This document shows positions 1-64,000 of a stretch of DNA of 64,000 nucleotides, one piece after another. The DNA lies in contig NW_002476481.1 in the NCBI RefSeq assembly GCF_000189635.1, forward strand, positions 310,001 through 374,000, in the 5' to 3' direction. Within the stretch, counting starts at the first letter, position 1. The number at the start of each line of letters is the position of its first letter. The DNA is from Tetrahymena thermophila SB210 (taxonomy: Eukaryota > Ciliophora > Oligohymenophorea > Hymenostomatida > Tetrahymenidae). A program made the translations under genes and the position numbers. The notes under the pieces were generated by a model. The model was given only the letters and a program-made list of their open reading frames with translations. It did not search any database and was not told where the DNA came from.

Positions 1-329
1 AATTTATACTTTTATTTAAAGAAAATAGAAGTGAAAAATTTTTTAATAAATTGAGCCACAATTTTTTTAGGAATTAAAAGGACAGCTTTAATTACTTGAA
101 TTGAAAGAATAAAAACCCCTCACTAATTAATCTTGAACATTTTAACATGAATAAAAATGTAAGTGAATAATTAAGAATCCTTAAATTAATTAAAACCATC
201 TAATTTTATTCAAATAGTTAGATTAAGAAGTTATAACAAATATCTTATATTTAAAAACAAATAAATCGTTAATTTGAAAAAGAAATAAGAAAATTAAAGG
301 TAAGTATTCTAATTTAAAGCAAACTCAAA
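1..329. other. intergenic, upstream of first gene
   Basis: AT-rich DNA with no supported coding segment, RNA gene or repeat. It should contain the promoter and 5' leader of the gene starting at 330, but no discrete element can be recognised. Confidence 0.5.
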
Positions 330-3300
330 ATGGTCTAAAAAAAATTGCTGTTATAGGTTTTTTTATACTTCTTTATTTAGATAATTGATATTGTGCTCTC
401 AGATTAAATTCAAATCGATAACAACTGGTTTGAATTAAAAGTAAGAAACTTAAAACATATTTTACTTTTAAAAATATATACATATTATTTTAATAGGAAT
501 AAAATGCTTTGATTGTAAGTACACTTCCTGATAAAAACACAGTTTATTGGTAACTTGATTCATAAGGATATATTTAAAAATAAGTAAACCTAATTGGCTG
601 TTCATGTTAAACAAGAGCATCAGATAAATCTTTTGTGGTAATATAATTTTAATAGAATTATTTTAAATTTAAATTTTATAAAAAGGATTAGAATGTATTA
701 TACATATTTATTTATTAAAGTGGTATTTACTATACTGCTTAATTTAGCGATATTGTAAATGCTTTAGATAAATCATCAGTATAGTGCTTATAAAATTAAG
801 GATAACCATTTACAAGATATTTTTTTTATGTAATCAATAGATTTATTTAAAAAAGACCTAACAATTATTATTATTAAAAAAGAATGGATTTTATATAATA
901 GCCTAACAATCTGCTAGAATATGGTTAATAGTTAGAAAAAATTTTGTTTTGATTAATAATATGGGTGATCCTACTACTGATAGCAATGTAATAATTTACA
1001 AAGCAGTCACATATTTTAATGAAAATGATAGTAAATGTATAACTTATCTTGATGGGATTTATAATTATATTTTTTGGAAAGGAGTTGAGTATTTAATTTC
1101 TAATATTCCTATGTCTAATTTACTATATTATCTCATAGATGTATATTGTTTAAATTTAATATTAATTATTTATTATTAAATTATTTAATTATTAGGAAAA
1201 CAGTCAATTATTCTTTGATAGTTTATAATCAATCTACAAATTTGAATTTGATGTTACTAATAAAAATTTAATTAAGAAAAAAATTATTAATCTTGATTAG
1301 GGGTCTATTTTTTCTCAGGTTTTTAAAATTCCAGGATATGTAAGTTTTTATTTTATAAACTAAGTAAAAATACCTTTAATAAAAGCCAAATTAAGTAATT
1401 GTCACTTACACTAACCAATAACTCTAATTATATGATACATAAACAGAATATTATCTTTATTCTATTGAAAATTCTTAAATTGACACATCTTTAGCAAATT
1501 ACCCTTTTGACTTAATCCTAACATATAATGTAAGAAATTTAAATATAAACACAATTTAATTGCTTGATGAATTTAAAAAAAATAAATAATTTTGAATCTT
1601 AATTGTAAATTTAATAATGGCAAATAAAATTAGCTATCTCTTATTAAGTTAATAAAAACAATATTTATCTTTATTTGTTTCAATATAAAATATAAATCTA
1701 ATAGTGATTTAAAATATTTACATCTAATTTTTTTTTTAAATATCTAGAATATATTAATTTTTGGTACAAATAAATATACTTTAGCGTATCAAAGTAATGT
1801 TTTTTCATCCTAAAATATGTAAATAAACAATATTTATCAACTTCCATCCACAGATATACTCTACAGAAAAATTTTTTTAAGCGTAAGATTTTTATGTTTG
1901 GTAATAATTTAATAATTAATTACTTTTTTAGACAAAATCTTAGATATTATCTGATTAAATTAATTACTACTTTATAACAATGGACGATATAGTTTGTACA
2001 CCAGGTTAATACTTGGATTCAAAGTAATATTTTTGCATTTGAAATTTCATTATTTATTATTTATTTTGATATCAATTTATTATAATAGTAATTAAACCTG
2101 CTCACCATGTCCATAAAACTGCACTAAATGCTTGAATACTCAGTAATGTTTAAATTGTGTGACAGGATTTAATTTAATAAATGCTCAATGCTTTCAATTA
2201 ATAGCTAATTGTAAAACTTACTTATCTGCTACTTAATGCGTAGAATGCGTTACAGGATATATTATAAATCATAATTAATGCCTTCAACAAATAGCTAATT
2301 GTTAAAATTATTTATAAAATGGTTAATGCTCAGTGTGTATCTCAGGATATACTTTAGTTAATAATCAATGCTTCCAACAAATAGCTAATTGTTAAAATTA
2401 TTAATAAAATGGTTAATGCTCAGTGTGTATCTCAGGATATAGTTTAGTTAATAATCAATGCTTCCAACAAATAGCAAAATGTTAAAATTATTAAGCAAAT
2501 GGTTAATGCTCAGTGTGTATCTCAGGATATACTTTAGTTAATAATCAATGCTTCCAACAAATAGCTAATTGTTAAAATTATTAAGTAAATGGTTAATGCT
2601 CAGTATGTGTTTCAGGATATATTTAAATCAATGGTCTATGCTTTCAACAAATAACTAACTGTTAAGCTTATTAAACTAATGGTTAATGCTCAGTATGTGA
2701 TTTAGGATATGTTTTAAGTTAAGAAAAGTAATTTGTATTTTAAAACTAAGAATATTTTAATTTTATATTTGAAGCATTTTAATATTATTTTTTTAGTTTA
2801 ATTCAATTTACATTATATATTTATAAAAGTTAGACAGTAGATAAATTTAATGTTTAATAAATAGACTTCTTAAATTTCGAATAAATTTTAATGATTTAAA
2901 AATTTTGTAATACATTTTTTCACACAAAAAGATTTTTATAATTAAAGATTGAATATTTTCAAAATAAAATAATGATAAAAATAAATATAATTTAACTTCT
3001 TATTTGTTAATTATAGCCAATGCACATAATGCTAAATAGGAAGTTTTTATGATAAGGGAAGCAATAATTGCTTGAAGTGTGATGTTTCATGTAAAACTTG
3101 TGAAGGAACTGGTATAAACTAATGCACATCATGCTTTTAAGATGCAACTTTAACTAGTGGATTTTGTTAATATTGCTAAGATGGATTTTATTATGATCTA
3201 AATTAATTAGATTGCTTTTAGTGCGATAAAAGCTGTAAAACTTGTAAAGGTGGAAGTAATAACGATTGCTTATCATGTGAAACTAATTTTAATCTAGACA

Positions 3301-4700
3301 CAAATCATTGTAAAGTTAATTAAGGTTATGAGCAATGTTAAAATATAACAACTTATGATGAATATGTATTTGAGGAGTGTTTCTAGGGCTATAAATTTGC
3401 TCAGCTTACTTCTATTTGTCTTTAGTTTTTAATTTTGAGTTCAATCTTACTTTCTTTTTTGCTAATTTATATTTCTCCAGCTTCCAGTCCAGTGAACTGG
3501 TGTTACTTACAAATTTAGCAATTAATTGGAAATTACATATTTACTCCGTACATAAATATATTATTGATAAACCATTATCACTTAAAATATATCTATATGA
3601 ATAATATTTTCAATATTATCCCTAACATTTTTAGTTAAAACTCTTCAACTTAGTTTAACTTAAATTTGTTAAATACTTTTATAAACGTATAAAATATTTC
3701 TGATAGTTACTCTAGCAATTGCTTTTACTAAATAATTATATTTTTGCTTGCTACTTTTATAAGTATTGTCTTACTTATAAAATAAAGATACTTCTCAAAG
3801 GCTATTAATTGGGTAGATCGTTACATTAACTGGAATTACATGATAGGAGCATTAAGATTAATTTCAAACTTTATTATCTTTAATTTCTTTTTACTTCTTA
3901 GCTAATTATCTTCCTTATCTATTATTGATTATTGCTTTTTTTCAGCCTTTGCTATCATTTACTCATTATTTCATTTTCTACTTTTCTCTAAACTTAAAAC
4001 AATAGATTAATACAGCCAAAATTCTAACTTATAATTAATATCCCTTGCTTATGTAGGCACTGGGAGAACCAATTTTCTATAAAGAATATTTTGGATAGGT
4101 TTTGAATTTAGGAAGCTTATAATTGCAATTATCTAAGGAGCTCTACTGCTTTCTAGTAACTAGTATAAATCAGTTCCATGGATTCATTTTGTAATAAATA
4201 TTTTTTATTTGCTTTTAATATTAAAATACAGACCTTTTGTTGATAAAAATAATAATCTAATGCTAACTCTAATGGAGATTTTTCATATACTTTTGATATT
4301 TTAGATTTCAATGATAACTAATACAAATAATGAGCCATAAACTTTGGAATAACCATTTTTATAAAATAATAAAAACTCTTAAGTTTTATTTGGTTATATC
4401 TTCATAGCTTTGATATCACTCTTTGTAATTTCTTATATGCTATTTTGCATTTACATATTAATCAAACACATACTCTAAAATACATGTAAGAGACGCTAAA
4501 TGAAAACAAAAAGCGATTTAAATATAACAATCAACTAATAATTATCCTCTTCTAATATGAGTAAAACAGTGTCATAAAATTTTGATATAAATCACTTAGA
4601 ATAAAAAGAGATATAATGGACAAGGAACCCGTTAAATAAAAATTTTAAGCTAAAAGATGACAAATAAGTTGTTGAGTTATCATCAATTTAATAATTTTGA
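330..4700 (+). CDS. cysteine-rich secretory-pathway polytopic membrane protein, tandem paralogue 1
   Basis: This is a multi-exon gene read with TAA/TAG as Gln. The ATG at 330 opens a hydrophobic signal peptide (MVQKKLLLQVFLYFF...). Early exons (330-440, 497-637, 686-829, from 883 and on) encode a non-cysteine ectodomain of unrecognised fold, perhaps propeller-like, with strings such as VYWQLDSQGYIQK. From about 2.1 to 3.4 kb the protein is cysteine-rich: first a 30-residue tandem repeat, then CxxC-type units like those of furin/growth-factor-receptor domains. A long final exon (about 3017-4700) adds a polytopic membrane module with the motifs INWNYMI, FEFRK and YKSVPW, then a polar tail ending in TGA at 4698-4700. 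The gene at 5867 has the same exon order and the same motifs, so the two are tandem duplicates. Ligand and function cannot be told from sequence. The middle splice sites (1.5-2.1 kb) are the least certain. Confidence 0.85.
2147..2727 (+). repeat. 90-bp in-frame tandem repeat (30-residue Cys repeat), six full copies plus a partial one
   Basis: Copies start at 2147, 2237, 2327, 2417, 2507 and 2597, each 90 bp, with a partial seventh from 2687. The encoded unit follows C-x2-C-x2-GY-x5-NQC-x-QQIANCQNY-x2-NGQ. The four copies between 2327 and 2686 are nearly identical at DNA level, and the outer ones are more diverged. The period is a whole number of codons, so copy-number change would keep the frame. 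Confidence 0.95.
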
Positions 4701-5866
4701 TATCCATAAAAAATAATAAAAAAATATATATTTAAGGTTAATTTAAATTCAGTAAATTTTATGTAGTTTATTTTTAAAAAAATTAAAAATTTTGCTAAAA
4801 AAATGAATTTATTGAAATTAAATAATTAAATAGTTTAAATTTTCTATTTAAAATTTAATCAAATTATAATATATCTTTTTAAATTTTTCACTCACTATAA
4901 CCACTGATAAAATTAAAAATCTATGATGAAGTGAATTAATAACTCTTTTTATATCACTTTTCTTTTTTTACTTAAGCTGTATGAACTATTACCATTAGAT
5001 CATTTGATTTTTGATTGATTGATTATATATCTTTTTAACAATTATTTTTATTTATTTAATTTGAATTTTATTAAATTATTTTGGAAATATAATATACCTA
5101 TAAAATATATCTTATTTTTAAAAATTAGTAATATCTTTTTTAAAAAGAAAATTATATTTAACTTAAAAAATTAATTAAATTTTACTTTTAACTTAATACC
5201 ATAATTAATGAGGATTGGCATTATTTTATTTATATCTATCAATACAGATATCTTACAAATAGAATATCAAAAACTTGTTTTAAAGGAAATTTAGATATTA
5301 TTTAGCTAAAATAAATCAGAAAAATAAAAATTAATTAATGCCAATACTTAATAAATATATTATTGAAGTTCAATATACCAATATAACTTAAATATGTATT
5401 AAAATGTAAAAAAAATATTATTTCTTAAGAGAAATAATTAAAAGAGGAAATGATCTGCTGAATATAATTATAAAATACAAAAATAAGCATTTAGAAATAA
5501 AATTTATTTAGTTTTGATAAGAAAAAATAATCTATCTCAACTTCATCAGCTAGAATGTTATGTATTAATTAATTAATTACAAGATAATTAAATTTGAATA
5601 TAGTTAAGTAGTACTTATTTTTAGTGAATAAGACTTAACTAGATTGAGTTTACCATAGAATTGCTATTAAGTGAGTAAATCTATCAATTCTTTTAAACCC
5701 CAAAAAGTTAAGCTGTAATTAAATTTTTTATAGTGATCAATCATAGCTTCTTAATAATTATTTATTAAATAAGATTGATCTGATACTTTCTAAAGCAATT
5801 TATTATTAATTAATAAAAAAATAAATTAAAAATCTAGACTCCAACCAAGGTGAACTAAACCAGACA
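4701..5866. other. intergenic between tandem paralogues
   Basis: 1.17 kb of AT-rich DNA between two same-strand paralogues. No RNA gene or supported exon was seen. It must hold the 3' end signals of the first gene and the promoter of the second. Confidence 0.5.
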
Positions 5867-8800
5867 ATGAACTAAATACCTTTTTTTTATTGGATTTCTT
5901 TACAGCTATTACTGCTAATAATTTAGATGAGATATTTAAAGAGTGAATAAATAGAGATAAATAAATATTGGTTCTATTTACCAGTAAATTTAAAAAAATT
6001 TTTTATGTTATTGAACAATATATTTTAAAAAGGAATCTAATGCCCTAATTGTACAAACTTTGAAAGATAATAATGTTGTATATTGGAAACTTGACTCCTA
6101 AGGATATATTTAAAAATCAATTATCCTAGATAAATGCGGGGTTACATAAGATACTCAAGATAAATCTTTTGAAGTATTTATTTTTATTGTTATTATATTT
6201 TTAATAACTTTATTTTTAAAAATAAACAAAAAGTATAAAGAATATTTATATATTTTTATCTATCATGAAAATGGATATTATAAAGTAAAATCTAGTGACT
6301 TATAAAAAGTTGCAGATAATTCATCAGTGAATTGTGAAAATGTAAATAACAATATTAACTAAGTCAGATATATCTATTATGTAAAAAAATGTTAATATTC
6401 ATATTAAATATTAAAATTATTTTTATAATAATAAAAAAAGAATGAATAGTTTATAATTAATTATAGAGTTGGTAAAACCCAATAGCTAATTATAAGAAAG
6501 GATTTTATATAGGTTAATAGTAAATCATAAAACAAGCCTGATAAAAGTGATATTTTGAACAAAGAAGTTGATAACTTTTCTGAAAACAATAGTCAATGTA
6601 TAACTTATAAATTATCGAATCAATCCTACATATATTGGGAAGGATAATAGTATTAATTACCTGATGAAAATTATTCATACTATTTGATAGATGTATTTTA
6701 AACAAATTAATTTATCTTTACTTTTCTTATAAAGTCTTTAAATAATAAATAATTAGAAAAGCTTACTACTATTTTATAACATGGGTAAAGATAATTCTAT
6801 TATTTGCACTTTTGAGTTTGATAAAACTAACTATAAGGCAAAACAAAAAAATAAGTTGATTATAGGTAGTGGTGGTATATTTTCATAAGTATTCTCTATT
6901 GATGGAAACGTAAAACTTTTTAATATCATTTCATTTTTAAAATCGTTTGAATTTTAGAATTAACAATTTATAGCTGCTTCCCTTGATGATAATAGACTTA
7001 AGTTATATGATGCTGCTTCTCTTCAGTTGTAAAAAACGAATGGGGAATTTTAATAGCTTTCAAAAAATGCTAATTATAATTCTATTTTAACTTATGGGGT
7101 AATGAATTAATTTATTTATCATTCTTGTGAGAAAAATAATTAAAATTTTTTTAAAAAGTATTTTTATCTAATCAAATAAATTTTTGACTCTATCCTACCC
7201 CTAATCTAAATATAATTTTTATTATTAAATAGAGCTTTTTAATTGTAGAAGACTAAGGATATGGCCTAAGCTACAAAAATGGAAATATTTAAATTGAAAA
7301 AAGAGATATCAAAGATAAGAATTCTTATAAATTACCATCGACTGATAAACTTTATAGAAGATTATTTCAAGCTGTAAAATATCAAAACAAACTTACATGT
7401 TTTTAAATTTATAAAATTTAATATTTTAGGCTAAATCTCAAATTCTATAAAAATCTGAAAATTATTATTATTTAACTATGGATTCTATTGTCTGTGATTA
7501 AGATTAATATTTAAATGCTAGGTAAATATATACTATATAAAAAGTTAATTTTAAATATTTCACTTATTAATTTAAAAGCAATCAATGTTTGTAATGTGGT
7601 TCAAATTAGATTTTCAAAGAGTAAATTAATTAATTTATTTAATTTAGCTAACATAATTTAAAATTTTAATAAAAGCAATTAGTGCTAAGATTGTCAAAAA
7701 CAATTTTTCAAAAAGTAAACTTTTAACTAACAACTAACGACTATCAAACTAGTTTTTGTTAACTCATTTTTTATAAAAAAAAAAGAAATAACACTTGTTA
7801 TTCCTGTTCAGAGAATTGCAGTGTTTGCTAAGAAAGCCAATCTTGTAAAGAATGCAATGTAGGTTTTTACTTAGATTAAAAGTAAGCAATACTTTAAAAT
7901 TTATTTTATAATTTTGTGTTAAATTATTATTACCTAGATAAAATGTTAATAAATAACTTAATTCAATTTTAGTTATAATGCTTTTAAAATAATTTTTAAC
8001 AGCCAAAGTAAATGCTTAAAATGCTTAAATAATTGTAACTTATGCAGCGATTCAAAAACATGCAATGAATGTAAAGAAGGATTTGAATTCAAAGACAATT
8101 AATGTATCGAGTGTATTGCTTAGCCAGGATAATTTTTCGATCCAAATGTTAAAAAATGCGTTTAATGTGATAATTATTGTGAAACATGTTTGACATCAAA
8201 TCAATGCAAAGGTTGCAAATAAGGTTACGCTTTAGACACTAAGTATATACAATTTTAATATTTTATTTTTTTAATATTATATATATAAAATATTAGAAAT
8301 ACATGTTAAATACAGTAGCAATGTAGCTAAAATTGTTAAAGCTGTAATCCTCAATCATATTGCCTAAAATGTAACGATGGATATTATTTAGACAAAAGCA
8401 ATATGTGTTAATAATAATAATGTGATCAAAACTGTTAGAAATGTGAATAATCTTCTAAAAAATGTTTGAATTGTTAGTCTGGATACTTTTTAGATTCAAA
8501 GTAATTTATTTAAAAGATTTTTAATGTTTAAGCTCAACATTTTTATAAAGTTAAAATTGTAGTAAATGCTAAGATTTTTGTGTCTAATGCTCAGATGCTA
8601 AATCTTGTTCTTAGTGTACAAGTGGGTATAATCTTTTTGGTACTGAATGCATAATATGTGAACAAAAATCTGGATACTTTTTAGATTAAACTAACAACTA
8701 ATGCTCAAAGTGTGATTCTAATTGTTAAACTTGTATAATAAGCCCAAAAAAATGCTAATCTTGCTAAGCAAGATATTACTTAGATAAAAGGTAAAAAATA

Positions 8801-11163
8801 TTTTTCCTATTTCTATCCAATTTTAATATCAATAAATAAACTAATGAATATTATTATAAAATAGCAATTAATGCATTCAATGTATGATGAATTGTACTGA
8901 ATGCACTGATTCCTTAACATGTAAATTATGCAATTAAGGATTTTTACACAAAGAAAATTAATGTGTCGATTGTTCTTCTTAACAAGGGTATATTTAAGAC
9001 TCTAATAACTAATGTGTGCAATGTGACCCTTACTGTGATAAATGTCTAACATCAACAAAATGTGAGGTCTGCATTAAAGGATACAATTTGAATAGTGATA
9101 AGTATATTATTTTATTTTTAAAAATGGATTAATATTTTTTTATAAAATCATTCTTTTTAGATGTCATCAAGATTAAGTCTGTAGCTAAAATTGCAAAAAA
9201 TGTGATAAAGGGTAGTGCAATTAATGCGTAGATGGTTATTTTTTAAATCATAATTAAGAGTGCTAAAAATGTGATATTCATTGTCTTAATTGCTAAAATC
9301 AAAGCATATGCTTAAGATGCTCTGAGGGTTTTAAATTAAAGTAAATAATTGTAACTAATGTCATTTGTTGAATTTTATTTTTAAAATTAAAGCTCTTAAA
9401 GCGTTTGTATTCCATGCGATTCAGGTTATTTTTATGAGAATTCTACCTAATCATGTATTAAATGTTCTTAAGATATGCAAAAAATAAACAACTGTTTGGT
9501 TTGTCCAGTAGGATATTATATGAACGAGAAAGAATAGACTTGTAGTTAGTGCCATTAAAATTGCCAAACATGCAGAGGTCCTAGAGATAACCAATGTAAT
9601 TCTTGCAATGAAGGAATTATTTTACATAAAAATAGTTGTTATAGTTGTCAAGAAGGATTTTATTTTGAAAAAGAATTATCTAAGTGTTAAAAATGTAAAG
9701 ATTCTTGCAAGAAATGTATTGGAAATTCAGAACTAGACTGTTTAGAATGTACTTAAAATTACATTTTAGATAAGGCTACTAATGCCTGCAAAGCGATTAT
9801 TGATGATGATATTTGTATTGATATATAAGAATATAGTGAGGATACCTTCATTAGCTGCTTTGAAAATTACAAATTTGCCAAATAAACTTCAACAATACTT
9901 CAATTTTTCACTTTTTCTTGTTTCTTTCTATCTATTTTAATGATATGTGTTCAGCCTTTATATGGACCTCTTTTCTGGTTTTACCTTTAAACTCAACAAC
10001 TGATTGGCAATTATATATTCTCTAAACAGATGAATATATTTTGGATCAATTAGCTTCATTTGAAATTTAGCTACATGCACAATATTTTAAATGTGATACC
10101 TAATTATTTGAATCAATAATTTGAAGTAAAGTATAACTTTAATTTGCTGAATACTTTGATATTCATATAAAATTATTCAACTGATCTATTAAGTAATTGC
10201 TTGTATCAAATAGTTTTCCTTTTAATAGTATCTTTGATGAGTATTCTGGTTTTTTTCAGAAAATACAAATTTTTCAAAAAAAGATCATGTCTAATTAAAT
10301 ATATCAATTGGAATTACATGATAGTACTGATCAGAATAGCATATAATTTCCTATTAATGAGTATTACTATCGTGTTAGGATTAAATAAATCTGTGAGCAT
10401 TAAAGATGGGTGTCTTATTTTCTTGATTATTCTTATCTATTCTTTATTCAATTGCATGCTCACAACAAAGCTTTATAAAATGAAAAAAATAGATATACTT
10501 AATTAAGAAACATATTTAATATCTTTAGCGATTACTAATATTCAATAATAAAATCTGAGCACAAGAGCTTTTTGGATGCTATTTGAGTTTAAAAAGTTTA
10601 TAATCATAATGATTTAAGGAATTACTTTAATTTCTGATAAATACAAATCAGTTCCTTGGTTACACTTTTCTATTAATCTTATTTTTTTGGTATATTTAAT
10701 AACAAAAAAACCTCTGGTATATGATTTTTGCAACAAAATAATAATTATCTTTTAATTATTTCATTTGCTTATAACACTAGCTATCTCTTTTATTTTGATT
10801 TTGAATACTTAACCATTCAATTCTAAATTACCTTTTCAACAAAGTGATTAAGCATCTTTATAATTTTTTGGATATATGCTTATAATTCTGATGATACTTT
10901 TTGCTTTTACATAAATGATAGTGTGCATTTATATAATATCAAGATTTATAATTTCTAAAATATTAAAGAGAAAAAAAGAAAATCCTTCTTAAAACGAATC
11001 TATGATTGAGTCCATCTCAATCTCTCAAATATAAAATGATGGTTCATTAACCAAAATAATCTAGGAAGTAAGGGATAAATAAATAAGATGGAAATAAAAT
11101 CCCATGCATAAGAAGTTTAATAAGAAATAAAATATTGATTTATAAGAATAAAGATATAATTGA
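5867..11163 (+). CDS. cysteine-rich secretory-pathway polytopic membrane protein, tandem paralogue 2
   Basis: Multi-exon gene. The ATG at 5867 starts a hydrophobic signal sequence (MNQIPFFYWISLQLLLLII). The second exon encodes SNALIVQTL and VYWKLDSQGYIQKS, closely matching the first gene, and the next exons match one for one (YLYIFIYHENGYYK against VLYIFIYQSGIYYT). From about 7.57 to 9.8 kb follow many CxxC units (for example CLKCLNNCNLCSDSKTC) spread over exons of roughly 50-300 nt. A long last exon carries the membrane module with INWNYMI, FEFKK and YKSVPW, and a polar tail ending in TGA at 11161-11163. Unlike its neighbour it has no near-identical 90-bp array. It probably sits in the plasma membrane or a ciliary/endomembrane compartment with the Cys domain outside; this is inferred from topology only. 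Confidence 0.85.
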
Positions 11164-11955
11164 AAAATAACAGAGTATTTTATCGATTTATTTTTAAATT
11201 TTTAGGATTTAATCTTCAATTAAATAACAGACTCTAAAAATAAAGAGCGGTTTTATTAATATATCTCTAAACGTATATAAGGTAAAAATTCATATATAAA
11301 TACCTCCTCAATTTCAGTTTAGACATCTCACTTACGGCTTTAAATTTTGAAGATAATACCAATGAATTTAATTTTTGACATTTAATATCTTTAAAAATAT
11401 GTATTTGATATTATATGGTTTGTATTTTATTAGTCTTAAAAAATGGACTTAATTCACTTTAATGCACAATTTTTTATTCAAAAAAAGATATTATAAACAA
11501 AATTTAAATTATAAAACGAAATTGCATTTTATTTAGCACTTCTGCTAAAAAATTTATAGTTTATTTTAATAATCAATATTCTAATAAAAAAATATTGCAT
11601 CATAGATATAACTAAATTAGCAATAAGTCTTAGGAGCATTTATAAGTTTTTGAAAGCAGTAAAAATTAATTAAAAAACTATATTCAAATAATTTGCATTT
11701 TAGGAAAATTTAAATCCATTCATTTTTTACATTATAACTTACAAAAAATCATTAAAAAAATTGCTTATAAAAGAATAAAGGTTGATTAAAATAACACATT
11801 CGTTCTAATAGTTGATAGTAAGATAAAAAAATAGTAAATTAAAATTTCAGATACTCTTGCTATTATCAAATCAAATATTTTTAAGCATTTTGTTAATTAC
11901 ATAAACTTGCAAGTTTTGCTTGTAAATTAAAATTTCAAGAAAGAATATTTAAAGA
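11164..11955. other. intergenic
   Basis: 0.79 kb of AT-rich DNA between the second and third cysteine-rich genes. No exon, RNA gene or repeat could be supported. Confidence 0.5.
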
Positions 11956-14900
11956 ATGTTGATATTATTTGGTTTCAATAAAGTAAGAGAAGAAAAGTCA
12001 ATTAAGATTTTTTAGATTAGAGCATTATTCATTATTCTGTTTGAATACTTTTTCATATCTTGCTGCAACTCTCAAACCCCTTTTAAAACTTAAATTACAT
12101 AATACCTATAGATTAAGGTAACTAACTAACTAAATATATTTAATCCTTTTATTTTCTTTCAAAATAAATAATTGCATCTTTAAAAGATTGATCTATTCTT
12201 GTTATTTTTCTAATTTAAATGAAACTATTTGATGAAACTAAAAGGAACATAATGCGATCCTATTTTAAAACTCTACTAGCTGGTACTATTGCGTATTTGA
12301 TATAGCAGGAAATCCTATTTAAATATAAACCCTAAATTAAATGTCTACAAGTGGCTCTTATTAAAGATTTGACTATATAATAGAGGTAAATTTATAATTT
12401 TATGATGATCATCATCAATAAATTTTTAAAAATTAATTAGCTAGATGTAATTTCAATTATATTTGATAGCTATGATTACATTCAATTGAAGTTCAATAGC
12501 ACATTTTATATAACTTCAATTTCTAGTTTCACATCAATCTAAACATAATGTTATACTTTCTTGCTTATAAAATATGTAAAAAAACAAATTTTATATGTTT
12601 GTTTTTTATTAAATTAATATTTACATTAATCAATTAAATAATTATAAAAATATAAAGCCAAACAAGTATTAGGTTTATTGCACTTATCTAATTGCTGATA
12701 ATATATTATAATTTGCCAATTCTTTTACCTAATTAGTACAATAAACAGGAAATACCATTTCTATCGTTAAATAAGTATATATTAATGTGTTCTTGTATAA
12801 GGACATAAACAAATCAAAGTATTATATTTTATGGAATGATAACACCTATGAAGTTTCATGGTATATCACATATGGTTGCACTTATTTTTTGTATATAGAT
12901 GTAAGCATTTTATATTAAAGCTAGAGACAAATTTTTTAAAAATTTTTATAACTTTTAAGCAATAAAATAATTTGTTTTAGTGTGACTCTTATCTTCTAGT
13001 TTTAAGCTTGAATAATAGTACATACCAAGCTACAATTGCTTATAAATAAAATGTAAATTTTGAAAAAACTACTCCTACTTTTTCTAAGCCTATTTACTTT
13101 CAGAGTGGTGTAATTATTTATCTTTTATAAATTACTTAAATTAATTAATAAATATTTTTAATAGCTTAAGGTGATTCTTACTTGTTCTAGTAACTGTGTT
13201 ACATGGTAAGCATGGAATATTATGAATTTAAATAGCATTTAAATGTCAGGAGATAGCCTTCAGTTTATTGATTATTCATATATCGTTTAATATTAAGTAA
13301 ATTTTATTAATTTTTTTCATTTCTAATATAAGTATGTATGCATAGAATAATATAGTAATTGGAGTTAATTATTATATAATAACTGAGGCTAGCGGGGGAA
13401 TATAAGTTAATTTATAGAGTAAAACAGTAATTAACTCTTAATACTATAATTATGATTGCAATACTGATGGATCTGGTTTTGTTCCTGATTCTTCAAAATA
13501 TGGCTTTGTTCCTTCATTAGTAAATTATTTATTTAAACCAAAGTCTTTACTTTTACTCTTTTACAAGTTTAATTAATTACCTTAATATTTTTTCAAAATA
13601 TTATAACAAGAACCAAACTTTTGCTGTTTACTCAAAGCAAAATAGTGTTTATTATTTAGCAAATTTTGTCGGATTATATGGCTTATATTTTCCACCTTGT
13701 TTAGTAAATTATTGTAGCATTTGCTAAATTTCTAACAAAAATAAATGCTAAACTTGCTTTTCTTCATACTTCTTAAATTACGATTACTCTTGTGTGTCTT
13801 AATGCCAATCCACATTTTAAGTAGATTCTAGCAAATAAATGTGTATTTGTGATTCGAATGCATCTTTGATAGCTAATCCTAATAATTCATAACAGTAAAA
13901 TTTTGATAAATAATATAATAAAGATACTATTATTTTTATATTAGATAAATTTGTTAGTGCAAATCAGGGTATTATATGAATATGAACAGCTTGTAAAAAC
14001 ATTATTTTTAAAAGATTACTTTAACTTTTTTTATATTTTTTAGTCAATGTTCAAGTAGCTGCCCAACAACCTATTTAATAGATACTTCAAATAAAACGTG
14101 TGTTTGTCCTCTATATTCTTCAGAAGTTGTTATTTAGAATTCAACGTAATTAATTTAGTTCAAATCTTTATAAAATTATATTTTATGAAATATTTATCCA
14201 AAAAATTTAGCTAAAAGCAATGTATCTGTAATAGTTCTTACTATAGATATAAGAGGTAATTTTCATTTTTATAAATAACTATTCCTCATAAAAATGAATA
14301 TTTATTAGCTAATGCATTTAGAATTGCCCTAGCACTTACATCTAAAGCAGTAATCCACCTGCTTGCTTTTGTGATTCAAATGCTCAAGAGATCTAAATTA
14401 ATTCTGTGTAGATAGAATTATAAATATTTCAAATGTTTTTAATTTTTAATTTTTAAAATAGATACATGTGCTAATGCAACAACGGCTATTTTTTAACATA
14501 CAAGTAATTAAATATTAATAAAATAGAAATATTTTACTAAAAATTTTTAATAAAAGTAATAAATGCAGCTAAAAATGCCCAGCAACTTATAAATCAGATA
14601 CTGCAAATTAAGTTTGTTTTTGTGATTAAAATTCCGTTTAAATAACAGATCCATAAAATTCATAGTAAACTAAAATTATTTTTATTTGCACTCCAATAAT
14701 TTAATTCATTTTTTACAAGAGCTTTTATATGCTAATGCAACAAAGGTTACTTCATGGACATAGAGTAATTTTCCAAAAAACAAAAGCAAATACTAAAGTA
14801 AGTTAAAATTTTAAATAAAAAAGTTCTAACTGTGGAATCACGTGCCCTTCTACTTACTTACAAAATTAATCAAACAATACTTGTAATTGCAGTTAATATG

Positions 14901-17900
14901 CTACAGTTGATTCAACGTATTTTTTTATTTGTATTTGATTTTTAAAAAAATCTTTTTATGATTGAATATAAATAAATAGGACAAAGAAATGTGTCTGTAG
15001 TTTAGGATATTACATGCAATACGAGTAATCTATTGATAATCTTATTAAAAGATAACATTTATTATATAAATAGCTTTAATTGTACTAATACTTGCTATGA
15101 TACATATGTTGCAGACAAAACAAGCAGAATATGTAATTGTCCACCTAACTCCAGTGAATAATTCAATATTTCATCAGGAAAGTATAATTTTATTTTTGTG
15201 AAATTGCTTTTTACTAATTTTTTTTACTCTAGAAAATTTTGCTAGTGTTTAAGTGGTTATAATTTATAACCAGATAAATTATCTTGCAGTTAATCATGCC
15301 CAAATACTTACTAAATTATTTAATAAGCTTGCAAATGTGATTCTAATTCCAAGGAGGCAGTCATAAATGGAGTGTAAATATTATTAAATCTATTTATTGT
15401 TGTTATTTAAAATTAATATATAAATATTAGTTCATAGTGTTAATGCAATGATGGCTATTATATGATAAATAAGTAAATTTATTTTATTTAATTTTCAATT
15501 TTAAAAATAGTATTTCATTTATTTATTTCCTTGCAATTCCAAGTTTAATACAACATAAAATTCTATTTAATTTTAATATTTTTTTTTAATAAAAGTTTTT
15601 GCTGTCTCCAAGATTAAGTCTTTTAAAAGTAAGTTAAATATCAAAATAAATCAATTTTTTTTAAAAAAAATTAAAATTTTATAGTAATTAATGCTAGAGT
15701 TGCAAAGATGGGACTTTCAAAGTGTAATTTTATTCATTTTTTCAAAAAATTTTTGGTAAATAATAATTTCTACTTTAAAAAAGTGATTCAACTACCTGCG
15801 GTTAATGCAAGAATTATTGTGAAATATGCACGAGTTTGACTAATTGTGTTCAATACAAAGTGTGCCCTAAAGGATAAATAATCGATTTAGATCTAGGTAT
15901 TTGTGTACCATGCATAAAAGATTTACAAAATAATATAGACTGTGTTTATAAGTGCTAGACGGGATAATATTTTGACTCTCTGAAATTAACGTGCAGTTAA
16001 TGCTTTTATTTAAATGGTAATTGTGTTGAGATTTGCCCAGATAATTACTATCAAGATCAAAAATCTACTAACTGTGTTAAGTGCAGCTCTCCTTTCTGTC
16101 AGAAATGTAAGGGTCCTCTTGACTCAGATTGTATTTAGTGTTATTCTGGACTAAGTCTTGGTTAATTTTCTTTATGTGGAGTCTGCTAAACTGATAATGG
16201 GTATTTTATAAAGTAAGCATTTTATAAATAAATTTAAAAATTAATAGTAAAGAAAATAAATATTTTAAAATATAAGGGATAACAAATGCATAGCCTGTTA
16301 AGATTAATGCTTATAATGCATAGATTAAAATACTTGTATTAAACAATTAATATGTAACCCAAATTAAATTTACAATCCTTCAATAAAAAAATGTTAAAAT
16401 TGTATTTAAGATTTATAAAATAATAATTAATGTGTTTTAGCATGCTAATACAATCAATTCTTTGATTCTAATGCTATGACTTGCAGTTAATGCTATTATT
16501 AATTTAACAAAATGTTCTATTAATGTTAAAAAACTTGTAATTAAGGTTTTTATCCTGATAATTAATTTTATTGCTAACCATGTGACGAATCATGTTAAAC
16601 TTGTAACAATCCTGGTCCTTAGAGCTGCTTAAAATGTAATTAAAATAGCATATTGACTAAATAAAATTCATGCATCAAATGTCTAATAGATAATGGTCAA
16701 TTCATAGAGTAATTTATAAAATTAATTCTAAATCAACAAAAAATTCAATTTTTAAACAATGTAAACTCTTTAATTTAAGAACTTAAGTAAAAAAGTAAAT
16801 TTTTAAAATATAGCTTTTGAAATAAGACCTTATTTATTGGAGGTATCTCAAATTAAGGAGGAAGTTAAAAAAGAGAGTTTACATTATTTTCATTTAATTT
16901 AATTAGTATAAAAAAATAAATAAATCTATTTTTAATCATTCTCAAAATTATTTGAAAAGAAATAAATTGATTAAAAATTTCTAGTTTACAATGCGAAATT
17001 AAAATTAATAATAAATTTTGAAATTTTTTTTATGGTGATTCAATAAAAATTATTATTTTTTTTATTTTAAAAGTGAAAATTATTAGTGTTAATACTGTCC
17101 TAAGAAATGTCTTAAATGCAGTGATAGCTCAAACTGTTAGAAATAACTGATTTGCAGTTCTAATACAATTTATGATGAAAGTAAAGATTAATGTGTTCCT
17201 TGTCTTTACGATTAAACTAACGATATGAAATGTGTTATAGAGTGCAAACCAAAGATACAGATTCTTAATTAAGGTAGTGTGTGCCAAAAATGCTATATTC
17301 AAGATGGTATTTGTTAGTTAAACTGCAATTATGGATATTACCCTGATGGTAGTATAAATTCAGATGTTTATGTTTGTTTGCCTTGCTAATCACCATGTAA
17401 AACATGCATTAAAAGTTCTAACTAATGCACTTCTTGTTCAAATGGTTTAGTTTTAAATGATAAATTCTAATGTGAATTATGCTAAATTAGTTAATATTAT
17501 GACAAACAAGCTAAATAATGTTAGCAATGTGATGCTTACTGTGCTAATTGTGATGGGCCATTGAAGAATAATTGCCTTTCTTGCTACAATGGGTTCATTT
17601 ACAACAGCAAAACAAAAGAATGTGAAACAGCTTCATAAGCTTAAGATAGCAATCTCACCGAAAATTTATATTTACACATGAATTGTATTAATATTTTTAA
17701 TAATAAATTATTTACTGAAATATATTTTAAAATCTTTTATAGGTACTCTTTCTGCAGAAGAATGCTAGACAAAATTAAATAATATAGCTGAAAATACTTA
17801 AATTTATGATAAACTTTAGATTACTGCTTTGGCTTTAAGTTTATTTTCTTGTTTAGTTTTACAAGATTAATGGATTGTTTATTGGAGCTTTATTTTGATG

Positions 17901-19116
17901 AAATAAGAAACAGGAAATTTTTTATTTACAGAAAATCTCAGCTATAATTTATTGGATTTTAGTTTTCTCAAATCAGATTTTTCTTTTAATATATTTAATT
18001 AATTTGAGTTTTAAAATCCTTTCAGATAATAGAAAGCTAATTTGACAAATAATGACACCATTTACATAGATTTAAAAAATGGTGTAAATTCCTCTTTAAA
18101 TGTGAATAGCATTTATTATTTATTTTCTGACAATTGTTTCTTTTAATCTTTAATTTGCTTTGGAGCGTCTGCATTTTTGATAGTAATAACTTTACTCAAA
18201 TCTAAAATTGAATTTCTAAAGAATAATTTAGCTTTTCTAGATTTAAGAATTATATTTTTAGTTTCTTCATTGAGTTCAAATATGATAATAGTTAGCATAG
18301 CAGTAGCAACAAAAAAATATAATATTAATGGAACTATTGATATATGTTTTTTAATGGTAATTGCTGCTTGGTACATATTCTTTTAATTTTTATTTGTTAA
18401 GAGTCTATATAACCATAACTTAAACTCACTAAGTCAAGACAAAAATAAGTCAAGCTTCAGCTCATTCTTACTGCTAGGACTTAATTGTAATAACTTTATA
18501 AGTAGATATTATTGGATTATCTTCGAACTGAGAAAAATAGCTTCAACAGCTATAATAATAATTTTTTCTTAATTTTAATAATCATAATTTTTGTATGGAT
18601 TTTAGCTGCTTTTCTTTTTAATTTATTCAGCCATTTTCTAGCTATTTTCAAATAAGTTGGTTAATTTAACATATATACTATTCATATTTTTGAACATAAT
18701 ATAGTCAGTCTTACTAGGTTTAATTTCAATGTATAGCAGTAGTGATAGTAACAAAGACCTAGTTGCAATATTTTATAAAAGTAAATTAATTTTTAGAATA
18801 AAAATAATTATTTATTTATTCATTTAATAATTTTGAAATAGTTTACTTTATAGCTATAGTAGCTTTTAATGGCCTATAAATAATAATTATGTTATTGCAT
18901 CAAGCATATTTCTTATTTTAGTGTGCTTTTTCAAAATATTTAAATAAAAACTATAAAAAGTACACAAAAGATGAAATTGTTATGGTACAATTCAAAATTG
19001 AAGATCCTTCTTAATTGCTTAATAATTATCAAAGCAAAATCTTTAATAAATAGCAATTTTTATCTAACTATCGAAAGATAAATCTTAGAAAAAAGTAATA
19101 ATATGATCTATTTTGA
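11956..19116 (+). CDS. large cysteine-rich polytopic membrane protein, divergent family member
   Basis: The ATG at 11956 opens a charged N-end followed by a hydrophobic segment (IRALFIILFEYFFISCC), taken as the signal peptide; exon 1 ends at 12117. The first exons (to about 13.6 kb) encode a non-cysteine ectodomain rich in Tyr, Ser and Asn. From 13.65 to 15.8 kb many short exons, often about 40-150 nt, each encode one cysteine unit of the form CxC...CPxTY (CPTTYLIDTSN, CPSTYIQS, CPATYKSD). Larger exons (15.8-17.7 kb) then give CxxC furin-like units. The end (17.75-19.1 kb) is a polytopic membrane module containing IIFELRKIASTAI, aligning with FEFRK/FEFKK of the two upstream genes. TGA lies at 19114-19116. 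The order signal-ectodomain-Cys-TM is the same as in the neighbours, but similarity is low, so it is an older family member or an independent relative. The smallest exons around 15.4-15.8 kb are uncertain. Confidence 0.8.
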
Positions 19117-20442
19117 TGTTAATTAGCTATGCTTTTCTAATCAATAATTTTATATTTTTCCTTATCAAATTATGTAATTTAATATAATTAATTGTATATG
19201 ATAAAACACTTCCTCATAATCTTAATCTTATGTTTTGTATTTTCTTTTATAATTTAATGCGTAAAATTTATTTATTCATTCTCGAAAATAATAGATAAAA
19301 TTTGATTTTTTAAATTTTCATATAAAACATTATTTATTGCAATTTTATAAATTTTCATAATAAAATGAGTATTAGCAAAATTAATAAGTAAAAGAAAATT
19401 TAAAGATAGAATAATGCTTTAAATAAGATAAAATATGTTTAAAATATTGCTAGGATAATTTTTCATTTAATAGGATAAAGTAAAAAAATTAAAGTAAATG
19501 AATTAAAGGGATTGGAATTTTAGCAGAATTGCATCTTACTTACTATACAAAGAAAATATAAAAGAAAATAAATAAATGTCTTAAAAGAAACTGTAACAGC
19601 ATTATTAATTGCCAATAATACAATCGATATAACAAGAATAAAATTAGACAAATGAAATAAAAAACGAATAGAATATTTTTGGAATAATTATATAAGAGCT
19701 AATAAAGAAATTAAGTAAAATATATTGCATGATAATATTTTTGGTTTTCTGTAAATATTACAAGGTAGAGTGGAAGAGCTTAAGAAGCATAGTAAATGAG
19801 TTTAAAAATATTAAACAAAATGTAAAAAAATCATAAAAAAAGATTGAATTTTTATATAAATACTCAAAAATAAATTAAAAAATGATAAAGTAAAATAAAT
19901 GAAATAAATTGCCTTTTAATATTTAAAAAATAATTTAATTTTAATAAAAAAATTAGAAAAATATACAGTAACAACATAATTAATAACTAATTAAGTAGAA
20001 TTAAATAAAAAAATATAAAATAAAATAGATAAAAAGGGAATAGAATATTTTGGAAGATATAAACAAACAAGAACTAATAATAAATAGGATATAAGATATT
20101 AATGAGAAATTATGAAGATGTTTTTTTTAATATTAAATTATTTGTAAAAATTAAAAGGGTAGAGCTTATTAATCCTTCATTTATTCATTCAATTAAATTA
20201 GGATGAAATCAGATAGATTCAAGCTCATTTTAAATTTTTTGTTCAATAAATTATTGTTTTAAAGTAATCGATTTCTAATTTTTGCATGTATTTTTTTTCA
20301 AGTTGTTATGAAGTAGAATTTTATAGTAAGTATTAATTGAGTTTTTTTTACAGTAAGAAGCTGATTGAGCAAATTCTGTTTTGTTATTTTTTCAAATATT
20401 ATGAATAAGTAATATGTTTTTTTTTTTGGAAATACCTTTCTC
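19117..20442. other. convergent intergenic region with degenerate repeated segment
   Basis: Between the 3' ends of two convergent genes. Two loosely similar segments (about 19.57-19.78 and 19.96-20.17 kb) share ordered words such as gaatagaatattttt, aagaactaataa and gggtagagctta-like strings. One holds a 108-codon frame (19576-19902), which is within chance expectation where only TGA stops translation. No confident gene. Confidence 0.4.
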
Positions 20443-21999
20443 TCAGTAACTTCCAAGATTGAGAATTTCTGATGAGAACATTCTTGATTCGTATTGGTTG
20501 TATTTATACTCATTTATGAAGTTATCTACGGTGGCAAAATTTATTTCGCTAGAATAAATTTTTTCACGGTCAGGGCAGTATGCTTCAAGGTAATTGGGGT
20601 TTTATTGCAGTTTAATGTCTTTAATTGATGGGTGGATCATTGACTTTTGAATATTTTTTTATGTAGGATTTTTACTATCAAAAAATTGTAGTGAGTTAGA
20701 GTTATTTGATTGATTTTATTGGTTTTCTACAATATTTTCGATACTGCAAGAAGAATCATTGTCTAAAATAGTATTATGTTCGTTGCTATTAATTATTACA
20801 TGTTAACTCATAGTTGAGTCATTTTAGATATTTTTAGTTCTATTGCTTTTTCTGTAAGAGTATGGAGAGCTGTAATACTTTTCAAGGAAATTTTCAACTT
20901 AAACTAAGTACTAAAATTCTCCATTCACAAAATCATCAAGTGAATATTTAGTTAGGATGTTCATATTGTGTCTAATTTCATATATCTTTCTTAGTTCTTC
21001 TTCTGGTACTTCTATACTGATTTCGGTGAGAGTATCTGGCTTAATAGGAAGTTCTAGGCAGTATTAATGATCGTATTGATGAGTTGTGTTGTAAACTCTT
21101 ACATGCATTTTGCATTTGAAAGGGATTCCTTCTAAAGTATGATGTTCTCCTTCTACTTAGAATTCAGTAATTTCTGGCATAGTGCGACTAAACTGGGGGA
21201 GAACATTTCTCTTCAATATATACAAAGCTTGAAGTTATTTACTACAAATATCGATGAATCCTCTACGCAGTAAGATTCCAGGAGCATCCTTTATGTCTAT
21301 GCCTACTAAAGAGAGTAATTTTTTACTAAAACCCATACGGCGATACTCATGAGTTTACTATTTATCATTATATAAATACTCATAGAAAATACTGATAGAA
21401 TTACGACTTATATTCTTGACATATTGATGGGATTTTTAAACAGAAAATTCGCGACGCTTCTAAAATAAATCAATTCTCTACTGAGGGTTCATTTAACAGA
21501 GGTATCTTGTTAGTAAATTTCTGTAATCGTTGACTATATTCAAGTCAGCTGCTAACCTGTAAGCAGTCTGAGAGCTGATAGATTGAAGCATGTAAATCAT
21601 TGAATTAGCGCTGAGAATAGGTTAATTTAAGTTTTCTTAAATCCACTCCATCATAGATCCATCATTCAAGATATTTACTTAGGAAATTGACTTGAAAGAG
21701 TGCCATAGAAGACCTCTATTGAATGATTATTCAGATTAAGCATCACGAATCAAATCAAAATCTATCACAATATCATTGAAAAGATGGTATTGATACTACT
21801 ATGGCATACACATCATTATAGGCTTTAATTAATATTCCTTCTTGCGAACGAGAAGGTGGTCATTGTTTTTATTCTTTCTCTTGCGAATCTTCTTTTATAC
21901 AGAAGAAAGATCAGCTTAATTTTCATTATTTTATAACTTTTTTTAATTTAGTTCGACATTCATAGAGTATTATGTTATCAAAGAGTCTTTTTTATTCAT
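20443..21999 (-). CDS. conserved-looking hypothetical protein, 518 aa, intronless
   Basis: A single uninterrupted frame from the ATG at 21999 to TGA at 20443-20445, with TAA/TAG as Gln. The codon use (GAA, AAT, TTT alongside GAC, AAC, ATC, CTC) and an amino-acid mix unlike translated spacer make it a real gene. A basic, NLS-like patch (KKIRKRKNKNNDHLLVRKK) lies near residues 37-55. A compact-looking region of about residues 60-385 follows (for example FIDICSKQLQALYILKR, then a beta-rich stretch with TLEGIPFKCKMHVRVY). The rest is Asn/Ser/Gln-rich low complexity, then a short ordered end. A nuclear role is possible from the basic patch, but no family was recognised. It converges with the cysteine-rich gene on its left and has a 6.7-kb gene-poor region upstream. 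The next in-frame ATG (MNVELNQKK, codon 13) is an alternative start. Confidence 0.85.
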
Positions 22000-24725
22000 T
22001 TAATAAGATTTTTTATCAGTATTTGAATTTTTTTGTTTTAATATTAATAAAATAGCAGTCAGTCAGTCAATCTGCTAGTTATCTTATAACTAATAATAGT
22101 TATTGAGTAATATATTTATTATTTATTTTACCTTAAATAAAATTTCTATTATTACTGTTATGATTATTATAATACCAACAAATTATTCTATGAATTTTCT
22201 GCGTAATTAGTTCGTAAAGATAGCTTAAATTATAGTTTCGACTAAGGATGTAGAAGTAAGAAGATAATATAATAATTAACTTAAATTTGGGATAAGAGCT
22301 AAATTTAGAATTTAGAGTAAAAACTTTGTTTTTTATGATAAAATATTTTTAGCAGTGATAGATAGATTGATTGATAGGCAGATAGATAGATAACCTATTT
22401 AGTATTTTACTTAAGTACTTCTCTTTTCTTTCTCTAAAATAAATTTTTATTGATTTATATTGTTTATCAAATTTCTTAAATCGACTCCCACTTATCTAGT
22501 TGAAATCAATTTTCCTTAGATTTGAGTCAATGAGCTAATATAAATAAGTCTAATTAGACAAATTACATTAATTATTCAACTGAATTATTTCCCTCACTTT
22601 TTTTTACTTTACAAGTGCATGCATATAATTAATTAATTTATACATTATTCGAATAAATTACAAATACAAAATACAAATCACTTTCATCTATATATCTATC
22701 TTTTGTTATTAATTTGCTTATAAATAATTAGAACTAAGATTTTACCTCATAATATGCAGTAAGTATAAAAATTATGTATTCATTCACGATTGACTGACTT
22801 CAAATGAAATCCAAAATACTGAATTCAAATATTCTAAAAATCCTCCTAAGTAAATTTTTTCAGCAGGTAACACAATTGCAGATTTCTTATTGCTCATAAA
22901 AACAAGAAAAATGATCGAAGTTACTATTCTTAAAAAAATAAGTGATAAAAATCTAGTCTTAGTTTACTAAAATTAATTGTGAAGTCAAAGTTTTTAGATT
23001 TGGAGCGAGCATATAACCTAAATAGAATTCTAAAAATTGATATAGATAAAAATTAAAAATTAAAAAAGAATAAACACTGGTTTGAGTTAAATTAAGTGAT
23101 ACTTGAATAAGAGCATCAAGCAAACTAATATTTTTTAGATCTACACAATTTAGAGTAAGTGATCGTCACAGTAAATCTACAAATAAATAATTTCAAAATA
23201 TTATCATTTCATTACAATTTACATTTTACAGAATCACTCTTTACTTTCAATTATCATTAAATGGCCAGTATTTTAAGTGTTTTTTCGTGGCTAAGAAAAA
23301 AAGAATAGTATAGGATTAGAAAGCCAACGAGTTTACAAATATAAAATCTGAATATTTACTATAAGATTACATATATTTATAAATTTTTTCATTTTAATTT
23401 TCTATATATTGACTTACTTGTATATCTTCAACCTATTTGAATCAAATTCATTTAAGCTAAGCTAATTTAATTTGACGATTAAGCATATTTATGGTGGAGT
23501 AATCTTTTTATAAATAAAGAAAAATATTTTTACGCTTAAAGAATACTTAATTAAATTAATCTTTTGCTAAATAAAACTAATCAGTAAGAAAAAACAAGAT
23601 ATAAGTGAGGAGAGGCTTTTTAAAAATACTTAAAATATATTTTAATATTTAATTTTTAATAAATATTTTCAATGTTTTTCTTTTTCTAAGATTAAGACTA
23701 GCTTCAATTTAACAAATTGAGTTATTTATTACATTTTTTCTAAGAATTACTTATGAATAATGTAATGAAATCAATATATTATTTAATTTAATTAGTATTA
23801 ATTTATGTGCAGTATGTTAATGCAAAAATATTGATTTTTCTTTGTTTTTTTAGATTACAAAACATATCTGTAAACATTCCAAACAGTCTTCTTTTCATGA
23901 GTCACAAATTGTAATAAAATTCTTATTTCATCTTAAACTTATCTAAAAATTCTAATTATTTGTCTCAATTGAACTCCTTAGAAAGTTTATACAAAAAAAA
24001 CTTGAGGGAGATAAAGAAATTTCATTTAGTATGATTGCTAATTTAAGAATCATTAGCTAAATTATCCATTTTTTCAAACCCTTATTGTGATTACTCTTTT
24101 CGCAAAATTTGAGTGGACAAAATTTAATTTGAAAAAATAAGCCTAATCTTTTAATTTAATATTACCAACACATCCCAATAACTTTTCTAACAAAAACTTA
24201 AAAATGAAATTTAATATTTTTCGCACTAACATTTAAATGTAATAAAAATCAATTGTAACCTAATACAAAAGTATGACAAATTATTTTATATTTGAAATCA
24301 ATCTAGTCAAACTATTTTTAAATACTTCATTCAAACCTTTTCACATTATATTAATATTTATCTTTTTAGAGGAAACAAAAAATTAATTTATAATAAGATT
24401 TGGGTTTCAATTGAATAAATAAATTTAATCATTCTAATTAGCAAATAATAATCTGCAAAATCTACATGTATTGTAAAATAATCAATATAAAATTTGTAAA
24501 AAATAGATTCAACTGTTTTAAATGTAATTAAATCAGTTTTTATTAGAAGTATTATCATTAATTTAAGAATATAATAATGTCTTTGAAGTTAAATTCTTTC
24601 TTTGAAGTATTAAAATTTATATATTATTCAAGCAAGTAAAATTCGCTTTAAATATTTATTTTATTTTTGTATTTTTTGAATTGGTTTTAAATTATTTCCT
24701 TTTTGAAAGGTTTTTATTCATGAAA
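22000..24725. other. gene-poor AT-rich spacer, left of gap
   Basis: Holds short simple repeats (GATA/GATT-type units near 22.36-22.39 kb) and the presumed promoter of the gene ending at 20443. No exon with believable codon content or splice sites, and no RNA gene, was seen. Confidence 0.5.
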
Positions 24726-24825
24726 NNNNNNNNNNNNNNNNNNNNNNNNNNNNNNNNNNNNNNNNNNNNNNNNNNNNNNNNNNNNNNNNNNNNNNNNNNN
24801 NNNNNNNNNNNNNNNNNNNNNNNNN
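24726..24825. other. assembly gap of 100 N
   Basis: Exactly 100 N. The 17 bases before the gap (24709-24725) and the 17 after it (24826-24842) are identical, so the two contig ends probably overlap and the gap is a placeholder. Confidence 0.97.
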
Positions 24826-27800
24826 GGTTTTTATTCATGAAAAATGCCTGCATCTTGGAATCAAGCTTGGGGAGTAAATTATAATTTAAAAAAAATAAAT
24901 AAGTCATATAAAACTTTATTTTTAGAATACAATTACAAAGAATAATTATTTTTTGAAAATAAGCAAAATCTTTGAATTTTTATTATTTTTTAGCTAATCA
25001 AATAAGACTTTTTATTTTAAATGTTGATAAGAAGATTTTATATATTTGAGTAACTTTCTTAACAAAATCTGTAAAAAATTTTTTGAAGTAAATAAAGATT
25101 TTCAAAAAAATTTAGAAATGAAAAACCAAAAAAAAGGAGATAATTCATCTTTTAAAAACAAATTGCTTAAAATTATATGAATCCTTGGCAAATATTGCTT
25201 GGTTTTAATAGTTTTAAAAAAAAATATTTTATTGATTTTCTTTATCGCGGAATTAAATAAAAAATTATCTGTACTCGAGTAACTTTCTTAACAAAATTTA
25301 TAACAAATATTTTTGAAGTAAAAATTGCAGTAAAAAGAGAAAATCGATCTTTTAAAAGACAATTGTTTGAAAGAAATTAGATGAATTTTAAGTGTATTAT
25401 TTTTTTTAATAATTTATATCCCTAAAAATAATTTCTAGCTATATTTTATAGCTGTAAAAAATAAAGACCTGTAATCAAAATGTAGGTATGTAAAAAATAT
25501 TCAATTTTCTAAAGATTACTTTCGATATGATTGACTGAATCGGTAAATTTACTTTGATATCAGAAAATTGGTTAATAATTTAATTCTTAGTTTTTTGGTA
25601 TTTATCAATTATTTACACTGTAATTTAGTTAATTATATTAATTTATCACAATATTTTTCAATCAAAATCATTTATCATATAAATAAATACTAAAAAAACA
25701 AATTGTTGATCGATTGCTTAATTTGTTTAAAAAATAATTTTATAATTTTTTATTGGAGTAATAAAAAAGTTTTTAAGTAGCATTAAAAAAGAAATTAAGT
25801 TAATTTGAATTTTAATTCATAGAACAATATGTAAAAATTTAAAGTTAAATAAATACCAACCAAATTTATTTTCAAAAATTTTAATTTTTTAAATGTAATT
25901 GCCATTACTTAGTATTTTTAATTCTTTAATAAAGATTTGCCTTTAAGTTTTATTGATAAATAAAACTATATTTTCTCAATTTAAAAAGAGTTATATAAAA
26001 AATGAGCTTTTCAGTTTTTCATCTAAATTAATTGAGAAGTATGATTTCTCAAAATTGATATGATTAAAGCTAGAACTGACTGACTGGTCTTAAAATAATT
26101 AATTTTAGAATGCAATCAATATCGAAATTTAAAAACCTAGTCAAATAAAAAAATTTATAAAAGAATTTATTGATCAAAAAACCAATTAAAAAAATATAAA
26201 TTTTTGAGTTATAAAATTAAAAAAATAAGAGAGACAATATTTAAGGCGTAAAAAACGAGATTTGATTTAGTTTACAATACTTTATTAGCTTTGAATTTAA
26301 TTAATTAATTCACACAAAGATATATTATTAGAAATTTTTTTGTATTTATTTATTTGGTCTGATATCTAAATTATTTAATATTTCTAAGCTTTAAGTTATG
26401 TGTTCTAATATTTCTTATTTATAGGTTTACATTAAAAGTTATAAATTTGTTAGATTTTCTTTAATTACTACTTATTTAATTAAAAGATTACATATTTTTA
26501 TGATGAAATTTAAAATTTTAATAAATTTGTATAAAAATCACATTTTAACCAAACAAAATTTACATTACTAACCTTATTTTCACTAAAAAACGCTTATTTT
26601 ATATTTGAAATAATTATTACTTTTTATATTTAAAATTAACAATTACTGTAATTACTATCCTCCAAGCACCTAAACGGTAGTAAATAGAGCCTAATAAAAA
26701 GTTAAATAAAAACTCCTCTCCTCAATAAAAAGATAAAAACTTTACACACTCTCAGGGAGAAATTATGGATAATATGTTTAGAATTAAATTAAAAATACTA
26801 AATTAAAATTTAGATTTTTTGTTATTACAGTTGTTGCTATTGTTTTGATATAAAAATTTTGATTTAATGATTGTTAAAGTATATATATATTTTTCATACT
26901 TGAAAAATAATTTAATACAATTATTCAAAAAAAATCAAAATAAATAAAAATGTATTTTTGGGTGGTAATTTAGATAAAAAAATTTGTTTTATTATTTTTT
27001 CTTACTTAAATAAAATAATTTCTTAGATCATATCCCTGAAAAAATATATAATTTAATAATACGAATCTTTCAATTTCAAATTTAAAATCTTTAATAAGTT
27101 ATAAAACATAAAATATATTTTCTAGAGCATTTACAATTCTGAAATTAGGCATGATTATTTTATCAAAATAAAAAGAAAAACAAATTTTTATCAAATTTTA
27201 TAACTTAAAGAACGAGTAATCTTTAATATTCTATAAGTTTTATATCTTTTACTTAATTTTATTATCTTTATTTACAAATATATCTTAAAAATAGTCCAAC
27301 CAAACTTCTAAGATTTAAATTTTTATGAAAATGTTTCTTTTAATATATTTAATCTTATTCAAAAAGTAGATTTTTAAATTATTATTTGCTTTAAATTCAT
27401 GATATAAAAGATTACTATTAATTTCTTGTATTTGTTTATCTTTTTTTAAGAGATTTGATTTTGTATTTGTTCTAATAATTTAATATAATTAAAAAATTCA
27501 ACAAAGTTTTCATAATGTGAATTAAGATATTTTATTAATGTTTAGCTAAAATATAAAAAAAATAATTTCTTAAAATTCTAGTAAGTTATTATGAGTTGAT
27601 TGATGAAACGAACGAGTATAAAGTTTAAAATATAGTATTTACAGTTCAAAGTTAAATTAGGTTTAAATAACAATATAAAAATTAAATTATGATTCTTTTA
27701 TTTAGAAATTATTTATTTATTTTTTAGGGCTATTCTTTTTTTAAGATTTATGAATGAATAATTTTTGTATATAAAGATTTTTTCTGTTAATAATTAATTA

Positions 27801-28714
27801 AATCACCATTTGTTAAGATTTATTAGTAAAAATTTGTTACTTATTAGTTAAAATGTTTAAGTAATTAAGTAAATATGTATTTAAGTAGCTGCTTGCTTGA
27901 GTTTAATGGTAATTATTTAATTTAATATAACTCTAAATTTTTTTAATTATAATTAGTTCTGTTAATTAATTAATTCAGGAAATATATTTTATATCTAGAT
28001 TATAAATTTTTCTTTTTCTTCATTTTTTATGCAAGAATGCTTGTTTTTGTGTATGTTTATATAAATGAGTGAGCGATTAATTCGTTGTTTGGAATGTTAG
28101 AAAGATAATTAATTTGTTTGTTAATTAGTTTGTTAGTTAGTTAGTTATTATTTTAGAGTAGTGTAATTTTCAGGGTAATAAATATATTAAAGTTCAGTAA
28201 TAAAAATATTTTTGAAAGAGCTAATTCGTTCTTTAAAATTTTGTTAGTTGTTAAAAGCTCAAGGATATTCAAATGTTGCATTTAAGCATTTGATGTTGTT
28301 GTTATAGTTTATAGGATTTTTAAGTTAAATATTTTATTAATTGTAAAATTCAGGAACACTCAAGCATATCAATTGAAAAAAAATAAATTTATTATAAGTT
28401 AATATTGGTTATTTTTTTTATTTATTAATATCTGCTAATTATTTGTTATTAATTAGATGGATTATATTTATTCATTCATTCATTTCCTACTTTCAGGTTT
28501 TGGTTTTAAGATTCAAGACTTTAGTATGATAATTAGAGAAGATTAGATTATTAATTAATTTATTATTTTATAAGTTTTATTTTTAGAGGATTGATTTAGA
28601 TTTTGATGGGAATAATAATATTTAAATTAAGGTCTTAATAGATCGTTTAGAATAATGTAACTTATTAGTTAAGCGAAAATCTTTGATTAAATTTCCACTT
28701 CGTAATCTGAGGAG
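24826..28714. other. gene-poor AT-rich spacer, right of gap
   Basis: 3.9 kb without a supported gene. A degenerate direct repeat is present at about 25045-25160 and 25272-25385 (shared words gagtaactttcttaacaaaat, ttttgaagtaaa, atcttttaaaa). Translations across it are low-complexity Lys/Asn/Ile/Phe. Confidence 0.5.
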
Positions 28715-31700
28715 TCAGTTAGGTTCTATTTCTTTGCACTTTCCGATAAAGTATAGCTCTAGATCTTTAAATTATATACAATTTTAAAGGAGGAGATCAT
28801 CGATTTCTTTAACGCATTTCTTTTTGAAGATTGTATAGAGTTGGCTTTCATCATTCCTGGTGTTTCTAAAATCTTTGTATTCGTTGTCTTGGTTGGGGAA
28901 AACTTTCTCACATTGCTTTTGTAAGACTGAGAGGTTCAAAAGACGGTCGCCTATTCTTTCGTGAATGACTCTGGGAACTACTAATTGGTTTCCACTACTG
29001 TTTTTCTTAGCAGAGACAGCAGTGAATTTCATTTCATCGTTATAGATATCTTGTAAGTAAGGGTTCATGCAAGGAATATAGCTTTTACGATTTTCTTGAT
29101 GTTTCAGAATTGTTTGTTTGTAGCCATAATATTTATCGTTGAACATCTTTTGATATTCTTGTAATTCAAGTGTGATGGAAACCCACTTCTTTTAAGCACG
29201 AAGCTTTTCTTCTAAACGCTTCCATGTTTAGGGAAGTTAGTTTTGCATGTATGAAATAACTGTGTAGAGTGCATGAACTGTGGGATATGAGCGATATTCT
29301 TGATCAAGCTTGATCATGATTTCGATGTATTAGTAGATTTGGCTAACTCTGTTATCAATCTATTTTTAGTTAAGCACTTAGTTCTTAAACCAGTAAACAT
29401 AATAGTTGAAACGGTTTGAGTACTTCTTAACATAGGAAGATTTACTACAGACACTTACTTTAGAGTTAATGAGATTGCTGATGTTCAAACGAATAAACCA
29501 CTTGGCATCAATTTGAGCTAAGACTTTTGCTATAGTTTCAGTTTGATAGTGTAACAGAGGGGAGAGTTCGTAAAGGGAGAGGTGACGTTGAATTTATTTA
29601 TTTTTCTTTTCGATTCTCATCAATTCTTCACTTAGAATGCTAGAATTGCTTTGGCCTAAACACATCAAATTGTTTGGGGCAGAGAATGAAGTATTTTGAG
29701 GGTTTGATTTTTGGTAAATATTTTGAGGATAAGTTGAAGAGGAGTTAGTACTAAAACATGAGCTATTATAAATAATTGCTTATCTTTTACTTTTTTACAA
29801 ATTTTATAGCTCATATTAAGTTTTTTTCTCCTTCACTTTTTCAGCAAGTTGAGTGAACAAGCTTTTTTCCTTGCTATTAGAAGGAATTGTTTGGAAAAAG
29901 ACAATTAACAATACGCTAGTGATGTTTGATTAAAGGAATTCAGATGAACGGATTTCTACGTAATCTCTGATAACTTATCCAATATTGATACGAATTTATT
30001 CCATTCTTTTATCGAATTTTTCTTCTTCCTTTTCACTGAGTCCGATTGGCTTGGGAATATAATACTACAAATATAAAAAAATTTTATTTCTTCAAAATTC
30101 AACTAAAATAAATTATCAAAAAATATTCATAAATGAAAAAAATTTTATTTAACAATTATGATTAATGAAATAAAATAATAATTCAAAGATTAGTTACGCA
30201 TTTTATCACGTAGAGCAAGAATGTCAAAGGAGTCATAAAGTAGTCAAATGTGAGAATCATGGTATTTCTGAAGTGTTTTTATGGGTTGATTTGGAAAATT
30301 AATGAACTCATTGCAGAGCCAACTTTTAAGTTTTGTTAGGAATTATCAAAGTCTTAAATAGTGTCAAAGGTTTAGAAATCAAATGCTTCATTCATAGGAG
30401 AAGTTGAGGAAACATCATTCAAGCTATTTAAATTTGTGCAGATTGATGAATTTGATTATAAATTAATAATTTTTTTGCTTGAGACTTAGTCTTCAATGAA
30501 TTGGTTTTCATTAAAAAATTATGAGTAATCATCATCATTCTAGAAAGATGTTATAATTTTATTGTAGTATTCTTTAATGCTATTCGAGTTGAGGGTGTGT
30601 AAATCTTCAAAAAGGAGTTCAAAAATATTTTAATCAATCAGAGATTCGTCTTTTTCTTTATTATAAAAATTGATATTTTTAGTTGAATTAGAATTTTGAA
30701 AAAGGTCTATAAAAGAGATTAATATTAATAATAATGTGATGAAATATCAGTTTTAAATAAAAAAGTTAGTATTGTTGTAATTTTAAAGTATTTTTGTTGA
30801 TTTATTCAATAATTACCTAAATATTCTTTAGCAAGGAGAAGAGAGTTACTCATTTCAATATTGTCATTGAGAGATGAATAGCTCGATGTTGATGTATTTA
30901 TCTAGCGATTGCCATAATTAAAGCTGTTGCTGAATCCACCACCATTAGAAAGGTCAGATAACTTGTTGCAAAGAGGGCTTAAGTTTTGGTCAGATAATAT
31001 TCTTCCTGTTTTTTATTAAAAAATAATTTTTAAGTTAAAATTATTAATTAATTCATGAAAAGTATAATTCATTCATTTCTTAAAAAGATATTTATTCAAA
31101 ATTTACTTTGTATTTTTAAAAACTGAAAGGATAAACTAATTTTTTTTTTTACAGTAAAGTATAAAGTGTGGGGAAAAAATTTGTTTATTATTTAATTAAT
31201 TAAAAAATCTTAATGTTAAAGGAAAAAGTAGGAGAATTTAAAAAGATATTTGTGTAATTGAATGACTATTTGGTTTTTTTTAGTTTTTAATTAATTAGTT
31301 AATGATTTTTGGCAAGTAGAAATCAAAATTTAAATCTACTCGGATTAAAAACAAATCTGTCAATTTTTTATAAAAAATATTCAATAATTTTTTATTCTCT
31401 TTTGATTCTTTGCGCTAATTTGGTTCATAGTATGCTATTAAACTAAATGGGAGTATAGATATTCTATTTAAATCTTCATTTCTCTTAAAATATTTGGTGC
31501 GATTTTAATTCGAAGTGAAGTTTAAATAATATTATCACTATAAAAATTATGATCAATCAATAATTATGAATAAACTAAAATATTTAAATATAAAATAAAG
31601 CCAGTAAGGAATATAAGATTACTGTTTATAAACAAACATATTTATTCACTTTGTCTTATAGATTCAATCATTTATTTTAAATAAGATTCAAATAATGTGA

Positions 31701-34700
31701 AAATTTAGTTTCACCTTCAAGTGAAATAAATAAATAAATAATTTAAAAATATAAGTGAAAGTAATATGTTGGACCACTATGAGTGATTTATTGATTGAGT
31801 GAGCTTTATTTTAGATTCAAACCCATAAAAAAATTTAAATTTAAAAGAAGGGAGGGAGGGATAAATAAGTATTTAGTTAAGTTCTCTTTATGTATAGATG
31901 CAATTAAATATGTAAATTACCATTACCACTACGAGATATGAAAGATCCCCCACCATTACTATTTGAGAAGCTAGAGTTTCTGTGCTGAGTGCTATTATCT
32001 TCTTTTTAAAAATAAATAATATATTACATAAATAGTTAACTATTTAAATATTCTTTGGTATTCATTTATTAATTCGCTTTTAAATGATAAATCAAACTAT
32101 AAATCAATCTATTATCTATCGATTGATTGATAAATCTTTATTCATTGTTTAAAAAGGATAATGTGAAAGATTTTAGGATATGATGAAGCAAATCTATGAA
32201 ATAATACGCAGATAATTCAAATAATGTAAGTAGATATGTAGGGAGAGAAATGAGTGCTGGATGTGAGTAAGTTAACGTTGCATTGGATTTCATAATTTTT
32301 TGCACTTTAAGACTTACACAAATTAAGATAGGTTTTGTATGGCTAATTTTTGCAAATATTAATTAGACTAGGCTAGAAAAGTTAAAGCGCAATTAATAAT
32401 CACAACTTAAGCAATTTAAATTTCTCTTTATATTTCACTATTAATTCCAGAGAAATTTCGTCAATAAAAGCAAATAAATTATCAATAGCACCAAATATTA
32501 ACGAGTATTAGTCAATTTATTCAAATTTAGTAGAATTCGATTTCATGCAAAATATTTCACATTTGTACTATGAATATTCGTATTTTTTTATTCACGCAAA
32601 TTTACAAACAAAATTGCAGTAGAAGATAAAAGTAAGTTTATCAAAATTTTAATGAAGAATATATTATAGATTAGGCTGACCACCAGTTAATCCTTATTTC
32701 TCTAGAAATCTAATAAATAGCTCATATAATATTTAATAAGGTTTTTTGGATTCAAAATGCATGTAATTAAATTTCATTCGCATGATCTTTGTAATATTAA
32801 AGGAGATAGCAAATTAATCTGACTAAATTAATTTTTTTAAGGAAAACAACCTCCAGTTAAAAGAAAATAATTAAAGGAGCAGATACCCTGATTTCGTATT
32901 GATAGTACATTTAATTAGCATTTATTAAATATCATCATTATTATTGTTCAGTGTAATTGTTTCCTATAACGTCATATTCAGCCTTAAATAAAGGTATCTT
33001 ACAAAATTGCAAAATAAAATAAATCATGTGAAAAAGGTTACAAAGAAGCGCATTTTGTGGTTTTAGAGTAATTTGAGGCAGCGTATTGGTTTATTACTTG
33101 AAGAAAAATAAAAAGAGTTTCTTCTACATTGAATAATCTATTCTTTTGCATTATTTTGATACTTAGTAATAGAGTTAATTATTCCTGTGTTAGAACTAAT
33201 TTAGCTTTATTGATTATCATTGCTAATTAATGAATGCTTAGAGTAAGTTCCATATGTATGACGATACAGTTTTAAAAATTAATAATTTATAGTTCAAGTA
33301 TTTTTATTAAATTATTAACGTATTAAGTCAACTCTTCATTAAGAAATATTAGTATTTTTTATTCTATTGCCAGATTATTCTTTAAAAATCAGAATTTAAT
33401 CTATATCATCATCATATATAGAGTTTATATCTTATTTTACTTTAATCTATCTTTCTATTTCACGTTTAAAGCCTAAATAAATCTAATCCAAGTATTTGAT
33501 GTAATTCCCTACTAACGCATTCACACTCACTCCAATCTCTTAAATTTCTCTTACTCTTAATTTAATTTCTAAATGTTCTAGACTTTTATCACTAAGCAAA
33601 TTTTAGATCCCGCAAGAAGCAAATATATTATTTGCAGAGTTTGATTTATCATTTAAAATAAGTGTAAAAAAAAAATTTATAAACAAAAACTTACAGTCCT
33701 AAACTAGATCTGATCCTATAGAATAAATTAAATAAAAATTATAAGATTGAGTTATTTTATTTTAGATAATATTTCTTTCTTTTTGATCCGCTTTGAGAAA
33801 ACTTAATTCAAAAAGATAAAAGGGGTAGAATAGTTAGTTAGTATTTGAAAGGATATTCTAAGAGGAATAAAACTCTATTTTAATTTGGAAGGCTTTTCAA
33901 ATTTATAAATTAAATTTTTTTATGTATGTTTTAAATATTCTAAAATTTTCTTCTATTTTTTTCCTCTTTTAAAAGATTTAAATAAATAATACTTGTTTGC
34001 TTCAATGCATTTGTCATTTTTTATATTGTTGATGTGGGCAAAATTAATTTCTACAAAATAACATTCAAAAATAATGCAAGAGAGAAGTGTTTTAGGAAAT
34101 TTAAAATCATCTTGCTTTGAATTGAAATATTCAGCAGATGAAAATTAGGTTTGAGTGGTATTATTTATTATACACTCACTCACTAACTCATTGCAAATTT
34201 GCAAATTTATTACTTCAAATAAATTTTAGAAGTAGCTTAATAAGTTGTAATAGCTAAAAATGAACTAATTAAAAATTATAATAAAATTAATTGGAGGAGG
34301 AATTTAGTGATAGTTTTTATGAAATAAATTTCAATTTTTAGTAGATTTGTAAATTTATTTGCAATTAAATAAATGCCAATTGCATTTAAGCAAGATAAAT
34401 GAAAGCATTTATTTACTCATCACCTTTCTAAATTATTAAATAATTAACTAACTAAGCAGAATGAAAGAAAAAATGAACTTTTATATGCACATTTATTTAC
34501 TTTGAATTAGAAAAAGTAACTAAATGTATTTATTTATATATATTTTTGTAATATATTACCAAAGGATTCATTGAGTTTATTTGAAATAGAGAAATGTTAG
34601 GGAGAGCTCTAAACGACGTGCTAAACCATAGAAGCATTCTTTCTACCTACATAGAGAATACTCTGGTTGCTCACTTGAGAAGCTCTTCCTCTAGTGTAAT

Positions 34701-34794
34701 TGTTCTTATCGTTGAGCATATTGCTACCAGAAGTCAAAGATTCAGACAAATATGAATCGTTTTCATATAAGGTTGATGATTGAGATTAGGACAT
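28715..34794 (-). CDS. Ras guanine nucleotide exchange factor (RasGEF_N + RasGEF domain)
   Basis: Six-exon model: 34560-34794, 33695-33715, 31921-32001, 30817-31005, 30198-30706 and 28715-30064. All phases agree, giving about 794 residues. The protein activates a Ras-family GTPase by promoting GDP release. The N-terminal third is Ser/Asn-rich (MSQSQSSTLYENDSYLSES...). At the end of the fifth exon is a RasGEF_N-like segment (FRNTMILTFDYFMTPLTFLL), matching the family pattern tFLltyrsFtsp. The last exon holds the catalytic Cdc25 domain: EIRSSEFL, DAKWFIRLNISNLINSK, NRFNYYVYWFKNQVL, then the helical hairpin region (YPTVHALYTVISYMQ followed by WKRLEEKL) and NPYLQDIYNDEM (family P-f-L-G-x-y-L-x-D). 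TGA is at 28715-28717. The ATG at 34794 was chosen because the frame is followed by consistent exons. Exon-like sequence further upstream may extend it. The introns between 31006 and 34559 are unusually long, at 0.84-1.7 kb. Confidence 0.85.
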
Positions 34795-34877
34795 AAATTA
34801 ACAACAAAACTCTTTCTGTCCAAGAATTTGGTCAACCTTTTTTTATAAAAAATGGTAAGTATTAGTTTATTTGACTC

Positions 34878-36220
34878 TCATCCTTCATTAGAGTATTCGT
34901 TGGCGTACCAAAACCTAAACTTAGCGATGTTAAATGCCAATTTATTTTTTGCTTTAACGCTTTTGGAAGGCTCTGAAGGAGCTTTCATGTGAGATTTGAG
35001 ATTTTAAAAAAATAGGAATGTATACAAAATCGTATAATACACAAGAAAGTTACCTTTGTATTTCCTTTTGTGTTTTGATTCTTTCTTTTTAATTATCAAT
35101 TTTTTCTTTGTTTATTAATTATTTGCTTTTTGATTTATTGTAGATTATATCAATAAAAAACATATTTTTTTCTTTCTTACAACCAATAAATAATAAAGCT
35201 AGCAAAATCAAAATCAATAAATAAATATTCAATAATTAAAAGAAAACAAAATCAAAACAAGCATACAAGCAAGCAAGCAATCAAATTAACAAATAAATAA
35301 ATAATGTAAAAGATAGTAAAGGCAATAAGTAAAGACAGCAACAAAAAAAAAAAATTTAATTAAAAATACAGATAGGTAAAAACTTAATTAAACTAGCTGA
35401 AATGCCTTTTCTATCATATTAATTAATTAATACATACCTTCATTAAATTAAGTAATACTTTTTTTTAGATAAGCACTGTATGACATACATGCTGCAGCAA
35501 AAATCAAAAAAGCAAACAAAAAAACAAATAAATTAATAATTTGTTATTCTTTTTGCTTCTTTTTTTATTTCATTTTTTATTTATTTTGTTTAGATTTATT
35601 TACACTTCTCTAACAAAATTTAAAATCACATATAAAAGAATCAAATAAATTGATAGATAAAAAGAATCAAATAAAAGATAAAAACAAACTAATAAATATT
35701 TTAGAGAATCAAATCTATTTATCTAATTTGATTAAATTTGTCAGTCTTTATTCCAAATAGATCTAGAAAATTTAATATCTTCAAAATAATTTGATTCATT
35801 CTGTAAACTAGCCATTTACTGGAAAACTCAATCAAAGTACTAATTAAATTTGCTCAAATTACTTTTCAAATATTTATCTATATGCAGTTTATTCACAATC
35901 TTTCCAGCATAAACGAAATATTAAGGCATAAATAAAACCCACAAGTCTTATTAAAGTTACTTTTGTTCAATGATCAAATTTTCTTTACTAAGATTAGATG
36001 GTTTTTAAACTACTTTATTTTGATCAAATTATGCGAAAAATACAAACATAATAAATAAATCAATCCATAAAAAAATTTACAAATTTTAAAGATAAGCTAG
36101 CAAGTATTTATTCTGCTTTTTTAAAATTAATTTGAATAAAAAGACTTAACTTACCAAAGAAAGCTTTTGATTATTATCTTCCTTTTTTCTCTGAAGATTC
36201 CTATGATTAATGAGGCCCCC
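34878..36220 (-). other. possible upstream exons of the RasGEF gene, or a small separate gene
   Basis: Four segments look like exons with good splice sites on the minus strand: one ending with a GTAAGT donor near 36150; one preceded by a strong acceptor (TTTTTGCTGCAG) at about 35490 and ending at 35438 before GTATGT; 35054-35084; and 34915-34981. Two readings compete. In one (ATG at 35486, MSYSAYLKKSITQFNE..., phases 49+31+67 nt) they splice in frame into the exon starting at 34836 and extend the RasGEF protein by about 63 residues. In the other they encode a short basic protein ending APSEPSKSVKAKNKLAF...NEYSNEG with TGA at 34878-34880, whose codons look more natural. Sequence alone does not decide. 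Confidence 0.4.
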
Positions 36221-39200
36221 GATTTAATAAATAAATAAATATTTACAAACAATTTAAAAAGCAGACTTTTTGGTATAGAATAACCATTCACTTAATTTAT
36301 TTCTTAACACCTGTCAAAATTATCTTTATTTGTATTCAATTATTTAATTGCCTTCTATCCTTCTATGATAAAAAAAGATTTGTGATTTTAATGACAAAAT
36401 ATACTTGGATTTAGTTATTCTAATTTTTTCAGGATATTTAATTTCGTAGACTTATTCTTTTATTATGATTTCAAGCGAATTCTCCCCTTAAAATTTTAAA
36501 ACATTCTCCTTTGTAATTGTTTTTCAAATATAAGATAGAATTTTATTATTTTTTGTAATAGTTTTGATTTAAATTTTATTTATCTTAAACCAATAAATAA
36601 AAGAGCCATTAAAAACTTCGATAAATAGAATAGATTTTAAACTGAATTAAGAATATGAAAGTGATATGAGATTTTTCTGACAAAAGTTTTATTTTGTGGT
36701 AAAAATTACTTATAATAATTGAAATCAAAATACTAGTCCATTAAATAAACAGTACTTGCTTGTTTCATGCTTTTCTTTTCTGCTATAAATTTTATATCTA
36801 TATTAAAATAAATGATTACACTATTAAACTCATAAAAATCTGTTTTAAGAAGGGAAGGGCGCTGAATATCCGTTTGCTAATTTATTTCTTTGTATTTATT
36901 TTAAGTAGGATTTTATAAAAGGATTTATTTATATATGTTTAAGAATATTATAAGGAAAATTAATCTGATTCGAGAGTAGTCAAACTGAGATAAATTAATT
37001 TTGTATTTATCTAATTAAGCGAGAAATTAATAACATTTGCTGAAATCAATATTATGTGTCTGTAATTAAATTTTTGTATAAGAATAATTACTAACCAGTG
37101 AAACTACATAGATAAAAAAATATTTAGAACTAATAATCTTAATAATTTATTTTTTTGCATATTCCTCTGCTTGATTTTAATCAGCAAAGATGCCCACAAA
37201 TAATATAATTGCTCTCCTAGATTTTTTTGATCCAGTGTATTATAATCTTCTCCTTTATTGCTAATTATTTAAAATATCATTTAGATAGTTTTAGCTGTTC
37301 ACTTTTTTCAAATGTAAAAAGTAATTAAACCAAAGTAAATATTATAAAAGATGGCAGTTTATTTAATTGAGCAATTATTAATTTATTTATTGTTTTTTTT
37401 GTTGTAAGATAGATGACTGTTTAATTGTTTATAGTTTGCTGGCAGCAATTAATAAACTGACTAAAAAGGTGATGATTTATAAATTAAATTAAGTTTTTTC
37501 TATGACAGTATTATATATTGCATAATAAAATAAACAATATGTACTATATCCTTAAGATATTTCATTTAATAAACAATCACTTAATATTTTTCTAATAAGT
37601 TAAATTTTACGTTTAAATAAAAGTGATTGAAACCTTGTTTATACTAACTTAATCAATCAGTCAATAGATCGAACAACTATTCAATCTAGCTTATAACTCT
37701 TTTTTTGGTTTTAAAAAGATACAAAATCATATCTTTCTTTATATCTATCTATCTATCTTCCTTATCTTAAAGAAATCAATAATTAATTGTAAGTTAGAAT
37801 CTTTTATATTTATCTAACTAACATCTGCTGTAAATTACATATTGCCAAAAAATAAAACTTAAATGATGTTGAAGCCTTAACATTTTATACCTTACCTTTT
37901 ATTTTGAAGTTTCTATCATATTATAATGGTATTTTTTAACATATTTAAAGAGTATTTATTGTAAAACTTATTCAAAATTTGATAAAATTTTTACTAATAT
38001 ATATTCATATCTTCTTCAAAAAAGAAGCACATAAGTTAATGTAGACAATACATTCTAAAATAAATAAATGTATTTATATTAATATGAATAAAATAATAAC
38101 ATGATAAAGAGAATTAATGTTTTAATGCTTAAGATCATCAGACTAATTTTTTATTGAATATTTATAAACAAGCAAACAAACTAACCAAACAATTGACTTA
38201 CTAACTAACTAACCAATTTAATTTAGGAACTTATTGTTAGTTCTATTTTCTACTAGTCTTTTCTTATAGTTTGCTTGAATGCAGTTAATTGAATTCACTT
38301 TATTAATTAATTATGTTGCAAGTAGCCACTTTGATTATTAATCATTATTTTATAATCATAAGGACAATTAGTTATTTATTTTGCGTGAATGTAGTAAGAA
38401 TGAGTTAATATTATAATCTTACATCCTAAATAAGTTATTTTGTATTTCAAAATGTAAATAATAAATATTCTAAAATTTATAATAATGATTGTAAAAATGT
38501 ATTATTCCAGCATTAAGAAATTAAAGCTTAAAAAAATAGAAAAATAACCTTATTAATTAATTAATTTATTTAATTATCTATTTATTTGTTGTGGTTTGAT
38601 GATTATTAAATAAAAAAAATAATCAACCAATCAAAAAAAGTTGATTCAAACATAAAAAATAAATACTCAAAAAATAAATTATTTTTTCACATTTTAAAAA
38701 TTTATAATTGATCCATTTTTATAGCAAAGAATATTTTTTATTTTTATTCTTTAATTGGAAAATAAAAAATGTTTACACAATTTATTATTACAAAAAATCT
38801 TTGGACAAAGAAGATCTTCTCAAATAGATAAAAAAGGTCACATCTCAATTAATTACTATCGACCTATTATATGATCTTGTCACAAACCAAATTTTTATCT
38901 CAAAAATAAATTCAGTAAATTTTAATATTATAAAAAAAATTCACCTAAAGTAAGCTAAAGATTGAATGAATAATTGATGACAAAAATGCATTTTTTAGTT
39001 CTTAAATAATTTTTAGCAAAAATGGTAAATATTCAAGAAAAGACAAAAGATTTTTAAGCATGAATTTTAGGGTAGAAATAGATTAATATTTAATTAGGAT
39101 AAACATAAAAAAATGAATGATTAACAAACAATAAGATAGAAAATCTCATCAATATTTAATATAATGCAAATATTAACATAACAATTTAATTAATACTTAA

Positions 39201-40515
39201 TTCAAGCGATAGAATAGTTTGTTTGAGTATATATATAGATATTTTATACAAACCTTCCTTACATTCTATTTTTCAATATAAGATAAAGTTTAGTTTATAA
39301 ATTTATGATATAAAATCTACAAAGCATACAAGAAAAAACTTATATTTTAAATATAATCAACGATATTTATTTCACTAAACAGCAAATTATAATTTTCAGC
39401 TCTTGGCGAAGCAAAATATCCTAAGTAGAATTGTATCATTAATAATATTTCAGCCAAAAAAAATTTATTATAATTGATTTAATAAAAGAAAAATTATCTG
39501 ATCTAATCAAGTATTAATTTAAATTAATTAAATCAACCAATAAGCTCAAATCAATCTTCACTGCATATTTTATCTCTTAATTTTGTAAACACATTTTTTT
39601 GATCTCCTTTCTTGCTGGTTGATGGTATTTATATAAAATTCTTCTTTTAATCAAAATATAATTAACATATTTCTATCTAGATATTAAATCTGATTTACTT
39701 TGCATTTATATCAATAGTTTACTTATTTATTTACCTTAACTAATAATACGTGCCTACAAACAAACAAACAAAACAAAAAACACTACATTTTATCAAGCCA
39801 TTCTTAAATTTTTATTTTAATCTATTTTTTTTATTTAATATTCAACTTTTAGAATAAATTTTATTATAAAATAAAGCTTAAACGTTTGCATAAGTTAAAA
39901 TATTTGACTTTAGATTGTTAAAACTTAAATAAACGAATATAATTAAACAAAAAATAAATAATTAAGCAAATTAACAAATAAATAAATACACAAACATATA
40001 AAAAATTTGATATTTTTTTGCATTCAAGATTTTATACTTAAAATTTTCTAATTATTTTTTGTTGTTTAGATTTAATTTTTAATTTAAACAATTAAAAATA
40101 AAATTTTAAATTATTTCTAACTTTTTTAAAAATATTTGATAATAAAAAAAGAATTTTCTAAAAAACGAGTAAACTAACAAAATGAAATCAATAGATTTAA
40201 ATTAAATTTAATTCAATCAATTCTCAAAAAAAAGCAGCTTGGTTTATGATCATATTTATTTTATGTTTAAATTGTTAAAATTTTATTTATTTTTGTATAA
40301 TTTATGATTAAAAATGTATGCAAGAAATAGCTTGTTTTATATTTATTTTTTTTAATTATTTAATTTAAAAAAAATTAATTAATAAATTACAATTACAATT
40401 AAGTAAATAATTTATATTAAATTTACAGTATAAGTTATATTGAAATAAATATACACAATATTTTTTAGATTATAATAAATATTTTCTTTTAAAATCATTC
40501 ACTTGTTTAATTCAT
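36221..40515. other. gene-poor AT-rich spacer
   Basis: About 4.3 kb with only homopolymer runs, short (AAAT)n/(AACA)n-type simple repeats and no exon, RNA gene or transposon that can be supported. Confidence 0.5.
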
Positions 40516-43500
40516 TCATTATTCTATTTCTTCATCATAAGTTCCTTATCCTCTAAGTATAAAATCTACAGTGGGACCTTCTTCCACACTGATTCTATAT
40601 TTTGATTTGTACATTAAATTTCTTTTAGGCTGTTAAGATATTTTAATTTAATTTTAAAATTGGGATTCTCAATTTAAAAAATGTAATTTACCTTAAAATT
40701 TATCAATATTTACTAAGGAATTATTTCATTTTAGTGATTTTTCATAGTTGTTATCATAGTTGGCAAAGTCAAAGTTTCTGGAAGGCTCTTGACAGGTATT
40801 GAAGGACCATAAAGAAGACCCTATTAATAAACAAATTTAATCAATTTATTTTATTAAAAATTAAATATAATTAAAAATATTTTGAGAATAAAACTTAATT
40901 AAGTTTATCAAAAAATGTTCATTTTTAGATAATTTTTAATATTCCTTTTTTTTATTTTGTGGATGAAATTATATATTTAAATAAAAGGTAGAATTTTAGT
41001 TTACCTCAGTGACAGAAAACTGGAATACATCTTAATCATCAGTGATAGCATTATTTTCGTACTCCTCTTATGTCATAGTTGCAGTGCCAAGGAATTTTTT
41101 GAAAGGGTTTTTTATATGATGAATTTTCCATTTTGCAGGTACTTTGCTTATATTTGAAATGAATATGGCTATTCTTTTAACATTATTTATATGCACAGTT
41201 CCAAAATCTTGAACTTCTTAGCCTGGAATATCTTCGTGGCCAGAAGTATTTAGTTATATGAGAGGACGTAAAAGGTGGCCTTCTAAATCTATTTCTTATT
41301 CATCTCCATTTGTGTATTTGATTCTCAGTTTACCAAACTCATAATTTTTATATGTCATTGGCCAAGCTTCTTCATCATGAACTTTTTAACCTTTGTATTT
41401 AATCATAAGTTTCATATTTGTATTCTATTCAAGTGTATAAGTCATTGCAAGAGGTAACTTTCCTTAATTATTACTGCTTAGGGCTTTAGTAAGTGAACGC
41501 TATTATCTAATAATCATAGAATTCAACACATTTGTTTTGCTAGTTGAGTTGACATCGTCGAGCTCAAAAGGTCCTTCAACTTCTAAATCAAATTTTACAG
41601 TGGCAAATCCTTTATTTACCAAACAGATTTCCTTGTGTTCCTTTTTATTATCGAACAGAGCCCATTTTTCAAATGTCAAAATATGTTTTCCATTATGAGT
41701 AAGCTATTTTTTTAAAAAATGTATAAAACTATTTGTATTTTTATTTTTAAAGATAAAATAATCTTTTAGATATTTTTCACACTTTAAAGATTATTTTTTT
41801 GACAAAATAAAAACATTTTTGATGAATTTTTAGTGTTTTATTTTATTTGATGAATTAAAAAACTTAAAAAAAATAATTAAATAAATTTTTTCTAATTAAA
41901 TACAAGCTTATCTAAGTAAAGCTAAGGTTTCTAAGTATGTGAGAGGATCTATAATATTAACTTATCTATTTTTATATGGGATTCTTCTTATCCATCTTTT
42001 CCAATAATCACTGGTTATGCTATTAGAACAGAAATAAAATCATTCGTTTCATTTGTTTAAAATTTAACTTTGAAAACCTTTTCTTCTCTTCCATGAATTA
42101 TCATCCCGCTTTTTATATAAAAATAATATTTTTAAAAAAATTATTATGACAAAAAGGTTTATAAAAAACTAACTCTTAGTTCATTAGTTAAATAAATTAT
42201 GCAAAGAATTAAATTTATAATTTTATGATTTATCAAATATTTCAGTAATTTTTAGGCTAAATTAATTTTAAAGAAACTTAATTTTTAGTCACATGCATAA
42301 CTAAGATTAAACTCATTTTAGTTAAGATTAAATAAAATATTCATTTATTACCTAGGATCAATTAAAAAGGGTTGACCTGGAATAGCTTCAGGAGGAGAGA
42401 TAGGAACAAAATTTAATTTACATATATCGCTAGAACCCAATTCAGGATCAGAGATTTTAATATCAAAGAAATCTTGTTCTTAATTATTTGAGTTCAGATT
42501 ATACATTTTCCATTCAATTTTTACTGTTTTAGGACCAGTGTTTGTAATTTTAAATTCCCTCTCCACCATAGTTCCGTTTTTCATATAGTGACCTAAATCA
42601 AATACAGGGTAAGCTCCTTTATAGTTTATTCCTAACTAATAGGGACTTATAATTACTGGTGAACCTTGTACATCAACTATTGTTGGTATTTTTCTTGTCT
42701 CTAGTCCTTCAATTTCAAGGAAGAGATTATCTTCAATTTTACCACTAATGTCATTAAAAACTGTAATTTTTATTATTTACTCTTCGTGAGCTCTTAAATT
42801 TCCACTGCTAGGCTCACAGACTAAATTATTTTTATGAAAAATAAATTATTTAAAATATTTTTTAATAAAAATGGATTATTTACCAATTGCAAACCCTTTA
42901 TCATTTTATAGATGGAATCTTTATTCTTTATCAAGTTTTCTTGCTGCATTTAGTTCCTAACCTGCTTTTGAATGGAAATTTTTAACTTTTTCATGGTCAG
43001 CAGTAATAAGAGATACTGTGGTGATTCTGTTTGTTTTATTTTTGAGCTAGCTAATTCTATAATTCGATGTATTCACTAGAACTTTACTTTTTGTAAATGT
43101 ATTACTGTCATTAACTGCACTTTACATAGTAATTGAAGGATTTTATTAGTTGGATTTGAATTACTTAACCTTTTATTCTGGTGATTATAATTAATCCTAA
43201 ATGAGTTATGAATCTTAGACTTATTCTTAGTTATATTCATTTTCATTGTGTTCATGTTCTTCCTCATTAATTTGAGAAATATCAGGCTAGATGAATGATT
43301 AGGTTAGGTCTGCTTTGATTTTTGTAAACGGCTGATAATTTTCAGAATATATGTTAAATTTAGTATGAATTCCTGATGTATTTGATAGAATGACATATAT
43401 TGATTTAGGTTAATTAATCTAGCACCCAAAGAATTCCAGTTTATGAAGAGGTTCCTTTTTGAAATTAGTAGGGACAGTGTTTAAAGAAGTGTTATTAGCT

Positions 43501-46500
43501 TATTTACTGAGCTTCTATGTTATTTCGAAATTTTTGAACTCTTGTGTATTTCTCATGCTTTTAAGAAGCATACTGTTTTTGATATTACTTTTCATTATTA
43601 ATGTGTTAAATAAATTTGTATTGTCATTCTCTTCAGCTACCTTTAAATTCTACTTGAGTTCATTATCTTCCTAAACTATCATTCTTTCGAAGCTTACTGA
43701 AAGACCAAAAACTTTTGTGCTTATTTGAAAACCTAGAGGATATTTCATATCTTTAATATTGCAAACAAAAATATTATCTAAAGTTTCTCCCTTGTATACT
43801 ACTAAATTTATTTTGATAACTTTGTTTGTTTTTGGTTTTAATTTCCCTTTTTATGGTTCAAACTCTATTTTGTAAGCAGAAGTGTTTGGAATTTCCCATT
43901 CAAATTCAGCTTCGATATTACCTGTATAATTATTATTTTAAAAATGTTTAGAGTGAATCTAAAGAACATGAATCAATTTACCTAGATTTTGTAATTCTAT
44001 GTATTATTTGGAGTGTTTGCGGTCAATGATGTTAACGTTGTTAGCATAAATACAAGGGAAATCAAGAGATAATCTATTTAAACTGACTATTATTTTTTGA
44101 ATCTCTGCTTAAACATTTAAGAAGAGTGGATCTTTAGAATGTTCAACTTGTATTTCAAGAATTGTTTTGTACGATTCTGGCGCACCAGCTTTACACTTTA
44201 CATTAATAGCTCTCTTTTCATATGGTTAAATGAGAAGTGCTTACTCTTCTATTTCTAAAGAGCATTTCAAATGATGTTGCTCATACTCATCTTAATCAAG
44301 CAAAGTATCTGGACCATAAAGGTCAATAGTTCCAAGCGAGGTCAACTTTTGAATACTGTTTGAAATTCCCTTTTCTGATATGTATGCATATTTTTTAATA
44401 AATAAAACCAAAAATTGTGTTTATTACTTAATTTTTAATTAATATCTCTTATAGCTATTTCAACAGCTACAGGAGATGTATTTTCAATTATTAGCTTTGT
44501 TGTCTTATTTTCATATTGCCTCATTAATCCAAAATCTAGAATGGGCTAAGCTATCTTTATACTTGGACCTACAAAGTTTCCCAATACCTGTAATAATTAT
44601 TAAGTCCTTTAAAATATATTTATTTAGCTAAAAGTATTATTACTTCATAAGTAAGAGAATGACTAATATCAAAATTTATTTAAAGCATTGCTTTCTAGTT
44701 TTATCCAACTACATCTGATGAAAAAGTAACTTTGACTTCATACTTAGAATTTGGACCTATTGAACCCTTTTTATTTATATTAAAAATCTATTTTAATTTC
44801 CCAAACACATATTAATTTTAATTAATCTTATGAAAAATTTATATATATTAATTAAGAATAAATAATTACAGTGTCTTATTCCACAAAGCATATTACTGAC
44901 TCAGTAGTTATTATAGAAATATCAAAGTTTATTGTTGTAGCTGATTCGTTTTTCAAAACAAAAATATCTTGATATTCCTAATGAACTGCAAGAGGAGATG
45001 GAAAATATTGGAAAGGTTTATTTATGGAAACAGGTGCCCAAGTGCTCAGCCCTACTAGTTTTAGATCAAAATAGGCTACACTTGGCCTTGCTGTGTTACT
45101 TCCAACAAAACCAGGAAGATTATCTTTAGGTAGATTCTAGGGATGGGCTACCTTTGATGTCATGTATTGTTGAAGGTATGGAGAAACGTTTCTAATACTC
45201 TCAAATGGTATTTCATCAATAAAAAAAGTAGCGTTTTCAAAAATTGGAACAGGTTAATTAGTGAGAAAACTGAACTAGAATTCAACTATTTATTAAGGTT
45301 CGAATACACCTGAATTAGGAGTAATGCTAAAGCAATAGTCTTCTTTATTATCAAAAAGAGTTTGATAATCACTACCACCTGCATCGGTCTTGGCTGATTT
45401 TTAATCTTATTGAATCATATTATCTTTAAATAAATTCCAATGAAATTTAATTTCGACATCAGAAGTGTTTTTTAACAATAATTTTCTGGTTTTTTGAATT
45501 CCAGGAAGTGCATTTTCAAAGAACATCCTATTCATATTTTGTAGTTCTTGTTTAAAATCAGAAACCTTTAAGTCATCAACTCCGTAAATTGCTACTTCTG
45601 CCATATTACCACTTCCTTTTAAAGTATATTCTGCACTAGTGTGATTATCACATGCTAAAATAATTTTCTTAATTTCTTCACCTTCTTTCTCAGGAGTAAA
45701 TGTAACAACTATCTCTTATGTTTCTCCATGCTGCATATAAAATTCACATGGAAATAAAACAAAATTCCCAGTAAACAATGTGTCTTAGTCCATTTAATCA
45801 TCATCTTCTTCACTACTAAAAAATCTAAACCCACAATCTCCACCTTTGTTTGTTATCTTAAATACTTACTGGCTTCTGTCGCCTATCCAGCAACTTTTGC
45901 AATCTAAAACCTATGGCAAATTTAATTCAGGTGGATTCCTTTTAGCTTTGATTGGCACCTAATTAAATAATCAAGATAATTTTTTACTGATTTGATGCTA
46001 ACTAAAGGTTTGTATTTGTTTTGAGCAAATATAAAATAAATATTAATTTTTACAGTAAATGCATTTATTTCATTTATAATTTATAAGCCATCGTTCTGTT
46101 CAGCTAGAGATTAGGCATAATATTGAATAGTAAAAATAACACTCATGCCAGGTGCTACCATTCCTAGCTCTTAATTTTCTAAATATTTTTCATCTGACTC
46201 ACTCTTTGGAAGAGGAGTAGGATATTTTACTTCCTTGATAGAAAAACAGCTCCTATAAAAATAAAATAGATTTTTGATAAAAAAATGAAAGGATAAAATT
46301 TTCAACTAAAATCTTAATTATATTTTATTATTAATTTCATATGATAGATTTTATTTAATTATTTATTTATTTAAGTAAGAATATTTGGAAAAGATAACTT
46401 ACAATTAAGGAGGAAGGAACTTAATTCTTCGTGAAACACTATCTATGTTAGTAATATTAAGCTTAATTTCATATATTTTATCGATTTCATATTCTTAAAA

Positions 46501-47096
46501 GATAACTTGCTCTGGGTGTGCTCTAAATGGACACTCTTTATCATTCATATCAACTATAACTCCCTAATATATAAATCATAAAGATAATTAAGTACATAAA
46601 TAATGTGTAACTATGAATAAGTTAATATTGAAATTTTGCATTATTTAATGATAAAATTAAGAATTTTAATGAGCTTTATTATGAATTTTATCTTGAAAAT
46701 TGAATGTCATTTTTTATTATTTACGGGCTTTGTATTTAAATCAGTGAATTATATTGGAGGGCGGATAACACGGAAACGAGGGTTCTTCATAAATGTTATC
46801 TTTTTATTCATATTTTTTATAATCTTTTGGTTAATTAGCTTGTCTTAAATGCTCATTTCGTTGACATAATCAGGCCTTTTAATAATTTTGCTTTATCCTT
46901 AATTCTACGTTGCTTCTAATTCTTTTTCCATTGTATCTCCAGACTTAAAATCAAAGTCCTTACTAGTAATCAAATCCTCTCCATTTTTTTGAGATCTAAC
47001 ACTATCATTATATGCTTAAATTCTATTAGGAGCAGCTGACTTTTTTTAAACTGAAGCAGCTGCTTTCTAAGGACTATTTTTTAAAATTGACGCCAT
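40516..47096 (-). CDS. multi-ASH/MSP-domain axonemal (central-apparatus type) protein, DLEC1/HYDIN/CFAP74-like
   Basis: About 13 exons encoding roughly 1,700 residues. First exons: 46725-47096, 46403-46563, 46054-46252 and 44870-45958; phases agree. The ATG at 47096 opens a Ser/Ala/Lys-rich leader (MASILKNSPQKAAASVQKK). From the second exon the protein is a series of Ig-like ASH/MSP-type modules: FRAHPEQVIFQEYEIDKIY...LNITNIDSVSRRIKFLPPQ, then VAPGMSVIFTIQYY, and later EIVVTFTPEKEGEE...GSGNMAE. It ends with IPQQILINFKPKRNLMYKSK and FILRGQGTYDEEIEQ, then TGA at 40516-40518. Modules of this pattern recur in HYDIN, DLEC1/FAP81, CFAP47, CFAP65 and CFAP74, which build the central pair apparatus and related axonemal structures. 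The length is close to DLEC1 (about 1,750 aa), but choosing the exact orthologue would need a profile search. Role: ciliary structure and motility. Middle exon borders (41.7-44.8 kb) are approximate. Confidence 0.8.
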
Positions 47097-48395
47097 AATT
47101 TGTAAAATTTAAGTTTATCTTTAAAAATAAATTTAAGTGCAATCTATCTATATATGTCTTTCAACCTAATTAATTATTTTATTGAGTTAGTAAAGAATGC
47201 AGCTACTATTTGTATTGATTGTTCAGCTTAATAAATTATATATTAAATAAATCTGTTATTTATCAATATATCTATCTAATTCAATATTGATAATTTATTT
47301 AATAACATATTAAAGCATTTATCAATAATAAATATAATCAAACTCAATTAAAACCACATTCAATTCTTTTTTGAATATTTTTTTTGGTTTAAATTAAAAT
47401 TATTCTAAAATTATTTTCATTAATTTTTTCTTTCCATCTTTCAATAAATTAAATTAGGTATTTTATTAAAAACTTAAAAAAATAAATAAACATTTTAAAT
47501 CTATCTTTTAACTATTCAAATCAAATAATTTAATTTAGTTTTACAAAAAAGAATTTAAATTTTTTTATCATTTAAATTTGTTAACTAAAAAAAATAAATT
47601 TAAATTTAATTAAAATTTATTTTAAATTTGAAATGGTTTTCAATTTTTTTGTTTCATACTTTTTTATTTTAATTGGACAAATTTTTTCATTTTTAATAGA
47701 TTTAAATATTAAAATCACACCAAAATATTAATAATGTTTAAAAAAAATTTTTTTTATCAAAAGTAAATTTTATTTTAATATTCAATTAGAAATTAAATTT
47801 TTTAATCATTTATTCATTAGTCCTAAAAAACAAAATTGTAATATTTTTAATTTTCTTGAAAATATTTTTAAATTTAATATTAATTTTTGATTATTTTTTA
47901 AGAAGAAGCTTTTAATACCAAAAATTGTTCATAAAGGATGAAGAAAATAAATTAATGTAAATATGTTACATAATCAATCAAAATATTGTAAATCACAATA
48001 TTTAAGAGAAATTATTCACTTTTAATTTTAAAATATTATATTTTTGTTAATTTTTAATTTTTAAAAAGCTCTCATTTTACTTTAAAGAAAATAGATATAT
48101 ATTTATATATAATTAGCATGCAAGTAATCAATAAGCAATTAATACTTTACTCTAAGGCGTATTTTCCATTAATTATAGCTTTCAACAAACTAAGTAATTT
48201 GTAAATTATCAATCCTTAACATAATTTATTTATTTTTATAATGTATTTATTTTCCTATTATTTAATAGATTTTTTAGAAGGTTAGCAAAACGAACTAATG
48301 AAAGAATCAATATATGAATACGTTGAATAAGATTCTTTTAGATATAGTTAGTTATATTCAATATAAATTTTGTATTTTAAGATAAACAAGATATC
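47097..48395. other. intergenic, containing left part of tandem duplication
   Basis: AT-rich DNA upstream of the ASH-protein gene. From about 47630 onward it is recognisably similar to 48870-49600 (see the tandem duplication). No separate gene seen. Confidence 0.6.
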
Positions 48396-50064
48396 TCAAA
48401 GATGTTCTTGTAATTCATCTTGAAGAGTGTCTTCTGAAATACAATATGAAGAAATAGGTCTTCCATTAAACATTCTTCCATCAATATTCTTTGCACAATT
48501 TACTGCGCCAGTAGCATCATTAAACAATACAAATACAGAACCACAAGGACTACGAATTGCTACAAATACTTCAACAACATCGCCATACTTTTTGCATTCC
48601 TCTAATAAATAATTTTAATAAAATATTTAGTATTAACTTAACTCATTTAATATGAATGAGTTTTTTAATCAATTTAAACATTTAATTACCACTAACATCT
48701 TCTTTAAGATCTGTGAAGAAATCGGGATCGTTTTAGAAATCAGTTTCTGTAAACATATTTACTAATACTATATAGTTGGTGGGCAACAAACTTGTAGGAG
48801 GTCTATTTCCAACCATGAAGTTATATTGAAATAAAGGATCCTAAGCTATATTTTTATTTTAAATTTGAAATAGATTTTTATTTTTTATTTCATTCCTTTT
48901 TATTCTATTCGTTCATTTTTAATATAGAATAAAATAATCAATTCACACAAAAATATTTTAATGAATTTTTTCTGATAAAAATTATATTTTATTTTACTAT
49001 TGAGTTAAAAATTAAATTTTTAAAACATTAAATTAAAAATTTGTTAGTCCAAAGAAACCAAATTGTAATCTTTTTAAAAAGCAGCAATAAATGCCAAAAG
49101 TTTCTCAAAAAATAAAAATAGTAAATAAATAATAAGTATTTATGATTATGAATAAATTATGAACAAAATAAATTAATGAAAATATGTTATGTTGATAACA
49201 TCAACCAATCAATATATCGTAAATCACAAAATTTAAGAGACAATATTTACTTTTAATTTTAAAATATTATATTTATGTTAATTTTTAAAAAGCACTCTTT
49301 TTACTTTAAAGATAATAGATATATATTTATATATAATTAGCAAAAGTAATCAATAAGCAATAACTACTTTACTCTAAGGCGTATTTTTCATTAATTGTAG
49401 CTTTCAACAAACTAAGTAATTTCTAATTATCAATCCTTAACTTAATTTATTTATATTTAGAATACATTTATTTACCTATTATTTAATAGATTATATTTTG
49501 CAAGCTAGTAAATTGAACTAATGAATGAATGAATGCTTTGAATAAGGTGCTTTTAGATATAGTTAGTTATATTCAATATAAATTTTGTATTTTATGATAA
49601 ACAAATCTCTCAGAGATGTTCTTGTAATTCATCTTGTAGAGTATCTTCTGAAATACAATAAGAAGAAATAGGTCTTCCATTAAACATTCTTCCATCCATA
49701 TTCTTTGCACAAGTAACTGCACCAACAGCATCATTAAACAATACAAATACAGAACCACAAGGACTACGAATTGCTACAAATACTTCAACAACATCACCAT
49801 ACTTTTTGCATTCCTCTAATAAATAATTATAATAAAATATTTAGTATTAACTTAACTAATTTAATATGAATAAGTTTTTTGATCAATTAAATCATTTAAT
49901 TACCACTAACATCTTCTTTAAGATCTGCAAAGAAAGAGGGATCATTTTTGAAATCACTTTCTGCAAACATATTTACTAATACTATATAGTTGGTGGGCAA
50001 CAAACTTGTAGGAGGTCTATTTCCAGCCATGAAGTTATTTTGAATTTAAGGATTCTGAGCTATA
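47630..50064. repeat. tandem duplication, unit about 1.2 kb, spanning 3' exons of the splicing-factor gene
   Basis: The left unit (about 47630-48852) and right unit (about 48855-50064) align through 3' flank, last exon, intron and the 3' half of the preceding exon. The coding parts are the most similar: last exons 48396-48601 and 49610-49815 differ at roughly 11 of 206 bases by eye. Flanks keep long shared words (agatatagttagttatat, actttactctaaggcgtatt) with indels. The units meet at an attttaaatttgaaat word found near 47625 and 48860. Confidence 0.92.
48396..48845 (-). CDS. duplicated UHM (RRM-like) terminal exon pair, possible alternative last exons of the RBM39-like gene
   Basis: Two exons, 48690-48845 and 48396-48601, are the downstream copy of the last part of the splicing-factor gene. 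The frame is intact: QDPLFQYNFMVGNRPP...VLVNMFTETDFQNDP, splice, then ECKKYGDVVEVFVAIRSPCG...DGRMFNGRPISSYC...LQEHL and TGA at 48396-48398. The last exon differs from the main copy at three residues (V/T, T/N, M/I); the preceding exon has more changes. A GT donor at 48689 and AG acceptors at both exon starts are present. The 5' acceptor (aaaatatag before 48845) lies near the duplication seam. It is in phase with the donor at 50340 of the main gene (one base carried over), so splicing past 49610-50221 would give an in-frame protein with a shortened linker. It has no obvious start of its own, so an unexpressed gene fragment is the alternative. Confidence 0.6.
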
Positions 50065-51633
50065 TTCAAGCTTGGTAAATTGGCTATACCAGGAATAGGA
50101 AGTGGAGTGTTTACAGTAGGCTAAGCAGCTGTTTCAGTTCCAGGCACAGAAAGAGTAGAGTTACCTGCTAATTTCTTCATTAATTCCAGCTTTTTGGCTG
50201 CTGAGTGCAAGAAAACTTTATCTAATATATTAATAAATAAATAAATAAATAAATAAATATAAAATTTAAAGTATGTTTTGCGTCTATTTATTTTTTATCA
50301 CAAAAATCTTTTATATTTTTTATCTAATAATTTGCTTACTTTCATTCTGATCTAAATCAATGTTATCTTGAGTTTGAGTTCCTCCTAAACTTGAAGGGAA
50401 AAGAGGTTGAACGGGAGCGAAAGATAAATTAACTGCTACAGGAGTAACAGAAATCTTTTGATCTTATAATTTAAATCCATTCATCATCTTAATAGCTTCA
50501 TGAGCATCACTTTTCTTTTTGAAAGTCAAGTAACCAAAACCAAGGCATTTTCCTTAAGCATTAACAGGCAATTCAACAGATTCAATATCACCGTATTTTT
50601 AGAATATATCCTTTAAATCTTATTCGTTCATATCAGCTAGTTTTCCATTTAAACCACCAACAAAAACTTTAACAGGACCTTCTTGTAACTTGGCTAATTG
50701 CTCTTTTAAGGCTTCTGCTCTTTGTCTCTTAATTTCTCTTTTCATTTAACAATTATTGATTTTAAAAAAAATATAACTTTAATTTCAACAATGAATAGAA
50801 ACAAGATATGAATTAGTATTTTAAAAAAATAAATGATAAAAAGTATTTTAATTAAATACCTTGCAGCTAAGGCAGCTCTGTTCTTTTCGGCTTATGAATG
50901 CTGGATTCTCACTTCAGACATTGGCACTTCTTCACCTTTTAAGAAGAAAGGTTTAGTGTCAGCAGCCAAAGCTTTGTCAACATCTTCCTTAATATAAAAT
51001 TCAGCATAAGCAACACCCTTAGACTTCTTAGTCTTTTAATCTCTAATGAGCTTAATATCTCTAACTTTAGAAGCACCACAATGTTTGGTTAAGTAACGCC
51101 AAATATCTTTTTCCTCAGCCTTTGAAGGTAGCTAATAAATCATAACAGTTAAATCTTCTCTGGCAGCATCTTCTGCATCCTTGTCTAATGATAAAAAAAA
51201 TTATATATTAGTGATATTTTGATTATTGATATTAGCTTGAATTATTTTTAGAGTAATTTAATAAATAAAATTTACTTAATTTTTCAATTTATTGCTCAAG
51301 CTCCCTCTTTTTTAGCTCGATTCTTTCGACAGATGTTAGCTGTCTTGTTTCTTAAGACTTCGAGATAGCCTCTTAGCTCTATTTTTCTTCAGTTTTTCTT
51401 TCAGAAGAGTGATGGTGCTTCTTGTCCTTCTTTGATGATCTGGAACGATGCTTTTTGCTTTTTTTGCCAGATCTGGATCTGGATCTACTGCTATGTTTCT
51501 TTTTGCTTTTCTTCTTGTTGGATCTTGATCTGCTTTTTGATTTATGATGCTTCTTCTTTTTGCTCTTTTTTTCATCTTTGTCATCTCTAATGTCCCCGTT
51601 GGAACCGTTTTCTAATCCTTGATTTGCCTATTA
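49610..51633 (-). CDS. SR-type splicing factor, RBM39 (CAPER)/U2AF-like, RS domain + RRM1 + RRM2 + UHM; 5' end not fixed
   Basis: Exons 51276-51633, 50860-51184, 50340-50737, 49904-50221 and 49610-49815 are joined in consistent phase. The protein starts with an RS/KS region (for example KSKSRSRSNKKKSKKKHSS), then ERIELKKRELEQQIEKLN. RRM1 follows (LTVMIYQLPSK...KSKGVAYAEF) and ends in RIQHSQAEKNRAA, a hallmark of the RBM39/CC1-like family (QASQAEKNRAA). RRM2 is VKVFVGGLNGK...CLGFGYLTF. A linker leads to a UHM: NYIVLVNMFAESDF, EECKKYGDVVEVFV and the RxF motif in DGRMFNGR. UHMs bind ULM tryptophan peptides of SF3B1/U2AF-type factors. TGA is at 49610-49612. Position 51633 follows an AG acceptor-like site and there is no in-frame ATG in this exon, so a first coding exon lies upstream. 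One candidate is an ATG near 51.82 kb (MLNKLQHLINDSDIK), but its donor is weak. Role: nuclear pre-mRNA splicing. Confidence 0.9.
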
Positions 51634-52598
51634 CTTTTTTATTTATTTTATAAGAGAGAAGAGATAGATAGATAGTTAGAATCATTTTTATATTCTAAAT
51701 TCTTGTTCATATGAATGCTTTATTTATTTATTAATATGCTGCTATAATAATTAACTCTATTATATTTTTTTATTTTAATGTCACTGTCATTAATTAAATG
51801 CTGAAGCTTATTCAACATTTAACTAATAATCTAAAAATTCTCCAAAATCCTATAAAAATCTGTTTTTAAATTTTTAGCCCTAAAATTATTTTATTTATTA
51901 TCTTAAGTTTCAAGTTGAGGCAAACAAAAAACTTCAAAATTTCCCTAAATTATATTTTTTTATAATTTATTTAAAAAGGAAGGTCAACAACAACTTCCCG
52001 CACCACAACTAACTAACAAAACGATTTAGTTTAGTTTGTTTGAATCTTCTCCTTTAATCTCTATTTACTCACTAACTAACTACCTATTTTATTTATTTTT
52101 TATTGTTCTTCTAATTTATTCCAAACTAAAGTGAGATTTAAGTAGTGTCAGTTGTTGTTGGCAGTGACAATTATGTGGGAATGTGTGGCAAAGTAGTGTA
52201 ATGAATGATGGCAACTCATTTTCGGATAATTTTTCTCTAGAGCCTGAATCATGGTAAAAAGGAAGATATTCAGAAAAATTATGTATTATTTCCACAAACA
52301 AAATAACGCATTACAAAATATTTAATATCTCTAAATTATTTCTTAAAACTAGAGGGCTATTCACATATTTTTTTAAAAATTTTATGGGAAAAATTATTAT
52401 AATTAAATGGTTAAACAAAAAATTGCTTTTCCTTAAGACATTTAGAAAATTATTCTTTTATTTTACATATAAAAGTTTCAGATATTATAAATTATTAATT
52501 TGTTTGAATATTAAATAAGTTTTTTTTATTTATTAATTGCATTTTCCTCGCTGATTTTTCAAATTTTAAATCTAATTTTGATTCTGAAATTGAAAAAA
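51634..52598. other. divergent intergenic / 5' region of the splicing-factor gene
   Basis: Presumably contains the missing first exon and promoter of the RBM39-like gene, and perhaps a promoter for a small rightward gene. It is less AT-rich at about 51.98-52.28 kb than the spacers. Open frames on both strands there show some plausible codons but no consistent splice model. Confidence 0.4.
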
Positions 52599-52971
52599 AT
52601 GTCTAGCAAAAATTATCTTTCTCAAAAGATGAAGCTATTGGCATTTTTAAACGAATTTTCAGGTGAGTTATCTTTTTTTTAATTATTTATGTGCACCTAA
52701 ATTTAAAGAGCAAATGCTTTTATTGTTTTATATTAAAGACCTAAAAAATTTTTATTATTTTTGGCATACTTTGTTTGTTTTTAGTGTAAATAGCCACCTA
52801 ATTGATGATTTAAGTTAAAAATGGTAACAAAATAAATGGGAATTAGTGAAATATTAACTATTTATCAAAGTAAATTTTATAGCGCTATGTTATTTTTAAG
52901 AGATTTAAAAGGTAAATTTAATTACGTTAAAAAGAGCTTCAGCTTAGTCTAGATCTATATCCATTTGTTGA
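52599..52971 (+). CDS. possible small three-exon gene, 63 aa, unknown function
   Basis: Exons 52599-52662, 52785-52823 and 52883-52971 total 192 nt with matching phases (1, 1). Both introns have GT..AG ends with pyrimidine- or T-rich acceptors (GTGAGT donor; tttgtttttag and ttttatag acceptors), and TGA is at 52969-52971. The product begins MSSKNYLSQKMKLLAFLNEF and continues VQIATQLMIQVKN, suggesting mostly helix. No family is recognised. Short frames assemble easily in this genome, so this is only a candidate. It is divergent to the splicing-factor gene and may share its promoter region. Confidence 0.3.
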
Positions 52972-54224
52972 ATTATTTTATCTATTATTTAAGTTAAATT
53001 CTGATTTTTTACTTATTGATCGATATTAATTTTTTATTAATTATTAACTTTATTTTACTACTCTCTTCATATCTTAATTAAAAAATACCCGCTATATTAA
53101 TTCTAATCTTATTATTTTGCATATGCACAAATATATAGATAGATAAATGAATAAAATATACTAATACAGCTTAATAGCAGACAATCAAACAAATATCAAT
53201 CAATTCATAATTAATAATCCTCTTATTTTTCTAAAATTTACTCAAAAAATTCTCAAAAAGGATAAATAAAATTGCTTGATTCTTTCTAAAATAATATGTT
53301 CTACTTTAACCATCAAAGTTGATTTAAAAATCAATAAATCTTATAAATATCTTGTTTAATTATTAAAAGTCTTCTTTAAAATATTTTATTTTTATGAAAT
53401 AATTGTAAATAAATATTTATTAAATTAATTAAGTTAAAAAAATAAATTTTTCATCAAAACAGATTTCTTATTGAATAATAAATCATATTTCATTTTTATT
53501 ATTTAAATTAAAACAATTATTTTTTTATTAATCTTTATTCTAATTTTAGATTCAAGTTTGTAAAAACTATAAAATTATCTAAAACAAATCTAAATTAAGT
53601 TTTTATACTTTATCATTTATATTAAAACCTTTGAATTCCATCAATACTTCCGAAATAATATATTAAAAAAAAATGTTATTTACAATTTTTAGTACTCTTT
53701 AAAATTTTATAAAATTAAAATATTTTGAAAATTGCTGTTTACTATTGAAATTTAATATGAAATTTAAAAAAAAAGAAAATTAAAACATAGATTTTTCATT
53801 GAAGATAACTAATTAGCAGTAAAAAAGCTTAATGTTCTGAAAATATAATAAATAATTAGGTATGTCTATTAATATATTTGAGAGTGCCTCATTTAGATTT
53901 TTACTATGATGAAACAAATAAACAAACCTAAAAAACAAGCAAACAAATAAATAAATAAATCTTGACTGACTGATAGATTGATTTAATGAATGAATGAAAG
54001 TTAGACTGTCTAATAGAACGAATCATAAGGCTAGATAAAAAAATTAGCAAAGCAAAACACAATAAAAAATCTAACAATTAAAAATAAATATATATAAATT
54101 AATTAATACCTTTTAACTCTTGAGAGAAAACTATAAAGAATATTTAGAAAAGTATTATACTAACATAATAATTAATATATCAAAAAGTAAATTAAATAAT
54201 AAGAAGAAGAAGAACTTTTTTGCA
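52972..54224. other. intergenic, upstream of NUP210
   Basis: 1.25 kb of AT-rich DNA with short AAAT/AACA repeats near 53.92-53.96 kb. It holds the promoter and 5' leader of the nucleoporin gene. No other feature supported. Confidence 0.5.
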
Positions 54225-57200
54225 ATGAATCGAATCGCTTTTGCTTTATTAGCGATTAGTTGTATATTAATTGGTGGAGTCACTGCTATCAAAACAGTAG
54301 ACAACCAAAAGAAAGTTAACAAGCTCAACTTGCTTTTACCCGAGTTATATGAAGATTTAGAAATTAGAGCACCTTAATTCCTTTTGGAAGCCAGCAATGG
54401 TTGTTATACATGGTCCTCTTCTAGACCAGACTTCCTTCAAATAAATGGAATTAGTGATGAAGTTAATCCTGTTTGTGAATCTACAGCATTAGTTAAGCTC
54501 AATAACATCCGTCCTTACGACAATATCATTTGGATTTCTGTTACTGATAAGGGTAAATAGTTTTTATTAACTACTAATTTCATTAGGCATTTAAAGTAGA
54601 GATTGCTCAAATTAATTTTAGAAAAGAAAAAATAAATACAATTATTAATATTAAGCGTTTAGTAAACCTTTGGAATTATAGTAGATAGGCTATGTTAATT
54701 TTACTTTTAGAGATCTTATGAAAAATAGCAAAGATATAAATGCCTTTTTGCGATTACTTAATATTTATTAAATATTTGTTTTAAAAAAATATAGATACAG
54801 GAGATGTCATGAGAGTAGAATCTAAAATAGCTAAAGTCTAAAAGATTGAAATTCTAACAAAGCTCAGAACTATCGATGTTGGTGATTTATCTGTCCTCGA
54901 AATCATTGGTTATGATAAGGAAGGTAACTCCTTTTCCTCTTTAGAAGGTTTGCGCTTTGAGTGGAGCATCTAATAAGAAGAAAACATCTTTGAGTTTATC
55001 ACCTTCAAGGTAAATTTTTTTTTTTGTTTTCTAGAATTCATAAATATGAAGAAAGAAAATGAGTAAGTAAGAAATAAATCAATTAATAAGTCTCAAAGAG
55101 AGAATAAGTGCAATAGCATAAAATGATTTTTGGTTTATTTGTAGTTCTTGCAAAAAGAAAACTTAAAAATAAACTGTTTGCCTCTTTTATTGAAATTATT
55201 TATTAATTTCGCAGTAGATTCTTTAAAGATACAAATTTCAAAAATTTCTCCTTTGTAATAAGCAATAAAAACGAAATATAAATTCAATATACTTTTTAAC
55301 TTATTTTAATTCTTAATAATATGAGCATAGCTATCTAATCTATTAATTCATTCATTTATCAATTAATCTATTGATCTACTTTCTAAATTAATAAAAAAAC
55401 AAATTATTTTTTATCTTTCTAATACTTTTTTAACAGAATTCATTAAATATTCCAGATATTTAAATTTTTAAGGCAGTTTTTAAATTTTTTTAAAGAGACA
55501 CTCTTTTCTCTGTCAATAATTTTTTTTTATTCAAGCAAATTATTTGATAACTTATTTTTTAAACTCACTCTAATTTTAAACTTTTTGATTGATTTGTAAA
55601 ATCAAAATCTTTTTCTTTCTTCTTAAAAAATTTTATTTTTATTTAATAAAACTAAAATTAATTTAATGAAATTAGGAATCTAAGATCAACACTAGTCCTT
55701 TGAGAAAGAAATTAGAAGGCTACCATTTTTAGACTGATATTATTGTCATCAAGGCTTTACAGACAGGTAAGGCTGATGTTACTGTCAAGATTAAAGAATT
55801 AGGATAGACTTTGGTTTCACTTCCAGTCACTTTGTATGCTATTGATAAGTTTGACATCTATCCTGGTAATGATTTGTATCTCCTTCCTCAAACAATCCTC
55901 TAGTATGAATTATACTTCACTAAGAAAGCCACAGGTAATTAAAATTTTTTACTATGAAAAAAATATTTAAATATTTTCCAAATTATTTTGCAGATAACAA
56001 AATTAAACTCCCAAGCAACGACTATAACTGGAAGATTTTAGATGAAAAAATTGGTTAAATTCACTAAAATGGCTAGCTCTTAACTTTTGAAGAAAAGAGA
56101 GATGTACCTACTAAGGTTATAGTTAGACCCTCTAAGCAAGTAGATTATCAAGTAACTTCTACTGTTACTGTTGTTTATCCTCATTCTCTTGAAATTTTCA
56201 GTCGCGAATACACTGCTGATTCTTGGGAATCAGCAAGAAGAGGATACTATCAAGAAATATTTGAAAAGTCCACCCACTTCGTAAGAAACCGTGAATACTA
56301 TCTTAGAGTTGTTTTATATGATATCAACAAAAATGAAATTAAAATTACACCTAATGTCAGAATAGATGTAAACCTAACCAAACTAAATAAAAATTATAAA
56401 TTTAAATATTTTTTTTATTTTTAAAGGTTATTATTGATAAGACCAAGTTTGATGTGATCGAACAAAGAAACCACGAATTAAGAGTGAGACCCAAAGTTTT
56501 AACCAACAGCACAGTTGTTGCTGCTTAACTTATTGAAGTTAAAGGTAAAACTCAAAACTCTGAAACTATTTGGAAACCAGAAAAGGAAATAAAAAATAGA
56601 GTAAACATCTCAATAGTAATGCCCCTTAAGCTCTTCAAGCCTGGAAATTTCATCCACTTGCCCCTCCATTCAGAGTAAATTTTCAAATTAAAGGTCGTTG
56701 GTGGTTCTGGATAATATGAATGGGATACATCAAATACAACTATTGCTGTTACTTCTTACAATCGTGTTCACCCTAAATCAATAGGTTCTGCTAAGTTACA
56801 TGTTAGTGATAAGATGAATGAAAAGAACTTTGATGAAATCGAAGTAAAAATTTTATAAAAATAATAATCAAATATTTTTTTTATCATCGATATTAATCTA
56901 AACTAATTTTTCTATCCATAAAATAGGTCATTGTTAGCAATGTGTTGAGAGCTGCACCATTAGAACAAATGAAGGAAGTTCTTATCAATGGTTATGAATC
57001 TACTTTCGCTATTGCTTATCCTGAGTTAGGAAGCTAGAGATTCTCAAATTGTTCAGCACTAGCCTTTTCAGTAGAAGAAAATTCTTTCTATAGTAGCTCG
57101 GCAGAAAGATTCCAAACTTATGAAGAAATTCTTAAAGATTTAAATAAGTTAATGGCAGATAATTAATTTATTAAGTAAGAATTGAAGAAAAATGAATTGA

Positions 57201-60200
57201 AAAGCTTTAATGAGGAATTCAAAGAGTATATCTAAAGTAGATCAGTTACTTAAGAAGAAATCGACAATGTTCACTATGAATATAATAACTACGGTTACTG
57301 TAGTGCCTTTAGAATTCTTGCTAAGGAAGCAGGAGAATACCGTGCTCGTATCTATGCTGAAGGTTTACAACTCTAAGAAAATGTTGATTAGTACATTTCA
57401 GTTAAGGTCTTGTTGCCTTTTAAAAATATCATCAACCCTAAATATTTCAGCTTCTTTAAGAAAGACGAAGTTATTATTTCTATGGGTTCTTCCTACAATT
57501 GGCGTTTCAAGCATGGTCCTTCTCAATGGGAATCATGGCGTAAAATTAATGTTAACACTCAAGTAAATCTTAAGTAAAAGGGATGTGCAGGACAAGAAGG
57601 TCTCATTTCTAATATCCCTAAGTAAACCACTCAAGGTAATATCACTCAATCTTATCAACTTACTTGTGGATTATGTAAGACTGATAAAGAAAACTCTTAC
57701 ACCATATCCATTTCAGCTTAAAATGAAGCTGATGCTAAGCTCCCTCGTCCTTTGGTCTTACACAACGAATTGATTGTTTGGTGTAACGTTCCCCATGCTT
57801 TATACATTTACCCTTTGACATCTCCTAACTAGCGTGACAGTGATGACGAATCTGTTCTTTTGTAACATGCTAAAACCTCTAAGTTCAATAAATATCATTT
57901 GTAAACTGAAATGAACCATTTCTTCTTCACTTAAGTTTTCGATTCTCGTAGTCTTCCTTTTGCAAACTACACTTCCTTGGCTATTGGCTGGAAGATCACT
58001 ACTAGTGAATGCGGTCCTCTAACAAACCTCCACTTTAGTGAATACAAGGACCAGTTCAAGCTTAGTTTGAATACTGAGTAGATTCCTTAGAAAAAAGATG
58101 AGTTCCGTAAATATGAATTGAACACCTGTGTAAATTTCGCTAATTAACAAAACACTGATGTTATTAAAATCTAAGCTACAAGTGCTACTTTGGAAGATCC
58201 TTAGACTTCTCCTGTTAGTTTCTCAGTAAATGACGAAATTCTTATCGCAGTCTCTAAGAATGTAGAATGTGATCCAGTTGAATCTCTTTTATATAATCAC
58301 AAAGAAAATAAATACGTAATGAATCTTATGTATGGTTCTGGATAGTATATTATTCACAATAATGCAACAGATGTTGTCTAACATAAATATCATGATTCAT
58401 AAAGTAAGTTAGCCTTTGTTACCTTCAAGAACGGTGTTTCTTCTTTGAAAATTGAAGATTCTCTCTAAATAGGTGCTAAGAGAATCGAATGTCGTGTTTA
58501 AGTCCGTGACCCTGCTCGTATTGATTTACGTTTAATTCAAGACATTATCCCTGTAGGTGCATACACCTAGGCTGTCGTTGAAGTTTATGATGATTAAGGA
58601 AGAAAATACACTAACTCCTAAGTCGCTCTTATGGATATTTATTTGGAAAGTGATACTTCTGATAATGAAGGAATTACCTTGGCTATAAAGAGAGATCCCC
58701 TCAACGGACATAAATTCTCTATTGATGGTAAGAAGAGAGGTAATTACAGATTAGTAGCTGTCTTAAAGAGTGGTAGCGCCAGTACTTACAATGACCCACG
58801 TTATGCTAACTTCTTTATCATAAAGAGTAACTCCCTTGATCTTGAGGTCTTCCCTCCTCTTGAAGCTTATCCTCCTAAAATCATTTTGCATCCAAACTGT
58901 CAAACATCTCTTTAACTCATAGGTGGTCCTTCTGATTCAACTCGTGTTCGTTACAGCTCAGAGACATAAAACCACCAAGGTAGCCAAAAGTTGATTGATT
59001 TGAACTAACTTGACACTAAGCTCTATGACATCAGAGCATTAGAAAAAGCTAAAGGCAATTCTACTTTAGAATTCTTTATTCATCTTCAACCAAATAACAC
59101 CTTGCTTAGCAAAATCACTGTCCCTGTCACAGTGTAAAACATTGATGACGTTAAGATTTTTGGTATGAACGACCGTACTCTTCATTAATCTACAACTGTC
59201 AGACTTATTGCTCAAAGTAATTTATCATTTTTATTGATCAAAACAACAAGCACAATTCTTATTAAAAAATTAATTTATTTTTAATTTTCTTTAAAAAAAG
59301 TGTTCATTCAAGGTGAATTGATGACTGTTGGTATCTGTCCATTATCAATTAGCTGGTAGTCTAAGCTCGAAGGTGTTTTGAGAATTTCCCAAAACATCTC
59401 TCCTGAAATTTTATCTGCTGCAGATATTGAATCCTCAAATAAAAACTAAGTTAGCATTGGTGATTCTCATTTATATGCCGTAAACGCCACTGCAGTTGAT
59501 GTTGGTGTTGCTGAAATCGAGCTTACTGTTACTTTTATTGGATAAAAGTCTCATGTTAGAACTGTAGCAAGAATTGATGTCATCAATCCTCTTTCTATTC
59601 CTATTCCTACTTATGTTGCTTATTCCGATATTAAGCCTTCTATCTTGTTGATTCCTCCCAAGAGTGGTTACTTTATGCCAATTTAAAACCCTCTTAAATA
59701 CACTTTTGTTACTGCTTGTGGCTCAAGTGATCAATACGAAACCGTTAGAGTTGATTAGAATGGTCATATTACCACTGGTGATAAAAAGGGTGTCTCTACT
59801 CATATTAGAGCTGTTTCTAATTCTCTTTAACAAGAAATCATGAGTGTTCACGTTTACACTACAAGTATTTATTCATTATTTGTAGAGAATTCCCATGAAG
59901 TCATCAACATGTAAGTTGAAGGTGAAACCACTCTTTAAGTTAGAATGTAGGATTTCCTTGGCAGATCATTCCCTACAAGACTTGTAAATAAATTTAAAAA
60001 TAATTTTTAAAATAAATAAAATTTATTTATTTAAATAAAACTTGTTTACAAACAAAAATATTATCTGATCTGACTACAATTAAATTTATTATTAAAAAAA
60101 TAGGACAATGTTCATTTAAGAGTTAAAGTTACAAACACAAAGGTACTTTCTGCTACAATCAGCGATGGTAGCTTATTAAATTTGAGAGCTATTTCTTCTG

Positions 60201-61577
60201 GACACTCAATATGTATTGTCTATCTTGAAGCTAACCCTCATATCTATGATATTTTCTTCATTAATGTTGGGTCTATAGTATCTCCTTCCTCACCAGTATT
60301 TGTACACACTGGAGGTTCAGTTTAATTCTCTGTACTACAAGCTAAGAGCAGTGGAGATAGATACAATTCTAAGAGATGGTCTAGCTCAAATGAAAATGTA
60401 TTAACTATTGACAGCAATAGAGGACTTGCTAAAGCTCACCAACCTGGAGAAGTTTTGGTATAATACAATGACGTTGTTGTTTACAAATCTAAGGTTATTG
60501 TCCAAGAAGTAGGTGAAATAGTTAGAGGAGATATCGGAAAAAATAATGTAATATTAAATTCTGAATTTTAAGAGTTATTTTAAATATATTTTTTGTAAAC
60601 AGAGATTAACAAATGAACCCTCTCATCCAGATTACGCTACTAGATATGTTATCCCCTTCTAAATCTTCTTGAAGGATAGAAGTGGTAGTAAAGAACTCTT
60701 GAAGAGATTAGAAAATTCTATTGATAAAAACCCTATAAACAATAACTTATCTTGGTCTTGCAAGGCTGAACACTCTGAATGGTTCCAAGTTTAAGGAGAA
60801 GTAATTGACCTTCCAAATGGTAACTAGCAAGCCTAGTGCATTGTAAAATTGGTAGAACCTAATAACTATTAGACTATGGTAAAATAATAAATAAAGCGTA
60901 TGCAAATAATTTTAATTATTTCATTTATTAAAAACAGAACATGCCACCCTCTTTGATCTTAATTACCACAATTTCTAGTAGAAATTAAGATGCTAAATTC
61001 TCTTTCGTCTAAGAGCATAAATTTAATGATGTTATTTGGAAGATTCACCTTTCAAACAATGAAAAATATGTAATAAATATTTAAAAATTTGAAAAAATGA
61101 ATTAAATGATTTTAATTAATTAATTAATTATAAAAAAGATTGAGTTGAATAGAGCCATGAACAAATAGGAAATATATATCCAAACTACTTTCCCTCTTGA
61201 TATTTCTTTCGGTGGAAACGATATCAAGCCTCACGTGATCTCTAAATTCGTAAATACTTAAAAATATTTCTAATGCATATTTAATTAAAATAACTAATAT
61301 TTTCCATATTAAAATAAAACAGTTTGAACAAAAGAGTGTATAAAAGATTGAAATTTAAATTAGTCCTGAATTCAACCAAAATATTGACAATAAAATATAT
61401 GTCAAGCACCCATTAACTGGCTAGACTGAAGCCATTAGAGTCATTTATGATCCTGAAAGCTCAACACCTCCTACTCCTGGTGATTCCTCTCCATTAACTT
61501 GGACTGATTACCTCATTACAATAATCTTGATTTGTGTAACAATTATTGTTGTCTAAAACCTCTCTAAAAACAAATGA
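54225..61577 (+). CDS. NUP210: nuclear pore membrane glycoprotein 210 (gp210)
   Basis: About 12 exons (first: 54225-54552, 54795-55009, 55676-55934, 55994-56367, 56427-56843, then a long one from 56927 to about 59216), giving roughly 1,900 residues, close to vertebrate gp210 (about 1,890). The ATG at 54225 starts a clear signal peptide (MNRIAFALLAISCILIGG); an in-frame upstream ATG at 54120 would bury it and was not used. Family landmarks: NKLNLLLPELYED, FLLEASNGCYTWSSSRPD (gp210 LEAS-GCY-W-S-RP), then VLEIIGYDKEGNSFSSLEG and FEWSI. A BIG2-type Ig segment near the C-end has WSSSNENVLTIDSNRG. A single C-terminal TM helix (LITIILICVTIIVV) is followed by a very short tail (QNLSKNK) and TGA at 61575-61577. 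gp210 forms the lumenal ring of the nuclear pore. In vertebrates the tail is longer; here it is only about seven residues. Intron 2 (55010-55675, 666 bp) is long for this gene. Confidence 0.93.
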
Positions 61578-62459
61578 GTGAGAAAAAATTAAACAAAAAA
61601 TATTTGATGTTTAAAGATTTAAAATCAAATATTCCTTTCAATTAATTGCAATTGATAATTAAAAACATAAATTTATCCATCCGCACATATTACTTTCTTA
61701 AAACACATAAGATAGATGTCCAATTAATTCAAAAATCTTCAATAAAAATACTTTAATTTCCATATTATTTATTTATAATATGATAAACTGTAATTAAATA
61801 TTTTATCCTAAATTATTTATATTCGATCTAGTTAGTATCTTTATATTTTTCGTTTGTATATTTTTTTTCTTATTGAATACTTGGACTTTTAATACAAAAT
61901 AATCTGTTATACCATCAAAATATATATATCTATCTATCTATTTATTAAATAAATTGATATAAATTATTAGAAAAAAATAAAAAATAGCATTTTAATTATA
62001 AATAAAATTGATGGAAAAATACAATAATTAATTAGTATTTAATATAAATAAATATTTGTATGTTTAATCATAAAAATAATCACAAATTTAAATAATGAAT
62101 GCCATAAGCAAAATATAATTAAAAAATATTGTTAAATTTTATAAAAACAAATTTCCTAAAAACTATTAACATTCTAAAAAACCTCTGCCCAAAGAATATT
62201 TTTGGTTGTTGAAGGATTAGAAAATTAAACATTTTAAATCAGTTTTATTGAATTTGTAAAATTTGAGAAAAATATTTCTCAAAATAAAAAATGATAATTT
62301 TATTTTTCAAATTTAAAAAAAATAAACTTCTTTGTTTATTAAATAGTTTATAATTTTTGCTCTTTTGAATAGATTCTTTTACATTTCAAATAAAAACAGA
62401 TAATTTATTTAATTTGAAGGTAATAATTACAAATTAATTTTTTTACATTTTATTATCAG
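61578..62459. other. convergent intergenic region
   Basis: Spacer between the 3' ends of the nucleoporin and P450 genes, strongly AT-rich with a short (TATC)n run near 61.93 kb. No gene seen. Confidence 0.5.

Positions 62460-64000
<1,541 letters not shown>

Follow-up and report, generated by a model that had tools for sequence, protein, structure and literature searches.

Copying of the 3' end of an RBM39/CC1-like splicing-factor gene by a partial tandem duplication has left a second complete UHM-coding unit beyond the gene's normal stop. The duplication was found in a window of 64,000 nt, the whole stretch of DNA that was analysed. We give about an even chance to the reading that the downstream unit (copy B) is a relaxed leftover of this event, kept similar to the upstream unit (copy A) by gene conversion.

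The product of the host gene (approximately 51627-49610, minus strand) comprises an RS-rich region followed by RRM1, RRM2, a linker and a UHM. The initial annotation had called it RBM39/U2AF-like. The first half of that name stands, the protein from exon 2 on scoring 271.6 bits with TIGR01622 (SF-CC1; cut-off 231.65). The second half does not, as the whole protein scored 64.9 bits with TIGR01642 for the U2AF large subunit (cut-off 310.3). The SF-CC1 match starts in exon 2, and copy A by itself suffices for a full match. The linker between RRM2 and the UHM matched Pfam RBM39linker weakly (E 0.0018; 19.4 bits, under the cut-off of 23).

A gene model, trained on the window itself, was run on each strand; long open frames and the exons and splice sites of the host gene served as seeds, and the run yielded 10 genes with 106 introns. 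The model is biased toward short introns, requires an ATG, and has no option for alternative splicing. The exons that it placed upstream of exon 2 (2, 288 and 1 nt) were not credible. The window looks like ciliate macronuclear sequence: TAA and TAG occur within its frames as glutamine codons, and the modelled introns are mainly short. Among the other genes, the models at 147-4243 and 5927-18531 (both plus strand) have similar beginnings as judged by eye (NNWFELKEQNALIV, NKYWFYLPESNALIV), and both are rich in cysteine. The latter has 47 exons, and the former, of which 654 of 860 aa were tested, gave a Pfam VSP match of 41.9 bits. The two resemble tandem paralogues that encode a surface-type protein. 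Downstream of copy B, the gene at 40516-47096 (minus strand) matches Ig-like domains of the HYDIN/CFAP65/DLEC1/CFAP74 type (first 700 of 1,698 aa tested). A NUP210-type protein is encoded at 54225-61577 (plus strand; first 593 of 1,928 aa tested), and 62460-63988 (minus strand) encodes a cytochrome P450 (231.5 bits).

Table 1. Features of the host gene and of its duplicated 3' end (window coordinates)
Feature	Position	Strand	Remarks
Exon 2	51276-51627	-	RS-rich region
Exon 3	50860-51184	-	RRM1
Exon 4	50340-50737	-	RRM2; donor after 50340, phase 1
Penultimate exon A	49904-50221	-	Linker and N-terminal half of UHM; duplicated portion 50065-49904
Last exon A	49610-49815	-	C-terminal half of UHM; TGA 49612-49610
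Duplication unit, copy A	48853-50065	-	
Duplication unit, copy B	47616-48851	-	
Outer part of copy A	48853-49163	-	27% different from B, past the step near 49160
Penultimate-exon copy B	48690-48845	-	5' end cut by the junction; AG acceptor directly before 48845
Intron between B exons	48602-48689	-	88 nt, as in A
Last-exon copy B	48396-48601	-	With TGA
Separate two-exon gene as drawn by the ab initio gene model	48396-48816	-	ATG 48816

The 1.2-kb unit recurs head-to-tail (Table 1), with 82.8% identity over 1,259 aligned columns (E 0.0). The initial annotation had described a duplication of the last exon and half of the preceding one. These are indeed included, and the unit also takes in the intron and about 760 nt of 3' flank, which that description omitted. 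As it begins within the penultimate exon, copy B is without the 5' half of that exon. Open frames, GT-AG introns and the TGA are present in both copies, as had been stated. Within the window, further copies of the unit amounted to three short matches only (38-44 columns), and no tRNA (ARAGORN) or Rfam family (at gathering scores) was found across it. In the 3' flank, a stretch of 83 nt (49344-49426 against 48122-48204) is 94% identical between the copies and has no Rfam match at gathering score; in the 100 nt just before it (49509-49410), 13 of 98 sites differ.

Copy B encodes a complete UHM. Both copies matched the solved UHM sequences of HTATSF1, RBM39, U2AF65 and SPF45. In a profile built from five UHMs B scored 64.8 bits and A 63.2, and B stayed above A when each of the five templates was omitted in turn. 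B also outscored A for 20 of the 21 PDB sequences matched by A, the exception (9if7) being an RRM protein. With the UHM units alone, SF-CC1 gave 73.8 bits for B and 70.2 for A, U2AF_lg was about even (35.6 against 35.8), and Pfam RRM_1 favoured A (27.7 against 25.3 for B). The R-x-F loop and helix A of UHMs have a role in ULM binding. The R-x-F motif (GRMFNG) and the acidic helix A (DLKEDVSEECKKYG) are kept, identical in A and B. Hence the suggestion that the two copies would allow the gene to change its partner choice finds no direct support.

The coding parts of A and B differ at 25 positions, 10 synonymous and 15 nonsynonymous, with 13 replaced codons, so that all ratios rest on small counts. 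Calculation of dN/dS between the exon copies, which had been proposed as a check, gave 0.37 overall, 0.89 for the penultimate-exon part and 0.14 for the last exon. In the last exon seven of the 11 differences are synonymous and the other four cause three amino-acid changes, in agreement with the initial annotation. The penultimate-exon part is not mainly synonymous (11 nonsynonymous against 3 synonymous changes).

Relatives of the protein were sought by single-protein scans of viral contigs and genome contigs, which returned 8 and 127 pattern matches, none of them confirmed. As no relative was found, the changes could not be attributed to one copy or the other, and for want of an outgroup A (in one case B) was used as stand-in for the ancestor in simulations. 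Under a calibration on noncoding divergence, constraining A and leaving B free led to 14.4-15.5 expected replaced codons, close to the 13 observed. With omega at 0.1-0.2 on both copies 2.7-5.2 were expected, and 13 was reached in none of 400 runs at each setting; omega 0.3 on both gave 7.7 (P 0.022 for the observed 13). The noncoding calibration predicted about 5 synonymous differences, against 10 observed. When dS was used for calibration instead, a free B led to 21.5-23.3 replaced codons, with counts of 13 or below rare (P 0.003 and 0.000); a fit was obtained with intermediate constraint.

Simulations were also run for the scores. Random drift of A by 25 changes gave a mean of 47.3 bits, and B's score was reached in 0.14% of stop-free runs. 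The strong reading of this figure, with all 25 changes on B, was given up, for it weakened to about 0.01-0.05 once A was allowed to evolve too. With A at omega 0.1 and B free, B exceeded A by at least 1.6 in 1.0-3.7% of runs; with HTATSF1 omitted from the profile the excess was at least 2.0 in 1.6-5.1%. Thus a constrained A and a free B produced a B this good in 1.0-5.1% of stop-free runs, or in 1.9-7.8% of the runs with 11-15 amino-acid differences (settings with at least 294 such runs). With B at omega 0.5 the proportion was 5.5-12.3%, and this value was not rejected. In the reverse drift, with B as the start, A's score was reached in 8.4% of runs. The placement of the 8 amino-acid changes in the whole UHM gave P 0.012; by part, it gave 0.024 for the penultimate-exon part (5 changes) and 0.13 for the last exon. 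Copy B has no frameshift or TGA in 360 nt; the missing TGA by itself is weak evidence, as 69% of runs with 25 changes stay free of TGA. On selection the evidence points both ways: on one calibration a free B accounts for the number of replacements, but their placement is compatible with a UHM (P approximately 0.01-0.08 if B is taken as free). Overall, copy B would be relaxed and is perhaps not altogether free.

Divergence between A and B is 8.1% up to A coordinate ~49164 and 27.5% past it. A change point at 49164 brought a log-likelihood gain of 33.0, and none of 300 permutations did as well; in the 3' noncoding sequence alone the step fell at 49158 (42 of 439 against 82 of 296 differences). 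The intron is as divergent as the exons (6 of 88 sites against 25 of 368), a pattern that conversion or recency would give. We infer that gene conversion homogenised the inner ~900 bp, intron included. Alternatively, the 3' flank could be under constraint in both copies as a shared 3' UTR. It may be noted that the conserved stretch of about 440 nt would then be longer than 83% of T. thermophila 3' UTRs, which are reported to be under 300 bp (PMC3274533).

The leftover reading would therefore begin with the partial tandem duplication of the gene's 3' end, after which gene conversion between the copies would have homogenised the inner part; such conversion would help to account for copy B still looking open. 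The normal protein of the gene would end at copy A, where the gene model also terminates the host gene. Copy B would be relaxed, with at most weak constraint, and the main mRNA would not require it, while its plausible intron could yield low-level alternative 3' ends. In favour of this reading, the introns that reach B would measure 1,302-1,494 nt, against a modelled maximum of 915 nt (n=106); the count of replaced codons under the noncoding calibration, the dN/dS of the penultimate-exon copy and the divergence pattern of intron and flank also speak for it. Counted against it, B is at least as good a UHM as A by the profile, PDB and SF-CC1 scores, so good a B is uncommon in runs that leave it free, the dS calibration makes so few replacements rare for a free B, and the frame is intact. 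The preference of Pfam RRM_1 for A and the runs with B at omega 0.5 point the other way.

The two copies present homologous in-frame exons with splice sites, the arrangement of alternative last exons, and three uses of copy B are in frame or open: splicing 50340/48845, splicing 49904/48601, and a start at ATG 48816. The first was put forward in the initial annotation, by which exon 4 would be joined either to exon pair A or to pair B. The AG before 48845 is indeed in phase with the donor after 50340, although a phase match is expected by chance in one case of three. Contrary to what had been supposed, the AG was not gained by mutation, for copy A carries the same TATAG followed by C inside its exon (next base 50059). 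Since this identical AG was already exonic in copy A, what the junction supplied is the AT-rich context of the 48845 site, which scored 5.58 as an acceptor against 2.41 for the exonic AG of copy A. A context that arrived with the junction required no selection, which argues against the proposal. The motif stands at the 75th percentile of the 106 modelled acceptors, and of the window's 6,350 AGs 1.4% reach its score. Against the proposal, T makes up just 30% of the 20 nt upstream, with about 10% of modelled introns at or below this value.

Counted from exon 2, the predicted 50340/48845 isoform has 478 aa and the form ending in A 532 aa, a net shortening of 54 residues. The isoform still passes the SF-CC1 cut-off (251.0 bits), and the changes in the UHM part of penultimate exon B remain compatible with a UHM, as seen above. 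The linkers of the two forms had been described as slightly different; the isoform would instead lose the putative RBM39-type linker, which speaks against it. Its intron of 1,494 nt would exceed every modelled one, in a model that favours short introns, and the splice would skip a complete short intron and a terminal exon, though Tetrahymena is thought to rely mostly on intron definition (PMC3274533). Mutually exclusive last exons (50340/50221 against 50340/48845), and with them the isoform mechanism of the initial annotation, are possible from the sequence, and we rate this use as unlikely. Autoregulation by splicing, also suggested there, would be an analogy with human RBM39, which works via a poison exon and not via last exons. 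In the boldest form of the reading that copy B is a functional second UHM, the junction would have made a 3' splice site in one step, by setting AT-rich flank before a formerly exonic AG. If this is true, the factor would be able to select which UHM it carries and to dispense with its linker.

An ordinary alternative last exon would arise if the donor after 49904, at the end of penultimate exon A, were used with the acceptor of last exon B at 48601, so that last exon A is skipped. The protein would have 532 aa from exon 2 on and differ from the A form at three residues. The product is in frame with 272.6 bits on SF-CC1, the splice sites do not differ from copy A's (donor 5.44, acceptor 4.95), and the dN/dS in the last exon is low beside that in the penultimate-exon copy. 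However, the counts are small, and for the last exon taken by itself the placement falls short of significance. The intron would again exceed the longest modelled (1,302 against 915 nt), and the UHM portion of the truncated penultimate exon B shows no visible decay, although such a product would have no use for it. We regard this use as improbable.

Copy B could also be a separate UHM-only gene of 110 aa, transcribed from the AT-rich gap, whose product might rival the full-length factor in binding ULM partners. Exactly this gene was drawn by the gene model, though by one that demands an ATG and cannot draw alternative splicing. Only one short intron is required, and B alone matches the C-terminal part of SF-CC1, as given above. 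An A-rich run is usual in the start context; that of ATG 48816 (AACTTCATGG) is without one. A search of 49609-48846 for an in-phase private first exon for B (at most 150 nt, donor at least median) gave 0 candidates, against 0.8 on average in shuffled controls. We hold this use to be about as improbable.

That copy B is really used in some one of these three ways, summed, falls a little short of an even chance. That it acts as a functional second UHM, whether by giving the RBM39-like factor another C-terminus or by encoding a separate UHM-only protein, we would propose only tentatively. An assembly artefact or mis-joined alleles would be very improbable, because the copies are 17% different, with many indels, and the duplicated region is free of N, the one 100-N gap of the window lying elsewhere (24726-24825).

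If copy B is used, a ciliate splicing factor would have two interchangeable UHMs, and the locus would be a clean example of a duplication junction creating a ready-made acceptor. If it is unused, it illustrates how a partial tandem duplication can remain open where only TGA stops translation and conversion may repair the copies. Open frames would then be weak evidence of function in such a genome.

Among the matches listed in the Tetrahymena literature, no title or abstract opening described this gene, by which we do not claim that it is absent from print. RNA sequencing of T. thermophila is reported to have detected alternative splicing in 5.2% of genes, with 1,474 events (PMC3274533). The catalogue has four event classes, alternative last exons not among them; such events could therefore have been missed. 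In a study of Paramecium bursaria mutually exclusive exons are among the event types counted, intron retention and alternative 3' sites being those most often subject to regulation (PMC12862383).

The RS region, RRM1, RRM2 and UHM are common to the host gene and RBM39/CC1-like factors, and the second UHM unit downstream sets it apart. In human RBM39, self-regulation is reported to act through exon 2b, a poison exon, and a contact with U2 snRNP has been proposed for the third RRM, the UHM (PMC10477243). Terminal-exon duplications in Drosophila (pip, PGRP-LC) are reported to be mutually exclusive (PMC9013439). They too consist of head-to-tail copies at the gene's 3' end, whereas in the present unit half of one exon was copied along with the following intron and the last exon. 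In Tetrahymena LRR genes, arrays of 90-bp exons have expanded, which is partly ascribed to unequal crossing over (PMC6564038). There, as here, exon-intron units were multiplied; those arrays are large and belong to another gene family, whereas here there is a single extra copy of the 3' end.
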